A stretch of DNA of 64,000 nt from Archangium violaceum (lineage in GTDB: Bacteria > Myxococcota > Myxococcia > Myxococcales > Myxococcaceae): NCBI RefSeq assembly GCF_016859125.1, contig NZ_CP069338.1, forward strand, positions 12,527,501 to 12,591,500, in the 5' to 3' direction. Below, piece after piece: positions 1 to 64,000 of the stretch; within the stretch, counting starts at the first letter, position 1; each line of letters opens with the position of its first letter. The notes below the pieces were generated by a model. It searched no databases and was not told where the DNA came from. It saw only the letters and a list, made by a program, of their open reading frames with translations. Both the position numbers and the translations under genes were made by a program.

Positions 1-304
1 GCTCGCGCACGGCGGTGGCCTCGGGGTTCACCCGGCGGATGACGTTGCCGATGATGACCAGGTCCGGCTTCGCCACGTCGAGGTTCTCCGGACGGTAGGG
101 CGTGAGCGCCTGGATGCCCCACTCGCGGAGCATGTCGCTCATGGGCGGGTAGACGTTCTCGTCGCTGCCGGTGACGTCGTAGCCAGCGGCCTTGAGCATA
201 CCGGCGAAGGAGCCCATGCCCGTTCCGGCCACGCCGACGAGGTGGATGCGGCGCACCGCGCCGGGGGTGATGGTTTCGAGGACGTTGCCGTTGTCGTCAG
301 CCAT
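1..304 (-). CDS. mpl: Mpl, murein-tripeptide ligase (N-terminal part)
   Basis: Only the first ~101 codons lie in the window; the gene runs off the left edge. The N-terminus reads MADDNGNVLE, followed by a Rossmann-type glycine motif (HLVGVAGTGMGSFAGML) and the TGSDENVYPPMSDML segment typical of Mur ligases of the Mpl type. Mpl (UDP-N-acetylmuramate:L-alanyl-gamma-D-glutamyl-meso-diaminopimelate ligase) reattaches recycled murein tripeptide to UDP-MurNAc in the cytoplasm. MurC has a related N-terminus, but the 'SDENVYPPMS' wording and the LD-carboxypeptidase/amidohydrolase-like neighbours favour Mpl. The ATG overlaps the stop of the upstream hydrolase by 8 bases, so translation is probably coupled. 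Confidence 0.85.
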   Translation of the reverse strand, partial: MADDNGNVLETITPGAVRRIHLVGVAGTGMGSFAGMLKAAGYDVTGSDENVYPPMSDMLREWGIQALTPYRPENLDVAKPDLVIIGNVIRRVNPEATAVRE

Positions 305-1472
305 GTGCTTTCGGGGTGAGGTCGCTGAGGCCGAGGGCCTGCACGACGAGATCGTGGAAGACGGGGCGGAAATCGCGGATGCGAACTTCCTTGCGGCCAT
401 GCGCCACGCGGTTGGTGACGAGCGCCACCACGAGCGAGCGGCGCAGGTCCACCCAGAGACTGGTGCCGGTGAAGCCGAGGTGGCCCACCGCGCCCGGAGG
501 CGTGTCACCGATGAAGTGGCCCGCGCTGGACAGGCCCTGGGAGGGCGAGTCGAACCCCATGGAGCGGGTGCTGCCCTCCAGGATGGGATCGCTGGCCAGC
601 GCGCGGTACCAGAGCGGACCGGGAGCGATGGAGGGCTCCCCCGCGCACCCGGCGAGGACGGCCTGGCCGAAGCGGGCCACGTCCACCGCGGTGCCGAAGA
701 GGCCCGCGTGACCGCTGACGCCGTCCATCACCCAGGCGTTGTCGTCATCCACCTCGCCGGGCATCGAGGCACGGGAGGGAAGCTCGCCCCACATCCCGTC
801 CTGACCGGGAGCGGGCTCCCGAGGACGGGTGGCTCCGGTGGGCGCCACGCGGCCATCCGTGGGGAAGTCCGTGAGGCGGTGGAAACGAGCGGAGAGCCCG
901 AGCGGCTCGGCGACATGGCGCGAGAAGAGGACGTCCAGGGGCGCGCCTCCCGCACGGGCCAGAATCTCTCCCAGGAGGATGAAGCCCACGTCGCTGTAGG
1001 CGGTGGCGGTGCGCAGCGGAGCCACGAGCGGGGTGCGCGCGGCGGCCTGGATGACCTCCTCACGGACTCGGGCGCGGGTAGCCGAGGGACAGGAAGGCTC
1101 GAGGAGCTCGGGCGTGGAGGTGAGTGCCTCGGCGAAGAAGGGCACGAAGGGCGGCAGGCCCGAGCGGTGATAGAGCAGGTCCGCCACCGTGGCACCCGCG
1201 TCCCCCACGGGCGAGCCCGGGTAGAAGCGGGCCACGGGCGTCTCGGGACCGACCTTGCCCTCGGTCCAGGAGCGGAGGAAGAGCGCGGTGGTGCAGAGCA
1301 CCTTGGTGAGGGAGGCCAGGTCGAAACGCGTGTCTCCGGTGACGTTGCCGGCCACGCCGCCAAAGACCTGGGCACCCCGGTGCATCACCACGGCCTGCGC
1401 GGCCGGGAAGATGCCGAGTGAGACGGCCTCCTCGAGAACACCCTGGAGCTCCGCGATGGGGTGACTGCTCAT
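297..1472 (-). CDS. Serine beta-lactamase / penicillin-binding-like hydrolase
   Basis: 391 aa from an ATG that overlaps the stop of the LD-carboxypeptidase (ATGA). It belongs to the class C beta-lactamase/EstB/DD-peptidase superfamily. The SxxK motif is in DLASLTKVL (about residue 50), the YxN-equivalent is AYSDVGF, and HLGFTG stands for the third motif. There is no obvious signal peptide at the chosen start, so it may be cytoplasmic. Its place between an LD-carboxypeptidase and Mpl suggests a role in trimming or recycling muropeptides rather than antibiotic resistance. The substrate cannot be told from sequence. Confidence 0.8.
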   Translation of the reverse strand: MSSHPIAELQGVLEEAVSLGIFPAAQAVVMHRGAQVFGGVAGNVTGDTRFDLASLTKVLCTTALFLRSWTEGKVGPETPVARFYPGSPVGDAGATVADLLYHRSGLPPFVPFFAEALTSTPELLEPSCPSATRARVREEVIQAAARTPLVAPLRTATAYSDVGFILLGEILARAGGAPLDVLFSRHVAEPLGLSARFHRLTDFPTDGRVAPTGATRPREPAPGQDGMWGELPSRASMPGEVDDDNAWVMDGVSGHAGLFGTAVDVARFGQAVLAGCAGEPSIAPGPLWYRALASDPILEGSTRSMGFDSPSQGLSSAGHFIGDTPPGAVGHLGFTGTSLWVDLRRSLVVALVTNRVAHGRKEVRIRDFRPVFHDLVVQALGLSDLTPKAHG

Positions 1473-2380
1473 GCCTGCACCGCTCCTTCGAGGAAGGTGA
1501 GGCGGGCGGCGCCAGCATCCAACCGCACCTGGGTGCCAAGGGCGACGGGGTAGTTGGGGATGTCGTGGCCGATGGGGAAGCCAGCGGCACACGGCACCCC
1601 CGCCTCCTCGGCGAGCGAGCGCAGGACATCCGCGCTGCTGTAGGGAGCGGCCTTCTGCTCGCAGTCGGTGAAGTCGCCGAGCACGATGCCACGCACCCGG
1701 TCGAAGACGCCCGCGAGCATCAGATGGGTCCAGATGCGGTCGAGCCGGTAGGGGCGCTCGCCCACGTCCTCGAGCAGCAGGATGGCCCCGTCGAGCGATG
1801 GCATGTAGGGGGTGCCCAGCAGCCGGGACAGGACGGAGAGGTTGCCCCCGAGGAGCGGGCCCTCGACGACACCGGGGACGAAGGTGGCCTTGCCCTGGAG
1901 CGGCGGCGGAGGCTCTGGGGATTCGAGCAGACGGAAGAGGTACTCCTGGACCTCGGGCGGCTGCTTGCCCAGGTGGGTGAGCACGGGCCCGTGGATGGTG
2001 ACACGGCCGAGCCCCTGGAGCGGCAGGTGGACGGCGGTGACGTCGGAGAAGCCGACGAGCGCCGTGGGAGCCATGTCGGCGAGCGGGAGCGAGGGCAGCA
2101 GACGCATGCACCCGTAGCCACCGCGGGCACAGAAGATGGCGCGGGCCTCACGGTCGACGAGGGCGCGGGAGAACTCCTCGGCGCGGCGCGCATCGGTGCC
2201 GGCGAGGTAGCGCCAGGACTCATAAAGGTCGGGCCGGAAGACGGGCGAATAACGCTGCCCGATGACGCCGAGACCGACCTCGAAGCTGGGACGATCGAAG
2301 GGGCCGGCGGGGGCGATGACGTGGACGGTGTCGCGGGGACGCAGCGGGAGGGGCTTGAGCCAACGCACGGGCGCCTTCAT
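1469..2380 (-). CDS. ldcA: LD-carboxypeptidase (peptidase S66, LdcA/MccF family)
   Basis: 303 aa starting MKAPVRWLKPLPLRPRDTV; a longer in-frame N-terminus would be translated from the REP-like repeat and is unlikely. The family's catalytic triad is recognisable: nucleophile Ser in ALVGFSDVTA, Glu in ILLLEDVGERPYR and His in AGFPIGHDIPNY. The YGCMRLLP segment and the N-terminal IAPAG are also S66 signatures. LdcA removes the terminal D-Ala from murein tetrapeptides in the cytoplasm, producing the tripeptide that Mpl uses, which fits the operon. It ends in an ATGA overlap with the next gene. Confidence 0.88.
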   Translation of the reverse strand: MKAPVRWLKPLPLRPRDTVHVIAPAGPFDRPSFEVGLGVIGQRYSPVFRPDLYESWRYLAGTDARRAEEFSRALVDREARAIFCARGGYGCMRLLPSLPLADMAPTALVGFSDVTAVHLPLQGLGRVTIHGPVLTHLGKQPPEVQEYLFRLLESPEPPPPLQGKATFVPGVVEGPLLGGNLSVLSRLLGTPYMPSLDGAILLLEDVGERPYRLDRIWTHLMLAGVFDRVRGIVLGDFTDCEQKAAPYSSADVLRSLAEEAGVPCAAGFPIGHDIPNYPVALGTQVRLDAGAARLTFLEGAVQA

Positions 2381-2438
2381 AGCACCCGGTGCGCGAGAGT
2401 CTCCGAGCTTCGAACACGACATGTCCGAGGGACAACCT

Positions 2439-2472
2439 CCCCTCTCCCCCCGGGAGAGGGCCAGGGTGAGGG
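2439..2472. repeat. REP-like palindromic repeat
   Basis: An intergenic palindrome CCCTCTCCC...GGGAGAGGG is followed by CCAGGGTGAGGG. This is the type of short extragenic palindrome seen many times in GC-rich proteobacterial and myxobacterial genomes. It lies in the 117-bp gap between the methyltransferase stop and the LD-carboxypeptidase start, where it could act as an RNA hairpin attenuating readthrough. Confidence 0.6.
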
Positions 2473-2497
2473 TGCCTGCCCCCTCGGGTTCCACCCC

Positions 2498-3637
2498 CTA
2501 CCCGTCCGCCCGCTCCAGGACGGCGGCGAAGAACCCATCGGTCCCGTGCGAATGAGGGGCACAGAACAAGAACCCCTCCCGGACACACGAAGGGTCCAAC
2601 CACCCCGCCCCGGGAGGCACGAGCCTGAACCCGGGACTCTCGCGCAGGAACCCGAGGACCACGTCCTCGTTCTCCGCGCGGTTCACCGTGCAGGTGGCGT
2701 AGACCAGCCGGCCCCCGGGGCGCACGAGACGACCCGCCCGCGCGAGGATGTCGCGCTGGACACGAGGCAGCTCGGACAGGGACGAGGGGTCGATGCGGAA
2801 GCGCGAATCAGGCCCGCGCCGCAGGGAGCCCAGCTCCGAGCATGGGGCATCCACGAGCACCCGGTCGGCGAGCACACCCTCGGGAGGCGAGCGGAGCACC
2901 TGGACGATGGAGACCCCCGCCCGTGAACACCGCTGAAAGAGACGGTCGAGCCGCCCGGCATCCGGGTCGTACGCGAGGAGCCGACCGCGGTTCTCCATGG
3001 CGGCACCGAGCTGGAGCGTCTTGCCTCCGGCACCGGAGCACAGATCGAGCACCGTCTCCCCGGGCCTCGCCTCGACGAGCAGACCGAGCAACTGACTGCC
3101 TTCGTCCTGGACCTCGAAGAGCCCCTCGCGGAGGGAGTCGAGCCCATAGAGGTTGGGCCTGGGCCCCACGACGTGGAGCGCGAGGGGACTGAGCGCACCG
3201 GGCCGGGTCTCGACGCCCTCGGAGCGAAGCCGCTCCCCGAGGGCTTCACGGGTGGTCCGCAGCGGATTCACACGGAGGGTGATGGAACCGGGGACATTGA
3301 GGTGGGCGCAGAAGTCCTCGGCGGCGGGGCCGAGCTCACGGACGAAGTGCGCCGCGAGCCAGTCGGGCAGCGACCAACGAAGGGCGAGCGACGGAGGCTC
3401 CTCGGAGACAAGGGCCGGCGGCGTCTCGAGCCCGGAGAGCCGGGCCGCATCTCCGGAGGGCAGACCGGCGAGCCGGTGCAGGAAGACATAGATGAGCGAG
3501 GGAGCGGTGGCCTCTGGAGTGCCGAGCAGGAAGCAAAGCCGGCGGCGCCAGAGGCCGACGTTGAAGACGACCTCGGCGAGGGCCTGACGCTGCTCGCGAG
3601 AGAGGAGCCGGTGAGCCCGGAGGGTCCGATCGAGCAC
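2498..3637 (-). CDS. RsmB/Sun-like rRNA (cytosine-C5) methyltransferase
   Basis: 379 aa from the first conventional start (GTG at 3637). An N-terminal NusB-like helical region (REQRQALAEVVFNVG) is followed by a NOL1/NOP2/Sun methyltransferase domain. SAM motif I is VLDLCSGAGGKTLQLG, the motif IV cysteine is in VDAPCSELGSLR and the motif VI catalytic cysteine is in YATCTVNRAENED. It methylates a cytosine of 16S rRNA. The same frame stays open to 3779 and reads a plausible extra NusB-like helix (WSALDGLASTAAEALSLVL), but offers no ATG, GTG or TTG. The real start may therefore be a rare codon such as CTG near 3739. Confidence 0.85.
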   Translation of the reverse strand: MLDRTLRAHRLLSREQRQALAEVVFNVGLWRRRLCFLLGTPEATAPSLIYVFLHRLAGLPSGDAARLSGLETPPALVSEEPPSLALRWSLPDWLAAHFVRELGPAAEDFCAHLNVPGSITLRVNPLRTTREALGERLRSEGVETRPGALSPLALHVVGPRPNLYGLDSLREGLFEVQDEGSQLLGLLVEARPGETVLDLCSGAGGKTLQLGAAMENRGRLLAYDPDAGRLDRLFQRCSRAGVSIVQVLRSPPEGVLADRVLVDAPCSELGSLRRGPDSRFRIDPSSLSELPRVQRDILARAGRLVRPGGRLVYATCTVNRAENEDVVLGFLRESPGFRLVPPGAGWLDPSCVREGFLFCAPHSHGTDGFFAAVLERADG

Positions 3638-3835
3638 CCGCTCGGCGGGAGAGCCCGAGAGGACCAGGGAGAGAGCCTCGGCGGCGGTGGAGGCGAGACC
3701 ATCGAGCGCCGACCAGGGAACCGAGCGAAGTCGTGACAGCGGGTCAAAACAGGATGTTGACAGGACGGACTCCGTTCTTTAGAAAGCACCTCGTTGTCGC
3801 GGCGGCCCACACGGGCCAACGCGCAGCGGACATAT

Positions 3836-3908
3836 TCCCCGATAGCTCAGCCGGTAGAGCGGGTGACTGTTAATCACTAGGTCCGAGGTTCGAGTCCTCG
3901 TCGGGGAG
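3836..3908 (+). tRNA. tRNA-Asn (anticodon GTT)
   Basis: A 73-nt cloverleaf. Acceptor stem TCCCCGA pairs with TCGGGGA, with discriminator G. The D-arm is GCTC..GAGC, the anticodon arm GTGACTGTTAATCAC carries GTT, and the T-arm is CGAGGTTCGAGTCCTCG. No CCA is encoded. It marks the border between host core genes and the BREX island. The 3' ends of tRNA genes are common integration sites, so this could be an attachment site, but I found no second copy of the tRNA 3' end by eye. Confidence 0.95.
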
Positions 3909-3951
3909 CTACCTGGGTCTGCACGCGAGCACGCAGGCCCGAGGGTTTCAA

Positions 3952-3992
3952 CAGCGGCCCCGAGGAGCAATCCTCGGGGCTGCTGGCTTTTC
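3952..3992 (+). terminator. Rho-independent terminator behind tRNA-Asn
   Basis: The inverted repeat CAGCGGCCCCGAGGA - GCAA - TCCTCGGGGCTGCTG forms a 15-bp stem with one G-T wobble and a tetraloop. It is followed by GCTTTTCCCC. It would end transcription of the tRNA. The T-rich side is on the plus strand. Confidence 0.75.
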
Positions 3993-4185
3993 CCCAAGGA
4001 TTCCGCGGGTTCTGCTCCTCCCCTCTCGTGAGACGAGCAGGGACAACGCAGACGCAGAGAATCGATCTCGCGCTCGAAGCATGTCCGTGGACAGCCTTCG
4101 TGGGCTCTCTGGGGCCTCCTGGGGAGAGAAAAGCCGAGAGAATTTAACGGCGGGGGGCCTTTGGGCGGGCCGGCGCCGCTGGCGT
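3993..4185. other. Gene-free junction between tRNA terminator and BREX locus
   Basis: About 190 bp between the tRNA terminator and the stop of the HhH gene. It holds no convincing ORF on either strand. A short AT-richer patch (AATTTAACGG) lies near 4140. It is the place to look for an island boundary repeat; I did not see a copy of the tRNA 3' end here. Confidence 0.4.
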
Positions 4186-5169
4186 TTAACCGGCCACTGC
4201 ATCCGCGCTCTCCATCGACGCCGCGAAGGGGCACAGCGCAGGCACGCAGCCCCCGCAAGGCGTTGTGCGCGCGGCGCAGGCGTCCCCTTGAGCCACACGG
4301 TTTGACTTCGAGCAGAACACGTAGAGCGCCTGCTGCACGAACCTCGGCGAGTAACGTGGCAGGTCGGCGCGGAACTCGCGGAGGTCGATCTTCGCGGCCT
4401 GCTCGCGCACCCACCTCTCGCGCGCGTCGTACGTCCTGGGCGCGCCCGGATCCCGAAGCGCATCGGCCGCGCGCGCGACGTTCGTGTCGACCACGACCAA
4501 CTCGTTGCCGTCGACGGTTGGGAACCACGGCGTGAGCCCTGAAGCGAGCGCCGGCGTCGAGAGCGCGCTCACGAACATAGTCGCGAGTTTCCTCCCGACC
4601 CGGTGGATGCTCGCGAAGTGCTCGACGAGGAGCGCGGCCCGCTCTGTGGGTGACGACTCCACCTGGCACACGCGCTCAAGCAGCACGTTCACACCGCCTC
4701 CCTTCCAGAGCCGGAGCCATGCCGAGGTCGGGAGCTTGCCCATGTCGCCCATGCGGTTGAAGACGACGGTGGCGTCCTTCACGTGGCAAGGGACGCCAGG
4801 GCAGGTCTTGCAATCCACCCTCTCGTCCGTCTTCGTCACGTCGCAGCCCTTCTCGAACGCTTTGACGGAGCCAAGCGTCGGGCACGCGTGGCGCGTGGTG
4901 GCTCGCTTCACGCAGGCCACATCGGCGACGATCCGCATCGACGCATGCGGCAGCGACCGCTGCCGGCGCATGATCACCACGTCGCGCAACGCCTGGTACA
5001 TCGCGAGCGTGACGAAGAGACGGAAGATGGCTGCGTCAGTTCCTGCCGCGAGTTCGTCGGGCGCGACCGCGAAGGCGCCGACGCGCGCGGGGTCGCAGTA
5101 GAATGGGGCGGCCCATTCCTCGTGGCGCCCGAGGTACCATCGAACGGCGCCTCGGAGAGCTTCCTCCAC
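4186..5169 (-). CDS. HhH-GPD (EndoIII-like) protein with cysteine clusters, BREX-linked
   Basis: 327 aa, GTG start three bases after the brxL stop, so it is the last gene of the BREX operon. Residues ~188-203 (SIHRVGRKLATMFVSAL) match the helix-hairpin-helix of endonuclease III-type glycosylases, with Lys194 at the catalytic-lysine place. VVVDTNVARA puts Asp228 where the GPD aspartate is expected. The C-terminus has C298-x6-C305-x2-C308-x4-C313, one residue shorter in the last spacing than the C-x6-C-x2-C-x5-C [4Fe-4S] loop of EndoIII. A second cluster at C109, C120, C123, C128 is not part of EndoIII and may bind zinc or another Fe-S centre. I infer a DNA base-excision or modified-base-recognising enzyme added to BREX. 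The family assignment rests on motifs read by eye. Confidence 0.7.
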   Translation of the reverse strand: MEEALRGAVRWYLGRHEEWAAPFYCDPARVGAFAVAPDELAAGTDAAIFRLFVTLAMYQALRDVVIMRRQRSLPHASMRIVADVACVKRATTRHACPTLGSVKAFEKGCDVTKTDERVDCKTCPGVPCHVKDATVVFNRMGDMGKLPTSAWLRLWKGGGVNVLLERVCQVESSPTERAALLVEHFASIHRVGRKLATMFVSALSTPALASGLTPWFPTVDGNELVVVDTNVARAADALRDPGAPRTYDARERWVREQAAKIDLREFRADLPRYSPRFVQQALYVFCSKSNRVAQGDACAARTTPCGGCVPALCPFAASMESADAVAG

Positions 5170-5172
5170 GAC

Positions 5173-7212
5173 TCAGCTCCCCAGGACCTTCATCGCGGCG
5201 GTCTTCGCGTCGCCAAAGAAGATCGGGTCGACGTGCTCTATGATGTCGGCGCTCACGTCGAGGAAGTTCCGCTTGTTCTCGATGGGGATGAGGGCGCGCT
5301 TCGCGCCGTTGTCCTTCGCCACCTGGAGCGGCTCGGTGAGCGAGCGCAAGGGCTTGATATTCCCTTGGACGCTCATGTCCCCGAGGATGAGGAGCGCGGG
5401 GCTCACGGGCGCCTTGCGCAGCGCCGAGTAGGCCGCAACGAAGAAGGCGACGCCGAGCTCGGCCTCGACGCGGTTGGCGAGCAGGTCGATGACCTCGACA
5501 TGGAGGTCGGAGACGTCGAGGTCGCGTGCGATCCCCAGCTCCGACTTCTTCGTCTGCAGAAAGCTGAAGGCTCGCTGCACGGACTCCTTCATCGCACCCG
5601 CCACGCCGCCCGCGAGCTTCAACTTGCCCGTGCCGCTCGAAACGGAGACCTCGACCCGATAGAGGCCGACGGTCCCGTCGGCTGTGACGCCCGCGCTGTA
5701 GACGGTGCCAGGGGCGAGCGGATCGGTAGAGATGAGATCGCGGCCACCCTGTTCGGGCACACCGACGAACTTCTCGTCGCCGGTCGCGTTGTCCGAGTAG
5801 CTGAAGGACGTGTGGTAGTACTCGAAGGAGCCCATCTTCTTGAGCTGCTCCTTCACGCGGCGGCGGCCTTCGATGGCCAGCTCGAGAATCTCGCCGAGTT
5901 CCTCCTGCGTGATCTCGCCGTGCGGGAAGAGGATCTTCATCAGGCCCGAGACGGTCTTGCGCACCGCCTTGCGGTCGCGGGCATTGAGGTGCGCGCCGAG
6001 CGAGAAGTGGCGGTCGATGACCTCGGTGAAGTTGTGCTTCCTCATCTCGCGGAGCGCCTCGGCGAGGTAGTCCACGACGAAGCCGTAGTGGCTCGTGAAC
6101 ATCTCGTTGCGCATCTTTGGGATCTCCCAGCCTGGGAGGTAGAAGTGCATCCGGTCGATGAACGCCATGTCATCGCGGATGATGTCCGGCATCGGCGCGA
6201 ACAGGTGGCCGGTCTGCACCATCACGTCGACGGGCTGGTTCGTGTTGCCGAACATCGCGATGCTCGCGTCCCCTGAAACCGCTTCCTGCCCGCGCTGGAA
6301 GGTGCCCGACTCGCAGTAGGTCTTCATCGTCGTGATGACCTCCTTCGGCATCTTCTGGAGGTCGGCGACCTCGTCGAATCCGACGACGTCCCAGATCTGC
6401 ACCATGCCCTTCTGGCGGCCACTCATGTGGCCGAAGAGGTTGGCGACGGTGGTGCCGCCGGTGAGCAGCGCGGAATACGGCGAGACCTCCTGCACGACGT
6501 AGCTCTTGCCCGTACCGCGCGGCCCGAGCTCGACGAGGTTGTAGTTCCGCTCCGCGAGCGGGATGAGGCGCACGAGGAAGAGCAGTTTCAGTCGCCGCGA
6601 CATCTCGCTGGGCTCGTAGCCCATGCTGCGCATCATGAGGTCGAGCCACTCGTCGGTCGTGAACTCGCGTCGGACACGGCGGTACTCCTCGAGGTCGAAG
6701 GTCGCGATCTGGATGGGCGTGAGCTTGTCGATCCAGAACGGGTTCTTGCCCTTCGACTCCTCGTCGTACTCGAAGCGCATGTCGACCTGCGCCCAGACGC
6801 CGCCCATGACGAGGCGCTCGTAGTCGCGCACGTAGTGCTCGGGCACGTGGACGTTCTTGTGGCCGAAGTTCGTGACCTCCGCCCAGTAGTCCGAGTCGAC
6901 CAGACGCACCTTCACCTTGTCGATGAAGGTGTGGCGCCCGCGGTCCTTCACCATCGCCTGCGCCTTCATCGACTCGTCGGAGCGGATGTAGTTGTTCGCG
7001 AGGGTGTCGTTGACGACCTGGAGTCCCATCTGGATCGCGACTTCGTCGCTCGATGCGCAGTACTTCCCGAGGAGGAACTCGAGGACGAAGACCGGCACGT
7101 TGGCGCCGACCTTCACCTTTCGGACGAGGTCCTTGCGCACCACCTTCCCGGCGAACAGGCGGTTGACCTTGTCGTCGAGCGCATCTCGTGTCGGAGCTGC
7201 TCCGTGGCTCAT
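5173..7212 (-). CDS. brxL: BrxL, AAA+/Lon-like BREX effector
   Basis: 679 aa. The N-terminal BrxL domain (DALDDKVNRLFAG...) is followed by an AAA+ core with Walker A GPRGTGKS (230-237), Walker B VVGFDEVA (276-283) and sensor segment FGNTNQPV. The C-terminal third resembles the Lon protease domain (LLILGDMSVQGNIKPL), but no GPSAG-like catalytic serine is visible; the equivalent place reads ELGVAFFVAAYSAL. BrxL is the hallmark of type 1 BREX and a DNA-binding hexameric ATPase needed to block phage replication. It starts 3 bases after the pglZ stop and is followed at 3 bases by the HhH gene. Confidence 0.93.
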   Translation of the reverse strand: MSHGAAPTRDALDDKVNRLFAGKVVRKDLVRKVKVGANVPVFVLEFLLGKYCASSDEVAIQMGLQVVNDTLANNYIRSDESMKAQAMVKDRGRHTFIDKVKVRLVDSDYWAEVTNFGHKNVHVPEHYVRDYERLVMGGVWAQVDMRFEYDEESKGKNPFWIDKLTPIQIATFDLEEYRRVRREFTTDEWLDLMMRSMGYEPSEMSRRLKLLFLVRLIPLAERNYNLVELGPRGTGKSYVVQEVSPYSALLTGGTTVANLFGHMSGRQKGMVQIWDVVGFDEVADLQKMPKEVITTMKTYCESGTFQRGQEAVSGDASIAMFGNTNQPVDVMVQTGHLFAPMPDIIRDDMAFIDRMHFYLPGWEIPKMRNEMFTSHYGFVVDYLAEALREMRKHNFTEVIDRHFSLGAHLNARDRKAVRKTVSGLMKILFPHGEITQEELGEILELAIEGRRRVKEQLKKMGSFEYYHTSFSYSDNATGDEKFVGVPEQGGRDLISTDPLAPGTVYSAGVTADGTVGLYRVEVSVSSGTGKLKLAGGVAGAMKESVQRAFSFLQTKKSELGIARDLDVSDLHVEVIDLLANRVEAELGVAFFVAAYSALRKAPVSPALLILGDMSVQGNIKPLRSLTEPLQVAKDNGAKRALIPIENKRNFLDVSADIIEHVDPIFFGDAKTAAMKVLGS

Positions 7213-7215
7213 GGC

Positions 7216-9774
7216 TTACACTCCAAGTCGAACCGGGATATCGGTGGGCGATCGGTAAAGCTCCGCGTCGGTCGTCGGGTCCTGCACCACGACGCGCAGC
7301 GAGGCAACACTCTCGTCGCTCAGCAAAAAGGCGAGGGTCACTGGCTTGTTCGGCTCGAGCTTCACGGTGCCCGTGGCCCGATCGAACTGAGCGTCCACCG
7401 CCATGCCCACCGCGCCGACCTGCTTCCCAGCCGCCATCAACAGCGGCCGGACCTGGATGCCCGTCGCGCCGAGCAGCATCTGCTTCGCGCCGTAGATGAA
7501 CGTGACGCTGAAGATGCGGTTGGTCACCGCCTCGGGCAGACCGCTGGCCTCGAGCGGCTCTGCCGACGGGCGCGCCGAGTCGCGCGTCTTCGTGCGCACG
7601 GTCAACACTGGGATGACCATCTCCTGCAGGGACGGTCCGCCGTGGTGGAAGGCCAGGTCACCGCCCGCCTTGAAGACGCCTGTGGCCGCCGGGAACACCA
7701 GCTCGAGGTCCGAGGCATAGCCGAGCTGCGTGGCCGAGACGCGCACGCAGCCCGCCGACGTCGCACCGCCGCGCCCGATCCAGCAGCGCCGGTGCAACTC
7801 GACGCTGTCGCCGCCTGGCGCGTCGGTGCGCATCGACTCGTCGCGGTCGGTGGCGAAGAACAGATGCCCGTGGTCGGCACTCACCACCGCGTGCTCGACG
7901 CCCGCCTTGGCCAGCTTGCCGATAGCGAGCTTGAGGTTGTCGATGACGCTGTCCATCACCTGACGCGCCTGGAACGTGAAGCCGGTCTCGCCTGCGTGGT
8001 CGATCTCCTGGGACCGCACGAGGACGACCTGCGCGCTCTCGACCTTCTTCGCCAGCTTCGACGGCTGCAACGACAGCAGCTCGTCGAGTGCGAGGTCGAC
8101 CAGCTTCGGCACACGCGCGGCAGCGTGCTTCTTGCGGGCCAGAAGGTCGGGCAGGAAGGCGTCGTCGATGCGAGCGCCCAGCTTGTCCTTCTCCTCGACG
8201 ACCGAAAAGCTCGACGAGGCCCCGGGCATCAGTGCCGCCATGCCGATGGGCGTGATGCTTGGGAGCGCGCCTACCGCCGCACGCACAGCGACCTCAGAGG
8301 TCTTCGGCAGACGCTCGGCCAGCTCGACTCCCATCTCGAAGCGCATGGCGTCGACGAGAAAGTAGGCGACGGGCTTGGGCTTGGCGCTAACCACCTCGCT
8401 CCAGATGCGCGTCTGGTGCAGAGCGCTGGGCACCGTCCACCCGGCCTTGCCGAGGGCCTTGGTGAAGCCCTCGGCCATCGTGTGGACCGCGTCTTCGTAG
8501 GCGCGGCGCACGACCGCGAGCGGGCGCTCATCAGGGTCTTCATCGAGCTTCGAGACGACGAACTCGAGACGTCGCTGGGCCTGGTCGAGGCGAAACCAGC
8601 CGGACCCGGACTGCGTGACGTAGGCGTCGAGCCACGCCGCTGCATCTCCCGAGGTCTTCCCGACTGCTGCCTTCACTTGGACCGCTAAATGGCCGAGCTC
8701 GGCCATGCGCCGAGTGGCCTCCCACTGGGCCTTCCGAGCGACGTCACGGTCAAGCCAGAAGCTCTGTTCTCGCTTGGACACGAGCGAGAGAGCGCCCTCG
8801 AACTTGCCGTTCGCGATGAGATCACCGGCGTGACGGAGCAGCGCGCGCTCCTCGAAGCGAAACGTGTCGATGGAACCGAGCGCGCCGGGGGGTAGCTTGG
8901 CGTTCTTGAGCCCCAGCTCCTCCTCAACGCGGTCGGCGAGCGTCGCGTAGGTGTCGGCGTGGCCGGTGCGCAGGCGCCGGGCGAGCTCGCGCACGGCCGA
9001 CTCCTCGTCCTTCGTGGGTGGCTTGGCGACGCTGTCGAGTGAGGCGGGCGCGTCACACGAGAGGTCGAGGCGGAACTCGCCTGCGAGCACGAAGCGCAGC
9101 ACGATGGCGCGCAGCTTCGCGAGCGGCGAGTCGGCCACGAGGTCCAAGCCCAAGCGTGCCTTGACGAGCTTGGTCAGTTCGCGCGTCGCCTCCTTGCTGA
9201 CGATCTCGGCGTCGCGCGCGTCGCTCACGAGCCACGCCGTGAGCAGCCCATCGTTGCCGCTCGCATCGTGGAAGATGCTCTTCAAGATCGACGGCGGCTC
9301 CGCGCCCGAGTTGCCCGCCGCAGCGAGCGCGAGGTCCTCGTAGGAAACCTTGCGATCGAAGGGCAGCATCTCGTCGACGACGCCGAGCGTGTACTTCTGG
9401 AGCAGAACGTTCTTGGCGAGCTGCTTCAGCTCGGGCTTCCAGGTGCGACCGGCCTTCTCCAACTCCATCAGCACCGAGGCCTTCGCGTCATGGGCGAGGC
9501 CGGGGATGTAGACGACCAGCGCGTCGGGCTTGTCGCCGCTGACGAGGGGCTCGACGACAGCGCGAAGCTCGAACAGCGAGCCCGCGTACTCTGCGAGGCT
9601 CGCCTTGATGCCGGCGACGCCCACCGCCACGGGCTCGCTCGCCGCGCGCGGCCCACCGCGCACCTCATCGACGAAGGGTCGGAACTCGCCGCGCTCGTCG
9701 TACCAGACGACGACGCGACGGTCCTTGAGCTTGTCGGCGAGCTGCTTGGCCACGTAGTCGTGAAGCGGGTGCAT
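7216..9774 (-). CDS. pglZ: PglZ, BREX alkaline-phosphatase-superfamily protein
   Basis: 852 aa starting MHPLHDYVAKQLADKL. The start overlaps the pglX stop in TGATG; the frame continues upstream inside pglX but that part is antisense-like and rejected. The N-terminus carries RRVVVWYDERGEF, typical of PglZ. The phosphatase-fold core has VSADHGHLFF (about residue 633) after a CxV/FQARQVMDSV region, and the PglZ domain ends near EMVIPVLTV. PglZ is a core member of all BREX systems and is thought to hold the methyltransferase complex together; its chemistry is not settled. The length is normal for the family. Confidence 0.92.
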   Translation of the reverse strand: MHPLHDYVAKQLADKLKDRRVVVWYDERGEFRPFVDEVRGGPRAASEPVAVGVAGIKASLAEYAGSLFELRAVVEPLVSGDKPDALVVYIPGLAHDAKASVLMELEKAGRTWKPELKQLAKNVLLQKYTLGVVDEMLPFDRKVSYEDLALAAAGNSGAEPPSILKSIFHDASGNDGLLTAWLVSDARDAEIVSKEATRELTKLVKARLGLDLVADSPLAKLRAIVLRFVLAGEFRLDLSCDAPASLDSVAKPPTKDEESAVRELARRLRTGHADTYATLADRVEEELGLKNAKLPPGALGSIDTFRFEERALLRHAGDLIANGKFEGALSLVSKREQSFWLDRDVARKAQWEATRRMAELGHLAVQVKAAVGKTSGDAAAWLDAYVTQSGSGWFRLDQAQRRLEFVVSKLDEDPDERPLAVVRRAYEDAVHTMAEGFTKALGKAGWTVPSALHQTRIWSEVVSAKPKPVAYFLVDAMRFEMGVELAERLPKTSEVAVRAAVGALPSITPIGMAALMPGASSSFSVVEEKDKLGARIDDAFLPDLLARKKHAAARVPKLVDLALDELLSLQPSKLAKKVESAQVVLVRSQEIDHAGETGFTFQARQVMDSVIDNLKLAIGKLAKAGVEHAVVSADHGHLFFATDRDESMRTDAPGGDSVELHRRCWIGRGGATSAGCVRVSATQLGYASDLELVFPAATGVFKAGGDLAFHHGGPSLQEMVIPVLTVRTKTRDSARPSAEPLEASGLPEAVTNRIFSVTFIYGAKQMLLGATGIQVRPLLMAAGKQVGAVGMAVDAQFDRATGTVKLEPNKPVTLAFLLSDESVASLRVVVQDPTTDAELYRSPTDIPVRLGV

Positions 9775-12700
9775 CAGGCGTCTCCTCCCTCGGCGGCGGC
9801 AGCGGCCTTGCGACGGCCACCGCCCTTGCGCCCGGTGCTCTTGCCGCTCGCCACGGGCGCTTCGAGCAGGCTCTTCAGCGCCGAATTCACGGCGGGCGAC
9901 GTGCGCTCCTTCACGAGCTCGTCGACGCTCTTGGTCGGCGTCTTGCGGGCGGTCCACTTGCCGTTGGTGCCCTCGACCCAGAACACGTCCTCAAGCCCAT
10001 GGGCGATGGCGAGGCTGCGATCCTTGGCGCATTTCGGTACGACACGATCTGGCCACACGTGCATAGCCGTGTGGGACCAGTCGAACTCACCGCTCTCAAG
10101 CGAGTGCCACGCTTCGCGGCACTCGGTCTGCCACGCGCGCTGGCCTTGAAACAGACGCCATAGTGGCGCGCACGCCACAACAGTCCCATCGTCATGGTGA
10201 GGCGCCCAGAGGTTCGCCGCAATCCGCAGTTGCTCCGCGAACTGCTTCAATTCCTCCAGAAAGCTCTCTTGGCCTTGCAGCTCGCGCCGCTGGCGCGCGC
10301 TCTCACCCGCCGAACTGCGCTTTTCTGCGAGCACGGCTTCCTCATGCCGGATCTTCGGAGAGACGAAATCCTGCAAGACGGCGAACAGCGTTTCCTGGGT
10401 CATGGTCGGGTAGTAGAGCCAAACCGAATACCGGGAGCTCTTGCAGCCCATCTGCAGATACACAGGGGCTTTTCTGCGGGCGTCTTGGTATCGCCTTACA
10501 TGAAGCTCGAAGAAGCGCTTCGCGATCCAGGAGCGCAGATCGCGCTCCTGTCCGCAGAGCGCCCTCTCAATCTCTTCGAATACCGGATCGGCGCGCTCAC
10601 CCCAGCGGGCGGCTAGCGCGTTCTCTATCGCAGTGATGATGTCTGACGCATGTCCCGCGTCATCGACAAGGACGACCGGTTTGCTCGCCTCGCGCCGTGC
10701 AGCTCCTGCGGACGGACGCGCGAACAACTCTTCGAGCGTGAGCGTCCTGTCGAGCGCGGGGCGCGCATCAGCGCGCCACCGAGCGAAGGCAATACCGATC
10801 GCAAAGCTCAGCTCCTTGGCCGCAGCCTCCTGGAGCTCGGCCTCGCCTGCCGACAAGTCCGTACTGAGGACCTCGGCAACGGTCGACGCCGAGGCGCCCA
10901 GAAGGTGCGCGACAAGCTCAAGCTTTCGATCCGAAATGTACGATTTCTTGGTGAGCTGCCGGCGCGCACCAAGCTCGGCAATAGCGCGCTCCATCAGCCC
11001 TTCAGGACTCATTTCATAGAGCCGCAAAGCGTCGTCGCGACGCGCCTGTTCCAGGACCGGGTACGAGTTCGGGTGCGGGCCGACGAGGTCGTCCAGTAGC
11101 GACGACTCTTCGTCAGCAAGGGAATAGTACGTACGAACCGTCTTCTCGATCGCCTCGTTGTGCCGCAGAACCTTGGCGAAGGCGTTCAGCTTCCATCGGG
11201 CAAGATCTGTCGCCGCTTCATGGATGCCGATCGCGTTGCCTACGAATGTGCCGGCGAACGTAGCCGCCGTTTCGTCCATGGAGGCCAGGTGCCAGTAGAC
11301 GGAGGCGGACTCTACGACGCGCGCCAGGGTGTCGTCGTCAGCATCTACCAGGGGTGCGGGGATCTGGTTCAGTAAGCCAGAGCGATATCGCTTCGCAGCC
11401 GAGCCCGAGAAGGCGTTGTCGCCGGAGCCAACGAAGCTCTCGGTCACCATCTTGAACACGCGCGTGTAAGCACCGCCGAGATAGGCCAGGCACTTCTCGC
11501 GGCTGGCGCACTGAATGGCTATGCCCGTGCCGCTAAAAGCTGCACCAGGCGGCAAGACGCGCGGACTGAAGTCACTCGTTGTTCGCTCCGGGTAGGTGAG
11601 ACCCTCGGTGAAGTAGTATTCGCTGTGGTTGAGCCAGGGCGTCCAATCCGCTGACCCTTGGAGGCGAAGCCGCTTGTCAGCCAGGTACGCTTTTAGGAGA
11701 TAGCCGTTCGCTCCCCAATCAACTGTAAGGGTGAGATCCTCCCAGAACGGCTGATACTCGCCGCCCTTCGCGATCGGGACCCATCGACCAGCCGAACCGC
11801 CAATTACCTCCCACCGAAGACGCAGAAACCGAAAATCATCGGTGGTCTGCATTCCATGGCGTGCCGCCCCGCCGGACTCAGCCAGAGGCGGAAGCGAAAC
11901 AATCTTTTCCAAGACCGCCTTCGGCAGCCAGTAACAGAGCACCTGCAGTGGAACTCGCCGAAACTCCGCTACCGAGTGAGTCCACTTCGTGACGTCTCGG
12001 CGATCTTCGCGGTGGAGAAAGTGGGCGCGAACCGCGGTCTCTTTCTCGCGCGACTCCAGCACCCGATAGAAAGTGGACTCTCCACTGCGCCCTGGCTCGA
12101 GAACGAACGCAGCAGCCTCGACCATCGCCGCATCAAGGACCCCGTACCCGAGATCGAGCAAGACGGCGGGCGGCGCCGCGTCGAGCAGAACATGCTGGCG
12201 GAACCATTTGAAAGTGTCTACCGCGAGAAAATTCCGCGACGTGATTGCACCAACGAGCCCTCCTGGTGCCAGGAGCTCGGTCACTCGCGAAACAAATGCG
12301 AGGCCGATGTCCGTCTTGAAGTTCGAGTACGCATCGTCGAAGTACTTCTTCCCGCGGGTTGAAGCCTTTCCGAATGGCGGGTTCATCAGCGCGACGTCAA
12401 ACCGCGTCTGCAAGAGGTCAATCAGGGCTACGCCATGAGCTGCGTTCTCGCTGAACAGGCGACGGCGAGTGCCTACAAGACCGGCCGCGGCTTCGGAGTA
12501 GCTTGCGAGCTGCTGAACGAGTCTTTCCTCGGCAACATGCCAGAAGTCCGACGAGCCCTCCGCGGTCTGATCAAAAAGTCTCCCCTGCCGCGAGGACGAC
12601 TCAGCATCGGACACGAGTCGACGCATCTCTCCCTCGATGCGAAGGAGCACACCGAGTTCGGACGCCAGCTCAAGGCGTTCACAGATGGCTTCAAAAAGTA

Positions 12701-13952
12701 TCCGCAACGGAGGCGGCGAGACGCTCTCCGCAAACGCGACGCGCAGCTCCGATTCCCCTGGCATCGGTTCTGCCACGACAATATTGGTGCGAGATATGGG
12801 CTCACGGCACTCGCGCCGGACTCCGTTGCGCGTCCACCAGGATTGCGCACGCATCCAAAGGGCGAGCTCTGCGATCTGTGCGCAGCGATCATCAATATCA
12901 ACGCCGAAAAGATTGCGGCGGAGGATTAGCGCCGGCGCGGCAGCTCGCAGCTCCTCGATGTTCGGATAGTCGCTTCTGAGGGTGGCTCCCCCGAGTTCAG
13001 GCGCCCAGTCTGCGCGCGCCCAGGCCTCCTCGTAAATGATTGTCAGAATGTCAAATGCATACAGGAGAAAGTGGGCCGACCCACACGCGGGATCGAGGAC
13101 TCGAATATCTCGTGGATCTTTCGCGGCTCGCGGCTCCCACTGCTCATTGCGAGGAACAACGAGGTAGCCGCATTTCGTGAGCAACGACGACGCGGCACCG
13201 TACATCTCCACCCACTGCCGGGCTAACGTGTTGTCGACAAGGAACTCAACCACGTACCGGGGTGTAAAGAACTGATTGCGGATGGCTAGTTCGCGAGAAT
13301 CGCGCGGGGCCTGCGATTCCTCACGCATGTCACGCCGCTCTTCGGGCGAGTTGAAGTACTGATAAACCCAACCGAGCGTTTCATCCTCCTTCCACGCAGG
13401 CGCAAATTCGGGCTCGTTCAGCAGTGCGAGCAGCGACTCGAACGTTTGGCGCCTGGGCCAAAGCACCGACGAGGGATCCCGCCGGTCGAAGAGGACCTTC
13501 ACCTCGGTCGATAGCTCATCGAAGAGGGACTCGATGTAAAGCCGGTAGCCGGCGCTGTCGGGCAGGAGCGGCAGGCCCGGCGCCATGCCGCAGAACTCGC
13601 GGTAGCCCGCTGACTGCTCGCCCTTGGTGATGCACTCCTGCACCAGCTCGCGAGCCTCGAGCATCTTGAGGGCGACGAAGCGGTTGAGCGTGGTGAACGC
13701 GGCGTCGCGCAGGTAGTCGGCGACCGAATCCGCGGCATTCATCCCAGCGGAGCGCTTGTGCTCGATGGCGGCAACGATGCGCTCGCGCGCGAACGCTTGC
13801 CTCGCCGAAAGATGCCCCCCCGCCTTCGCCGCGACAGTTCCGTCACGATGGACATCAAAGTCGCCCTCGAGCTGGGCGGAGAAATCCTCCTCGAGTAGCT
13901 TCCGCGCCTTCTGGGTGGCGCGTTCGATGGCGTTGCGTGTGTCCTTGTCCAT
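9774..13952 (-). CDS. pglX: PglX, BREX adenine-specific DNA methyltransferase
   Basis: 1392 aa starting MDKDTRNAIERATQK. SAM motif I is VLDPACGSAHFL (about 285-296) and the catalytic motif IV is ALMNPPFGKAS (NPPF at ~524-527), which marks an N6-adenine methylase. A helical N-terminal region precedes it, and a long C-terminal target-recognition and coiled region follows, ending in a basic tail (GRKGGGRRKAAAAAEGG). PglX marks host DNA at a non-palindromic site so that BREX ignores it. The gene is somewhat longer than many type 1 homologues (~1200 aa). Codon use in roughly 10.4-13.4 kb appears less GC-rich than in brxC or pglZ. Confidence 0.93.
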   Translation of the reverse strand: MDKDTRNAIERATQKARKLLEEDFSAQLEGDFDVHRDGTVAAKAGGHLSARQAFARERIVAAIEHKRSAGMNAADSVADYLRDAAFTTLNRFVALKMLEARELVQECITKGEQSAGYREFCGMAPGLPLLPDSAGYRLYIESLFDELSTEVKVLFDRRDPSSVLWPRRQTFESLLALLNEPEFAPAWKEDETLGWVYQYFNSPEERRDMREESQAPRDSRELAIRNQFFTPRYVVEFLVDNTLARQWVEMYGAASSLLTKCGYLVVPRNEQWEPRAAKDPRDIRVLDPACGSAHFLLYAFDILTIIYEEAWARADWAPELGGATLRSDYPNIEELRAAAPALILRRNLFGVDIDDRCAQIAELALWMRAQSWWTRNGVRRECREPISRTNIVVAEPMPGESELRVAFAESVSPPPLRILFEAICERLELASELGVLLRIEGEMRRLVSDAESSSRQGRLFDQTAEGSSDFWHVAEERLVQQLASYSEAAAGLVGTRRRLFSENAAHGVALIDLLQTRFDVALMNPPFGKASTRGKKYFDDAYSNFKTDIGLAFVSRVTELLAPGGLVGAITSRNFLAVDTFKWFRQHVLLDAAPPAVLLDLGYGVLDAAMVEAAAFVLEPGRSGESTFYRVLESREKETAVRAHFLHREDRRDVTKWTHSVAEFRRVPLQVLCYWLPKAVLEKIVSLPPLAESGGAARHGMQTTDDFRFLRLRWEVIGGSAGRWVPIAKGGEYQPFWEDLTLTVDWGANGYLLKAYLADKRLRLQGSADWTPWLNHSEYYFTEGLTYPERTTSDFSPRVLPPGAAFSGTGIAIQCASREKCLAYLGGAYTRVFKMVTESFVGSGDNAFSGSAAKRYRSGLLNQIPAPLVDADDDTLARVVESASVYWHLASMDETAATFAGTFVGNAIGIHEAATDLARWKLNAFAKVLRHNEAIEKTVRTYYSLADEESSLLDDLVGPHPNSYPVLEQARRDDALRLYEMSPEGLMERAIAELGARRQLTKKSYISDRKLELVAHLLGASASTVAEVLSTDLSAGEAELQEAAAKELSFAIGIAFARWRADARPALDRTLTLEELFARPSAGAARREASKPVVLVDDAGHASDIITAIENALAARWGERADPVFEEIERALCGQERDLRSWIAKRFFELHVRRYQDARRKAPVYLQMGCKSSRYSVWLYYPTMTQETLFAVLQDFVSPKIRHEEAVLAEKRSSAGESARQRRELQGQESFLEELKQFAEQLRIAANLWAPHHDDGTVVACAPLWRLFQGQRAWQTECREAWHSLESGEFDWSHTAMHVWPDRVVPKCAKDRSLAIAHGLEDVFWVEGTNGKWTARKTPTKSVDELVKERTSPAVNSALKSLLEAPVASGKSTGRKGGGRRKAAAAAEGGDA

Positions 13953-13963
13953 CTCTCGGGCCC

Positions 13964-16900
13964 CTATTGAACGATGACCTTCTTGCCAGCGCCGATGAGG
14001 CGCGCGCACTCCTCGCGTACCCCGTCGAGTGCAGCTTCGAGCTGCTCTTCGGTCTCGACGCCTCCGGCGAAATAGCTGCCGACGCTCACGGTGACGACGC
14101 GCTCGCCGTCGATGATGCGTCGCAGCTCGGCGATGGCGGCACTGAGGCGCCCGCCGCAGGCGTCGCGGTCGGCACGGAGCTGCGGGATCGGCACGCGGCC
14201 CTCGTCGCGCTTCTGCCCGCGCTCGAACGGCTCCGCGAGGCGCCGCTGCTGGCCCTCGTCGATCTCCGTCCAGCCCGGCGTCTTCACGAGCTTGTCGAAG
14301 GCCTTGGTGTACGCGGCAACGCGGGCGTCGAGCGCCTCGTCGAATCGCTTCTGGTACTCCGTCTCCAGCGCCCTGGTGTGTTGCTCGATGGTGGGCAGCT
14401 CCTTGAAGAAGGTCTCGCGCTGCAAGAGATCTTCGAGCTCGGTCGCGCGCGTGCGCAGGTCGTCGGAGATGTCCGCCTCCTGGCTCAGAAAGCTCCACAG
14501 GCTGCTCTGCGCCTTGCGCGCGCTCTCGAGGTCGTGGAGGCGCGGGTCGCTCAGCACCTGCTCCAGCTCGACGGCGCGCTTGATGGCGTCCTTGATGGCG
14601 CGGTGGCTCGTGTTGAAGGTCGCGATGGCGTTGTCTTCGGAGCCACGCAGGATGGCCTTCATCTGGCCGATGGCGCCGTCGAGCACTGCGCCACCGGGCA
14701 GTCGATGAGCGGTGAGCGTGCCGAGCGCCGAGGCGACGGTGTCTTCGTTGCGCGCGACCTCCTTGCGCAGCTCAGCGACAATCGCGCCGGCGTTCAGCTC
14801 CTTCACCTCGCTGCCGAAGGTGTCCTTGAAGGCCTCGGAGGCCTTCACCAGCTCCTCGAACTCGATGCCCTTCTTCGGGCGGAACGACGCCTGCCGGAAC
14901 AGGTTGTTGTTCGAGAAGGTGTCGCGCGCCTCGATGCCGGTGACAGTGTCGAGCGTCTGCCCCTTGCTGGTCGCCTCGATCTTGCCGGCGCGGAGCAGCG
15001 ACAGGACGAGCAGGCGCACCGCTTCGAAGTCCCAGCCAAACGGCTCCTTGGCGAACTCGTCGGTGAGGTAGCGACCGCTCGCGGTGTCGCCGTAGTTGGC
15101 GCGCTCCTCGATGCGGTCGAGCACCTCCTTGAGCGGGCCGCTCTCGGTGCGGAAGACGGTCTTGCCTTTCTCGTCGCGGAGCAGGCCGATGCTGCCGAAC
15201 ACGCTGGGCAAGCCCTGGAGGTTTTCGGCGGTGAAGAGCGCGTCGGTGCCCTTCTTCACGTCCGTTGCCTTGGCGGCGGCCTCCTTGAAGCGGTCGAAGA
15301 CCTCGGGCAGCACGGTGCCGAGCACCTCGGCGACCGTCTTGCCCACGTCGACGGCGCGGTCGCTGGGGCTGCGGTCGTTGCCCCGGAAGTAGATGCGGCC
15401 CGAGAGCGCCGCCGCCTTGAACAGCCGACGCAGCTCGTCGCCGTGGCGGCGCAGGCGAACGCGCTCCTCGGCGATGAGGGCGGGCGTGTCCTCACCCTTG
15501 GTCTCGCGCTCCTTGCGCGCGAGCATCTCCTTCGACCGGAACAGCTCGACGGTCTCGCGGTCGATGGAGTCGGTGAGCGCGATGGCCCAGAAGACGTGCT
15601 TGCGCTCCTGCTGGCTGCGCGTGCGCAGCTCGGCGGCGAGGCCGTCGAAGTCCTTCCCGTCCTCGGCGAGGTGGACCTGGAACATCATGTCGCCCGCCGT
15701 GAGCTCGCGGCCGTGGATGGCGAGGCCCGCCTTGAAGGTCTTGGTGTCGAAGAGCGTGTGCGAGGGCTGCGGCTGCCAGAAGCCCAAGAGCACTTCTTGG
15801 TAGAGGCGGTGCGAGTCGCCTGGCTTCGGGCTGATCCCGTTGCGCAGGCGCTCCCAGTCGTCCTCGGCGGGCGTGGGGATGCGGTAGCCGTCGTCGCCGT
15901 GGCGCACCTGGTGGGCCGCTTCGAGCGCCCGCAGGGCCTCCTTCACCGAGGCGAGCTGCGAGTCTCCTCCGACGCTGCCGTGCAAGGCAGCCGAGATGTT
16001 CTCCGCGCTGCGGTGGACGCTCTTCACGTACTGGAGGAGACAGATGACCTTGGCGACCGGCTGAGCGAGCGGGTGGTCGACCATCTTCGAGATGGCGGCG
16101 ATCTTCGCGCGCACCTCGGAGCCGATGTTGCCCTCGACGAGGTCGTAGACCTGATCGAGCCGCACGAGGTCGCCGACCGCGCCATCGGCAAGGTTCACCG
16201 CGGGGTTGATGAGGAGTTGCTGCGCGAGCTTGATGATGGTGCGGTTCGCACCGCCGACGTGCTTGCTGGCGCCGCCCTGGGTTCGCAGGCCAGAGACGAC
16301 CTGAATGATGAGGTCGATCTGGTACGGCAGCAGCGGGTAGAGGTCAATGAAGGCCTCGCGCGTCAGTTCGGGGAGCTTGATGTCGGCGGTGAGCCGTGTG
16401 TGCTCGGTGAGGCGTCCCCGGTGCTCGTCGAAGAGCTTCCCGAGTGCAGTCTGCGCGGTCGCGTTCTTCGAGAGCACGCGGCGGCTGGTGACCTCGGAGA
16501 TGTCGCTCGGCTCTAGGTGGACCTGCAGCGGGAAGCGGTCCATCAAGCGGGCCAGCTCGATCTTCTTGTCGTCGAGGCCGGAGACGAGCTCGCCGAGCTT
16601 CTCCTGCGACGTGACGACGACCCAGTGCTTGCCACGCCCCTTCACGCCGAGCTGCTGCACGATGGCCTGCAGGTCGAGCATCTTCTGGACGTCGCGGGCG
16701 ACGAACTGGCCGACCTCGTCGACCACGAAGATGAGCGAGAGCCCGGGCTTGCGCCGCTTCATCAGCTCGCCAGCGCGCTCTGCGAGCTTGCCCGGCGTGA
16801 TGTCGGCCTTGTTCTTGACGGCCTTCACCCACGAATCAGCGACCGGGTAGGTGTCGGGGTCGAGGCTGTGGAGCACGCGGCTCGCCTCGGAAAGAGCGAA

Positions 16901-17509
16901 GGCGACCTTGCCCTTCTCGCTGGACCACTCCTTCTTGAAGAGGCGCTTGTACTCGTCCTCGAACTTCTGAAGCTGGCCCTTCTCCTCGAGGCCGATCTCC
17001 AGCTCCGAGAGATCGAGATCCTTCGCGTAGCCGAGGCTTTGGAGGAAGAGCCCGTACATGATCTCGGTGAGAGTCTGGTTGCCGCTGCGGATGCCTCGGT
17101 CGGTCGAGACGTCGAAGATGACCGCGTGCGTCGGGATCTTCTCGTTGATGGCCTTGAGCAGGACCTGGAGCTTCTTGTCGCCGGCGCGGTCCGCGAAGCG
17201 CTCGGCGGCCGACTCGCCCGCAACGGTGCGGTTCGCGACGGAGAGGCCGAGCATCTTGGCGAAGCTCGACTTACCGGAGCCGAAGAAGCCCGAGACCCAG
17301 ATGGAGACGCCGTCGGTCGGCTTGTTCGGAGCTTCGCGGTACGCCTCGAAGATGCCGGTGTAGTGCGTGCGGATTGCGTCCGTGATGACGTACTCGTTGA
17401 TTTCGTCGCGGATGATCTCTTCGTCAGTCTGGTCGACCTTGATGACCTCTTCGATACGACGGTGAATGTCGTTCGCGAACAGGGTCTTGATGGGCGTCGT
17501 CATCGTCAT
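13964..17509 (-). CDS. brxC: BrxC, large BREX ATPase
   Basis: 1181 aa starting MTMTTPIKTLFANDIHRRI, which is the usual BrxC N-terminus. Walker A is GFFGSGKSS (74-82), and the region LSLIFVVDEVGQFVA carries Walker B. Long helical and coiled stretches rich in Glu/Arg fill the C-terminal half. BrxC (PglY family) is an essential ATPase of BREX. The start lies 5 bases after the brxB stop, and the stop (TAG) is 11 bases before pglX. A longer reading frame upstream of 17509 overlaps brxB and is not supported. Confidence 0.93.
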   Translation of the reverse strand: MTMTTPIKTLFANDIHRRIEEVIKVDQTDEEIIRDEINEYVITDAIRTHYTGIFEAYREAPNKPTDGVSIWVSGFFGSGKSSFAKMLGLSVANRTVAGESAAERFADRAGDKKLQVLLKAINEKIPTHAVIFDVSTDRGIRSGNQTLTEIMYGLFLQSLGYAKDLDLSELEIGLEEKGQLQKFEDEYKRLFKKEWSSEKGKVAFALSEASRVLHSLDPDTYPVADSWVKAVKNKADITPGKLAERAGELMKRRKPGLSLIFVVDEVGQFVARDVQKMLDLQAIVQQLGVKGRGKHWVVVTSQEKLGELVSGLDDKKIELARLMDRFPLQVHLEPSDISEVTSRRVLSKNATAQTALGKLFDEHRGRLTEHTRLTADIKLPELTREAFIDLYPLLPYQIDLIIQVVSGLRTQGGASKHVGGANRTIIKLAQQLLINPAVNLADGAVGDLVRLDQVYDLVEGNIGSEVRAKIAAISKMVDHPLAQPVAKVICLLQYVKSVHRSAENISAALHGSVGGDSQLASVKEALRALEAAHQVRHGDDGYRIPTPAEDDWERLRNGISPKPGDSHRLYQEVLLGFWQPQPSHTLFDTKTFKAGLAIHGRELTAGDMMFQVHLAEDGKDFDGLAAELRTRSQQERKHVFWAIALTDSIDRETVELFRSKEMLARKERETKGEDTPALIAEERVRLRRHGDELRRLFKAAALSGRIYFRGNDRSPSDRAVDVGKTVAEVLGTVLPEVFDRFKEAAAKATDVKKGTDALFTAENLQGLPSVFGSIGLLRDEKGKTVFRTESGPLKEVLDRIEERANYGDTASGRYLTDEFAKEPFGWDFEAVRLLVLSLLRAGKIEATSKGQTLDTVTGIEARDTFSNNNLFRQASFRPKKGIEFEELVKASEAFKDTFGSEVKELNAGAIVAELRKEVARNEDTVASALGTLTAHRLPGGAVLDGAIGQMKAILRGSEDNAIATFNTSHRAIKDAIKRAVELEQVLSDPRLHDLESARKAQSSLWSFLSQEADISDDLRTRATELEDLLQRETFFKELPTIEQHTRALETEYQKRFDEALDARVAAYTKAFDKLVKTPGWTEIDEGQQRRLAEPFERGQKRDEGRVPIPQLRADRDACGGRLSAAIAELRRIIDGERVVTVSVGSYFAGGVETEEQLEAALDGVREECARLIGAGKKVIVQ

Positions 17510-17514
17510 GGTCC

Positions 17515-18093
17515 TCAGAAGATCTTCGGGCGGTAGTTGTGCTCCGCGTCGAGCACGCCCATGAAGCGCAGGCCTGCCGCGCCATCGAGGTCGCCGGGGT
17601 AGAAGAGAACGGTTGGAACGTGGACGCGGCCCTTGAGCTGCTCGAGCAGCGAGAAGGTGCGGTACACGGGGAACAGCGCGCCGGTGCGCAGGATGAAGAC
17701 GATGTCGTGGAGCGGGTCCCCATCCTCCGGGAGCTGCGACGCGACGAGGTCGACGAGCGACGACTCGCCCTCGGAGAGCACAGCGTGGACCGTCTCGACC
17801 ACGGTCTCGGTGCCGAGCTCGCGCTCGACGTCGAACCACTCAGGCAGCGGGCGCTGCAGGCGCATGGCGGCGTCGAGGCACTGGGCCAGCGAGATGCGGT
17901 GAACGCGCTTGCCCTTCTGTTCGAGGCGAGTCTCCAGCAGCTTCACTTGCTGGCGCAGCGGGAACTCGTCCTCCGGGTCATAGCGGAAGATCGCGTAGGG
18001 CATGTCGTGGTACGCGCTGATGCGTTGCCGGGGGTCGGGCAGCTCGAGGACGGGCTCAAGGTTCTGCTTGATGCGGTGTTCGAGGTCGCTCAT
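17515..18093 (-). CDS. brxB: BrxB, BREX protein
   Basis: 192 aa starting MSDLEHRIKQNLEPVLEL, overlapping the brxA stop (ATGA). The sequence shows the family's conserved middle (YAIFRYDPEDEF) and C-terminus (VPTVLFYPGDLDGAAGLRFMG...YRPKIF), typical of the DUF1788/BrxB family. BrxB is a small core protein of unknown biochemical role found directly upstream of brxC in type 1 and related systems. No catalytic motif is visible. Confidence 0.92.
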   Translation of the reverse strand: MSDLEHRIKQNLEPVLELPDPRQRISAYHDMPYAIFRYDPEDEFPLRQQVKLLETRLEQKGKRVHRISLAQCLDAAMRLQRPLPEWFDVERELGTETVVETVHAVLSEGESSLVDLVASQLPEDGDPLHDIVFILRTGALFPVYRTFSLLEQLKGRVHVPTVLFYPGDLDGAAGLRFMGVLDAEHNYRPKIF

Positions 18094-18875
18094 GCAACCA
18101 TCCTCTCTGCGTACTCGGTGGTCGTGTTGCAGGGCAGCGAGAGCTGCACGAGGCTGCCAGCGACCTGGTATTCGAGCTTGCGGTACTGATGGAGCCGCAG
18201 CAGTTCGTGCTCGACGTCGGAGGGGCGCATGAGGAACAGGCGCCACTCGGCCGAGGCGACGAGCTTCGACGGGCTCAGCTTCGCGTCGCGCATCGCGTGG
18301 AGCAGGTAGAGGAAGCTGCGCTCGGGTAGGTGGAACGAGACGAACTCCTTGGCGACCGAGCCGCGCAGGAGGCCGAAGTCGACGGCCATCTTGAGCAGGC
18401 CCGCCGCCACGCGTTTGGTGGTCTGCTCGGACCACGCGTGCTCGGTTGTGCCGCCACGCTTGCCGATGTCGCCCAGGTACTTCTCGACGTCCTCGGTGTG
18501 GACGCGGAACGCGCCGCCGTCGTAGGCGCTGAAGAGCCAGCTCTCGAGGAAGTCGCGGACGAGGAACTCGTCGCGAGTCATGTGCCAGAGGAGCAGCGGC
18601 TTCCACTCCTCGATGGGCAAACCGCGCTTCGCCAGCACGACGAGGGGGCGGTCGCGGCGGTCGGGGTCAAAGCGACGGTTCAGCACCTTGGCGACGTCGC
18701 GGAGCCATGTGGCGCTCTTCGCGCCGATGAAGTTCTGCTCACGCAGGCGGTCGAGGTTCTCGCGCTTCGAACGCTCGAAGTCCCACGCCGCGAACACGGC
18801 GTAGGTCTCCTCGATCATCGCGCCCTTCACGACGGTGAAGGACGAGGCGACGTTCGCGCGCGAGCCAGCCTTCAT
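18090..18875 (-). CDS. brxA: BrxA, NusB-like BREX protein
   Basis: 261 aa starting MKAGSRANVASSFTVVKGAM, overlapping the brxE stop (ATGA). It contains the DUF1819/BrxA pattern, including FAAWDFERSKRENLDRLREQN and LLLWHMTRDEFLVRDFL. BrxA homologues have a NusB-like fold and bind nucleic acid. It is the first of the universal type 1 genes here, but is itself preceded by brxE and a regulator, which is not the textbook type 1 order. Confidence 0.92.
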   Translation of the reverse strand: MKAGSRANVASSFTVVKGAMIEETYAVFAAWDFERSKRENLDRLREQNFIGAKSATWLRDVAKVLNRRFDPDRRDRPLVVLAKRGLPIEEWKPLLLWHMTRDEFLVRDFLESWLFSAYDGGAFRVHTEDVEKYLGDIGKRGGTTEHAWSEQTTKRVAAGLLKMAVDFGLLRGSVAKEFVSFHLPERSFLYLLHAMRDAKLSPSKLVASAEWRLFLMRPSDVEHELLRLHQYRKLEYQVAGSLVQLSLPCNTTTEYAERMVA

Positions 18876-19435
18876 GCTTCGGCCTTCCTCGCGTAGGGGA
18901 CGGCCAGCGCGGAGGGCTCGCCGCGCGCGAAGCCGAGCGCCAGGAGCGCGACGTCGGCGTCGGTGCCTGAGAAGATGCCTGGCAACGGGACGGCGCGGCC
19001 CTCGGCCGAGCGCTTCAGCTTGCCGTAGGCCTCGACGTCGCGCGCCTCGACCAGCTCGAAGGCGCGCAGGACCTCGATGAGGTCGGTGCCCAAGAGCGAC
19101 TCGAGCTTCTCGAAGAACGCGGTCCACTCTCCCGCGTGGTCGAGCCAGTGCTCCCAGCGCGCGTCGAAGGCCTCCTCGATGGACTCGGGTAGGCGCCAGA
19201 GCGTGACGCAACCGGGGGGCTCGAAGACCTCGGAGCAGCGGTGGGCGGCGACCGCGAACACCGAGCGCGCCTGCGCGAAGCGGTGCGTGCGCGGGAAGCC
19301 ACGCCGAAGGGCAGCAGCACCGAGGCGTCCGAGCTGGCCCTTAGTGTTCCACCACTTCGCGAGGTCCATCTCGCCGAAGCGCGCCACGACGAGGCGCAGC
19401 TTGAGCAAGCGATCGAGGTCGAGATCCGTGCTCAC
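18872..19435 (-). CDS. brxE: BrxE family protein
   Basis: 187 aa from a GTG that overlaps the stop of the HTH gene (GTGA). The N-terminus (DLDRLLKLRLVVARFGEMDLAKWWNTKGQLGRLGAAALRRGFPRTH) and the 'HRCSEVF...GCVTLWRLP' segment match what I know of BrxE, a protein described in type 6 BREX with BrxD and BrxHI. Here neither BrxD nor BrxHI is present; BrxL occupies the effector place instead. No catalytic motif is visible, and its function is unknown. Confidence 0.8.
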   Translation of the reverse strand: MSTDLDLDRLLKLRLVVARFGEMDLAKWWNTKGQLGRLGAAALRRGFPRTHRFAQARSVFAVAAHRCSEVFEPPGCVTLWRLPESIEEAFDARWEHWLDHAGEWTAFFEKLESLLGTDLIEVLRAFELVEARDVEAYGKLKRSAEGRAVPLPGIFSGTDADVALLALGFARGEPSALAVPYARKAEA

Positions 19436-19641
19436 CGGGCGCCTCCCCTGTCGGCGCCATCGTCGGCGTCAGCGCCGCCCGCTCGCACCCACTCGTCGAC
19501 CTCAGAGAGCTTGAACTTCCACAAGCGCCCGATTTTGTGGGCGGGGAGGTTCCGGCTCTCGATCCAGCGGTAGACGGAATCCTTCGCGACCCCGAGGTGC
19601 TTGGCGACGTCTTCTACGGAAGCCCAAGGCTCTGTCGTCAT
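19432..19641 (-). CDS. Excisionase/MerR-type HTH protein, probable BREX regulator
   Basis: 69 aa. I chose ATG at 19641 (MTTEPWASVEDVAKHLG); the frame is open 23 codons further up but lacks similarity there. Residues ~7-53 form an HTH_17 DNA-binding domain: SVEDVAKHLGVAKDSVYRWI, then GRLWKFKLSEVDEWV. It is the first gene of the BREX operon and overlaps brxE. Many BREX loci have an autoregulator at this place (BrxR, a WYL protein), but this is a different, much smaller family. Control of BREX expression is inferred from position. Confidence 0.75.
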   Translation of the reverse strand: MTTEPWASVEDVAKHLGVAKDSVYRWIESRNLPAHKIGRLWKFKLSEVDEWVRAGGADADDGADRGGAR

Positions 19642-19796
19642 CGGCTCCGCTCCGATTGGGTGGGGACCACTGCGCACCGGAGCAGGGTACGCGGAGCCAG
19701 CCCAGCCCACAAGAGCCGACTAGAGTCGAAAAGACCAGAGGAGCGATCCGGGAGTCCGAACGGGCTACCGGTGGACGCGCGCGTGCCCTTTTCGGG
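19642..19796. promoter_or_regulatory. Region upstream of the BREX operon
   Basis: 155 bp between the first BREX gene and the stop of the serine-recombinase operon, both on the minus strand. The BREX promoter must lie here or further right. I see no clear -35/-10 pair. It is also a candidate place for the prophage attachment-site crossover, because it separates defence locus and integration module. Confidence 0.35.
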
Positions 19797-20252
19797 TCAT
19801 AGGCGGTTCGTCTCGTCGGCGCGCTCCGCCATCAGCTTCGCCCACGCCGCCCGCTGCTCCACCCAGCGCCCGGCGTGGGCCACCGCCCGGAGGGCCCGCT
19901 CGCTGAGCGGCTCCACCCCATCCACCGCCTCCAGGTGGAGCACCTGGTCCTGCAGGTCCGGCGCGAGCAGCAGCAGGTCCAGCAACTGCGTCACCCGAGC
20001 CCTCGTCAGCCCCAGCCGCCGAGCTACCGTTGCCCGGTCCGGAACCAGCCCCCGGTCGATGGCCCCCTGGATGTGGTGCGCCAGGGCGAGCATCCGGGCC
20101 ACGAGCGCCGGCCGGCGAACGGGAGCTGGCGGCGGGGGTGGCGGGGCCTCCTGGAAGACCACGCGCTTCTTCCGCTTCTCGCGGAACAGTGTCCCCACCA
20201 GCACTCGGCGATCGGCGGGCTGCGACTTCTCCTCGGGGGTGGCGTCGCTCAT
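19797..20252 (-). CDS. ParB-like HTH protein of the recombinase operon
   Basis: 151 aa starting MSDATPEEKSQPADRR, ATGA overlap with the recombinase stop. After a basic, proline-rich linker (PPPPPPAPVRRP), residues ~70-105 read VPDRATVARRLGLTRARVTQLLDLLLLAPDLQDQVL, a helix-turn-helix resembling the KorB/ParB HTH. It probably binds DNA near the recombinase, as a directionality or repressor-type partner; this is inferred from linkage. No nuclease or NTPase motif is seen. Confidence 0.65.
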   Translation of the reverse strand: MSDATPEEKSQPADRRVLVGTLFREKRKKRVVFQEAPPPPPPAPVRRPALVARMLALAHHIQGAIDRGLVPDRATVARRLGLTRARVTQLLDLLLLAPDLQDQVLHLEAVDGVEPLSERALRAVAHAGRWVEQRAAWAKLMAERADETNRL

Positions 20253-21826
20253 GCCGCAACCTCCTGTCCCTCAGCCCCCGGGGCAGAGGCGCCTACCTCG
20301 GGGTCCGCGGCGAAGTTCACGAGGTGCACCTCCACCTGCTCGCCCTGCTCGTCCACCACCACCTTCTCCACCAGCGCCCGGAGGAGCCGCCCCCGGTTGG
20401 GTGCCGTCAGCACCTCCCACACGCGGGCGAAGTCCCCAAGGGCCCGAGCCACCCACTCCCCCTCGGCGCGCTGTTCCTCCAGCGCCTCCAGGGTGCGCTC
20501 CACCTCGGCCAGGTTCCCCTCCAGCACCGCCAGCCGCTCGCTCTCCTGCTCCAGACGCTGGGCCACCGCCTCGCGCGCCCTGCCCTCCACCTGCGTCAGT
20601 TCCGCCACGTACCGCGCCACGCTGGTCGAGGCCTTTGCAATCTCCGCTGGCATCTGTGCCCGACGCTTCTTCAGCCCCTCTCGCCGCACCTGGAGGTACT
20701 TCTCCAGCGCAGCTCGCGCCTCCGCCACCAGGGTCCCGTCCGCTGTCGCCTCAATGATGCGGGCGATGACGTACTCCTCGATGGCGGGCGCCGGCAGCGC
20801 CTTCACCGGACACGCCTCCTTGCCCTGCTTGTCGCGCGTGGTGCAGCGGTAGTAGCGGTACTCCTTCTGCCCCCGCCGAGTGGAGCCGGGCGTCATGGCC
20901 TCCCCGCAGGCTCCGCAGCGCAGCAGCCCTCGCAGCACGTAGGCCGGGTTGAGGCCGCGCGTCCCCACCGCCTTCTCCCGCCCCTCCAGCATCCGCTGGA
21001 CCCGCTGCCAGCGGGTGCGCTCCACCAGCGCCGGCTGCTCCCCCTCGAAGAGCTCACCCCCGCTCTGCATCAACCCCGCGTACACCGGGTTGCGCAGCAC
21101 CCTGCCCACCGCCCCCTTCGTCCACCCGAGCGCCTTCTTCCCCCTCCTCACCCGCGTCGGCTTCGGCAGCAGCTTCTTCTCGTTGAGTAGCCGCGCCACC
21201 TGCCCCAGGCCCCCGTGCTGCTGGTACAGCTCGAACACCTCCCTCACCACCTCCGCCTCCAGCTCGTTCACCTCCAGGCGCTTGTCCCGCACCTCGTACC
21301 CCAGCGGCACCGGGCCCCCCGTCCACTTCCCCTTCCTCCTCGCCGCCGCCATCTTGTCCCGCGTCCGCTCGGCGATCATCTCCCGCTCGAACTCCGCGAA
21401 GCTCATCAGCATGTGGAGGGTGAGCCGCCCCATGGCATCCGCAGTGGAGAAGTTCTGCGTCACCGACACGAAGGAGGCTCCCGCGGCGTTGAACCGCTCC
21501 ATCACCTTCGCGAAGTCCAGCAGTGAGCGGCTCAGCCGGTCCACCTTGTAGACGACCACCACGTCCACCTTGCCCGCCTCGAGGTCCGCCAGCAGCCGCT
21601 GGAAGGCGGGGCGCTCAAGGTTGGCGCCGGTGAAGCCCCCATCATCGTACCGCTCGGGCACGAGCACCCAGCCGGGCTGCCGCTGGATGTAGGCCGCGCA
21701 CGCCTCGCGCTGCGCCTCCAAGCTGTTGAATTCCTGCTCCAGCCCCATGGAGGTGGACTTGCGGGTGTAGATGGCGCACCGCTTCGTCTCGTTGGGGGCG
21801 GGTGCCTTCGGTTGTCGCCGCTTCAT
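20249..21826 (-). CDS. Large serine recombinase (phage integrase)
   Basis: 525 aa. The N-terminal resolvase domain holds the catalytic serine in IYTRKSTSMG (Ser24) and the arginines of VYKVDRLSRSLLDF. The recombinase domain follows (GYEVRDKRLEVNELEAEVVREVF), then a zinc ribbon (LRCGACGEAM ... YYRCTTRDKQGKEACP) and a coiled C-terminus (RQRLEQESERLAVLEGNLAEVE). This architecture catalyses unidirectional attP x attB integration. It lies in a five-gene minus-strand cluster, overlapping its neighbours by 4 bases on both sides, and is the most likely integrase of the prophage to its right. Confidence 0.93.
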   Translation of the reverse strand: MKRRQPKAPAPNETKRCAIYTRKSTSMGLEQEFNSLEAQREACAAYIQRQPGWVLVPERYDDGGFTGANLERPAFQRLLADLEAGKVDVVVVYKVDRLSRSLLDFAKVMERFNAAGASFVSVTQNFSTADAMGRLTLHMLMSFAEFEREMIAERTRDKMAAARRKGKWTGGPVPLGYEVRDKRLEVNELEAEVVREVFELYQQHGGLGQVARLLNEKKLLPKPTRVRRGKKALGWTKGAVGRVLRNPVYAGLMQSGGELFEGEQPALVERTRWQRVQRMLEGREKAVGTRGLNPAYVLRGLLRCGACGEAMTPGSTRRGQKEYRYYRCTTRDKQGKEACPVKALPAPAIEEYVIARIIEATADGTLVAEARAALEKYLQVRREGLKKRRAQMPAEIAKASTSVARYVAELTQVEGRAREAVAQRLEQESERLAVLEGNLAEVERTLEALEEQRAEGEWVARALGDFARVWEVLTAPNRGRLLRALVEKVVVDEQGEQVEVHLVNFAADPEVGASAPGAEGQEVAA

Positions 21827-22005
21827 ACGCCCTCCCGCTTCGGCTGAGGTTGCTCACCCTCCGAGGGCTTGCCGCGCTCGGCGAGCGCCAGCAACCGCTC
21901 CAGATTGTCATTGAGCCGCGTGAGCTGTCGCACGAGCGCCGGCAGCGTCGATTCGTAGTACCGGTACCCCATACGGGTGGCGTGGAACGGAATCTCGCTG
22001 CTCAT
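21823..22005 (-). CDS. Small protein of the recombinase operon
   Basis: 60 aa starting MSSEIPFHATRMGYRYYEST, with ATGA overlaps both to the upstream DUF2924 gene and to the recombinase. It contains an amphipathic middle (LPALVRQLTRLNDNLERLLALAERG) and a charged tail. I recognise no family. Its tight coupling suggests it works with the recombinase. Confidence 0.6.
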   Translation of the reverse strand: MSSEIPFHATRMGYRYYESTLPALVRQLTRLNDNLERLLALAERGKPSEGEQPQPKREGV

Positions 22006-22535
22006 CGCTCTGCCTCCGGGCTCGGCTGGGGGCCGGTGGGCTTCTGCAGGTTGAAGAAGAGGAAGCCATTCCACGCGGTGCCGGTGATGCGCCGGGCGAT
22101 GCTGGAGAGCGTCTTGTACAGCTCGCCTTGGTACTCGAAACCCTGCTCGCGCACCGTCACCCGGTGCTCCACTCCCTGAAAGAGGCGGACGAGGACCGTT
22201 CCGGGAGGTGGGAGCCGCGGGTCTCTCTTCTGGGCGGGCGGCGTGGGGTGGAGCGCCGCCTGCCGCATCCTCCACCGCTCCGGCAGCTCGTCTCCGAGCT
22301 CGACGATTTTCGCCAGTGCCCGCTCGGGCAGCCCCCCCTCGGCGAGTTCCTGGATACGCCAGGCGAGGCGCTTACGCAGGTAGTCCTTGTTGCGAGAGCC
22401 TGTGGGCTCGCCGTACAGCTCGCGGTACTTCTCCGCCAGCTCGGGCACGGACATGTGCTCCAGCGCCGCGAGCTGGGTGGGAACGTCGCCGAGCTCGCGT
22501 GCGGCAGCGCGGGCTCGGCCGGGGTGGTTGGCCAT
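22002..22535 (-). CDS. DUF2924 family protein
   Basis: 177 aa starting MANHPGRARAAARELG, with a good ribosome binding site (AGGAGG about 8 bases upstream). The core reads MSVPELAEKYRELYGEPTGSRNKDYLRKRLAWRIQE, followed by LPPPGTVLVRLFQGVEHRVTV and FEYQGELYKTLSSIARRITGTAWNGFLFF. This is the DUF2924 pattern (PF11149), a family that often sits next to serine recombinases in phage-like elements. The function is unknown. It likely supports integration or excision. Confidence 0.8.
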   Translation of the reverse strand: MANHPGRARAAARELGDVPTQLAALEHMSVPELAEKYRELYGEPTGSRNKDYLRKRLAWRIQELAEGGLPERALAKIVELGDELPERWRMRQAALHPTPPAQKRDPRLPPPGTVLVRLFQGVEHRVTVREQGFEYQGELYKTLSSIARRITGTAWNGFLFFNLQKPTGPQPSPEAER

Positions 22536-22629
22536 GGTGGTGCCTCCTTCCTCGCGAGCCTCATGCTCGCGGGCAGGGGGCATGACGGCTCTGTCCCCGC
22601 TGGAAGACAAGGCGAGAGCCAGAGTGATT

Positions 22630-22842
22630 TCAGGCACTTACACCACCCCCTCGCCTGCTTGCCCGCTCCTCTGGATGCGCCTGCTGCTCGCGCACAAGGA
22701 GGGTGAAGAGTCCCTCGGCGATGACGTCGAGCGCCTCAGCGCGGCGCTGGCGAAGATCCGCCAAGCGGGCCGAGCGCGCCTCGTCGGTGATGGAGGCTGG
22801 CTGGCTGTTCCAGGTGATGGGGGACAGGGTCTTCGCGCTCAT
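22630..22842 (-). CDS. Small conserved-looking protein upstream of DUF2924 gene
   Basis: 70 aa starting MSAKTLSPITWNSQPASITDEARSARL; an in-frame ATG 13 codons earlier (22881) is also possible. Residues 20-50 are strongly helical and charged (LADLRQRRAEALDVIAEGLFTLLVREQQ), and the tail is Arg/Gly-rich. It is probably the first gene of the recombinase operon, 94 bases ahead of the DUF2924 gene. No family was recognised. The codon use and a sensible protein composition support it over the overlapping frames. Confidence 0.5.
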   Translation of the reverse strand: MSAKTLSPITWNSQPASITDEARSARLADLRQRRAEALDVIAEGLFTLLVREQQAHPEERASRRGGGVSA

Positions 22843-22881
22843 CACCAGGGAAAAGCAGGCGAAGACTCCAGAGTGGGACAT

Positions 22882-23031
22882 CCTGGTTTTCGCTCCCGCC
22901 CCCCCCCTGGACGAGCCCCCTTCCCCGCCGTAGATCGTCGGAATCAGTCCTACCGAAACCGCTCTACCCCACGGGTTCCGACGCTCCCCCAGGAGCACCG
23001 CCCTGGAGGTGGAGCCTGGGGGAGACGCTGG
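22882..23031. promoter_or_regulatory. Divergent gap between recombinase operon and two-gene module
   Basis: About 150 bp between leftward and rightward transcription units, so both promoters should lie here. It contains a C-rich tract (CCCGCCCCCCCCTGG) near 22900 and a GGAGACGCTGG stretch directly before the ATG at 23032. No clear promoter hexamers or operator dyad were found by eye. Confidence 0.3.
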
Positions 23032-24222
23032 ATGCATAGAGAGTGGAACCCGAAATCGTTCTTCCGCCACCTGACTCCTGAGGTCGTCACTCTGTTCACG
23101 GGCAGTTCGGGCGTCAATCTCATGGTGAATGACAAGGGACCACCGGGAGACCAGCTCTACCGAGCATGGAAAGCACTCCCCGAAGATCAGCAGCGCCGCC
23201 TCGAGACAGAGTTGCTGCCGGTCAACGACATGTGCTCGACGCACGCAAGACCGTATCTCGAGAATACCGCCCGCGCCGTCTGGACCAACGGCAAAGCGAA
23301 TCTTGTCGAGGAGAGCCGCGCATGGACAACGCAGGACCTCGCGCTCCGACTCTTCATCGACAGCCGCCGCTCATTCTTCGATGCCTACAAGAACTACACC
23401 GTCGATAGCATGGAGCACGGCACGGAGTATCGTGGGCGGCGCCACGTGGCGCTTGAGCCATCCTCGACGTCGAAGCAACAGATGAGGGAGGCGATGCAGC
23501 AGCACTTCCGCGAGACAGCCCTGGGTGCACGCTGCCAGATCGAGGATTACGCCAACAAGGAGAAGTTCGCGCTCTTCGTCTACTACGAGGATGAAGTGAC
23601 GCCGATGGACCGGTTCAACACCGAGGGCGTCGTTGCGCCTGAATGGCAGCGCCCGGTTCTTCGCATTGCCGCTGTCTTCCACTTCGAGACCGCAACCCTC
23701 CAAGTGAAGGCAGCGCGCAAGGTAGAGCGAGAGAAGCTGCGCGACCTCTTCGCGAAGATCTTCGTCGGGGAGCCCGACTACTTCGAGGACACGTCGAAGA
23801 ACCCGAAGTTCTGCTTCGACCCTCTCCGCAGCCCGAACTTCGACTTCCCAACGCGCCTCGCGGACAAGATTGAGGATGTCTGTGTCGTCAAGATCGTCGC
23901 ACGCCCGCAGCACGATGATGTGCGGCGCATCAGCATTCAGCTGAAGCCGGGCCTGTCCGTCAAAGAGACGCACGAGGCGCTCGACGGCTACGGCATCGAC
24001 CTCACCAACGACGTCGTTGAAGGCGTCCAATTGCGCTTCCAGTTCGAAGGGAGCGGTCGCTCGAAGTGGCGGACGGTGAGCCTCTTCAATCCCGGCAGTT
24101 CGAACCTACGCGACACAGATCGCGATCGAGTGATCAGGCGTTACCTCAAGGAGTGGGGCATCGATGCCACCGTCCACCAGGCGGCCGTGGCCGCTCCTAT
24201 TCTCCAAGATACGGCGAGCTGA
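23032..24222 (+). CDS. Uncharacterised protein A of a two-gene module
   Basis: 396 aa starting MHREWNPKSFFRHLTPEVV; the frame is open further upstream, but that part overlaps the leftward genes and lacks protein-like composition. No signal peptide, membrane segment or known catalytic motif is visible. The middle has alternating hydrophobic strands (VLRIAAVFHFETATLQVKAAR, EDVCVVKIVARPQHDDVRRISIQL). It overlaps the next gene by 59 bases, so the two are surely co-expressed. It is transcribed opposite to the surrounding integration and replication genes and forms an independent cassette. I do not recognise the family and give no function; a defence role is only suggested by location. Confidence 0.7.
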   Translation: MHREWNPKSFFRHLTPEVVTLFTGSSGVNLMVNDKGPPGDQLYRAWKALPEDQQRRLETELLPVNDMCSTHARPYLENTARAVWTNGKANLVEESRAWTTQDLALRLFIDSRRSFFDAYKNYTVDSMEHGTEYRGRRHVALEPSSTSKQQMREAMQQHFRETALGARCQIEDYANKEKFALFVYYEDEVTPMDRFNTEGVVAPEWQRPVLRIAAVFHFETATLQVKAARKVEREKLRDLFAKIFVGEPDYFEDTSKNPKFCFDPLRSPNFDFPTRLADKIEDVCVVKIVARPQHDDVRRISIQLKPGLSVKETHEALDGYGIDLTNDVVEGVQLRFQFEGSGRSKWRTVSLFNPGSSNLRDTDRDRVIRRYLKEWGIDATVHQAAVAAPILQDTAS

Positions 24223-25426
24223 TCCCGCTCGCGTCAGCTATGCCGAGGTGCTGGCCGCGCACCTGGAGCCCTCGCTCCTTGTGGCCGAGGGAGTCCTTGA
24301 GTACGGCAAGGCCGACGGGTACGAGCCTCCTGGCTGTGAGCACGGATGCACACCGAATCTCGACGTTGAAACGAGAATCAGCGATGGACTCGTCGGGGTG
24401 GCCTGCCCGAATGCCCCCTACTGTTGGCCTGGATGGATGTGGGTGCCGGAACATGAGGTGAACTCGCTCCGCTGCCGCGCGTCCCTTGTATTCGCGGCTC
24501 TGCGGAAGCTGAACGGCCTCGTCGAACTCACCCAGCCCGTGCCCGCTCCCTTCGTGGCCGTCGGGCTGCTGCAAAAGCGTGGCTGCACGGTTCCTGTTGT
24601 CTGGCTCCGGTCAGCGAAGCTCGGCTTCGAGCAAGCATGTCTTGGACTGAGGAAGCAGTTGGGCGGCGACGGCCTCATTGTGCTCGTTGCAAAGGACCCG
24701 CGCGTACCGTTCCACCCAAGTGAGCGCATTGCCGTCCTTGAGCTGCTCGACGGTGCGGACGGCCACCTTGGTCTCGTCCGCGGGCTCGACATGTTCGACC
24801 CCGACTACCGAACCCGCGCCGCCTCGCGAGAGAACTCCGAACTTGACGTCGACTTCATCCACCTCCGTTTCGAGACACAACCCGATCGCCACGTTCTCCT
24901 CGTGAACGGTCACGACTTCGGCGGCTTTCGCAAGAGCGACGTGCTCTTCACGCAGCTGCTCCTCCTCGCCGCGGGACGCATCGGCGGTAGGCGCGATGGG
25001 TGGCGAAACAAAGCAGCCCTCGTTGGTGATTTCACCCCGCGTCCAGCGGCAGACGTCGTGAAGAAGGCGAACAAAGCCCTTGAGCGTCTCCGAGAAGAAC
25101 TCGCCTCTCATGACGTGCCCGGCCTGTCAGAGGACGAACTCGATGCCATCATCAAAGCCGGCCGAGGTACGGGGCGCGTGCGACTCGGCGTCCCCCCGGA
25201 GAATATTGTGCTCGATGCGTCGCTCGCGAATTTCTCATGGGTGAGCATGACGACGACCACGACGAAATCTGGGAGGCGTATCGCACCCAATGCCAGCCAA
25301 GAGGAGGGTATTGAGAAGGCGGCGCTCCTCCTGAGCGAAGCTCGGCGCCTCGGTGCGCCTGGCAGCGTGGATGCCGTGCCACCACTCCCTGCTATGAGGC
25401 GTCGCTCCAGCCATAGCGGGACTTGA
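24164..25426 (+). CDS. Uncharacterised zinc-finger-like protein B of a two-gene module
   Basis: 420 aa; the ATG at 24164 lies inside gene A, and no good later start precedes the conserved-looking part. Near residues 57-90, CEHGC...ACPNAPYC forms a four-cysteine cluster (C-x3-C, C-x5-C) that could bind zinc, followed by WPGWMWVPEHEV. The rest is mixed alpha/beta with strands such as GLIVLVAKDPRVPFHPSERIAVLELL, and a C-terminal helical part (KKANKALERLREELASHDVPGLSEDELDAII). No enzyme motif is recognised. The 3' end overlaps the convergent primase gene by 35 bases. Gene pair A/B is probably a toxin-free cargo or defence pair, but this is inference. Confidence 0.7.
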   Translation: MPPSTRRPWPLLFSKIRRADPARVSYAEVLAAHLEPSLLVAEGVLEYGKADGYEPPGCEHGCTPNLDVETRISDGLVGVACPNAPYCWPGWMWVPEHEVNSLRCRASLVFAALRKLNGLVELTQPVPAPFVAVGLLQKRGCTVPVVWLRSAKLGFEQACLGLRKQLGGDGLIVLVAKDPRVPFHPSERIAVLELLDGADGHLGLVRGLDMFDPDYRTRAASRENSELDVDFIHLRFETQPDRHVLLVNGHDFGGFRKSDVLFTQLLLLAAGRIGGRRDGWRNKAALVGDFTPRPAADVVKKANKALERLREELASHDVPGLSEDELDAIIKAGRGTGRVRLGVPPENIVLDASLANFSWVSMTTTTTKSGRRIAPNASQEEGIEKAALLLSEARRLGAPGSVDAVPPLPAMRRRSSHSGT

Positions 25427-28400
25427 AGCTCTCGCGCGTGTCGCGCTCGTCATCAGGCTGTGGGAAGTCGTCGGGAGAGATGAGCGAAGTACGGGTAAGG
25501 TCGATGATGATGGCGCGCCTACGGTTCGCCTTACCGGCGAAGCAGATGCGCTCGCCTTCGGCAACCACGTAGCCACCTTGGAGCTGGTTCTCGTGGATGA
25601 GGCGCCGGAGCGCCTTCAGGTCGACGACCTCGCTCGTGTAGTCGATGCGACGGCAATGCTGCCGAAACGAGTCATAGGCACTCTCAAGGTGTACGCACAG
25701 CCGCCCATCATCGAAAACGTAGTGGACACGATGCCGAAGTTCGCCCTGGATGGCCATGACGCCGAGCATCTCAACGAAGTGATCGAGAGCGTTCTTGACG
25801 CCCTGTCCCATCTCAAGAACATCGACGAGTACGGCATCTACTGCCGCGCGAGCCCCCAAGTCGACCGGCAGCGAGTACCCACAGAAGCTCGCGAACTCCT
25901 CGAAGAGGTGGATGCCAAGGAGCATCGCGGTGATGTTCTCCGCGACGCGGACGGGCACCTCCCTGCCATCCAGAAGCGTGGTGGCGACCGCACGCGCAAG
26001 CCGAAGGTCAGTGTCGAAGTCACGCCCGAGGCAGAACTGGATGTAGCGCGGTGCGAAGAGCGAGAGCTCCACGGCTCTGAGCGCTTTGAACGCAGCCAGG
26101 CAGGCCGGCTTCTCCTTGAGCGTCGTCTTCAGAGGGTTCGCTGTCAGGATGCGCTCAAGAATGGCCGCCTCCGTGGGCCTCGTCTCACCTGCGATGCAGA
26201 CAGGTGCTTGCAGGTGGTACGTCTTCACCCGCAGGTCCGGACGCCCACGCTCCTCCGTCTCGCCGCGATAGAGGCGCCGCAGGTATCGGTGCAGCACATT
26301 GAGCCGCTGCTGCGGCATGTCGTACGGCTTGTACTCGTCGATGAAAACGGGCACCGAGCGTGTCGAAGAAAGGAGCTTGAGTAGCGCGAACTCTGTCTCA
26401 GTCGCGCTGTAGGGCTCGGCGGCGCGCACGCCAAAGAGCGGCCAGAAGACGTCCATGCAGAGGCTCGACTTGCCCGAGCCCTGCGTTCCCCAGATGAAGA
26501 GGCTGGGGAAAGAACCCACTCGCTCCATGAGACGGGGCTTGAACGGCGTTGCGAAGAACCAGCCGAGGATGGGCAGCAACACCTCTGGGCGATTGACGTT
26601 CGGCAGATGCTCGAAGACGACGCGCGCAACTCTCTGGAAAGCCACATCCTCCGCTGGTTGGTAGCGCACGCGCTGGTCCAGCGAGCCGCCGCTTGGAACG
26701 TAGACCACGGGTGGAGGAAAGAGGAATCCATCCACCCCGATGGTGCAGTCAGGGCCAAGCCAGATGTGGTGATCGCCTTGCTTGTAGTCGCCGAGCATCG
26801 AGGCGCCCGGGCGGCGAGGTGCTGGATGGCGCGCGAGCAAGCGCAAAAGCCCTTGGACATTGTTGTCGTTCCCCGTCCACTGCAGGTCCGCCGATGGGAG
26901 GTGCCGGATGAGGTCGCGCTTGGAGTGGAAGGCCGAGAGCGGGAATCGCAGCCCCTCGAGAGCCGTCCCCTGGTCCGTTCGCACATTTCCAACGAGGAGT
27001 TCACCATCCTCGGTCTCCACCCGCGCCGTTGGTGTAATGATGAAGGAAGAGACAACCCTTCGTTCTCCACGTGCTCCAAGAGAGTAGTAGCAGTTCGTTC
27101 CCTCGTGGATCTCGCCCTCAAGGGCACTTTCCTCCTCCGCAGCTCCGTCCTCCCGACTGTTCCTCCCCTGCCGCACAGCCCCAGTCGAAGCACGCTCAAG
27201 AGCACGTCGGAGATCCCTCTGCTTGAGCCCGAAGCGCTTCTCGATGAGCCCGAGATACTTCCCCTGCACGGCGGGGTCTCGCTGCGCGATGGCACCGAGG
27301 ATAGGCTTGAGGTGCTGCTCGAGCTCGCGCACGGGCGCATCCGTCGGCACGGCGTCGATGCTCCTCTCGATGTCCGGAGTAAGTTGTTGGACCTCGCAGC
27401 GAGCACCTGGCTCGCCGCCGCCCTGGCAGTAGCCGAGTCTCTGGAGTGAGCGGCATGGGGGCGCCACCCAACCATCCTCATGAGCTGTCGCGAGGATCTT
27501 CTCGTAGCACTGGCGAACATACGCAGGCCCGTCCCTGCCCTCGAGCTTGCCGAGAAGCCGCCGGTCGTAGTCGAGAATGAGCAGGGTGAGCTCGTCGAGC
27601 CCGAGCCCCTTGTGCATGAAGAAGCGCACCATGTCGAAGATGGCGAGGCTCCGGTCCTCAGCACCTTGATCCCATAGGCGCTGAATCGCCCCACACATCT
27701 CAACAGGGCGCTTCCAATCGTACTCGCCCTCGGGTGTCCTCCGAGCCTTCACTGCGCCCAGTTCCAGTCCCCGCGCTCCCTGTACACGGGGGAGCGTGCT
27801 CCGCTCTCGTACAGCCCCCTGGACAGCGGGCACCGACTGCATGAGCCGCTCGGCCAGCCGCGCATCCTCCATGCGCATGAGCCCTCCGGGAGCAGCTGCA
27901 ACGCGATGAGGCCTCTCAGCGGTCGGCTTGCCCTTCCGGCTGACGGTGCCAACAACCTTGATGATGCGCGCGACGTCATGAATAGAGTCGACGTTGATGC
28001 TCTTGGACTGAACCTGGGCGCGTAGTTCTGCCTCGAAGGCTCGCAAGCCAGCTTGGACCAGGCCTCGACGCTCCCCCTCGAGCCGAAGCGGCGGCAGCGC
28101 GAACCAGAGCTGAGCCCCGTTTCCGCTCATGACGAGCCGAGGGCGCACGAGCCCCTGTGCCTCGCACCATGCCGCGGCAGCCTCAGCGCTCTGGACGGCC
28201 AGGGCGAGTTCCTCGTTGGTGCTTGCGGTGTCCTTCGGGCGAACAGGGTCGAGATCGATGACAGTGGCTGTCACCACCTCCACGTCCTTGCTTCCCGCTC
28301 CAGTCTTGAGAGGTCGAATGGTGTTCGGCGCACGGGCGAGAAGGCCCAGCGGCCTCGGCTGAATACCGACGTAGACGTTCCCGTTGTCGTTCGCGCGCAT

Positions 28401-28559
28401 GCACTCGCGTACGAAGGCCTCCTCGTCATCGAAGAAGCCGATACCGAGGATGCCAGCCCCCGGGAGAATGACGCGGACCTCGCTCACGCCATGCGCGGCA
28501 TGAGCGAGCCAGCGCCATGTCGAGCGAATAGCCTCGGGGTTCGGAGCAGGTGCGCTCAT
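25392..28559 (-). CDS. Phage primase-polymerase/D5-like helicase replication protein
   Basis: 1055 aa starting MSAPAPNPEAIRST; an upstream GTG at 28580 is possible. The N-terminal ~300 residues look like an archaeo-eukaryotic primase fold: acidic motif VIDLDPVRP (102-104), SGNGAQLWFALPPL (~150) and ARIIKVVGTVSRKGKP. A Cys-rich insert (PPCRSLQRLGYCQGG) follows. The C-terminal helicase has Walker A WGTQGSGKSS (~696) and Walker B RSVPVFIDEYKP (~736), then a winged-helix-like end. It would prime and unwind phage DNA at the origin. The glutamine in SGNGAQLWF, where many homologues have histidine, leaves priming activity open. Confidence 0.8.
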   Translation of the reverse strand: MSAPAPNPEAIRSTWRWLAHAAHGVSEVRVILPGAGILGIGFFDDEEAFVRECMRANDNGNVYVGIQPRPLGLLARAPNTIRPLKTGAGSKDVEVVTATVIDLDPVRPKDTASTNEELALAVQSAEAAAAWCEAQGLVRPRLVMSGNGAQLWFALPPLRLEGERRGLVQAGLRAFEAELRAQVQSKSINVDSIHDVARIIKVVGTVSRKGKPTAERPHRVAAAPGGLMRMEDARLAERLMQSVPAVQGAVRERSTLPRVQGARGLELGAVKARRTPEGEYDWKRPVEMCGAIQRLWDQGAEDRSLAIFDMVRFFMHKGLGLDELTLLILDYDRRLLGKLEGRDGPAYVRQCYEKILATAHEDGWVAPPCRSLQRLGYCQGGGEPGARCEVQQLTPDIERSIDAVPTDAPVRELEQHLKPILGAIAQRDPAVQGKYLGLIEKRFGLKQRDLRRALERASTGAVRQGRNSREDGAAEEESALEGEIHEGTNCYYSLGARGERRVVSSFIITPTARVETEDGELLVGNVRTDQGTALEGLRFPLSAFHSKRDLIRHLPSADLQWTGNDNNVQGLLRLLARHPAPRRPGASMLGDYKQGDHHIWLGPDCTIGVDGFLFPPPVVYVPSGGSLDQRVRYQPAEDVAFQRVARVVFEHLPNVNRPEVLLPILGWFFATPFKPRLMERVGSFPSLFIWGTQGSGKSSLCMDVFWPLFGVRAAEPYSATETEFALLKLLSSTRSVPVFIDEYKPYDMPQQRLNVLHRYLRRLYRGETEERGRPDLRVKTYHLQAPVCIAGETRPTEAAILERILTANPLKTTLKEKPACLAAFKALRAVELSLFAPRYIQFCLGRDFDTDLRLARAVATTLLDGREVPVRVAENITAMLLGIHLFEEFASFCGYSLPVDLGARAAVDAVLVDVLEMGQGVKNALDHFVEMLGVMAIQGELRHRVHYVFDDGRLCVHLESAYDSFRQHCRRIDYTSEVVDLKALRRLIHENQLQGGYVVAEGERICFAGKANRRRAIIIDLTRTSLISPDDFPQPDDERDTRESFKSRYGWSDAS

Positions 28560-28646
28560 GCGCAGGCGTTCCCGCACCAAGAGCCCCCCTTCGGAGGGGG
28601 ACAGGCTGCTGGCTGCTCAGCTCGCGGCCACAGGTGAGGGCTCATC

Positions 28647-28850
28647 TCACCCCTCCCTCCCAGTGGACGCATGAGCCCGCTCGCGGCGGTACACGGCGAA
28701 GAGCTGCGTGCCATCGGAAGTAGCCCCAGCCTCCTCAAGGTGGAAGTCAGCCTCGGGATCGACGACCTGATCGATCTCCCAGCGCCGGAAGAGCCCCGGA
28801 AGTCGGATGAAGTCGTCCGGTTCCCGGCTCTCGTGCTCACAGTCCATCAT
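28647..28850 (-). CDS. Small hypothetical phage protein
   Basis: 67 aa starting MMDCEHESREPDDFIRLPG, with a GGAGG ribosome binding site 8 bases upstream. The sequence is protein-like and acidic (LFRRWEIDQVVDPEADFHLEEAGATSDGTQLFAVYRRERA). It lies between the sigma-like gene (stop 18 bases upstream) and the primase in one leftward unit. A GC-rich hairpin (CCCCCTTCGGAGGGGG) lies between it and the primase near 28588. Function unknown. Confidence 0.55.
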   Translation of the reverse strand: MMDCEHESREPDDFIRLPGLFRRWEIDQVVDPEADFHLEEAGATSDGTQLFAVYRRERAHASTGREG

Positions 28851-28867
28851 TGGCCTCCATCTGGCGC

Positions 28868-29668
28868 TCAAGCCCTACCCCCCTGAGAAATGCAGCCTGG
28901 CAGGGACGACTGGGACAGCAGCTGCTCAAGCCACTCGCGCACCCGGGTGAGGGCGCGTTGGAACCGCTTGCGGGCGGCCTCGTGCGACAGGCCGAGGCGC
29001 GTCCCCGCCTCTCGCTGGGTTTCGTCGAGGACGACCACGTAGAGCACCAGTTCCGCGTCCATGCCGAGGATGGGGCGCAGCCGGCCGAGGAGTTGGGCCA
29101 TCTGCTCCTCGAAGGGGAGAATGAGGCCCACGCCGAGCACCGAGTCCTCCAGTGCTGGGAGACCGACCTCTGCGCGGTGTAGGTGCACGCCCCCATCGGC
29201 AGGCACCAGGGCCTTGCTGGTGCGGCGCGCCTCCGTGATGACCTCGCGCATGGTGCTGCGCAAGAGCGTCCCCGCGACGTGCCTCACCCGGCCGAGGTTG
29301 AGGCCGGCCACGAGCACCGTGAAGGCGGTGGTGATCGCCGAGACGAGCTCGTCCTGAGTCCCCGTGAAGTACCGCCGCAGCAGACGGAAGCGCCGATCAA
29401 GTCCAGGCCAGAGCGCCAGCCACAGCAATGAGGACGCCAAGACGGGCGCCTCGTGCTGCTGAACCATCTCGACAAGGGCGACCAGGATGCGGTTCTTGTC
29501 GGCCGGACTGCCGTCGCTCCCCGTCAAGAAGGCCACGAGAGCCGCTGGCTCGGGGAAGGGCGCCAGTTCCCCCCGCCTCCTTCTCGCGGTGTTGAACGCG
29601 TGGAGCGCCAGCGGGGTCCGGATTTCGCGATCGAAGCTCAAATGCAAAGTACGCCATCTCGCAAACAT
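28868..29668 (-). CDS. Sigma-70-like regulator A
   Basis: 266 aa starting MFARWRTLHLSFDRE. The C-terminus has a region 4-like HTH (LDETQREAGTRLGLSHEAARKRFQRALTRVREWL). The middle (VLASSLLWLALWPGLDRRFRLLRRYFTGTQDELVSAITTAF) looks like a degenerate sigma region 2. The same layout occurs in the protein at 31034-31831, which is transcribed the other way. It is probably a phage transcription regulator for early or replication genes. True promoter recognition is inferred; region 2 lacks a clear -10 binding consensus. Confidence 0.6.
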   Translation of the reverse strand: MFARWRTLHLSFDREIRTPLALHAFNTARRRRGELAPFPEPAALVAFLTGSDGSPADKNRILVALVEMVQQHEAPVLASSLLWLALWPGLDRRFRLLRRYFTGTQDELVSAITTAFTVLVAGLNLGRVRHVAGTLLRSTMREVITEARRTSKALVPADGGVHLHRAEVGLPALEDSVLGVGLILPFEEQMAQLLGRLRPILGMDAELVLYVVVLDETQREAGTRLGLSHEAARKRFQRALTRVREWLEQLLSQSSLPGCISQGGRA

Positions 29669-30252
29669 GGCCCCTGCATCCCGGACGCAGGGAGGGGGGA
29701 GTGCAGGAGGGGAAGTCGGGCCAAGATCCGGCCCCCCTCTCCCCCCTCCCCCCTGCGCTGGCCCAGCTCCGCCCCAACAGCCCAAGCCAGAGATGGGCAC
29801 AAGGGGGCGGAGCACTACCGCCGCTGGCTACCCCCAGGGGTATGCGGCCGACACGAGAGGGTTCACTGCACTGAAAACCGGGACGCGGTGGACGGTTTGA
29901 ATTCTGTCCCGTCCACCCTTCTGTCCACCCAAAGAGTCTAGATATTTCAATAGTTTATTAGAGAAAGAGTTCGAGTGGACGGGTGGACAGCCATTTTGGG
30001 CATAGGGCTACCAAGCGCGTGCCTTCTTGCGAGCGGCACTGGGGTACCCCGCCCACCGAAGAAGGACTCCTGGCTCAACCCTGTGCCTACCCTCCAAAGC
30101 GCTGTCCACTGTCCACGGGCGAGACAACCTACTGAAAGTACGAGCGAAATCCGGTGGCCACGCCGAGGACGGGACGGGATTGGAGGTGGCCACGGCGGCC
30201 CGGCGTAGGTGGCGTGTCCCACCGCGAAGCGGAAGGCCGCCTTTCACCGGGC
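29669..30252. other. Divergent control region without a gene
   Basis: 584 bp between the leftward sigma-like gene and the rightward gene at 30253. Short frames here are not protein-like. It contains the most AT-rich patch of the prophage (about 29938-29965, TCTAGATATTTCAATAG..) flanked by seven GTGGAC boxes. It is the likely place of early promoters, repressor sites and possibly the phage origin. Confidence 0.5.
29888..30116. repeat. Seven GTGGAC/GTCCAC boxes (iteron or operator cluster)
   Basis: The hexamer GTGGAC occurs at 29888-29893, 29975-29980 and 29983-29988. Its complement GTCCAC occurs at 29911-29916, 29923-29928, 30104-30109 and 30111-30116. Most copies extend to GGGTGGACaG. Two tandem pairs and an inverted arrangement surround the AT-rich patch. 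This is far denser than expected by chance. It is either an iteron array for replication initiation or an operator set for a phage regulator. Confidence 0.6.
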
Positions 30253-30780
30253 ATGGAAGGTACTCACGTCGCCGCCCCTCCAGATGTCCCCAGCCCTGAA
30301 GCCCCCGAAGCGGGGAGCAGCGCGCTCGTCCTCCAATTCCAGCGAGTGCTCGCCCAGCTCGTGCGCGCCGGCCTCGTCACCCGCACTACGGCGTCGCGAC
30401 TCAACCGCACGGTGAGCCAAGCCAGCGCCCGTGCCGAGGAAGAGCGGGGTCGGCTGCCTCACCTGCTCTTCGCCATCCAGGCCGCCATCGCGGAGGGCCT
30501 CCTCGTTGAGGGTGTGCACTACGCCGTGCCGGAGGAACACCGGCTCGCGCTGCATTTGGAGAAGGTCATCCCCGAGTTGCAGCGTCTCGGCCGCATCTCG
30601 CAGCACCGGCGAGAGGTGCGGCATCTGGTGCGCCAGGGCCGCCAGCTCTGGCCCGAAGTCATCCTGAGTTGCTCCGCTCGGGTCCGCTTCCGCCCCGGTG
30701 ACCGCCGACGCGCCCTCGTGCTCGCCGTGCCGCAGCTCTCGGAGCTACTCGGCAGGCACCCCGCTGTCCCAGTTCGCTGA
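30253..30780 (+). CDS. Hypothetical early phage protein
   Basis: 175 aa starting MEGTHVAAPPDVPSP; the frame is open to a GTG at 30154, but the extra part is Arg-rich noise. It is rich in helices (LVLQFQRVLAQLVRAGLVTRTTASRLNRTVSQASARAEEER) and ends with a strand-rich tail (RRALVLAVPQLSELLG). No known domain. It is the first rightward gene after the divergent control region, so it is expected to be expressed early and may be regulatory. Confidence 0.55.
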   Translation: MEGTHVAAPPDVPSPEAPEAGSSALVLQFQRVLAQLVRAGLVTRTTASRLNRTVSQASARAEEERGRLPHLLFAIQAAIAEGLLVEGVHYAVPEEHRLALHLEKVIPELQRLGRISQHRREVRHLVRQGRQLWPEVILSCSARVRFRPGDRRRALVLAVPQLSELLGRHPAVPVR

Positions 30781-30830
30781 CCGCCCCCGCCTTTCCTCTG
30801 CACCAGCAGCTCACCCCACGAGGATCGCGG

Positions 30831-31037
30831 ATGGCGCTCACAGACCTCATCAAGCCGACCCCTGAGTCGGACCGTCCCCCCGGAATCACCTGCGACAAGT
30901 ACACCCGCAGCGAGAGCACTCGATGCGTCCACTACCTATCCAACGGTGGCTGCGCCCGCGCTGACGAGTTCATGTGCGTGGAGTGGCTCAAGAAGCACGG
31001 CCCCCTGGTTCCGCGGCAGGAGGGGCGGGAGCGATGA
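30831..31037 (+). CDS. Small cysteine-containing phage protein
   Basis: 68 aa starting MALTDLIKPTPESDRPPG. Four cysteines are arranged as C-x10-C-x8-C-x7-C (CDKYTRSESTRC..YLSNGGCARADEFMC), suggesting a small zinc- or Fe-binding knuckle. Its stop overlaps the start of the sigma-like gene (ATGA), so the two are translationally coupled. The Cys-rich form suggests a co-regulator or adaptor of the sigma-like protein; this is inference. Confidence 0.6.
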   Translation: MALTDLIKPTPESDRPPGITCDKYTRSESTRCVHYLSNGGCARADEFMCVEWLKKHGPLVPRQEGRER

Positions 31038-31831
31038 GCAGCCTGCGCGGCATGGTGGACCAGTTGCGGCGGGAGGCCCTCTCCTCCCAGCACCTGGTGG
31101 CGTTCGCAGCGGCCCGCCCCCAGCAGCCCGCCCTTGCGTGCCACCAGAACATGGCCTCGGTGCTGGAGGCGCTCGCCGATGAGCGCGAGGACACCTACCC
31201 CCAGCGCGAAGCCCTCGCTCAGGCGCTCCTGGCCGAGCACCGCGCTGGCGCAGGCCCCCTCTGGACCCAGGCGCTCGTCGCCGCCTTCTACCCAATGCTC
31301 AGCCGGCTCCGGCACCGGCTGGTGGCCAGCTCCCTGTCGCGAGAGGATCTCGACCAGCTCGTTCTCACGGCCTTCCTCTCGGCGCTGGAGCAAGTCCCAC
31401 TCAACGATCGCAAGGCCCGTACCGCCCTCCGGCTCCGCCAACGGACGGAACGGCTCGTGTTCCGCACCCTTCGCCGCGAGCGAGCGGAACAGCAACTTGC
31501 CGCCGCTGCGGACGAGCTGGCCTCCGATGCCGCCGAGCTGGGGCTCCTCGAGCCCAGCGTGGAGGAGCCTCCCGAGGAAGAGCGGGAGACACTGCCTGCC
31601 TTGCTGGCGCAGCTGCCAGATGGGGCGCTCTCCGCGCGTGGGCGCGAGGTGCTCGTCGCCACCGTCCTACGGAGGGAGCGACTCCGAGACTACGTCCATC
31701 GCACCGTTGCCGGGGATGAACAGACGCGCGAGCGCGCCTACCAGCGTCTCAAGCGGCAGCGGACACGGGCCCTGCAGCGACTGCGGACGCTCTTCTCCGC
31801 GTCCCCGCTCGCCCAGGCCAGTGGCTTCTGA
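31034..31831 (+). CDS. Sigma-70-like regulator B
   Basis: 265 aa starting [16 protein letters not shown]. The region 2-like part reads [46 protein letters not shown], close to the sigma pattern 'YPML.RLA.R...SREDAEDLVQE.F'. It is followed by a region 4-like end ([21 protein letters not shown]...[18 protein letters not shown]). It resembles regulator A (28868-29668) in order and length, and the two genes face away from each other. It is probably the regulator of the rightward (late) transcription unit that starts here; promoter specificity is unknown. Confidence 0.6.
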
Positions 31832-31842
31832 AGAGGGCGAGC

Positions 31843-33120
31843 ATGCCGGACGCGGCGCAGAAGAAGGCGGGAAGGCCACGCAAGAGCGAGGGCCCGCGCC
31901 TGCCCTACGAGGAGGTGGATCGGCTCCTCGTTGAGGGTGAGGAAGTCGCTGGGGACGATGGGAAGCCAACCCGGCGTTTCCCCTCTCTGCGCGAACTCGG
32001 CCAGCGCTTCGGCGTCGCCCACAGCCTCATCGCCCAGTACGCCAAGCAGTATGACTGCCAGGGCCGGCGCCAGCGCTTCCTCGCAGGAGAGCCCGTAGAG
32101 CGGGTGGTGCTCCCCAAGAGCAGGCCCGAGTGCCTCGCTCCCCAGGCGGAGGAGTCCCTACCCACCCCAGACGAGCCCTCGCCGCCTCAAGACGAGCCGC
32201 CCCCGCCGTCCCAGGCAGAAAGGGTGACGTTCCAGCATCGGGCGGAGCCTCCACCGCTCGAAGCAGAGAGCGCGACACCAGAGCCCCAGCCCGCCGCCCG
32301 GCAGTTCCAGTTCCCCCCTGAGTCGGAATCTGCCCCTGCACCTTCGCGCCGCCCCCGCGGTCGTCCCCACAAGGCGGACGCCCCGCGCATCCCCTACGAG
32401 GAGCTCGACAAGCTGCTCGTCTTCGGCGAGGTCGTCACCCTGCCGGATGGCTCCACCACCACCGTCTACCCATCGCACCGAGAGCTGGCTGAGCGCTACG
32501 GCGTGAGCACCAGCCTCATCGGCAACTACGCCCAGAGCCACAACTGCAAGCGCCGCCGCGAGGAGGCCAAAGCTCGCATCGCCGCGCGTGCCGATCAGAA
32601 GCTCGTCGAACTGCGCGCCACCGCCATCGCCGTCTCCAAGGACGACGCTGTGCGGATGATCGACAGCTACCTGCTCAACTTCGAGAAGGCGCTCGGCGAG
32701 GGCCGCGTCCGCTTCGACAACCCCACCGACTTCAACACCATGGTGCGCCTCAAGGAGTACGTCCTCGGGGGCGCCGACTCGCGGCAGGAGATCCACGCCT
32801 CGCTCTCGCTCGAGGACCTGCAGGCGCGCCACGCCCGGATGATGCGCGAGGTGCGGGAGGCGACAGCCCGCGAGCAGGGACTTCTCGATGCACGGCCCGC
32901 GAGCAGCCCGGCTCCCTCCAGCGAGGGCGGCGTTCACTTTCCCGAGGCACGTTCACTTCCCGAGGGCCGTTCAGTTCCACGGGAGGCGCGTTCACTTTCC
33001 GGGGCTCGTTCAATTACGACTGGGGATGGGGAGCCCCCGCCCCGCCCCTCCGAGGACGCGGTTGGGGAATTGACGCCCCAGGCCAGAAGCGCAGGCGGGG
33101 GCGAGGAGGACGAGCCGTGA
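31843..33120 (+). CDS. Protein with duplicated AT-hook/HTH module, small-terminase candidate
   Basis: 425 aa. A DNA-binding module occurs twice: residues ~9-76 ([20 protein letters not shown] ... [25 protein letters not shown]) and ~173-236 ([20 protein letters not shown] ... [25 protein letters not shown]). Each has an AT-hook-like GRP core and a helix-turn-helix. A Pro/Glu-rich linker separates them. A helical region ([23 protein letters not shown]...) and a low-complexity C-terminus follow. The order sigma-like gene, this gene, then large terminase fits a small terminase. The C-terminal tail is encoded by five DNA repeats, which could be its own binding sites. A repressor is the main alternative. 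Confidence 0.55.
32932..33018 (+). repeat. Five direct GTTCACTTTCC-type repeats inside the 3' end of the preceding gene
   Basis: Copies start at 32932 (GTTCACTTTCC), 32951 (GTTCACTTCCC), 32969 (GTTCAGTTCCA), 32990 (GTTCACTTTCC) and 33008 (GTTCAATTACG). The spacing is 18-21 bp, about two helical turns. Inverted copies GGAAATTGAAC lie at 33724-33734 and 33747-33757. In the protein they give a repeating [22 protein letters not shown] tail. Possible roles are a pac site for the small terminase, or the ends of a decayed IS21-like element. Confidence 0.6.
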
Positions 33121-33873
33121 GCCTCCGCCCGCGCCGCCAGTTCCAGGCACAGCGCCAGGTCCTCCAGCTCCGGCCCCAGAGCGCCGTGCTTGGCCCAGGG
33201 CGCGCGAAAGGGCCGAGGATCGCCCCGTTGCGGCTGCGCTCGCGCTGCGGCGCCCTGGCGCCCCCTGCGCGGAGTCCGGGCAGCCGGGCCGGGAGTGCCG
33301 GCGGGCTCGCCCTGGACGTGCCCCCGACGGAGGCCTCGCAGCCTGGGGGCGCTGCGCCGAATGGCCGAGAAGGGAGAAAAGCGGCAGTTGGCGCACGCGG
33401 CAGCTTGTGTTTCTGCGGGGTTATGGGCCCTTGGTGGCGGCCCAGGCGCGGGGACGAATGGCCGCATTCCTCAGTGTGGCGCCCCCGGCGCAGGGCCACC
33501 AGCAGCCCGGTCTGGAGCACCTCCCCGGGCTCCGGGACGGATGGAGCGCAGCCCCTGGTCAGCTCCCCCGAGGCCCCTGGCTGGGAGGCGCTGGCGGCAG
33601 GTGGGCCTCCACAGGCCGCATCTTGCCTACAACCGCTCACCATGGGGGGGGAGGGTGCGTTTTTCGGGAGTCGCACCCCGCGGGCTGGAGTGCTTGGCCA
33701 ACCTTTCAAGTGGGTAGGTTTTTGGAAATTGAACGGTCCCCCTCGGGGAAATTGAACGCCCCCTGATCATTTTCGAACGACAAGTGCTTCCCTACATCGT
33801 CTCCACCACCAACCAGCCCCCGCGAGGACAGGTTCTGGCATCCAAACCTGTCCCGCGCGCACCTGCCCCCACC
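33121..33873. other. 750-bp stretch without a gene between terminase-region genes
   Basis: Very GC-rich, with long frames on both strands that are only composition artefacts (Pro/Arg/Gly-rich, no motif). It begins after the direct repeats and ends with two inverted GGAAATTGAAC copies at 33724-33757. It contains the 17-mer TGTGTTTCTGCGGGGTT (33406-33422), which recurs at 49644-49660. Such an empty stretch is unusual in a densely packed phage genome. Confidence 0.45.
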
Positions 33874-34491
33874 TCAGCAGGGCAGCTCCTGCACGGCCCG
33901 CACCAGCTCGTCATCGGTCGGGTGCGTGTAGCGGGCGGTGGACAGCAGCGAGCGGTGGCGGGCGAAGCGTTGGGTGAGCCGGATGTCCTTCGTTCGCCGG
34001 TACACGCCCGAGCAGGCCGTGTGCCTCAGCGCGTGGAAGTTGAAGCGCCGCTCCAATCCCGCCCGCTCCTGCCACACGCGGAAGGCGTGCCGCACCTGGC
34101 GCGCCGACAGCCTCCGGCCCAGCCGGCTCACGAAGAGCGGGGACTCGGAGCCAAGCTCTCCCCCGCTGGCGCGGCGCGCGCGCAGCAGTTTCTCCAACTT
34201 CGCCCGCACGGTGTCCGAGAGCACCACCTCTTGGGGCGCCGGCTCTGGACTGCTGCGCTTGAAGACGCGCAGGCGCACGTGGCGCCGGGCCCGTCCAGCC
34301 TCGTCGAACACGTCCCCAAGGTTGAGGGCCAGCAGCTCGTGCTCACGCAGGCCCGTCGCCAACGCCAGGCTCATGAGCACGTGATCGCGGAAACCCTCCC
34401 GGTGCTGGCCCGACGCGCGCAGCAGGGCTGCAACCTCGCGCTCGGTGAGTGTCCTTGGGGGGCGGGAGATGGATTCGGCATAGGCGGCCAT
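33874..34491 (-). CDS. Minimal tyrosine recombinase
   Basis: 205 aa starting [16 protein letters not shown]. The catalytic residues of the lambda-integrase fold are all present: Arg in [13 protein letters not shown], Lys region LRVFKRSS, HxxR in [10 protein letters not shown], His in [10 protein letters not shown] and the nucleophile Tyr in TARYTHPT. The N-terminal core-binding (SAM-like) domain is nearly absent, so it is a catalytic-domain-only enzyme, as in mini-integrases or XerH-like cassettes. It is encoded against the direction of the packaging genes and 17 bases upstream of the large terminase. With a serine integrase also present, its role (dimer resolution, second integration system, cassette mobility) is open. 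Confidence 0.85.
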
Positions 34492-34508
34492 AGGGGTTCC
34501 TCCAAGCA

Positions 34509-36014
<1,506 letters not shown>

Positions 36015-36983
36015 TCAGCTCGCGGGATGCACCGCCTTGGCGAGCTCCGGGAGTCTCGGGCCGAAGACCTTCTTGAAGCGAAGGAGGCGCTCCACTGCCC
36101 ACTTGCGATGCTGCTCTTGCATCTCCGCAGGATCTTCGATGGACCCTGTCGTGTAGCACGCCACACGACACGCCCTTCGCGTGTCCAAGCGTTCCCACCG
36201 AAGTGGCTCACCAAACTCTTTCTCGAGCGCCTCCTTCTGGGATTCCAGCTTGTCGAACACGTGCTCGTTCGTCGCCCGATCGCCGAGATCGATGTAGACC
36301 TCCGCACGCAGTTCACCGCTCTGCGCGAAGCTCATGCCGTAGGTGAACCCGCGGGTGCCAGATGAGAACGAGTACCAGTTCTGTGGCTGCCCGGCCTTGG
36401 CGTTCGTGAAGCGGTGCTTCTCGCGCAGTTCATCAATCAGCGACTGGAAGAACTCCTGGTAGGACGAGCGCTTGCCCGAGACCTCATCGATGCCGGGGCC
36501 CCGCTTCGACTGGCGTGACCAGTTGTTCGGGGACGCAACGAGTCGGAAGTTGACGGCTGGTTTCGAATCGTCGATCTGCAGAAGCTCGATGACGATGCCG
36601 AAGTACTCCGTCGTCACCCCATCTCCCCGGTTGAGCCAATCGAGCGCCTGGCGGTGCTCCTCACGGAAGTCCCGCGAGACCCAGATGACGACGCTGGCCT
36701 CAAGGCCGGCCGCGTAGGTGATGAGTTGCCCGAGGTGCGAGTGATCCGTCACCTCAAGCTGGTTCTCGATGACGACGAGGCGGTCGCGGCCAAGGTCCCT
36801 CGCAAGGATGTCGACCGAGAAGTCGCCGACATCGGCCTCGCGGTCGACAACCTCCAGCTCCATGCCGAGCGCCTCTCCGAGTATGTCGATGTTGTCCACG
36901 AGCCAGGGGGTAAAGTCGTGGGCCTCATGCTTCCAGATGCTGCGGGGGTCAACCCGCTGAAGCTTCCCGAGCGTGCTTGTCAC
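36015..36983 (-). CDS. DUF4268 protein with PD-(D/E)xK-like N-terminus
   Basis: 322 aa from GTG 36983 (VTSTLGKLQRVDPRSIW). Residues ~48-100 read ADVGDFSVDILARDLGRDRLVVIENQLEVTDHSHLGQLITYAAG, the nuclease-like core seen in many restriction-associated proteins, with E-x-Q instead of E-x-K. The C-terminal half (SGKRSSYQEFFQSLIDELREKHRFTNAKAG...NWYSFSSGTRGFTYGMSF) matches DUF4268. Homologues sit in defence islands. It lies tail to tail with the terminase gene (0-base gap) and its upstream region is cut by an IS4-family insertion at 37150. Codon use is less GC-biased than that of the phage genes, so it is probably acquired cargo. Confidence 0.8.
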   Translation of the reverse strand: MTSTLGKLQRVDPRSIWKHEAHDFTPWLVDNIDILGEALGMELEVVDREADVGDFSVDILARDLGRDRLVVIENQLEVTDHSHLGQLITYAAGLEASVVIWVSRDFREEHRQALDWLNRGDGVTTEYFGIVIELLQIDDSKPAVNFRLVASPNNWSRQSKRGPGIDEVSGKRSSYQEFFQSLIDELREKHRFTNAKAGQPQNWYSFSSGTRGFTYGMSFAQSGELRAEVYIDLGDRATNEHVFDKLESQKEALEKEFGEPLRWERLDTRRACRVACYTTGSIEDPAEMQEQHRKWAVERLLRFKKVFGPRLPELAKAVHPAS

Positions 36984-37136
36984 GCCCGCCAAGCTACCGC
37001 ACTCCCAGCAACCCCGTCGACTGGATCTCCTCTGCGGGAAACGAGGCCCCCTGATGCCCGAAGTCAAGGAGGACGCCCCAGCCGTCCGCAGCCACACTGC
37101 TGTCGAGACGGTCGGCAGCAAATGCGGTAGAAGGGA

Positions 37137-37149
37137 GGCTCTTGAGCCC
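37137..37149. repeat. 13-bp target-site duplication, left copy
   Basis: GGCTCTTGAGCCC directly outside the left inverted repeat of the IS element. The identical copy lies at 38823-38835, directly outside the right inverted repeat. A 13-bp duplication is within the range known for IS4-group elements and indicates an intact, fairly recent insertion. The target is itself palindromic (GGCTC-TTG-GAGCC-like). Confidence 0.85.
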
Positions 37150-37205
37150 ACCCCTTTCAAGGTCGATGGCGGGTGATTATTTCAGAAGGGACAAGTAGGG
37201 AAGTC

Positions 37206-37235
37206 ATGGAGAGCCAAGGCGCCTTGGCTCTCCAT
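37206..37235. terminator. Perfect 30-bp palindrome inside the IS, downstream of the transposase
   Basis: ATGGAGAGCCAAGGC is followed directly by its reverse complement GCCTTGGCTCTCCAT. In RNA it would form a long stable stem. It lies 85 bases behind the transposase stop and can end transcription leaving or entering the IS. There is no T-tract on the transposase-sense side. Confidence 0.6.
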
Positions 37236-37319
37236 CAAGACATGACCATCACATGAGCGCCCATCACTGGACACTCTTGGGGTCGTCTAGTCTTTTGGAT
37301 GTCTCAGTTCCCTCCCAGC

Positions 37320-38771
37320 TCAGGAGAGCTTTTCTCCTTTAAGCACACGCGCTGTCGCTACGTGTTTGCGCGCCACCTCCCCTGGCGCATAGCCCTTCTT
37401 CACTTTCTTCTTGGCTGCCCGAGGATGCTTGCGCAACGTCTTGAGCTTCACCTTCTTCGCCATTTCCAAAAGGGCCGCACTCAGTTGCTCGGCGGACTGT
37501 ATTTCCTGCTCCGCCCACTCCTCTGGCTCCACCATGACCATCATTCCTCCGTAGGAGAATTTCACCTCGGCGGCGATGTAATAGGTGGACACTTGCATAT
37601 TTTTTGCCTCCAAGTCATGGCTGGCTTCCACCGCTGACTTCACTACGGACAACGCGTTGTAGGCCAACACCGCCACCCCAAAGGCCAGCAGCGCCGCTCT
37701 CGGCTTCCCCAAACTCCGCACCTCACTCTCGAGCACCGCCTCCAGTTCTCCAAACATCCCTTCAATCTTCCAGCGCTTCCTGTACAGCTCCGCTACTTCC
37801 AGGGCGCTCAGTCTCTCCTCGGGCACATTCGTGAGCAACCGAATGACTGTTTCCCCATCCTCCGTTGGCTCCTCCAGGTGCACTTCCACTCGCCTCAATT
37901 CCAACGGCTCTTCCCCCTCCAGGCGCACCGCTTGCTCGTAGACCAGTCCTGTTGCTCCTCGTCCTATCTGCCGCTTCTCTCCCAACGCCATGGGATTGGG
38001 CGACAGGCCATGCTCTCGGATGATGAATCCCGCTCGCTTCTCGTGCACCGCACGTAGAATCCGACTCGTGGAGAAATTCCTGTCGGCCAGCCACAGCTCT
38101 CCCTCCCGCACTCGCTCCAGCACGGGCCCCGTCAACGCCCGCTCCTGCGCATGTGCATCCTCCGCGGGCAGCACGTCCACCACCAACCCCACCTCGGGCG
38201 CGTACACCACCAAGGACTGCCCGGGCAGTGCTGCTCCTCGGAAGTTCCTCAGTGGCTTGAGCCTCTTCTCGCTGGCCGGCAAGTGATTGCCATCCAAGAC
38301 TCGTACCTGGTAGCCCGCCGCCCACGGCCCTTGCTTCTTCATCGGCCGCACCACGGGCAACAGTCTCTCCGCGCTCCCTTGCACCAGCGCTCGCACCACC
38401 TGGGGTTCGGTGCGATTGACTTTGTCGTAGAGCGCTGCCAGCGAGACGCTCAAGCCTGGGTCCGACTGGGCCGCGGCGTGCAGCGACGGTCTCAAGCCCA
38501 TCGCCACCAGCCCCATCAAGTCCACTACCGAGGAGAAGAGCAGCTCGCGCGTGTACTGCTTGTCCCGCTGTGCTTCAAATACCTCGTCAATCCACTGCGA
38601 ACTCAGGGCATGCTCCAGCGTGCGGCGCACCATCACCGTCACCGGACTGCGCTGCGTGAAACGCTCTACGATTGCATTCAAGGCCACGTTCGTTCCTCCG
38701 CGTCGGGGCGTGAGGACTTCGTCTTGGCCGTCCGTCGTCCCGGACCCACCTCCGCCCAGATGGGCATTCAC
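37320..38771 (-). CDS. IS4-family transposase
   Basis: 483 aa from GTG. The DDE residues of the IS4 family are seen in RVLDGNHLPASEKRL, ELWLADRNFSTSRIL and the YREK-like YRKRWKIEGMFGELE. The N-terminal DDE-Tnp_4/DUF4372-like part starts near residue 30 and a lysine-rich tail (KHPRAAKKKVKKGYAP) ends the protein. It is full length with no frameshift, so the element may be active. Confidence 0.92.
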   Translation of the reverse strand: MNAHLGGGGSGTTDGQDEVLTPRRGGTNVALNAIVERFTQRSPVTVMVRRTLEHALSSQWIDEVFEAQRDKQYTRELLFSSVVDLMGLVAMGLRPSLHAAAQSDPGLSVSLAALYDKVNRTEPQVVRALVQGSAERLLPVVRPMKKQGPWAAGYQVRVLDGNHLPASEKRLKPLRNFRGAALPGQSLVVYAPEVGLVVDVLPAEDAHAQERALTGPVLERVREGELWLADRNFSTSRILRAVHEKRAGFIIREHGLSPNPMALGEKRQIGRGATGLVYEQAVRLEGEEPLELRRVEVHLEEPTEDGETVIRLLTNVPEERLSALEVAELYRKRWKIEGMFGELEAVLESEVRSLGKPRAALLAFGVAVLAYNALSVVKSAVEASHDLEAKNMQVSTYYIAAEVKFSYGGMMVMVEPEEWAEQEIQSAEQLSAALLEMAKKVKLKTLRKHPRAAKKKVKKGYAPGEVARKHVATARVLKGEKLS

Positions 38772-38860
38772 CTTCCCACCTGACCGCTATGGTAGCATCC
38801 TCCATATGACCTTGAAAGTGGTGGCTCTTGAGCCCTTGGTGTGGGCAGGGGGGAAATGTG

Positions 38861-39199
38861 ATGATCGAAGACAACATCGTGCGCGTTGGCCGTGATGAGG
38901 CCATGTCGCACCTCAAGCCAATGCTCAACGGATACCGGCGCTTCTGGAACCGGGTTTACATCGGGGTCACAGCCAGTCCGGAGAAGCGCTGGGCGAAGCA
39001 CTCACGCAATGGCTGGGCGAAGATGGTGCTCCTCTACGAAGCGTACAGGCCGGATATCGCCATTGACTTGGAACGAGATCTGATCGACTACGCTCATCGG
39101 TGCAACTTCTTGATGCCCCCTGACAACATCAACCCTGGCGGGGAAGGCATCGGAAACGAGCAGCGGTATCACTACCTCTACGTGCTCGTGGGAGAATAG
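38861..39199 (+). CDS. GIY-YIG-like nuclease-fold protein
   Basis: 112 aa starting MIEDNIVRVGRDEAMS. Residues ~35-90 show a GIY-YIG pattern: RVYIGVTASPEKRWAKHSR (second motif with the conserved Arg), MVLLYEAYRP and the catalytic-Glu region AIDLERDLIDYAHR. The first GIY tyrosine motif is weak (FWNRVYIG). It lies behind the IS, transcribed away from the DUF4268 gene. Before the insertion the two genes shared a divergent promoter region, so they may have been one cassette. Alternatives include a small phage regulatory protein with a degenerate nuclease fold. Confidence 0.6.
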   Translation: MIEDNIVRVGRDEAMSHLKPMLNGYRRFWNRVYIGVTASPEKRWAKHSRNGWAKMVLLYEAYRPDIAIDLERDLIDYAHRCNFLMPPDNINPGGEGIGNEQRYHYLYVLVGE

Positions 39200-39268
39200 G
39201 CTGCAGATGCTTGCCTTTGGGAAGCTCGCACGGGACACAGCTTTTCGGCTGTTCCTGTGCGAGGCGAT

Positions 39269-39294
39269 GGCGCTCGCGCGCTGATGCGAGCGCC
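39269..39294. terminator. Hairpin between convergent genes
   Basis: GGCGCTCGC - GCGCTGAT - GCGAGCGCC is a perfect 9-bp stem. It lies between the stop of the GIY-YIG-like gene and the end of the leftward gene at 39321, so it can serve as a bidirectional stop signal. It has no T-tract, so factor-independent termination would be weak. Confidence 0.5.
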
Positions 39295-39320
39295 ACCTTG
39301 AGTGGGAACTCGACTCCCTC

Positions 39321-39824
39321 CTACCCTGGCTGCGCTCCCGCCAACTGGCCCTGTTGGGCGTCCTGCTCCACGAAGGCCACGCTCCAGAGGCACTCCAGCA
39401 GGCCGAGCATGGCCTGCCGGGGCGGCAGCTGCGCTTGGGTGAGTCGCTCCCGGGTCTCCTTCGCGAACGCCGCAGCTTCCTGCGACAACCTCGTGGAGCC
39501 CCTACGCCCTCGGGCCAGCGCCTCGCTCAGCCCGTGCTCGTACCCCAGGTTGAAGTAGGTCGCCTCCCGCTTGCTCCGGACTTCGTCGAGCAGGGACTCC
39601 AGTTCCAACATGGGCTGCTTGTCATCGCCGAGCCTGTCCAGCACCTGCTGCTGCAGGCGCTGAATCCGCTTCCGGGCTGCCTTGTGGTCAACGCGGCGCG
39701 CAGCAGCCACGTCCACAGGGTGTTCCTCACTGTGTTGGCGTTCCACCTGCTCGAAGTAGTTGGGGTGCTTGGGGAGATGACGTTTGCGATGGTGTTGCTG
39801 TCGTTGTGGTGATAGCTTTCGCAT
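39321..39824 (-). CDS. Hypothetical helical protein linked to the kinase pair
   Basis: 167 aa starting MRKLSPQRQQHHRKRHLPK. A basic, His/Gln-rich N-terminus is followed by a long helical body (KAARKRIQRLQQQVLDRLGDDKQPMLELESLLDEVRSKREATYFNLGYEHGLSEALARG). The ending is QLPPRQAMLGLLECLWSVAFVEQ. No known domain is recognised. It is downstream of the pseudokinase (164-base gap) on the same strand. It may be a substrate or partner of the kinases; only position suggests this. Confidence 0.6.
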   Translation of the reverse strand: MRKLSPQRQQHHRKRHLPKHPNYFEQVERQHSEEHPVDVAAARRVDHKAARKRIQRLQQQVLDRLGDDKQPMLELESLLDEVRSKREATYFNLGYEHGLSEALARGRRGSTRLSQEAAAFAKETRERLTQAQLPPRQAMLGLLECLWSVAFVEQDAQQGQLAGAQPG

Positions 39825-39988
39825 CCGGCGAGCCTTTGTCTGGTGAAGGGTTGCCCACGGGCCCGGACGTTGGCGCGTCGCGGGCCCACTTCAAGAGTAG
39901 GGCTTCATCTGCGGTGACAAGCAACTCATTTCCACTGCAACTCAGCCAAGTTTGCTCTCGCCTCGCCCAGCACCACGGATGATGTCTA

Positions 39989-41143
39989 TCAATGCAAGCG
40001 TTTCTTCGTCGCAGCCTTCCCGGAAGCACGAAGTACGCCCCGCTCAATAGGGAGAGCAGCTATCTCCCGGAGGGAACCTGGCTCGAGCAAGGAGGCCAGT
40101 TCCTCCGCGGCTTCCGGAGGGCCGAAGGGCGGCCCCAGATCGCGCAGGTAGCTGCGCAGCTCCTCGCGCATCTCTCCCCCCGTCTGGTACCGCTCGGTTG
40201 GTTCCGGGCGCAGCGCCTTGTGCAACACACGCTTGAGCGGCTCGGGCACATCCCCCGCTGCTCGCTCCACTTCCTCTGGGCGGAGGCTGAGCACGTGGTG
40301 CGCCAACTCCCCCGGCGGAGCCCATGCCCTCCTCTCGGCGTGCACCTCCGCGCTGTACTGCGCCGAGCCCGGCGGGCCGCCGGGTACCGGGGGAAGGTCG
40401 GGCAGATCGAGCAAGTAGCGCCCCGTCAACATCTCCAGCAGCACTACCCCCAAAGAGAAGAGATCCGCCCGCCCGTCCAGCGGCTCGAAGAGGAACACCT
40501 CGGGAGCGGCATAGGTCAGGTCCGCCCTGAGCACCAGCGGTGGCGTGCGCAGGCGCCCAGGCTGCTCCGAGTATGCCGCGCCGAAGTGACCCAACTTCAC
40601 CTCGCCGCTGCGCCCCAGCCGGATGCTCATAGGGCTCACAGCCCGGTGGACAACACGCAGTGGCCGACCCTCCTCCCCCTCGAGGTGGTGCGCGTAGTGC
40701 AGAGCGTCCGCCACCTCGGCGGCGATGTAGCAGGCGAAGGCCGGGGACAGCCTCCGCTCCTGCAACAGCGCCACGTCCATGGCGGTAGCCAGGAAGCAGC
40801 CCGACATGTGCTCCATGATGACGTAGGGTTCCCCCTCGTACTCCTCCAGCGTGAACACCCGGGAGATGTTGGGGTGGTGCAGCCGAGTGGCCAGTTGCAC
40901 CTCTTCGGCTGCGCGCAGCCGGCGCTCCTCCCCCGGAGGCATCACCACCCGCCTGATGAGGACAAGGTGAGGTGCTCCGCCCTGGCGTGGTCGACGCCGG
41001 GCGATGACCAGAGGCTCGTGGTCCTCGTGCTCCACCAGGGTGCGAATGAACTCGTACCGGTACTCTTGCCCCTCAAAGAGGAGCCGAGAGGCTCCCCGGG
41101 GCCTTGGGAATGAGCCCGGCGCCTTGGATGTCTTTGTCTTCAC
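39989..41143 (-). CDS. Hanks-type pseudokinase
   Basis: 384 aa from GTG 41143 (MKTKTSKAPGSF), chosen for the GGAGGTG ribosome binding site 6 bases upstream; an upstream TTG (41170) is also open. The protein-kinase fold is clear (EGEPYVIMEHMSGCFLATA, DLTYAAPEVFLFEPLDGRADLFSLGVVLLEMLTGRY), but three catalytic signatures are gone. The VAIK-lysine segment reads HLVLIRRV, HRD has become VVHRAVSPMS and DFG has become LGHFGAAY. It is therefore probably a scaffold or regulator. The gene follows an intact kinase in the same orientation (112-base gap), which suggests an active/inactive pair. Confidence 0.85.
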   Translation of the reverse strand: MKTKTSKAPGSFPRPRGASRLLFEGQEYRYEFIRTLVEHEDHEPLVIARRRPRQGGAPHLVLIRRVVMPPGEERRLRAAEEVQLATRLHHPNISRVFTLEEYEGEPYVIMEHMSGCFLATAMDVALLQERRLSPAFACYIAAEVADALHYAHHLEGEEGRPLRVVHRAVSPMSIRLGRSGEVKLGHFGAAYSEQPGRLRTPPLVLRADLTYAAPEVFLFEPLDGRADLFSLGVVLLEMLTGRYLLDLPDLPPVPGGPPGSAQYSAEVHAERRAWAPPGELAHHVLSLRPEEVERAAGDVPEPLKRVLHKALRPEPTERYQTGGEMREELRSYLRDLGPPFGPPEAAEELASLLEPGSLREIAALPIERGVLRASGKAATKKRLH

Positions 41144-41255
41144 AGCTACACCTCCGACAGCACCCAGCAAAGCCTTGCATGAGAGTGCGCGCTCGGACGG
41201 CTAGCATTGGAAGCAGCGAAAGGAAAACCCTTCTCAAAACCTCTCAACCATTGTC

Positions 41256-42341
41256 TCAGCTCCAGAATCTGTCAACAACTCGCTCCGCAGCCCAGCGCAA
41301 TGCGGCCACGGCGGCAGCAGGGCTGAGCGGGCTTGCCGCTGGAGCCGGAGGCTTGCCGCGCCGGGGCCTTTGTCGGGTCCACTGCACCAACCACGGTGGC
41401 GCCCCTGCATCTATCAGCGCCGGCTCGTCCTCGGTGGTGCGCACTTCCTGGCCCCAGCCGTAGAACAGCGGCATGTCCCAGGTGGCCTCTGTCCCTTGCA
41501 GCACCTCCTCCAGCGCCTGCCCCAGCGCCACCGCACTCGCGAGGCGCGTGATCGGCTCCTTCTCCAGAAGGCGCATGCACAATTGACTGAGGGCTCGCGG
41601 CACGCGCGGGTTGATCTGGTGCGGGGCCGCGGGCACACGCCCCAGAATCTCCCCGAGCATGAGATCCTCGGGGCCGTCGAAAGGGTGCACGTCGGTGAGC
41701 AGCACGTAGAGGATGACGCCCAGCGCGTACAGCTCATCCGTCTGCGTGTAGCCGTAGCGCGCTCCAGGCCCGCAGCTCTGCCGAAGGAAGAAGCGCACGG
41801 ACTCGGGGCTGCGGTAGTGGAGGGTGCCCGGAGCCAAGGCACCGCGCGTGACGCGGGGCGCACCACCCCACGCCGCCGAGCCGAAGTCCACCAGCACCGG
41901 CTCCTGCTCCCCGGCGCGCACCAGCACGTTGTCGCCTTTAAGGTCACGGTGCAGCACTCCCTCTCGGTGCAGAAACGCGAGCGCGCGTGCCAGCTTCAGC
42001 ACCACCCTCGCCACCTGGCGAGCCGAAGGGTTCTCCTCCCGTGCCCACTCGTACAGGGGCTGCCCCTCCACGTACTCCATGAGCAGCACCAGGTACTCCG
42101 GCGCCTCCTCCGGCCACTCCGCATGGCCCACCAGCCTCACCACGTTGGCATGCCGCACGTGCACCAGCACCGACAGCTCTCGCCGGCCCCACTCCCCGGC
42201 GTCCCGGAGGGGGATGAACTTGAGCGCGCGGCGGTGCCTTCTCCACCGCGCCAGGAACACCTGGCCGAAGCCACCACCCCCAAGCCTCAGGGTCAGGCGG
42301 TAGCCAGCGACCACCATCCCCTCCTTCGGCTTGCTCCTCAC
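41256..42341 (-). CDS. Serine/threonine protein kinase (Hanks type)
   Basis: 361 aa from GTG (MRSKPKEGMVVAGYRL). All kinase motifs are intact: P-loop RLGGGGFGQVF, VAIK-type lysine RALKFIPL, catalytic loop VLHRDLKGDNVLV, metal-binding VLVDFGSAAW and APE-equivalent YRSPESVRFF. The C-terminal ~70 residues are Pro/Ala-rich and end in an amphipathic helix (AAAVAALRWAAERVVDRFWS) that could touch the membrane; no real TM span is seen. Such kinases are numerous in myxobacteria. This one lies inside the prophage late region, against the structural genes, and next to a pseudokinase, so it is probably cargo. Confidence 0.88.
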   Translation of the reverse strand: MRSKPKEGMVVAGYRLTLRLGGGGFGQVFLARWRRHRRALKFIPLRDAGEWGRRELSVLVHVRHANVVRLVGHAEWPEEAPEYLVLLMEYVEGQPLYEWAREENPSARQVARVVLKLARALAFLHREGVLHRDLKGDNVLVRAGEQEPVLVDFGSAAWGGAPRVTRGALAPGTLHYRSPESVRFFLRQSCGPGARYGYTQTDELYALGVILYVLLTDVHPFDGPEDLMLGEILGRVPAAPHQINPRVPRALSQLCMRLLEKEPITRLASAVALGQALEEVLQGTEATWDMPLFYGWGQEVRTTEDEPALIDAGAPPWLVQWTRQRPRRGKPPAPAASPLSPAAAVAALRWAAERVVDRFWS

Positions 42342-42642
42342 AGGCCCTCTCCAAAGCAGAGGACGCCTGGAGCCGACTTACTGGCCAGGGGACAGAGTGC
42401 AGCCATGGTGTCTACCTCCAGAGTGGGAACACCTGCGAAAGGAGAGGCTGCCCCTACCCTGTAACTCTCATGGAAGCGGCTCACCAGCGCCTACTCGACA
42501 CGATCGGCTCCAGCTCGCGGCGAAGTCACCTGTCGTGTCCCCATCTCCTCCTCCCCACGCTTTGCCACCTCAGGAGGCCAGGGGGCCTGTCCCCCTGTGA
42601 GACAGGAGCACACGCAGCCTCCACTGGCTCACGGGTCAACCC
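42342..42642. promoter_or_regulatory. Divergent gap before the head-gene operon
   Basis: 301 bp between the leftward kinase gene and the first rightward head gene. No convincing ORF is present. A hairpin-forming stretch AGGGGGCCTGTCCCCCT lies near 42580, followed by CTGTGAGACAGGAG. A promoter for the portal operon should lie here, unless transcription from the terminase reads through the cargo. Confidence 0.35.
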
Positions 42643-42848
42643 ATGCGGCGCGTGGTCAAGGTCTTCATCATCCCAACGCAACGTGGCCCGGCCGCGCCCC
42701 CCGAGCCAGCCCCCGAGTTCACCGTCGAAGCCCGCACGGAGGATGGGCTGCTCGATGCGGCTCGCACCGAGCTGGCCTCGCGCGGATACCGCCTCCGTTC
42801 GCTCTCGTTCTCCCCCACAGGCCTCGTGGCGTACATGGAGGGCCACCC

Positions 42849-42852
<4 letters not shown>
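42643..42852 (+). CDS. Small phage protein upstream of portal
   Basis: 69 aa starting MRRVVKVFIIPTQRGP. It consists of a short strand, a Pro/Ala linker and a small alpha/beta part (TVEARTEDGLLDAARTELASRGYRLRSLSFSPTGLVAYME). Its stop overlaps the portal GTG start (GTGA), so it is coupled to portal synthesis. No family recognised. Confidence 0.6.
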
Positions 42853-44647
<1,795 letters not shown>

Positions 44648-44651
<4 letters not shown>

Positions 44652-44905
44652 CGCCTGAAGAACTGCAACGCGCGTGGGTACGCCAGGCGCAGGCAGATGC
44701 GGAGCACGGAGTCATCGAGTGCCGGATGTGCAAGCACCGCTCTGGCCTCGACGAAACGACGACGCTCTGGCGCAACGGAATGCTTGTCTTCGCGCTCTGC
44801 GACCGGTGTGCAGGCAGCCACGACATCGCGTTCTCCCCAACTGAGGCGGGCGTGGAGGTCCGTGCCAGGCGCCGCGGGCCCCTCATTGTCGGAGGCCACA
44901 GGTGA
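44648..44905 (+). CDS. Small zinc-ribbon-like phage protein
   Basis: 85 aa starting MTPEELQRAWVRQAQAD, overlapping the portal stop (ATGA). Two CxxC pairs (IECRMCKH and ALCDRCAG) about 24 residues apart suggest a zinc ribbon. Its stop overlaps the start of the next gene (GTGA). Role unknown; small zinc proteins occur among head genes of several prophages. Confidence 0.65.
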
Positions 44906-46023
44906 GCCCTCCCAGTCAGATTCCAGGGGCACCGCCGGTACCTGAGCTGTCTCCACCCGCTGACCGACTGCTCCTCGTCCACCAAGCACGGGAGTTCGCG
45001 GACGACATCCTCAATGGCGTACTGCGGCTGCCCGTCAAGAAGGCTCTGGACCTTGGGACTCCTGCCGGCTTCGATCGTGCTGTGGCTGCGCTCGCCAGCC
45101 GCCTGAGGCGCGCAACCGGGCGCTCGGACCTCGCGGCCGTCCGGGAGGCCATTGCCGTACTGGACGTGAACTGGGCTCGGACGACACCGGAGCAGAGGCG
45201 CCGGCTGGTGAACGATGCCCTCGTCGCAGCCAGCCGTGCCACTGCCATCATCCCCGAGCGCATTCAGGCCCCCCTTGGAGAAGCAGCCACCTCGGTCGTT
45301 GCAGCAACGCGCTCGCATACTCGACAGGCCCAGGGGCTCGCCATCCGGGCCGAGTTCAACGCCCTCGACCGCCGTATCCTCGCGCACGTGGTGCGCTCGC
45401 AGACGAACTTCGTCCGGGACGAGTACGGCCGGCGCCTGGATTCCTTCAGCGAGCAGGCCCGGCGCATCGTCGCCGAGGGGCTCAAGGCTGGCTTGGGGAG
45501 AGCCGACATCGCCGCAGACCTGGAGCGAGCGGCTCGGGCTGCCCTCGTTGGCCGCGCGCCTTTCTATTGGGAGGTAGTGGCCGGCGCCTTCATCGGCCAG
45601 GGGCGTTCCTTCGCTCAGATGAGCAGCTACGCCGAAGCAGGCATCGACCGCTATCGCATCGAAGCAGTGCTCGATGAGCGGACCACGCACATCTGCCGGT
45701 ACCTACACGGAAAGACATTCTCCGTAGGCGAAGCCCTGCGGCACTTCGACCGGCTCGGAAGCCTTGAGCGCCCGGAGGACATCAAGCGCGAGTTGCCCTG
45801 GGTCCGGGAGCGGATGGACACGGGGACGGGGCGAACGGTGCTCTACGTGGACCGAGGCGGCGAACAAACGACGCTTGCTGAGGTGCTCCGTTCCGCCGCT
45901 GGCACCCGAGATGATCGCGGCGAGTTCCGGCCAACGGCCTCGGAGGCAACTCTCCGGGAGGCCGGCATCGGATTCCCGCCGTACCACGGGCTCTGCCGCA
46001 CCACGACGCTCGCGGTCGTTTGA
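44902..46023 (+). CDS. Phage head morphogenesis protein (Mu gpF/SPP1 gp7-like)
   Basis: 373 aa from GTG (MSPPSQIPGAPPVPEL). The C-terminal half carries the Mu F-like pattern: YWEVVAGAFIGQGRSFAQMSSYAEAGIDRYRIEAVLDERTTHICRYLHGKTFSV, ending with GFPPYHGLCRTTTLAVV, including the paired Cys/His residues of the domain. It is a minor head protein that contacts the portal. It is followed on the opposite strand by a four-gene cargo operon whose last stop lies 3 bases from this one. Confidence 0.88.
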   Translation: MSPPSQIPGAPPVPELSPPADRLLLVHQAREFADDILNGVLRLPVKKALDLGTPAGFDRAVAALASRLRRATGRSDLAAVREAIAVLDVNWARTTPEQRRRLVNDALVAASRATAIIPERIQAPLGEAATSVVAATRSHTRQAQGLAIRAEFNALDRRILAHVVRSQTNFVRDEYGRRLDSFSEQARRIVAEGLKAGLGRADIAADLERAARAALVGRAPFYWEVVAGAFIGQGRSFAQMSSYAEAGIDRYRIEAVLDERTTHICRYLHGKTFSVGEALRHFDRLGSLERPEDIKRELPWVRERMDTGTGRTVLYVDRGGEQTTLAEVLRSAAGTRDDRGEFRPTASEATLREAGIGFPPYHGLCRTTTLAVV

Positions 46024-46026
46024 GGG

Positions 46027-47151
46027 CTACTCCTGGCCGTCCTGGCGAACAGTTCGAATTCGCTTGTAGGTCTCCGAGATATCGAGCGCTTCGTTTCCAC
46101 GACGAATCGATGAGAATTCATGGACGGCGAAGAGGTTCTCCGAGAGCGCGATTTCTCCGAGCTTCACGATGAAGTTGTGCGATCCGTAGAGCGTCACCCA
46201 TCCGTACAGCGAGGGCGGGACATAGAAGAGCGTGACCGCGTGTTCGTCTGTCGGGACGATCGGCTGCGTACCGTGGGGAAGCTGCAAGACGAACCTGGAG
46301 TCGACCGCGACTTGGTCCGGTGCGAGGCGTTCGGGATGGCGGATGTCTTCGCCCAAGATATAGCGGCGCAACTCGTCGAACTCGGGTGCAAGCGCGAACT
46401 GGGAGCCGACGCGGGCAGCCAGGACGTTGAGCACGATCTTGGCAATAGCTCTGTTCACGTCGTCGGGGCAGTACGACATGTTGACGTGAACCGATGGGTT
46501 GGGAATCGATTGCCCCTCGGCAATCGCCTCGCCACTTGCCACACGAGAAGCATGCTGTGCGTACGCTGCCTGCCAGTTCGCTTGGAGCACCGCCACGAGT
46601 TGCTGGGCATCCTCGGCCGTCTGGGCCCGGAGGTAGCCGTCGTTCTCGCGGTGCATCACAAGGCGCGCATAGGGACCAGCGTCGCTGGGACCGAGCTTGA
46701 CGTACATCTTGGAGAGACGACCGGCATTTATCTGCCTCATGACGAAGGCATCAAGGCGCTTCAGGGAGTCGGTGTCGGCCGTGAGGATGCAGATCCTCGC
46801 GAGACTGCCATCTGGCGCGACGTGGACCTGCGGCATAACCACGGGGCGCACCTCGTTCGTGAGGGCCACGTCGATCATGAGCCCCGTGGCCTCGTCTTTG
46901 ACGAAATGATCGCCGCCAAGTCGCACGTCGAACGCAGCCTTCGGCGTGAAGCCGATCCGCGAGAGCGCCACCAACGACCGTTCCGCCAGTGCTTGGTCCA
47001 ACGGGGAGAGCCGCCGGGAGTTGCAGTCCCCGCAGAGGATGGGCTGGACAAAGTCGCCTCCGAGCGATCGAGGAAGGACGTGTTCCCGCGTTGGCTCGCG
47101 CACCTGGCGGCAGTAGATGCACGTGATGGTGGTAGGAGATGGCGTGCTCAC
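46027..47151 (-). CDS. HNH endonuclease-like protein
   Basis: 374 aa from GTG overlapping the XRE gene stop (GTGA). The N-terminus is an HNH domain: C-x2-C (CIYCRQ), EHVLPRSLGG and a second C-x2-C-N (LCGDCNSRRLSPLDQAL). The remaining ~320 residues are mixed alpha/beta without a known motif (for example SYCPDDVNRAIAKIVLNVLAARVGSQFAL). HNH proteins of this kind often cut foreign nucleic acid. It is the last gene of a cargo operon with a DNA-binding membrane protein. The effector role is inferred. Confidence 0.75.
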   Translation of the reverse strand: MSTPSPTTITCIYCRQVREPTREHVLPRSLGGDFVQPILCGDCNSRRLSPLDQALAERSLVALSRIGFTPKAAFDVRLGGDHFVKDEATGLMIDVALTNEVRPVVMPQVHVAPDGSLARICILTADTDSLKRLDAFVMRQINAGRLSKMYVKLGPSDAGPYARLVMHRENDGYLRAQTAEDAQQLVAVLQANWQAAYAQHASRVASGEAIAEGQSIPNPSVHVNMSYCPDDVNRAIAKIVLNVLAARVGSQFALAPEFDELRRYILGEDIRHPERLAPDQVAVDSRFVLQLPHGTQPIVPTDEHAVTLFYVPPSLYGWVTLYGSHNFIVKLGEIALSENLFAVHEFSSIRRGNEALDISETYKRIRTVRQDGQE

Positions 47152-47708
47152 TCGTCGTCGTCCTTCTCTTCCTCGGCCTTCTTCCTCGCTAGCCAGGAGG
47201 CAGCGAATGCTGCCCCGATGGCCGTTCCGATCCCCGGCAAGAGCGCCGTTCCGATCGCTGCTGCTGCGAGCGCTCCGGCGGTCACACCTGCGGTGGCGAC
47301 GGCCGTTGATCCCATCGCGACGGCCTTCGTCCGGTTCTTGGCCACGCCAGACCGCAGAAGCCGGCGCATCGTGTCCAGTTCCTCCGGCGTCAGATGGGCT
47401 TGAACCTCCTTGGCTTCCTTGCTACCCGGCACCTTGGCGATCGCATCGAGTTCATCTCGGCCGAGCAAGAGGAACACGGGGGAGACACCGAGCGCGGCGG
47501 CGAGGCCGACCAGCGTCGAAAGTCGAGGGTCTCCTTCGGCCCCCTCAAGCTGGTTGATCGTCGCCCGCGAAACGCCACCAGCGGCGGCGAGTTGGTCTTG
47601 GGACAGCCCAAGAGCGCTGCGCGCCGCCGAGAGGTTGCGAGCGAGCGTGTCTCGCACCTCCTCGAGCGGCAGGGCCAGGGGCACCAAGTCAGGAGCGCGA
47701 TCCGTCAT
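47148..47708 (-). CDS. XRE-family HTH protein with C-terminal membrane segment
   Basis: 186 aa starting MTDRAPDLVPLALPLEEV. Residues ~23-80 are an XRE HTH (LSAARSALGLSQDQLAAAGGVSRATINQLEGAEGDPRLSTL). After a helical linker (HLTPEELDTMRRLLRSGVAK), a Gly/Ala-rich hydrophobic stretch follows (~133-172, TAVATAGVTAGALAAAAIGTA... LPGIGTAIGAAFAASWL), ending in a Lys/Glu/Asp tail. This resembles a DNA-binding sensor anchored in the membrane, or a Gly-zipper. It overlaps both neighbours by 4 bases. It may regulate the operon or link DNA sensing to the membrane. Confidence 0.8.
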   Translation of the reverse strand: MTDRAPDLVPLALPLEEVRDTLARNLSAARSALGLSQDQLAAAGGVSRATINQLEGAEGDPRLSTLVGLAAALGVSPVFLLLGRDELDAIAKVPGSKEAKEVQAHLTPEELDTMRRLLRSGVAKNRTKAVAMGSTAVATAGVTAGALAAAAIGTALLPGIGTAIGAAFAASWLARKKAEEEKDDDE

Positions 47709-47983
47709 GCCGAGCGCCTCATGTCGTTAGCGGCGCTGCGCAGACGCGCGACTTCGGCAGCGAGAATGCGCACCTGCTCGTTCTTGTCCCCGAGGAGAGC
47801 GCGGAGCAAAGCGAGCTGCTGCTCCTTGGCGGCAAGCTCGGCCTCGAGCTGCTGCAGGCGAGCACGGTTCGCAGCCTGCTCCTTCTTCCGCTTCTGGTGC
47901 TGGTCGACACCGTACGCCGTACCGCCGATCCCGAGAAGAACTCCGACCGCTGCCACGATGCGCCAAAGGACGATGGGGTTCAT
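47705..47983 (-). CDS. Small membrane-anchored coiled-coil protein
   Basis: 92 aa starting MNPIVLWRIVAAVGVLLGIG, preceded by AGGAGAACGAAC as a good ribosome binding site. One N-terminal transmembrane helix (~3-22) is followed by a basic patch (QHQKRKKEQAANR) and a heptad-like coiled coil (ARLQQLEAELAAKEQQLALLRALLGDKNEQVRILAAEVARLR). The layout is that of phage spanins or septum-type small membrane proteins, but here it is in a cargo operon. It overlaps the XRE gene (ATGA) and lies 29 bases after the Gly/Ala-rich gene. Confidence 0.7.
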   Translation of the reverse strand: MNPIVLWRIVAAVGVLLGIGGTAYGVDQHQKRKKEQAANRARLQQLEAELAAKEQQLALLRALLGDKNEQVRILAAEVARLRSAANDMRRSA

Positions 47984-48012
47984 GTTCGTTCTCCTGGTTG
48001 TTGGGTCGTTGA

Positions 48013-49545
48013 TCAACTCTTCACCAGACGCAGGGTCGGGTGCGCCACGGGCAGAGCGCTGCCGGTGAGCTCGTTGAAGAGGGCGTCGGTGGTCGCGCAG
48101 TCAGCGGTCACGTCCTCGACGACCCGCGTGAACTCGCTCATCCGCTCCGAGAGGCTGTCGGCGAGTGCCATGTCCGCAGTGATCGCCTGCTCGATCACGC
48201 GATCCGCCTCGCGCGCCTTTCCGATGAGCCAGCGACCACCGACTTGGGCCCCGACGAGAACGGGAAGGCCGACGAGGCCAAGCGGCGCCATTACGAGAGG
48301 GAGCAGGTCCAGCGCGGTCTTCGCGGCGGTTCCTCCGATGGCGCCAGCCACCGTCACTTCCCCACGTCGTGCAGCACGGATCTCCGAGAGAAGATCTGTG
48401 CCCACAGCGAGCACGCAGAAGCCGACCGCAACGCCCTGCTTGGCGAACTCCTTTGCAACTTCCGGCGCCATCTCGAGCGCCTTGGTGCCCAGGTGGTAGA
48501 GCCCGGCGTCGGCCACTGCACCGCCAGCACCGAAGATCGCCCCGGTGCCAGCAGCCTTGCCGACGGTCTTCGCGTTGACCTTCCCCTCGGTGGCGAGTTG
48601 CACAACGAGGGACACGACGGCCGCAGACGCGGCGGCAATCGCGGCGCCACCGCCGATGCGGCCGATGACACCACGCGCCCTGTACGCGGCGGTGATATCG
48701 TCGCGCAGCTGTTTCAGCTCCTGGCGGGCAACGGGGTCGAGGCCGTCGACCTTGCCGGCCTTGATGTTCGCCATCAACTGCTCGGCCCGCTTCTCCAGGC
48801 TCGGAATCCCGCGCAGACGGACCTTGGCTTCCTGAAGGCGGCGCGCCTGGCCCTCCGTGAAGGCGTCGGGCGCGACACGGGGTGTCCCATCCGCGTTGAC
48901 GTAGCGTGCGTCGACATAGCCGACCTTGCCGTAGCCGGGAGTCTTCGCCATCTCGACAAGCGTGTCCGCGACGTACCGCGGGCCACCGGTCTTCACCTGC
49001 CCGTTGTACTTCCACACCACCTCGCCGTTCTTGGTGTTGAAGGCGAAGACGACGTCCTTGCGGCTCGAAGAGTCGGGCGCGAGGCGGATGTCGCGGACGT
49101 TCGCCGCGACATGCTCGGGCGGGTTGACGATGCCTGTCTCATGCCCAGCGTGGAGGGCTCGGTAATCCGACGCAGCGATGACCTCTGCTGCCTTGCCGCC
49201 GGGGTTGGCCCCATTGATGAACGAGTCCAGAGACCGGCCCGAGGTCGCCATTTGCTCGGCAGCCGTCTGGGTTAGGCCGTTCAGCCTCGCCGTCCCGTCG
49301 CGAATCATGTCCGCAATTCGGAGCGCGTTGGCGCTGCCTGGGGCAGCGATAGGACGCGTCTGGTTGAGGGCTTCTGCGAAGACGCGGCCCTGGTCGAGCA
49401 CCCCGGGGTCCGTCACTGCACGAGCGGTGACGCTTGGATGAACGGCGTTCGCGGCGGCAACCGCGCTGCCTGCTGCTGCCGTGTTGTCTGCTCGATCCTT
49501 CGGCTTCGGTTCGTCGGGCATGCGCGACCTCGGTTCGCTGGGCAT
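48013..49545 (-). CDS. Large Gly/Ala-rich membrane-active protein, first gene of cargo operon
   Basis: 510 aa from ATG 49545 (MPSEPRSRMPDEPKPK), with GGTGAGG upstream; a GTG at 49557 is the alternative. The N-terminal half is soluble, and its central part (RKDVVFAFNTKNGEVVWKYNGQVKTGGPRYVADTLVEMA) looks like a small alpha/beta domain. From about residue 290 several Gly/Ala-rich hydrophobic stretches follow (GRIGGGAAIAAASAAVVSLVVQLA, KAAGTGAIFGAGGAVADAGLY, LDLLPLVMAPLGLVGLPVLVGAQVGG). These suggest a membrane-inserting or pore-forming part. I recognise no family. It heads an operon with a coiled-coil protein, a membrane XRE and an HNH nuclease. An abortive-infection effector is the working guess. 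Confidence 0.7.
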   Translation of the reverse strand: MPSEPRSRMPDEPKPKDRADNTAAAGSAVAAANAVHPSVTARAVTDPGVLDQGRVFAEALNQTRPIAAPGSANALRIADMIRDGTARLNGLTQTAAEQMATSGRSLDSFINGANPGGKAAEVIAASDYRALHAGHETGIVNPPEHVAANVRDIRLAPDSSSRKDVVFAFNTKNGEVVWKYNGQVKTGGPRYVADTLVEMAKTPGYGKVGYVDARYVNADGTPRVAPDAFTEGQARRLQEAKVRLRGIPSLEKRAEQLMANIKAGKVDGLDPVARQELKQLRDDITAAYRARGVIGRIGGGAAIAAASAAVVSLVVQLATEGKVNAKTVGKAAGTGAIFGAGGAVADAGLYHLGTKALEMAPEVAKEFAKQGVAVGFCVLAVGTDLLSEIRAARRGEVTVAGAIGGTAAKTALDLLPLVMAPLGLVGLPVLVGAQVGGRWLIGKAREADRVIEQAITADMALADSLSERMSEFTRVVEDVTADCATTDALFNELTGSALPVAHPTLRLVKS

Positions 49546-49709
49546 GGGTAACCTCACCTGCCAACAATGAGCGGCTCAAAACGCAATGTCAACTATATCC
49601 AACATCATCTACTAAGCCGGCGGATGGTAGCTCCGGTCCACGATGTGTTTCTGCGGGGTTGTCCCCTCCGCGTGCGGGCGGCTCCTTTGCCCCCAGCGGA
49701 GGTCGACGC
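49546..49709. promoter_or_regulatory. Divergent promoter region with dyad and repeated 17-mer
   Basis: The region lies between the leftward cargo operon and the rightward head genes. An AT-rich patch contains the imperfect dyad ATGT-N4-TATA-N4-ACAT (49586-49605), a plausible XRE operator. On the minus strand TTGACA overlaps it and could be a -35 box. The 17-mer TGTGTTTCTGCGGGGTT at 49644-49660, identical to 33406-33422, lies 50 bases before the ATG at 49710 and may belong to a phage promoter. GGAGG precedes that ATG. Confidence 0.45.
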
Positions 49710-49892
49710 ATGCCCGAGACTGCCAAGCCGCGCGAACTCGAGCGCCCCGACGAGGGCGCCGGGAAAGCTCCGTCCGCGGCTTCGCGCGAGCAGAAGCGGG
49801 ATGAGCCCGTGGTCTGGCCGCGCGACATGAATGCGCCTACGACGAAGGACCCGGTCTGGGGCTCCGACCCGGAGGCGTTTCGCGATGCGTGA
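49710..49892 (+). CDS. Small hydrophilic phage protein
   Basis: 60 aa starting MPETAKPRELERPDEGAG, with GGAGG 7 bases upstream. The sequence is charged and Pro-rich without a fold signature, ending PTTKDPVWGSDPEAFRDA. Its last 8 bases overlap the start of the Dam-protease fusion gene. No family recognised. Confidence 0.6.
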   Translation: MPETAKPRELERPDEGAGKAPSAASREQKRDEPVVWPRDMNAPTTKDPVWGSDPEAFRDA

Positions 49893-51228
49893 CCGACGCG
49901 AGGCAGCCATCGCCTACGCCCGCCGAGTGCTCGCCGCGATCCGGGGCGAGACGGAGGTCGAGAAGACCATCTGGGGCTCGCCCGCGGGCAAGAAGCGCCT
50001 CGCCGACCGTCTCGTGGCGATGCTCCCGGCCCACAAAACCTACGTCGAGCCCTTCGCCGGCAGCGCCGCGGTGCTGTTCGCCAAGGAGCCCTCCAGGGTT
50101 GAGGTGATCAACGACGCAGACCCGGAGATTGCCGAGGCCTTCCGGCTCCTCAAGAAGCTCTCCCCCGAGCAGGTGGAGCGCCTGCGGAAGATGCCCTGGG
50201 TGGGCGACGAAAAGACCTTCAAGAGCCTCTACGACTCCGAGCCCAAGAGCGATCTCGAGCGGCTGTATCGCTTCCTCTACCTGTCCCACTTCTCCTACGG
50301 GCGGCTGCGCGGCCGCAGCTTCAGCCCGGCGGGAGCTGGCGTCGAGGCGCAGACCGTCACGCGCATTGAGCGCTTCGCCCCCCGCCTCAAGCACGTGAAG
50401 GTTTACAGCGGCGACTACGAGCGCGTCGTCCGCAAGTACGACGCCAAGGACACGGTCTTCTTCTTAGACCCACCCTACCCTGGCTACAACGTCGACGTCG
50501 GCGAGTCCAAGTTTGACGAGGAGCGCTTCCTCGGCGTCCTCAAGTCGCTCCGGGGCAGGTTCCTGATGACTTACGGCATCCGGGGCAAGCTCCCCGGGTT
50601 GCTGAAGGAGGCCGGCTATTTCGTCAAGCGCATCCGCACGCCGCGCAGCATCGCCTCCATGCGCGGCGTAGGGGGCTCCTCGGTTCTTACCCAGCTCCTC
50701 GTGGCGAACTACGAGCCAGCGCAGAAGGGGCTCGATGAGGACTTCGAGCTTGACGACTGGTCGCATGGTGAGCAGGGCGCGAGTGAGGCCTCCGCGCAGC
50801 CCTTCACCAAGAGCACGCTGCTCCTCAAAGGGCTCGATCCGAATGACGAGCGTTACGTTCTCGGCATCGTCCTGGAGCCCGAGGTGGTGGACGCCCAGGG
50901 CGACATCTACTCCACCGAGGAGATCCGCCGCGCAGCCCACCGCTTCATGGAGGAGTTCGGTGGCCTCGGGCTCATGCACCGCCTGCGCGTGAATGGCCAA
51001 GTGAAGGTGCTCGAGAGCTACCTGGCCCCCACAGACTTCACCGTGGGCGAGGTGCAGGTTCGCAAAGGCACATGGCTGCTCGCCGTGCGCGTCCTGTCCG
51101 ATGAGCTCTGGGAGCGGGTGAAGAACGGCGCGCTGACGGGCTTCTCCATTGGCGGCTCAGCCCGCCGCGTGCCCGAGCCCGCCGGTCCCCCCTCCCCCAC
51201 TGAACAGCCACAGGCGGAGGCCGCATGA
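49885..51228 (+). CDS. Fusion of Dam-like adenine methylase and XkdF-like prohead protease
   Basis: 447 aa starting MRDRREAAIAYARRVL. Residues ~30-290 are a D12-class N6-adenine methyltransferase: KTYVEPFAGSAAVLF (motif I, ~52-65), LYRFLYLSHFSYGRLRGRSF and FFLDPPYPGY (DPPY at 195-198). Residues ~305-430 match the XkdF putative phage serine protease: LKGLDPNDERYVLGIVLEPEVVDAQGDIYS, MHRLRVNGQVKVLESYLAP and GALTGFSIGGSARR. The frame is continuous, with no stop or frameshift at the join. The protease position before scaffold and capsid is as expected. Fusion to a methylase is unusual and could tie DNA modification to packaging. Confidence 0.85.
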   Translation: MRDRREAAIAYARRVLAAIRGETEVEKTIWGSPAGKKRLADRLVAMLPAHKTYVEPFAGSAAVLFAKEPSRVEVINDADPEIAEAFRLLKKLSPEQVERLRKMPWVGDEKTFKSLYDSEPKSDLERLYRFLYLSHFSYGRLRGRSFSPAGAGVEAQTVTRIERFAPRLKHVKVYSGDYERVVRKYDAKDTVFFLDPPYPGYNVDVGESKFDEERFLGVLKSLRGRFLMTYGIRGKLPGLLKEAGYFVKRIRTPRSIASMRGVGGSSVLTQLLVANYEPAQKGLDEDFELDDWSHGEQGASEASAQPFTKSTLLLKGLDPNDERYVLGIVLEPEVVDAQGDIYSTEEIRRAAHRFMEEFGGLGLMHRLRVNGQVKVLESYLAPTDFTVGEVQVRKGTWLLAVRVLSDELWERVKNGALTGFSIGGSARRVPEPAGPPSPTEQPQAEAA

Positions 51229-52031
51229 GCACCCCTGCCAAGGATACCGAGGGTGTCCACCGCCTCCTCGACATGGTCGTCGAGGAAGTCTCTCTCGTCG
51301 ACCGAGCCGCCAACCAACACCGCTTCCTCATCGTGAAGAGGGATGACGCGATGGATGACACCACCCAGGTCAACAAGGCTCCGGAGGGTGCCGATGGTTC
51401 CATGCGCCCCAACGCTGCTCCGTGGACCGTTCCGGATGACTCACCGCTGGGAGCCGCGCTCTCGGCGCTCGAAAGCCTGACAGCCATCGTTGAGCTGCTC
51501 GGCTCGCTCGGAGCCGACCGCGCTGATACCCGGCTGGCGGCGCTCGCGCAGCAACTGCGGGCGACAGCGGAGCAGATCCTCGCGCAGACGGGCTTTCCCG
51601 TAGGACCGGACTCCCCACCTGAGCCCGTCGAGGCAAGCGCCAAGTCGAACCAAGCCCCGCCTGCGGACAGCTCCTTCGCCAAGAACCTGGAGGCCGCCAG
51701 GAACGCCCTTTCTCGCCTGAACGAACTCACGGCCCAGGCCCAGGCAGCCAGAGCCGAGAAGCGTGAGCAACCGCTTCCGGGCTCCGAGCCAACCGCGCTC
51801 ACGGAGGGCCTCGCGAAGCTCACCGAGTCGCTGCGCACCCTCTCGGACACCGTGAGGGAGCAGCAGCAACGCCTCGGCCGTTTGGAGAAGCACTCCGGCC
51901 TGCCCAACAGCGCCGCGCCCGCCGAACGCGTGTCCAAGGCCGCTCCCGAGGACGTGGGGTGGCCCCTTGACCTCAACAAGCCCATGAGCCGGGAGAGCGT
52001 CGACAAGGCGGTCTCCTTCCATGACCTCTGA
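51225..52031 (+). CDS. Scaffold-type protein downstream of the protease
   Basis: 268 aa starting [17 protein letters not shown], overlapping the previous gene (ATGA). The N-terminus [25 protein letters not shown] resembles the part that follows XkdF-type proteases in other phages. The rest is Ala/Glu/Gln-rich and helical ([32 protein letters not shown]), as expected for a scaffold. It lies directly before the major capsid gene (21-base gap). Confidence 0.65.
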
Positions 52032-52052
52032 GCCCCCCAGGAAACATTCGCC

Positions 52053-52991
52053 ATGAGCTACCTCGACAACCGCACCATCCTGGAGAAGGCCGACCTCGCG
52101 CTCGCGGACCTCACTGCGGGCGGCGGCATTCTCAAGCCCGCCCAGGCGCTGAAGTTCATGCGTCTGCTCATCAAGCAGTCCGTGCTGATGCAGCTGGTCA
52201 CCGTCGTCCCGATGGCCTCGCCCAAGCAGCAGACCTCCAAAATCAAGTTCGGCAGCCGCATCCTCCGGCCCGGCCAGGAGGCCACCGCGCTACCCGCAGC
52301 CCAGCGTGCTGCTCCCGACCTGTCCTCTGTCGAGCTGGATGCCAAGCTGTTCAAGGCCGAGGTCCGCCTCTCCGACGAGGTGCTCGAGGACAGCATCGAG
52401 CGGGGCGAGCTACGCCAGACGCTCATGGAGATGATGGCGGACGCCATCGCCCGCGACATGGAAGAGGTGCTCGTCAGCGGCGACACCGCCTCCGTGGATC
52501 CGTTCCTCGCGACGCTGGATGGCATCATCAAGCAGGCCACGAGCCACGTCGTCGATGCCGCCGGCACTCCCATCTCCAAGGACCTGCTGCGCGACATGCT
52601 CAAGACGATCCCCTCGGAGCACCTGCGCGACAAGAGCGCGATGCGCTTCCTGACGAGCGTGGATGCGGACCTCGACTACCGCAACACGCTCGCCGAGCGC
52701 GCCACCGCGGTGGGCGACAAGTTCCTCGAGGGCGACGCACCGGTCCTCTACTCGGGCGTTCCACTCCAGCCCATCCCCCTCTTCCCTGAGAACCTGGGGC
52801 CGAGCGCTGACCGCTCCGTCATCCTCCTGTGCAACCCGAAGAACATCCACGTCGGCATCTGGCGGCAGATCCGCATCGAGTCCGCGCGGGAGATTTCCGA
52901 GGGGACGCTGAAGATCGTGGCGACGCTGCGCTTCGACGTGAAGTACGCCGAGGAGCCCGGCGTGGCCAAGGCCATCAACGTCCAGCTGTGA
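52053..52991 (+). CDS. Major capsid protein (HK97 fold)
   Basis: 312 aa starting [17 protein letters not shown], with AGGAAAC upstream. Features of HK97-type coats: the N-terminal arm, [46 protein letters not shown] (spine helix), [25 protein letters not shown] and the ending [19 protein letters not shown]. Position after protease and scaffold agrees. The length is normal for a small coat without extra domains. Confidence 0.9.
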
Positions 52992-53005
52992 GCGGAGAAA
53001 ATTCC

Positions 53006-53389
53006 ATGGAGACGCTGCTCGTCCGCCTCAAGCCCTATGACGCGCGCCGTGGCCACGTGCTGCGGCGCTTCACCTACGCCGGCATCAAATTCCAGGAGGA
53101 GCGCGGCTGGTACCGCGTGGAGAAGGCTGTCGCGGACTACCTGCGCACCGTGCGCCAGCTGCCGAGCGACAAGCACTCACCGCTCGCCTTTGACGTGTGC
53201 ACCGAGGCCGAGGCCAAGGCCCTCGAGGCGGGTGAGGCCGAGGAGTCGAAGATCAAGCGTAGCGCCACCGACGACATCAAGCTCGTCACGGCGCGGCCCG
53301 TGGGGGCAGTCACCACGGAAGACCTGCCGAAGCCCAGCCCCCCTGCGGACGACAAGGACAACCGCCGCGGCAAGCGAGAGCGAGAGTGA
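53006..53389 (+). CDS. Hypothetical head protein
   Basis: 127 aa starting [21 protein letters not shown], 14 bases after the capsid stop. The N-terminal half is compact ([30 protein letters not shown]). The C-terminal half is charged and Pro-rich, ending RRGKRERE. Genes at this position often encode head-decoration or connector proteins; no specific family is recognised. Confidence 0.65.
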
Positions 53390-53390
53390 C

Positions 53391-54029
53391 GTGTACGCCT
53401 CGGTGGCCGACCTGCGTGGGGAGGGCGTGACGGCAACCGTAGCGGGCGACGCACGCCTCGCTCAGCTCCTCGACGAGGCGACTCGAGCCATTGACCGCCT
53501 CACGGGGTGGTTCTTCGAGCCCCGCCAGGCAACGCTGCGCCTGGACGGGCGAGGCACTCCATCCATCGAGCCGCCTGTTCCTCCCATCCGACTGGACCGG
53601 CTCGCCATTGAGGGGAGCGAGTTGCCACTCACGCCCGAGTCCCTCGTCGTCGTGGGGGCTCCAGTAGGTCCTGGCTTCGACGGCCCGCGGCTGACACTGC
53701 GCTATGGGCGCGCTTTCCCTCGCAGCCATGGAAACGTCATCGCCGAGGGGCGCTGGGGATTCACCGAGGAGGACGGTTCCCCGGAGGGCCGGACGCCGCT
53801 TGCCATTCGGCGGGCCTGCATGCTCTTGGTTCTCCGGAACCTCCCCCCGCTCGCGGACGATGCCTCGCTGGAGGCGCGCAACCGCTGGCGAATCCTCGAG
53901 GAGCGCACTCGCGACCAGAGCTACCGTCTCGACGGCTTCCACCAGCAGCCCCGGCTCCTCACCGGCGACCCGGAGATCGACGCTCTCCTCGAGCCTTACA
54001 TGAAGCCCTCCCCTTTCGGAGCAGCGTGA
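53391..54029 (+). CDS. Head-tail connector-like protein
   Basis: 212 aa from GTG 53391 ([13 protein letters not shown]), one base after the previous stop. YASVADLR at the N-terminus and [28 protein letters not shown] are typical of phage head-tail connector (gp6/DUF-type) proteins. A conserved-looking ending [12 protein letters not shown] follows. It is expected to form a ring under the portal. Confidence 0.7.
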
Positions 54030-54562
54030 TGCGGGGCCGGCTCATCTTCTCATTCTTCGCTGAGCTGTACCGCCTCGATTCCCAGGCCATGGCCATGACC
54101 GACCCCGATGGGGCTGGCCCACTCACAGGGGGTTATGACCTGGACTTCAAGGAACCTGTGCTCCTCGACGCAGACGACGATGGTGTCGCGGAGCCCATAC
54201 GCCGCGAGTACCCGCCAGTGCGCGTCCCCTGTCAGGTAGAGCCGGAGGCTCTTGAGGCTCTGCGGATGCTCCCCTCCGGCAACACGCCCCGGTCGAACAT
54301 CGACCTGGTCTTCCACTTCAAGGACCTCGAGCGGCTCGGCCTCGTCGACGCTGCTACAGGGGATGCACTCATCCGCCCAAGTGACCGCCTCGGGGCCCTC
54401 TACGACGTGCTGGGAGACCTCGTACAGGCAGTCCGGACTCCTCCGGGCCTGTACGTGACACAAGCGCGCCCCAGCGGCTTCGGCCTCCACCGCCAGCGCC
54501 CCCGCCGCAACCTCCTCATCGTCACCTTCCAGGACAGGCCTGCAGGCCGGGTCCTCGCGTGA
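54029..54562 (+). CDS. Hypothetical head-tail joining protein
   Basis: 177 aa starting [17 protein letters not shown]; a GTG three bases earlier is also possible. The protein is beta-rich in the middle ([34 protein letters not shown]), with a C-terminal [15 protein letters not shown]. No named family is recognised. It lies between the connector and the tail-completion gene, overlapping both by 1-4 bases. Confidence 0.65.
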
Positions 54563-55164
54563 GTCCCATGGCTGTCCAGCGCTCTGGAGATTGGGCCCGT
54601 GCCCGCGCGCTCCTCTCAGCAGGGGCTTCTCGGCTGGGTACAGCCATTCACACCGCGTTGCGCCAGGAGGCGCACCTGCTGAGGAACGAAATCGTGCAGG
54701 GCCTGACTCAGCAGGCTCCGGGCGGAGAGCCCCTGCGTCCCCCCTCGCCGCTCACCCTCGCCGCGCGCCAGCTCGAGGGCTTCGGCGGCACCAAGGCCCT
54801 CCTGGTCCGAGGGGACTTGCGCAACTCCATCACCGTCATCGTCGAAGGCGACGAGGCCTTCATCGGCGTGCCTCGCTCGGCGCGGAGCCGCAACGGAGAG
54901 AGTCTCGTGGAGCTCGCGCGCGTCCACGAGTATGGCTCGGCCCCCATCGTCATCCCCCTGACGCCGCGGATGCGCCGCTACCTGTTCGCCCTGCTGAAGA
55001 GAGCCGGCCAGGAGCCCACTGGGGGCACGGGGCGAGGCGTGGTCGTCGTGCAGGTACCGGCCCGGCCGTTCCTCCGGCCCGCCTTCGAGAAGTTCCGCCA
55101 GGGTGCAGGGCGCCGCTTCCTGGAGCGCGTGGCGAAGCACCTGGGCATGGGAGGACCAAGCTGA
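54559..55164 (+). CDS. Tail completion / virion morphogenesis protein (HK97 gp10/Mu gpG-like)
   Basis: 201 aa from GTG ([16 protein letters not shown]), overlapping the previous gene (GTGA). The pattern [31 protein letters not shown] followed by [19 protein letters not shown] is typical of phage virion morphogenesis/HK97-gp10-type proteins ('HEfG..... iPaRPFl'). It caps or joins head and tail. Confidence 0.78.
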
Positions 55165-56066
55165 TGGCGGTGCCCACCCTCACCAGCGTGCAGCCTGCGA
55201 GCGGCCCGACGAGCGGAGGCGACCTCCTCCGACTCGCCGGGACGAGCTTCGGCTCTCGCATCCAGGTTCGCCTCGGTGGGCTCATGGCCGAGGTCCTCTC
55301 TGTCCGCAGCGAGGCAGGCACCTCCTTCGCTGATGTGCGGACGCCCGCCCACGAGCCGGCGATCGTCGATGTCGAGCTGCGCAACCTCGACAGCAGCGGC
55401 AGCCCCGTGCCTGGCGAAGTCTCCGTCCTGTCCGGGGCATACAGGTTCCTCCGGCCGCGCGTGGCTCGTGAGGCAGATCTCACCCGTCTCATTCGCACGC
55501 TGCTGCGAGAGCTCAAGAAGCAAGTCCTCGCCAACGTCAGCACCACGGTTTCCGTGGACTACGACGACACCGTCATCGACGGCCTCAACGTCATCGCCCT
55601 CGCCACCCTCCCCGCCCTCGTCCTCTCGGGGCCTACGCTCCGGGAGAACCGTTTCTACTCGGCGAACGTCCCCCACGAGGACGTAGTGCCCGGCGCAGGC
55701 GGGCCTGAGTTGCTCCGCCGCAGGCCCTCGTACACGGTGGACCTCGTCTTCACCCTCACCGGCGCTTCCGAGCGCACCGCCGAACTCTTCAACCTCATGG
55801 CCGCGGTGGCGGCGTTTCTCAACCGCAACCGGTGGCTGGAGATGCCGAGAGATGCTGAGGCCCCTGAAAAGGGCACCACGCGCTGGGAAATGGATGCAGA
55901 GGGTGAGTTCCGCCCGCAGCTACAGGGCAGGGACGATGTGCGGGCCTTCACCTGTGGGCTCGTCATCCGAGGCTTTGATGTCGACGAGGGGCTGCCACTC
56001 GAGTTCGGCAAGGCTGTAACCGAGCCCCAGCTCGAGACGAACGCCTTCTCCGGGGGTGCTCCATGA
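55164..56066 (+). CDS. Phage tail-terminator-like protein with IPT/TIG domain
   Basis: 300 aa starting [19 protein letters not shown] (TGATG overlap). Residues ~3-90 form an IPT/TIG immunoglobulin-like domain: SVQPASGPTSGGDLLRLAGTSFGS..VRLGG...DVRTPAHEPAIVDVELRN. The C-terminal ~200 residues (SGPTLRENRFYSANVPHED, PSYTVDLVFTLTGASERTAELFNLMAAVAAFLNRN) look like a tail-terminator or tail-completion fold. Ig-like domains on virions often bind carbohydrates weakly. Their place on a protein at the tail top is odd, since they are usually on tail tubes, capsids or fibres. Confidence 0.65.
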   Translation: MAVPTLTSVQPASGPTSGGDLLRLAGTSFGSRIQVRLGGLMAEVLSVRSEAGTSFADVRTPAHEPAIVDVELRNLDSSGSPVPGEVSVLSGAYRFLRPRVAREADLTRLIRTLLRELKKQVLANVSTTVSVDYDDTVIDGLNVIALATLPALVLSGPTLRENRFYSANVPHEDVVPGAGGPELLRRRPSYTVDLVFTLTGASERTAELFNLMAAVAAFLNRNRWLEMPRDAEAPEKGTTRWEMDAEGEFRPQLQGRDDVRAFTCGLVIRGFDVDEGLPLEFGKAVTEPQLETNAFSGGAP

Positions 56067-56392
56067 CCGTGATGCTCACGAACACGAGCGGTCGCTGTCA
56101 GGTTTTCGTGCTCGCACACGAGGCATACTGCCGCGCGCTCGGCGAATGCATGTGCGACATGCAGCCCGGCCGTGGCGGGAGACGCATCGCACGCTCGCTC
56201 ACCCTGCCCACCGGTATGAGTTCCGAGGAGTTCCCTGACGCCATGCTCGCAGTCCCGGAGATCGCCGCTGCCGTACGGCGGGGAGAACTCTCCGTGCAGC
56301 GTCGCAAGCCTGAACTCCTCACTACTCCCACGCTGGCTCCGGCTGTCGAGTCACCGAGCCGCCAAGCCAAGAAGAAGCGAGGTACAGGGTGA
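56063..56392 (+). CDS. Hypothetical tail protein
   Basis: 109 aa starting [19 protein letters not shown], overlapping both neighbours (ATGA and GTGA). It contains four cysteines (C12, [13 protein letters not shown]) and a Lys/Arg-rich tail ([12 protein letters not shown]). No family recognised. Tight coupling to the sheath gene suggests a tail-assembly role. Confidence 0.6.
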
Positions 56393-58611
56393 GCGGACAG
56401 CTCCTGTCATCCAAGGTCGTCATCATCGAGGAAGAGCCGACGATCCGGGGCATCCCCACGGTGCCCACGTCCGTCGCGGGCGCGGTTGGTCTCACCGAGC
56501 GAGGCCCCATCGGGCAGGCGACCCTCTGTTCCTCCTTCGAGGAGTACCAGACGAGGTTCGGCGGCTTCACTCCGGACTCGGACCTGGCGCTCGCCGCCAT
56601 GGGCTTCTTCGAGAACGGCGGCAGCCAGCTCTGGGTGGTCCGCACGGTGCACTACGCCAATACGGCCGACCCGGCCTCCCACACAGCGCTCAGGGCCACG
56701 GGGTTCCTCGTCGCCGGCAACGGCCCCACGCCTGCCGTCCTCACGGGAGTGACGCCCGCGCCCTTCGCCCTTCAGGATGGCGACCGCCTCGTGCTCTCCG
56801 CCAACGGAGGCGCCGACGTGGATGTCGCCTTCAACGGCACTCCAGCGACGGTGTCCACCGGAGCCGCGGAGCCGTATCCGCTCTCGGACGGGCAGATGCT
56901 CCTGCTGCGCGTGGATGGAGGACCCGAGCAGGCAGTGACCTTCCGTGCAACGGACTTTGCCGACATCACCAATGCCACCGCGGCTGAAGTGGCCGCCGCC
57001 CTCAATGCGGCCCTTGTCGGTGGCCGGGCTACAACGACCGGAGGCATCGTGCACCTCGCGAGTGACACCGCGGGCACCTCCAGTCGCATCCAAGTGACGG
57101 GAGGCACGGCCAACACAGCTCTCGGCTTCGCCACCACAGCCGTCCAGGGGAGCGGCAATGTCGCGAGCCTCCGCGCCGTCCAGCTCGTGGAGGCGAAGGC
57201 GCTCATCGAGGCAGCCGTCGCGGGAGTCGTGGCCGAGGCGGGCCCCGGTGGTGTGCTGCAGGTCCGCACCATCGCCACAGGCACCTCAGCCACCCTGCAG
57301 GCCCGGGTGGGGACTGCAGCAGCATTCGGCCTTCCCAGCACCCTCCAGGCTGGCAGTGCCTCAGGCACCGCAAACGCCATCCGCGTGGAGGGAAAAGATC
57401 CTGGCGCCTACGCCAACCGCATCGAGGTCGAGGTGCGCACCGCCACTGATGGCTCACCGAGCGCCTTCGACCTACTCGTCGTCGAGGACGGCGTCTACCG
57501 AGAGACGTTCCCCAACCTCTCCATGGAGCCGGATGCTCCGCGCTACATCGAACGCATCGTGAATGATGAGCGCACGGGCTCCATCTACATCCGAGTCGCT
57601 GACCAGCGGCTCCCTGCCACTCCCGTACCCACGGTGCAAACGGTGGCCCTTACCGGGGGAAATGATGGGCTGGTAGAGCTCGGCGACAGCGACTTCATCG
57701 GCTCCGAGGCTGGCAAGACGGGCTTGCATGCCCTCGACCAGGTGCAGGACCTCTCGCTCCTCCTTGTTCCAGGTCACGCGACGTCCGCCGTCCACAATGC
57801 CATGCTGCGCTACTGTGAAGTCGACCGGGAGGGCATGGTGTTCGCCATCCTCGACCCTCCGGCCAACCAGAGCGCGACGGCCATCGTGACGTACGTGACG
57901 ACGACGGCTGCACTCGAGGGTGCCTCCGAGTACGGCGCTCTCTACTGGCCGCGCGTGAAGGTGCTCAACCCGCAGAAGAGCGTCTTCGGCGCGGCGGAGC
58001 AGCTGGTGGTGGCCCCCTCAGGCATCATCGCGGGCGTCTACGCGCGAACGGATGCGGCCCGCCCTGGCGGCATCTACGAGCCGCCCGCAGGCATCGAGAG
58101 CGGCCGGCTGTTCGGCGTGCTGGGCTTCGAAACGGACGAGGCGCTCCAGGAGCGCAAGAGGGATCTCGTCTACCCCCACCGCATCAACCCGCTCACCACG
58201 GGGCCGGGCCTGCCGCGCTACATCGACGGCTCGCGCACGCTCAAGGGAGACGGGAACTTCCCGTACGTCGCGGAGCGTCGCGGCGTCATCTTCATCGAGC
58301 GCTCGCTGAAGCAGGGGCTCCAGTTTGCGCGCCACAAGAACAACACCGAGGGACTGCGCGCGCAGGTGCGGCGGACCATCACCGCGTTCCTGCTCGCGCA
58401 GATGAACAATGGCGCGTTCCGCTCGCGCGAGCCCGCGAAGGCGTTCTTCGTCGACGTCTCCGAGCAGCTCAACACGCCCACGGTCATCTTCGCCGGCAAG
58501 CTCATCGCCCGCGTGGGCCTCGCCACGAACAAGCCGGCCGAGTTCATCATCCTCCGCATCAGCCAGGACACCCGGGCCCTCGAGGCCGAGCTGGCTGCGA
58601 CGGGCGCATGA
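56389..58611 (+). CDS. Contractile tail sheath protein
   Basis: 740 aa from GTG ([29 protein letters not shown]). The N-terminus and [22 protein letters not shown] are typical of tail sheath proteins. The C-terminal sheath domain ([73 protein letters not shown]) is well conserved. The middle (~130-320) is an Ala/Thr-rich, repetitive beta region exposed in other sheaths. It defines a myovirus-type contractile tail. Confidence 0.93.
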
Positions 58612-58622
58612 GGAGGTAAGCC

Positions 58623-59084
<462 letters not shown>

Positions 59085-59181
59085 CCCGGTAGTCCGGGAT
59101 TCTGGAGCATCCGCCGGGAGCTCCTCTCGGCCGATTGTCGGCCGGATGTGGGATAAGCGTCCAGGACATCGAGCGAGCACT

Positions 59182-61326
59182 ATGAAAATCTACGACGAGG
59201 GCTCCGAACCACTCCACGAGCTTCTCCGCGCCGCGAGTTCGGACCAGGGCGCGACCCTGCTCGTTCCTGACCTACAGCGGCCGTACGTTTGGAGCCCAAG
59301 CCAAGTCACCCTCCTTGTCGACTCACTGCTCCGGGGTTGGCCATTCGGCACCCTGCTGCTCTGGAGCGTTCACAAGGAGGACCTCGCCGGTATCCCATCG
59401 AGGCCGTTCTGGCGGGTAGTGGATCGAACCGGCGAGTTCGACGACGCGCAGGTTAGCAAGAGCAACCCTCCAGCTCAGTTCCGCATGGTTCTCGACGGGC
59501 AGCAGCGTCTGCAGAGCCTCCTGCTCGCGTTCGGCGGTGACAGCTGGGGGTTCCGCCTGCTCGACCACGAGTGGTCGACGGTGCTCGACGCTGAGCGCCC
59601 ACGCGGCCGCAACGCGAAGCGCCACTGGTCTCTTGGTCACCTATGCCTCGATGTCTGGACCTTCCGCGAGCGCGTGCAGGCAGTTGGAGGAGTAGCGAAG
59701 GTTGATTTTCGCGATGTTCTTGCGTGGGTCGTTCAGAGCCCAGATGGTGGGCGCTCAACGCTGAAGCGCCCCGTGAACTACAAACACCCGATCGCAAGCA
59801 GCCTCGACGTGGAGAACAAGGGCCGCTTCGTTCGCTTGAGCCGCCTGTGGGATCTGGCGTCCACCCAGCCTGGGCTCTTTGAGAAGCACTTCCGCGAAAA
59901 GCTCGCCCCGCTGCTCGCGCAACATGATGTTCCGAAGGACGTGATCGACGCCGTGCTCGAACCCCTCGCGGAACTCGTTGTTACGCTTGTCGCGATCAAG
60001 CAGTCGAAAGTGAGCTACCTTCAGCTCGCGCCGTTTAACGACCAAGTCTTCAGCCAGGACCTCTACAACGACGCGATCGTCAACATCTTCACCCGCCTCA
60101 ACACCGCCGGGCGTGCTCTCACACGTCAGGAGATCACCTTCGCATGGATCAAGACGGGGTGGGACTCTGCGAAGACGGGCCACCGCACCGCTGGCAAGTG
60201 CTTCGAGGAACTCGGTGAGGCTCTTGCCGAGGAAGGCGTAGCACTCGACATCGATGCCCTCGTTGGGGCCGTTTCCGCCATGTGGTCGGTCCTCCACCGC
60301 GATGGCGCGTTGCTCACGGCGAACGACCTGCTTCGCGGCGAGAAGGTTCGCCCGATGGTGCAGGACCTCGTACAGAACTGGGAGACGTTAGCGGCGAACG
60401 CAGTGGACGGCGCGAAGCTCGTTGATGATCGTGGCTTCCTCTTCGGGACGCACTACCGCTCGCTGAACGTGCTCACGCTGCTCCTCTCCTGGCGCCTGCT
60501 CGGTCGCCAGTGGCTGGCAGAGCACTCTCTCGGTGTCACAGCGAAGGATAGCTTCGAGAAGTCTCTGGATGCCGCGTTCGCAGCTTCGTGCGATCGCTGG
60601 ATCCTCTTGTCTCAATGGTCCGGTCGATGGGGAAAGTCGACCGACAAGGCATTCGCTGACTACATCAAGGACCTGTCGGCGGACTGGGCAAGCATCCGGA
60701 AGCTGACCGCGCCCGATGACGTGATCGCGATCCTCAAGCACCGAATGGAGGCTTGGATCAGCGGGCTCCAAGCGGAGTCGTCGAAGTACATCGATGACCT
60801 CGGCGTACTCACCCGCGACGCCGTACACCAGTACTACCTGCCTCTCTGGCTGTGGCACCGACTCGACGCGGCGCGTTGGAAAGCTTCCGCGTTGCCGCTG
60901 CGGGAGTCGAAGCGAGGCAGCCTGAGCTTCGACGTCGATCATGTTGTCGCTGTGAAGCTCTGGGAGACGCTCCAGGGCGCCCCTCAGACGGCTGCGGAAG
61001 AGGGCGAGGACGAGTCGGCGCTAACGATGGAGGACTTGTCGACCACGATGAACGCACTCGGCAACTGTTGCCTCCTTGAGAAATCCTTCAACATCGCGAA
61101 GGGCGCTGAACCGCTCCGCGCGTTCCTTGATCGTGTCCACGAGTTCAAGACCGGCGCTCTCAAGGTCAATGACTGGGCGAAGGCAATCGGCGTGGATGCC
61201 GACCTCGTCGATCCCAGTGGAAAGACCGCTGCGGCGATTCGGCTGGTAGTCGAGGGTCGAACGGCGAAGATGAAGACTGAGTTGAAGGAGTACATCGCAG
61301 GCACTCGGCAGCGGGCGGACATCTAG
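59182..61326 (+). CDS. DUF262-HNH protein (GmrSD/BrxU-like type IV restriction)
   Basis: 714 aa from ATG 59182 ([15 protein letters not shown]); an in-frame ATG at 59146 is possible. The N-terminal DUF262 domain shows [34 protein letters not shown] (28-62), the NTP-binding [17 protein letters not shown] (DGQQR 105-109) and [20 protein letters not shown]. Near residues 580-635, [14 protein letters not shown]...[19 protein letters not shown] form an HNH/DUF1524 nuclease. GmrSD and BrxU proteins of this type cut modified phage DNA. It interrupts the tail operon between tube and baseplate chaperone in the same direction, with a composition less GC-biased than its neighbours. Confidence 0.85.
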
Positions 61327-61382
61327 CGCAGTGGCTGTCCCCGTTCGCCTTCTCGTGGACTTTGCCCCCGAGGAGGCAGCGA

Positions 61383-62156
61383 ATGGCAGACGTCATCACG
61401 TGCCCTTCGGGGCTCTCAGGCCGCGTTCGCGGCATGAAGGTTCGCGAGGAGCGCGTCCTTGCTGATCGGAAGCTCGCCAGGAGCGGAGGCCAAATGGACG
61501 AACTCCTCTCTGCGTGCTGGGAGGAGACACTAACCCCCGGGCCCTATGCGCTCGGCGACCAACCCCTGGACTGGGGCAGAGTGCTGCAGGGTGACCGCTT
61601 CTTCGCGCTCCTCATGGTTCGGGCCCTCACCTACGGGCCGGAGTACGCTTTCGCGCTCCAGTGTCGAAGCGATGCCTGTCGGGCCCGCTTCGAGTGGGAA
61701 CTCGACCTCACGAAGCTCCCCGTCCGGCCTCTCCCCGACGAGAGCCGCGCCGCATTCGTTGGTGGGAATCGCTTCGAAACCTTGCTGCCGGACGCCGACA
61801 AGCGGGTGCGCTTCAAGCTCCTGACCGGTGATGACGAGCGCCGGCTCCCCCAATTCCAGCGTGCCGCCCCCGACAAGCTCCTGTCCTCGGTCCTCGCCTA
61901 TCGCGTCCTCGACATCGACGGCGTGGAGCCGCGCGACAAGCGCCGCTTCCTCGAGGACCTGTCCATGCGCGATGCCGACTTCCTCATGAACGAGTTCGAC
62001 CGCGTTGACTGCGGGGTGGACACCACCATCGAGGTGGAATGCCCCGAGTGCTTCCTCGTACAGGACGTGGACCTCCCTTTCGACAGGGGCTTCTTCCTGC
62101 CTGGGAAGGAGCGGATAGCGAGGCGTCGGGACCGGAGCGCCTCTTCCCCGAGGTGA
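61383..62156 (+). CDS. Baseplate hub assembly chaperone (T4 gp26-like)
   Basis: 257 aa starting [19 protein letters not shown], with GAGGAGG upstream. [43 protein letters not shown] is the pattern of the T4 base plate protein family found in prophages and contractile injection systems. A CxxC ([11 protein letters not shown]) and [10 protein letters not shown] suggest bound zinc. It helps assemble the baseplate hub or tail tape. The start of the DUF262 cargo lies directly upstream. Confidence 0.75.
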
Positions 62157-62344
62157 CCCTGGAGGTATGGCGCGAGGGGCTCTTCCAGCTCTGCTGGCAC
62201 CAGTATGGCGGCTCGGGCCTCGCGTTCTCACTGAGCGACGCTCTCGAGCTACCCACCTCTGACCGGGACTGGCTTCTCGAGCGCATCGGTCAGCAGCGCT
62301 CACGCGAAGCCAAGGAACTCGAGAAGGCCGCGAAGGGTAGGTAG
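62153..62344 (+). CDS. Small tail protein (DUF6760-like)
   Basis: 63 aa from GTG 62153 ([20 protein letters not shown]), overlapping the chaperone stop (GTGA). The composition is that of the small protein that follows the gp26-like gene in many prophages ('lY.Eva..a.h..w....il.L....R..wl..i'). The C-terminus is helical ([20 protein letters not shown]). Exact role unknown. The frame is open further upstream but inside the previous gene. Confidence 0.55.
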
Positions 62345-62347
62345 CTC

Positions 62348-64000
62348 ATGGCGCTCAACAACCTCGGCCTGGGCTTCGTCTTCACTGCGAGAGACCTGGC
62401 ATCCGGTGCCATCCAGAACCTTGAGCGCAACTTCATGAGCCTCGACCGGCGCGTCGGGCTCGGCACCGAGCGCATCCAGAGCGCCTTCCAGCAACTGGGT
62501 GTGGGGCTCTCCGTCTTCACCGCAGGCGCCGCCACCGTGGCAGCAGCCTTCTACTTGGCCAACGCCGCGGGGCGCTTCGGCCAGGCCGTGGCGGCGGTGG
62601 CAGCCGTCTCCGGCGCCTCGGCCACCGAGCTGGCGCAGTTGCGCGACGCCGCCATTGAGGCCGGCATGGCGACCCAGTTCTCCCCCACCGAGGCGACGCT
62701 CGGCCTCCGCGAGCTGGCCCAGGCCGGCTTCAACGCCCAGGAGTCCATGAAGCTCCTCCTCCCCGTGCTCGATCTGGCAGGGGGCTCCCTCGGTGAACTC
62801 TCCCCTCAGCAGGCCGCGGGCCTCGCTGCCCAGGCGATGAAGGCCTTCGGCCTCTCCGTCGACGAGGCTTCCATCTCCGTCGACCGAATGCTGCAGTCGG
62901 TCAACGTCTTCGCTCTCAACGCCAGCGAGCTACCACTCGCCCTCGGCACGGCCTCCCGCGGAGCCCAGGCCCTCCACCAGTCGTTCTCCGAGACGCTCAT
63001 CGCCCTCGGACTGGTGAAGAACGTCATCCCCGGCGTCGAGCGCGCCTCCACCGCCGTGGCCGTAGCCATGGAGCGCATGGCTGACCCGGAGGTGCAGCAG
63101 CGCCTGCGGGGCATGGGTGTAGCGGTCACGGACTCGGCGGGCCGCTTCCGCAGCTTCCTGGATGTTCTCGGCGAAATGGCTCCGCGTCTCGACCGGATGA
63201 ACGAGGCCCAGCGCTCGGCGTTTCTGCTCCAGACCTTCGGCCGCGAAGCGCTCGGGGGTGTCAACGCCATCCTCACCCAGGTTACCAACGGCTTGCGCAC
63301 CAGCACCGGCGAGACGCTCCGGGGGGCCGAGGCCATCCGCTACCTGCGGGACCAGTTCGAGAACGCCGGGGGCACGGCCGCTCGCTTCCGCGAGCAGATG
63401 CTCGACACCTTCGAGGGACAGAAGCAGCTCCTCGCGGGCTCCCTGGAGACGCTCGCCATCGTCCTCGGCGAGCCGTTCGCCCAGGTCTTCAAGCCCCTCG
63501 TGACGGCCTTCGTGGGTGTCGTGAACGCCCTCCTCGGCGTCTTCCGCCAACTCCCTGCCCCGGTGAAGCGGGCGCTCGCGGCGTTCACCGTCGGCGCCGG
63601 AGCCGTTGTCGCCCTCGTAGGGGCTACCATCTCGGCCAAGGCTGGAATCGCGCTCTTGGCCATCGGCCTCAAGGCGCTCGGCATCACTGCCGGTGGGCTC
63701 ATCGCCACCCTGCTGCCGGCCATCCTTACCGTCACCTTGCTGGGAGCTGCCGTCGCCGGCTTCGTCCACGCCTTCCGGAGCAACCTCGGCGGCATCGCCG
63801 ACTTCGCCCGGCGCCTCATGAGCCATGTGAGCCTGTTCTTCCGAGGGCTCATGCAGCTCTTCGAGCAGGGAGCCTTCTCCGGGGCCGTGCGCGAGGAGTT
63901 GAGCCGCGCCGAGAGCATGGGGCTCAAGCGCTTCCTCATCTCCACTTACCAGGTGGTCTACCGCCTCCAGCAGATCTGGGAGGGCTTCAAGGCCGGCTTC
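62348..64000 (+). CDS. Tail tape measure protein (5' part, open at window edge)
   Basis: At least 551 codons without a stop, starting MALNNLGLGFVFTARDL. The N-terminal TP901-type tape-measure core is visible: AAAVSGASATELAQLRDAAIEAGMATQFSPTEA, LAQAGFNAQESMKLLLPVLDLAGG, then ELPLALGTASRGAQALHQSFSETLIALG and ILTQV. Two long hydrophobic stretches follow (AAFTVGAGAVVALVGATISAKAGIALLAIG, GLIATLLPAILTVTLLGAAVAGFV), the membrane-penetrating part typical of tape measures. It sets tail length and guides DNA ejection. The C-terminus lies outside the window. Confidence 0.85.
   Translation, partial: MALNNLGLGFVFTARDLASGAIQNLERNFMSLDRRVGLGTERIQSAFQQLGVGLSVFTAGAATVAAAFYLANAAGRFGQAVAAVAAVSGASATELAQLRDAAIEAGMATQFSPTEATLGLRELAQAGFNAQESMKLLLPVLDLAGGSLGELSPQQAAGLAAQAMKAFGLSVDEASISVDRMLQSVNVFALNASELPLALGTASRGAQALHQSFSETLIALGLVKNVIPGVERASTAVAVAMERMADPEVQQRLRGMGVAVTDSAGRFRSFLDVLGEMAPRLDRMNEAQRSAFLLQTFGREALGGVNAILTQVTNGLRTSTGETLRGAEAIRYLRDQFENAGGTAARFREQMLDTFEGQKQLLAGSLETLAIVLGEPFAQVFKPLVTAFVGVVNALLGVFRQLPAPVKRALAAFTVGAGAVVALVGATISAKAGIALLAIGLKALGITAGGLIATLLPAILTVTLLGAAVAGFVHAFRSNLGGIADFARRLMSHVSLFFRGLMQLFEQGAFSGAVREELSRAESMGLKRFLISTYQVVYRLQQIWEGFKAGF

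Follow-up and report, generated by a model that had tools for sequence, protein, structure and literature searches.

The last gene of a BREX-1 operon in Archangium violaceum encodes a protein that, judging by its predicted structure, is a divergent member of the HhH-GPD superfamily. Members of its family were found at the ends or in the middles of unrelated defence operons. The protein might be a portable iron–sulfur base-excision enzyme that serves several anti-phage systems as an auxiliary effector and attacks the bases of invading DNA, a reading whose chances we put at just short of even.

The gene and its operon

The analysed stretch of 64,000 nucleotides (hereafter, the window) contained a complete BREX-1 set upstream of the HhH-GPD gene, in the order brxA, brxB, brxC, pglX, pglZ and brxL. 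All of the following features are on the minus strand, in window coordinates:

18090..18875 (-): brxA (PADLOC BrxA)
17515..18093 (-): brxB (PADLOC BrxB)
13964..17509 (-): brxC (PADLOC BrxC, 2209 bits)
9774..13952 (-): pglX, adenine-specific methyltransferase (PADLOC PglX; NF033452 BREX-1 PglX, over the cut-off)
7216..9774 (-): pglZ, 852 aa with the Met codon as start (PADLOC PglZ, 1336 bits)
5173..7212 (-): brxL (TIGR02653, 997.8 bits against a cut-off of 628; PADLOC BrxL)
5177..5182 (-): Shine-Dalgarno-like GGGGAG inside the 3' end of brxL, 7 nt before the GTG (from the sequence)
4186..5169 (-): gene of the Cys-rich protein with predicted HhH-GPD fold, last of the BREX operon (open reading frame, AlphaFold2 model, VIA-align, dN/dS)

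The open reading frame and the GTG start 3 bases after brxL, both named in the original prediction, were present in the sequence. The brxL stop codon TGA (5175–5173) was separated by a gap of 3 nt from the GTG (5169–5167, minus strand) that starts the 327-aa protein. Compared with five relatives, the gene had a dN/dS of 0.20–0.30 and is therefore under purifying selection.

A tRNA-Asn gene (window 3836–3909) was located just past the HhH-GPD gene, and a serine recombinase (20249–21826) past brxA. From these flanking genes, the BREX and HhH-GPD operon may be a mobile island. A search of the window for att repeats of such an island found no convincing one; a 12-bp copy of the 3' end of tRNA-Asn at 23762 was rejected as no better than other chance 12-mers. 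The same genome encoded a second BrxL (G000:C1:12661248-12663185, L113), 36% identical and about 130 kb away, without an HhH gene.

Predicted fold

The AlphaFold2 model of the window protein, built with an input alignment of 36 relatives, had a pLDDT of 91.5 and a pTM of 0.90, and contained the six-helix barrel, HhH and Fe-S domains of the HhH-GPD superfamily. Its best match in VIA-align was endonuclease III (1orn_A; Z 12.4, 198 of 214 residues, 4.1 Å), closely followed by archaeal 8-oxoguanine glycosylases, HhH-fold queuosine salvage enzymes and MutY (Z about 10). All 50 VIA-align matches listed had the HhH-GPD fold. Foldseek matches were weak (best E 0.022) and pointed to MutY and OGG1. Sequence searches retrieved no usable relatives from PDB, Pfam, NCBIfam, PADLOC, PHROGs, plasmids or phages. 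The Pfam HhH-GPD model reached one of 12 members, below threshold (E 0.039), and none of the PADLOC models matches the family. Profile alignment with hhalign of the family against Nth of related genomes gave an E-value of 7e-5 and a probability of 63%, with the Lys, the Asp and the four Fe-S cysteines aligned. Since the family profile matches Nth and an HhH-GPD fold is seen in the model, the resemblance in motifs is not due to chance. The EndoIII-like HhH fold of the original prediction was thus recovered by the very comparison with Nth and MutY that it had proposed.

We also considered a housekeeping Nth that had moved beside BREX. This was rejected, as the genome already carries two Nth genes and MutY and the family is about 10–15% identical to the known structures matched by VIA-align. 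With Nth and MutY encoded elsewhere in the genome, a housekeeping role is unneeded.

Catalytic residues and cysteine clusters

The three motifs reported earlier, HRVGRKLA, VVVDTNVARA and C-x6-C-x2-C-x4-C, were all found. The corresponding features, with conservation among 36 aligned sequences, were:

4786..4884 (-): second Cys4 cluster, C96/C109/C120/C128 (invariant in 36/36; not in the aligned Nth sequences)
4588..4590 (-): codon of K194, the counterpart of the catalytic lysine of Nth, which is K121 in the L056 Nth (hhalign; invariant in 36/36)
4486..4488 (-): codon of D228, equivalent of the Nth catalytic aspartate (hhalign; D in 36/36, N230 in 35/36)
4231..4278 (-): loop C298-x6-C305-x2-C308-x4-C313, probable [4Fe-4S] site (invariant in 36/36; aligned to the four Nth cysteines)

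The G-x-K loop of the HhH and the catalytic Asp, which mark the HhH-GPD superfamily, were therefore present and invariant as K194 and D228. The counterpart of K194 in Escherichia coli Nth is K120. The context of D228, D-T/S-N-V, was nearer to MutY of the same genome (DGNV, read at L103) than to Nth (DTHV). The Glu that precedes the Gln motif in MutY was replaced by A, T, M or G. The Nth pattern C-x6-C-x2-C-x5-C was not found either, the last spacing being x4 in the window protein and longer in subfamily B (x7-x2-x7 in L020). The catalytic surroundings were mixed, with an Nth-like Lys and a MutY-like D-x-N in the absence of the MutY-type Glu.

The second cysteine cluster, described in the original prediction as having no EndoIII counterpart, was indeed missing from the Nth proteins aligned. 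The insertion that contains it follows the helix region of Q59/D63 and precedes the GDxGK motif; the nearby C123 was variable. Further positions invariant in 36/36 were Q59, D63, R139, G144, K145, R276, Q279, N290 and R291. The conserved residues argue for an active enzyme of the glycosylase/lyase type with two metal sites, and it is from them that we infer both the metal content and the activity.

Distribution and phylogeny

With the window protein as the query, relatives were detected in 11 of 195 Myxococcota genomes, the window's own included; with the alignment as the query there were 12, one of which was represented by a 46-residue fragment. A scan of 84,980 species yielded 32 loci, mainly from Myxococcota but also assigned to Planctomycetota, Nitrospirota and Pseudomonadota, although the assignments of MAGs among them may be wrong. 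The sequences formed two subfamilies, A (19 rows, including the window) and B (17 rows, 32–38% identical to the window protein). In the tree the genomic contexts were mixed: neither the two BREX copies nor the Pbe copies were sisters, and the DUF499 copies were scattered.

A contig from a viral collection (L104, 1-9176) contained an HhH gene with 62% identity. ORFs near it read as a Vsr-like nuclease and a C5 DNA methyltransferase, both by motif only, and as a TIR-like protein. The contig has the look of a defence island from a bacterium and not of a viral genome.

Association with defence operons

In a leave-one-out analysis, in which the gene panel was taken from the other loci and about 10 kb was examined, 34 of 35 loci contained recurrent defence genes as opposed to none of 14 controls; the controls were loci around canonical Nth/MutY-type genes rather than random windows, the panel itself came from the family's own neighbours, and the near-identical Druantia loci L020, L044 and L045 inflate the count a little. 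This association backs the anti-phage role put forward in the original prediction.

Subfamily B was found with Druantia type I genes. DruA was present in 16 of its 17 loci, an accessory position that applies to subfamily B and not to the window copy. In L045 the gene order was GHKL-ATPase, DruA, HhH, DruB, a 685-aa protein, DruD and DruE. The 685-aa protein between DruB and DruD (L020, 12420-14477; L045, 11568-13625) had no Pfam or PADLOC match, and the GHKL ATPase upstream in these two Druantia-I-like operons showed a weak resemblance to MzaB.

The partners of subfamily A were more varied. They comprised BREX-1, a DUF1156 methyltransferase with a DUF499 ATPase (systems related to BREX, PMC12839542), PbeA/PbeC-like genes with a D12 methyltransferase, McrC with IetA/IetS, and an N6/N4 methyltransferase with GmrSD_N and HEPN. 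In two loci (L013, 3263-9293; L035, 3953-9919) the PbeA/PbeC-like genes and the D12 methyltransferase were accompanied by an MTaX1 protein, which hints at a form of the phosphorothioation-linked Pbe system that relies on methylation. The gap between the HhH gene and the preceding gene was −4 nt for DruA, −1 nt for IetS, −4 nt for HEPN, −4 nt for DUF499, 3 nt for a PbeD-like gene and 3 nt for brxL; at other loci, 100–300 nt lay between the two genes.

Relationship to BREX

The original prediction had the gene extend BREX, and proposed a search for it next to other brxL genes. Nine Myxococcota genomes encoded a full BrxL; the gene was located beside brxL in one of them, the window's own, and in none of the eight others, so that it does not recur beside BREX genes as a core component would. 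Most relatives accompany Druantia-I or methyltransferase–ATPase systems, and the BREX-extending role did not hold up as a general one.

A second BREX-linked copy (L025) was located 7 kb downstream of brxL. Its HhH gene was 73% identical to that of the window and its BrxL 97%, and the DNA similarity of the two BREX loci ended at the brxL stop codon. The HhH gene of L025 lies behind a methyltransferase–GmrSD–HEPN cassette and an inverted HerA gene, and groups with L031 in the tree. Since this copy is on another branch although the BrxL proteins are 97% identical, the gene must have joined BREX at least twice. The co-occurrence in one of nine genomes and the tree together rule out a BREX-specific component. 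The HerA gene of L025 is on the opposite strand (6582-9842), in the interval that separates the BREX/HEPN cassette from the HhH gene, and a 375-aa ORF without a Pfam match comes after it.

Proposed role

The exchange of one gene among at least six kinds of defence operon points to a function that is useful to all of them. As the base-excision effector proposed above, the protein retains the Lys and Asp typical of bifunctional glycosylase/AP-lyases as well as the endonuclease III-type Cys4 loop, probably with a [4Fe-4S] cluster, and an insertion in its six-helix domain would provide a further Cys4 metal site. Co-translated with the main defence system, the enzyme might flip a base of the invading DNA out of the helix, be it non-canonical or unprotected, excise it and then nick the abasic site. 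Phage replication would be halted, or the nick would serve as an entry point for the host system. By analogy with Brig1-3, the removal of modified bases from phage DNA is plausible.

The genomic association fits an attack on phage DNA as well as the protection or repair of host DNA. The enzyme could repair host DNA in which the defence system or the infection has left lesions or wrongly modified bases, in the manner of Vsr or of the Methanothermobacter G/T-mismatch glycosylase that is encoded beside a methyltransferase. An active site like that of Nth and MutY would suit such a task, and so would the gene on L104 near a putative C5-methyltransferase and Vsr-like nuclease (motif only). However, the neighbouring methyltransferases are mainly of the adenine or N4 type, which pose no deamination-mismatch problem, and the partner systems share no chemistry that would yield one lesion. 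We consider this role unlikely. The host's own methylation could instead serve as the self mark: the enzyme would then excise an unmodified base, probably adenine, at a site protected by the neighbouring methyltransferase. MutY excises adenine, and the D-x-N-V at D228 is MutY-like. In subfamily A, the majority of loci encode a DNA methyltransferase (PglX, DUF1156, D12 or N6_N4), and restriction enzymes that act by base excision exist (PMC10273834). Against this stand the Ala/Thr in place of the MutY-type Glu and the need for several different methyltransferases to protect one site, and we rate such restriction a little lower still than host repair. Both of these alternatives are lowered by the 16 Druantia-I loci, which have no panel methyltransferase and nonetheless retain the same catalytic residues; for the whole family, this lessens the likelihood of a function that depends on methylation by the partner system.

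The protein might also dispense with catalysis. As a sensor or adaptor, a two-metal HhH-GPD fold would probe DNA damage, modification or redox state and recruit or license the main system. This would agree with the invariance of the extra Cys4 cluster and with the coupling of the gene to regulatory or ATPase subunits of differing systems. Yet the catalytic Lys and Asp do not vary between subfamilies whose identity is only about 35%. A protein that does no more than bind DNA would have no need of such conservation, and we rate the sensor as the most improbable of the roles weighed here. Base excision from invading DNA is our preferred reading.

If the protein does excise phage bases, a second fold, that of endonuclease III and MutY, would enter base-excision immunity, and the family would illustrate how bacteria close the loophole left in BREX and restriction systems by the modified bases of phages. 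The presence of the gene within or beside the operon in 16 loci also offers a handle on Druantia-I, the mechanism of which is, to our knowledge, not known.

Comparison with known systems

With Nth and MutY the family shares the fold, the catalytic Asp, the Lys (as in Nth), the region of the intercalating-Gln motif and the C-terminal Cys4 loop. It differs from Nth in the last spacing of this loop (x4, not x5, in the window protein), in an insertion of about 60 residues that holds the second Cys4 cluster, and in being about 110 residues longer. The D-x-N-V is common to MutY and the family, whereas the MutY Glu is absent from the latter. Nth and MutY are encoded in housekeeping loci, the family in defence operons.

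No paper linking HhH-GPD proteins to BREX, to restriction-modification and phages, or to anti-phage defence was found in the open-licence PMC literature, and earlier notice elsewhere is possible. We tentatively regard the family as a new class of anti-phage base excision built on HhH-GPD, a view we hold with somewhat more doubt than the role itself. The class would have two metal centres and serve BREX, Druantia, DUF499, Pbe-like and IetAS systems, possibly as a restriction glycosylase for unprotected or hypermodified bases. Phage HhH-fold proteins of base hypermodification (thymine pyrophosphorylase, the helical domain of 5-hmdU kinase) gave weak fold matches in a viral library (E 0.37-2.2), below significance.

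The fold of PabI differs from HhH-GPD. The likeness of PabI-type restriction glycosylases to the proposed role lies in base excision as a means of restriction (PMC10273834). Brig1 and Brig3 are anti-phage proteins of the uracil-DNA-glycosylase superfamily, and relatives of Brig1 often occur near BREX/Pgl, where their proposed task is to deal with phages that overcome BREX by means of modified bases (PMC11078745, PMC13160076). The window protein resembles Brig1, Brig2 and Brig3 in its proposed role, in which one auxiliary protein excises bases of phage DNA, and Brig1 relatives in the proximity to BREX/Pgl. It belongs to no sequence family in common with the Brig proteins, of which Brig1 and Brig3 have the uracil-DNA-glycosylase fold in place of HhH-GPD; the HhH-GPD fold is not described in the Brig1-3 and PabI papers. 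The family's genes are appended to core operons as are the auxiliary effectors of BREX and DUF499 systems (HNH, GmrSD, PD-(D/E)XK, HEPN and OLD-TOPRIM), the survey of which mentions neither a glycosylase nor an HhH protein among BREX auxiliary genes (PMC12839542). In contrast to these effectors, the HhH-GPD gene is also carried by Druantia and Pbe-like operons.
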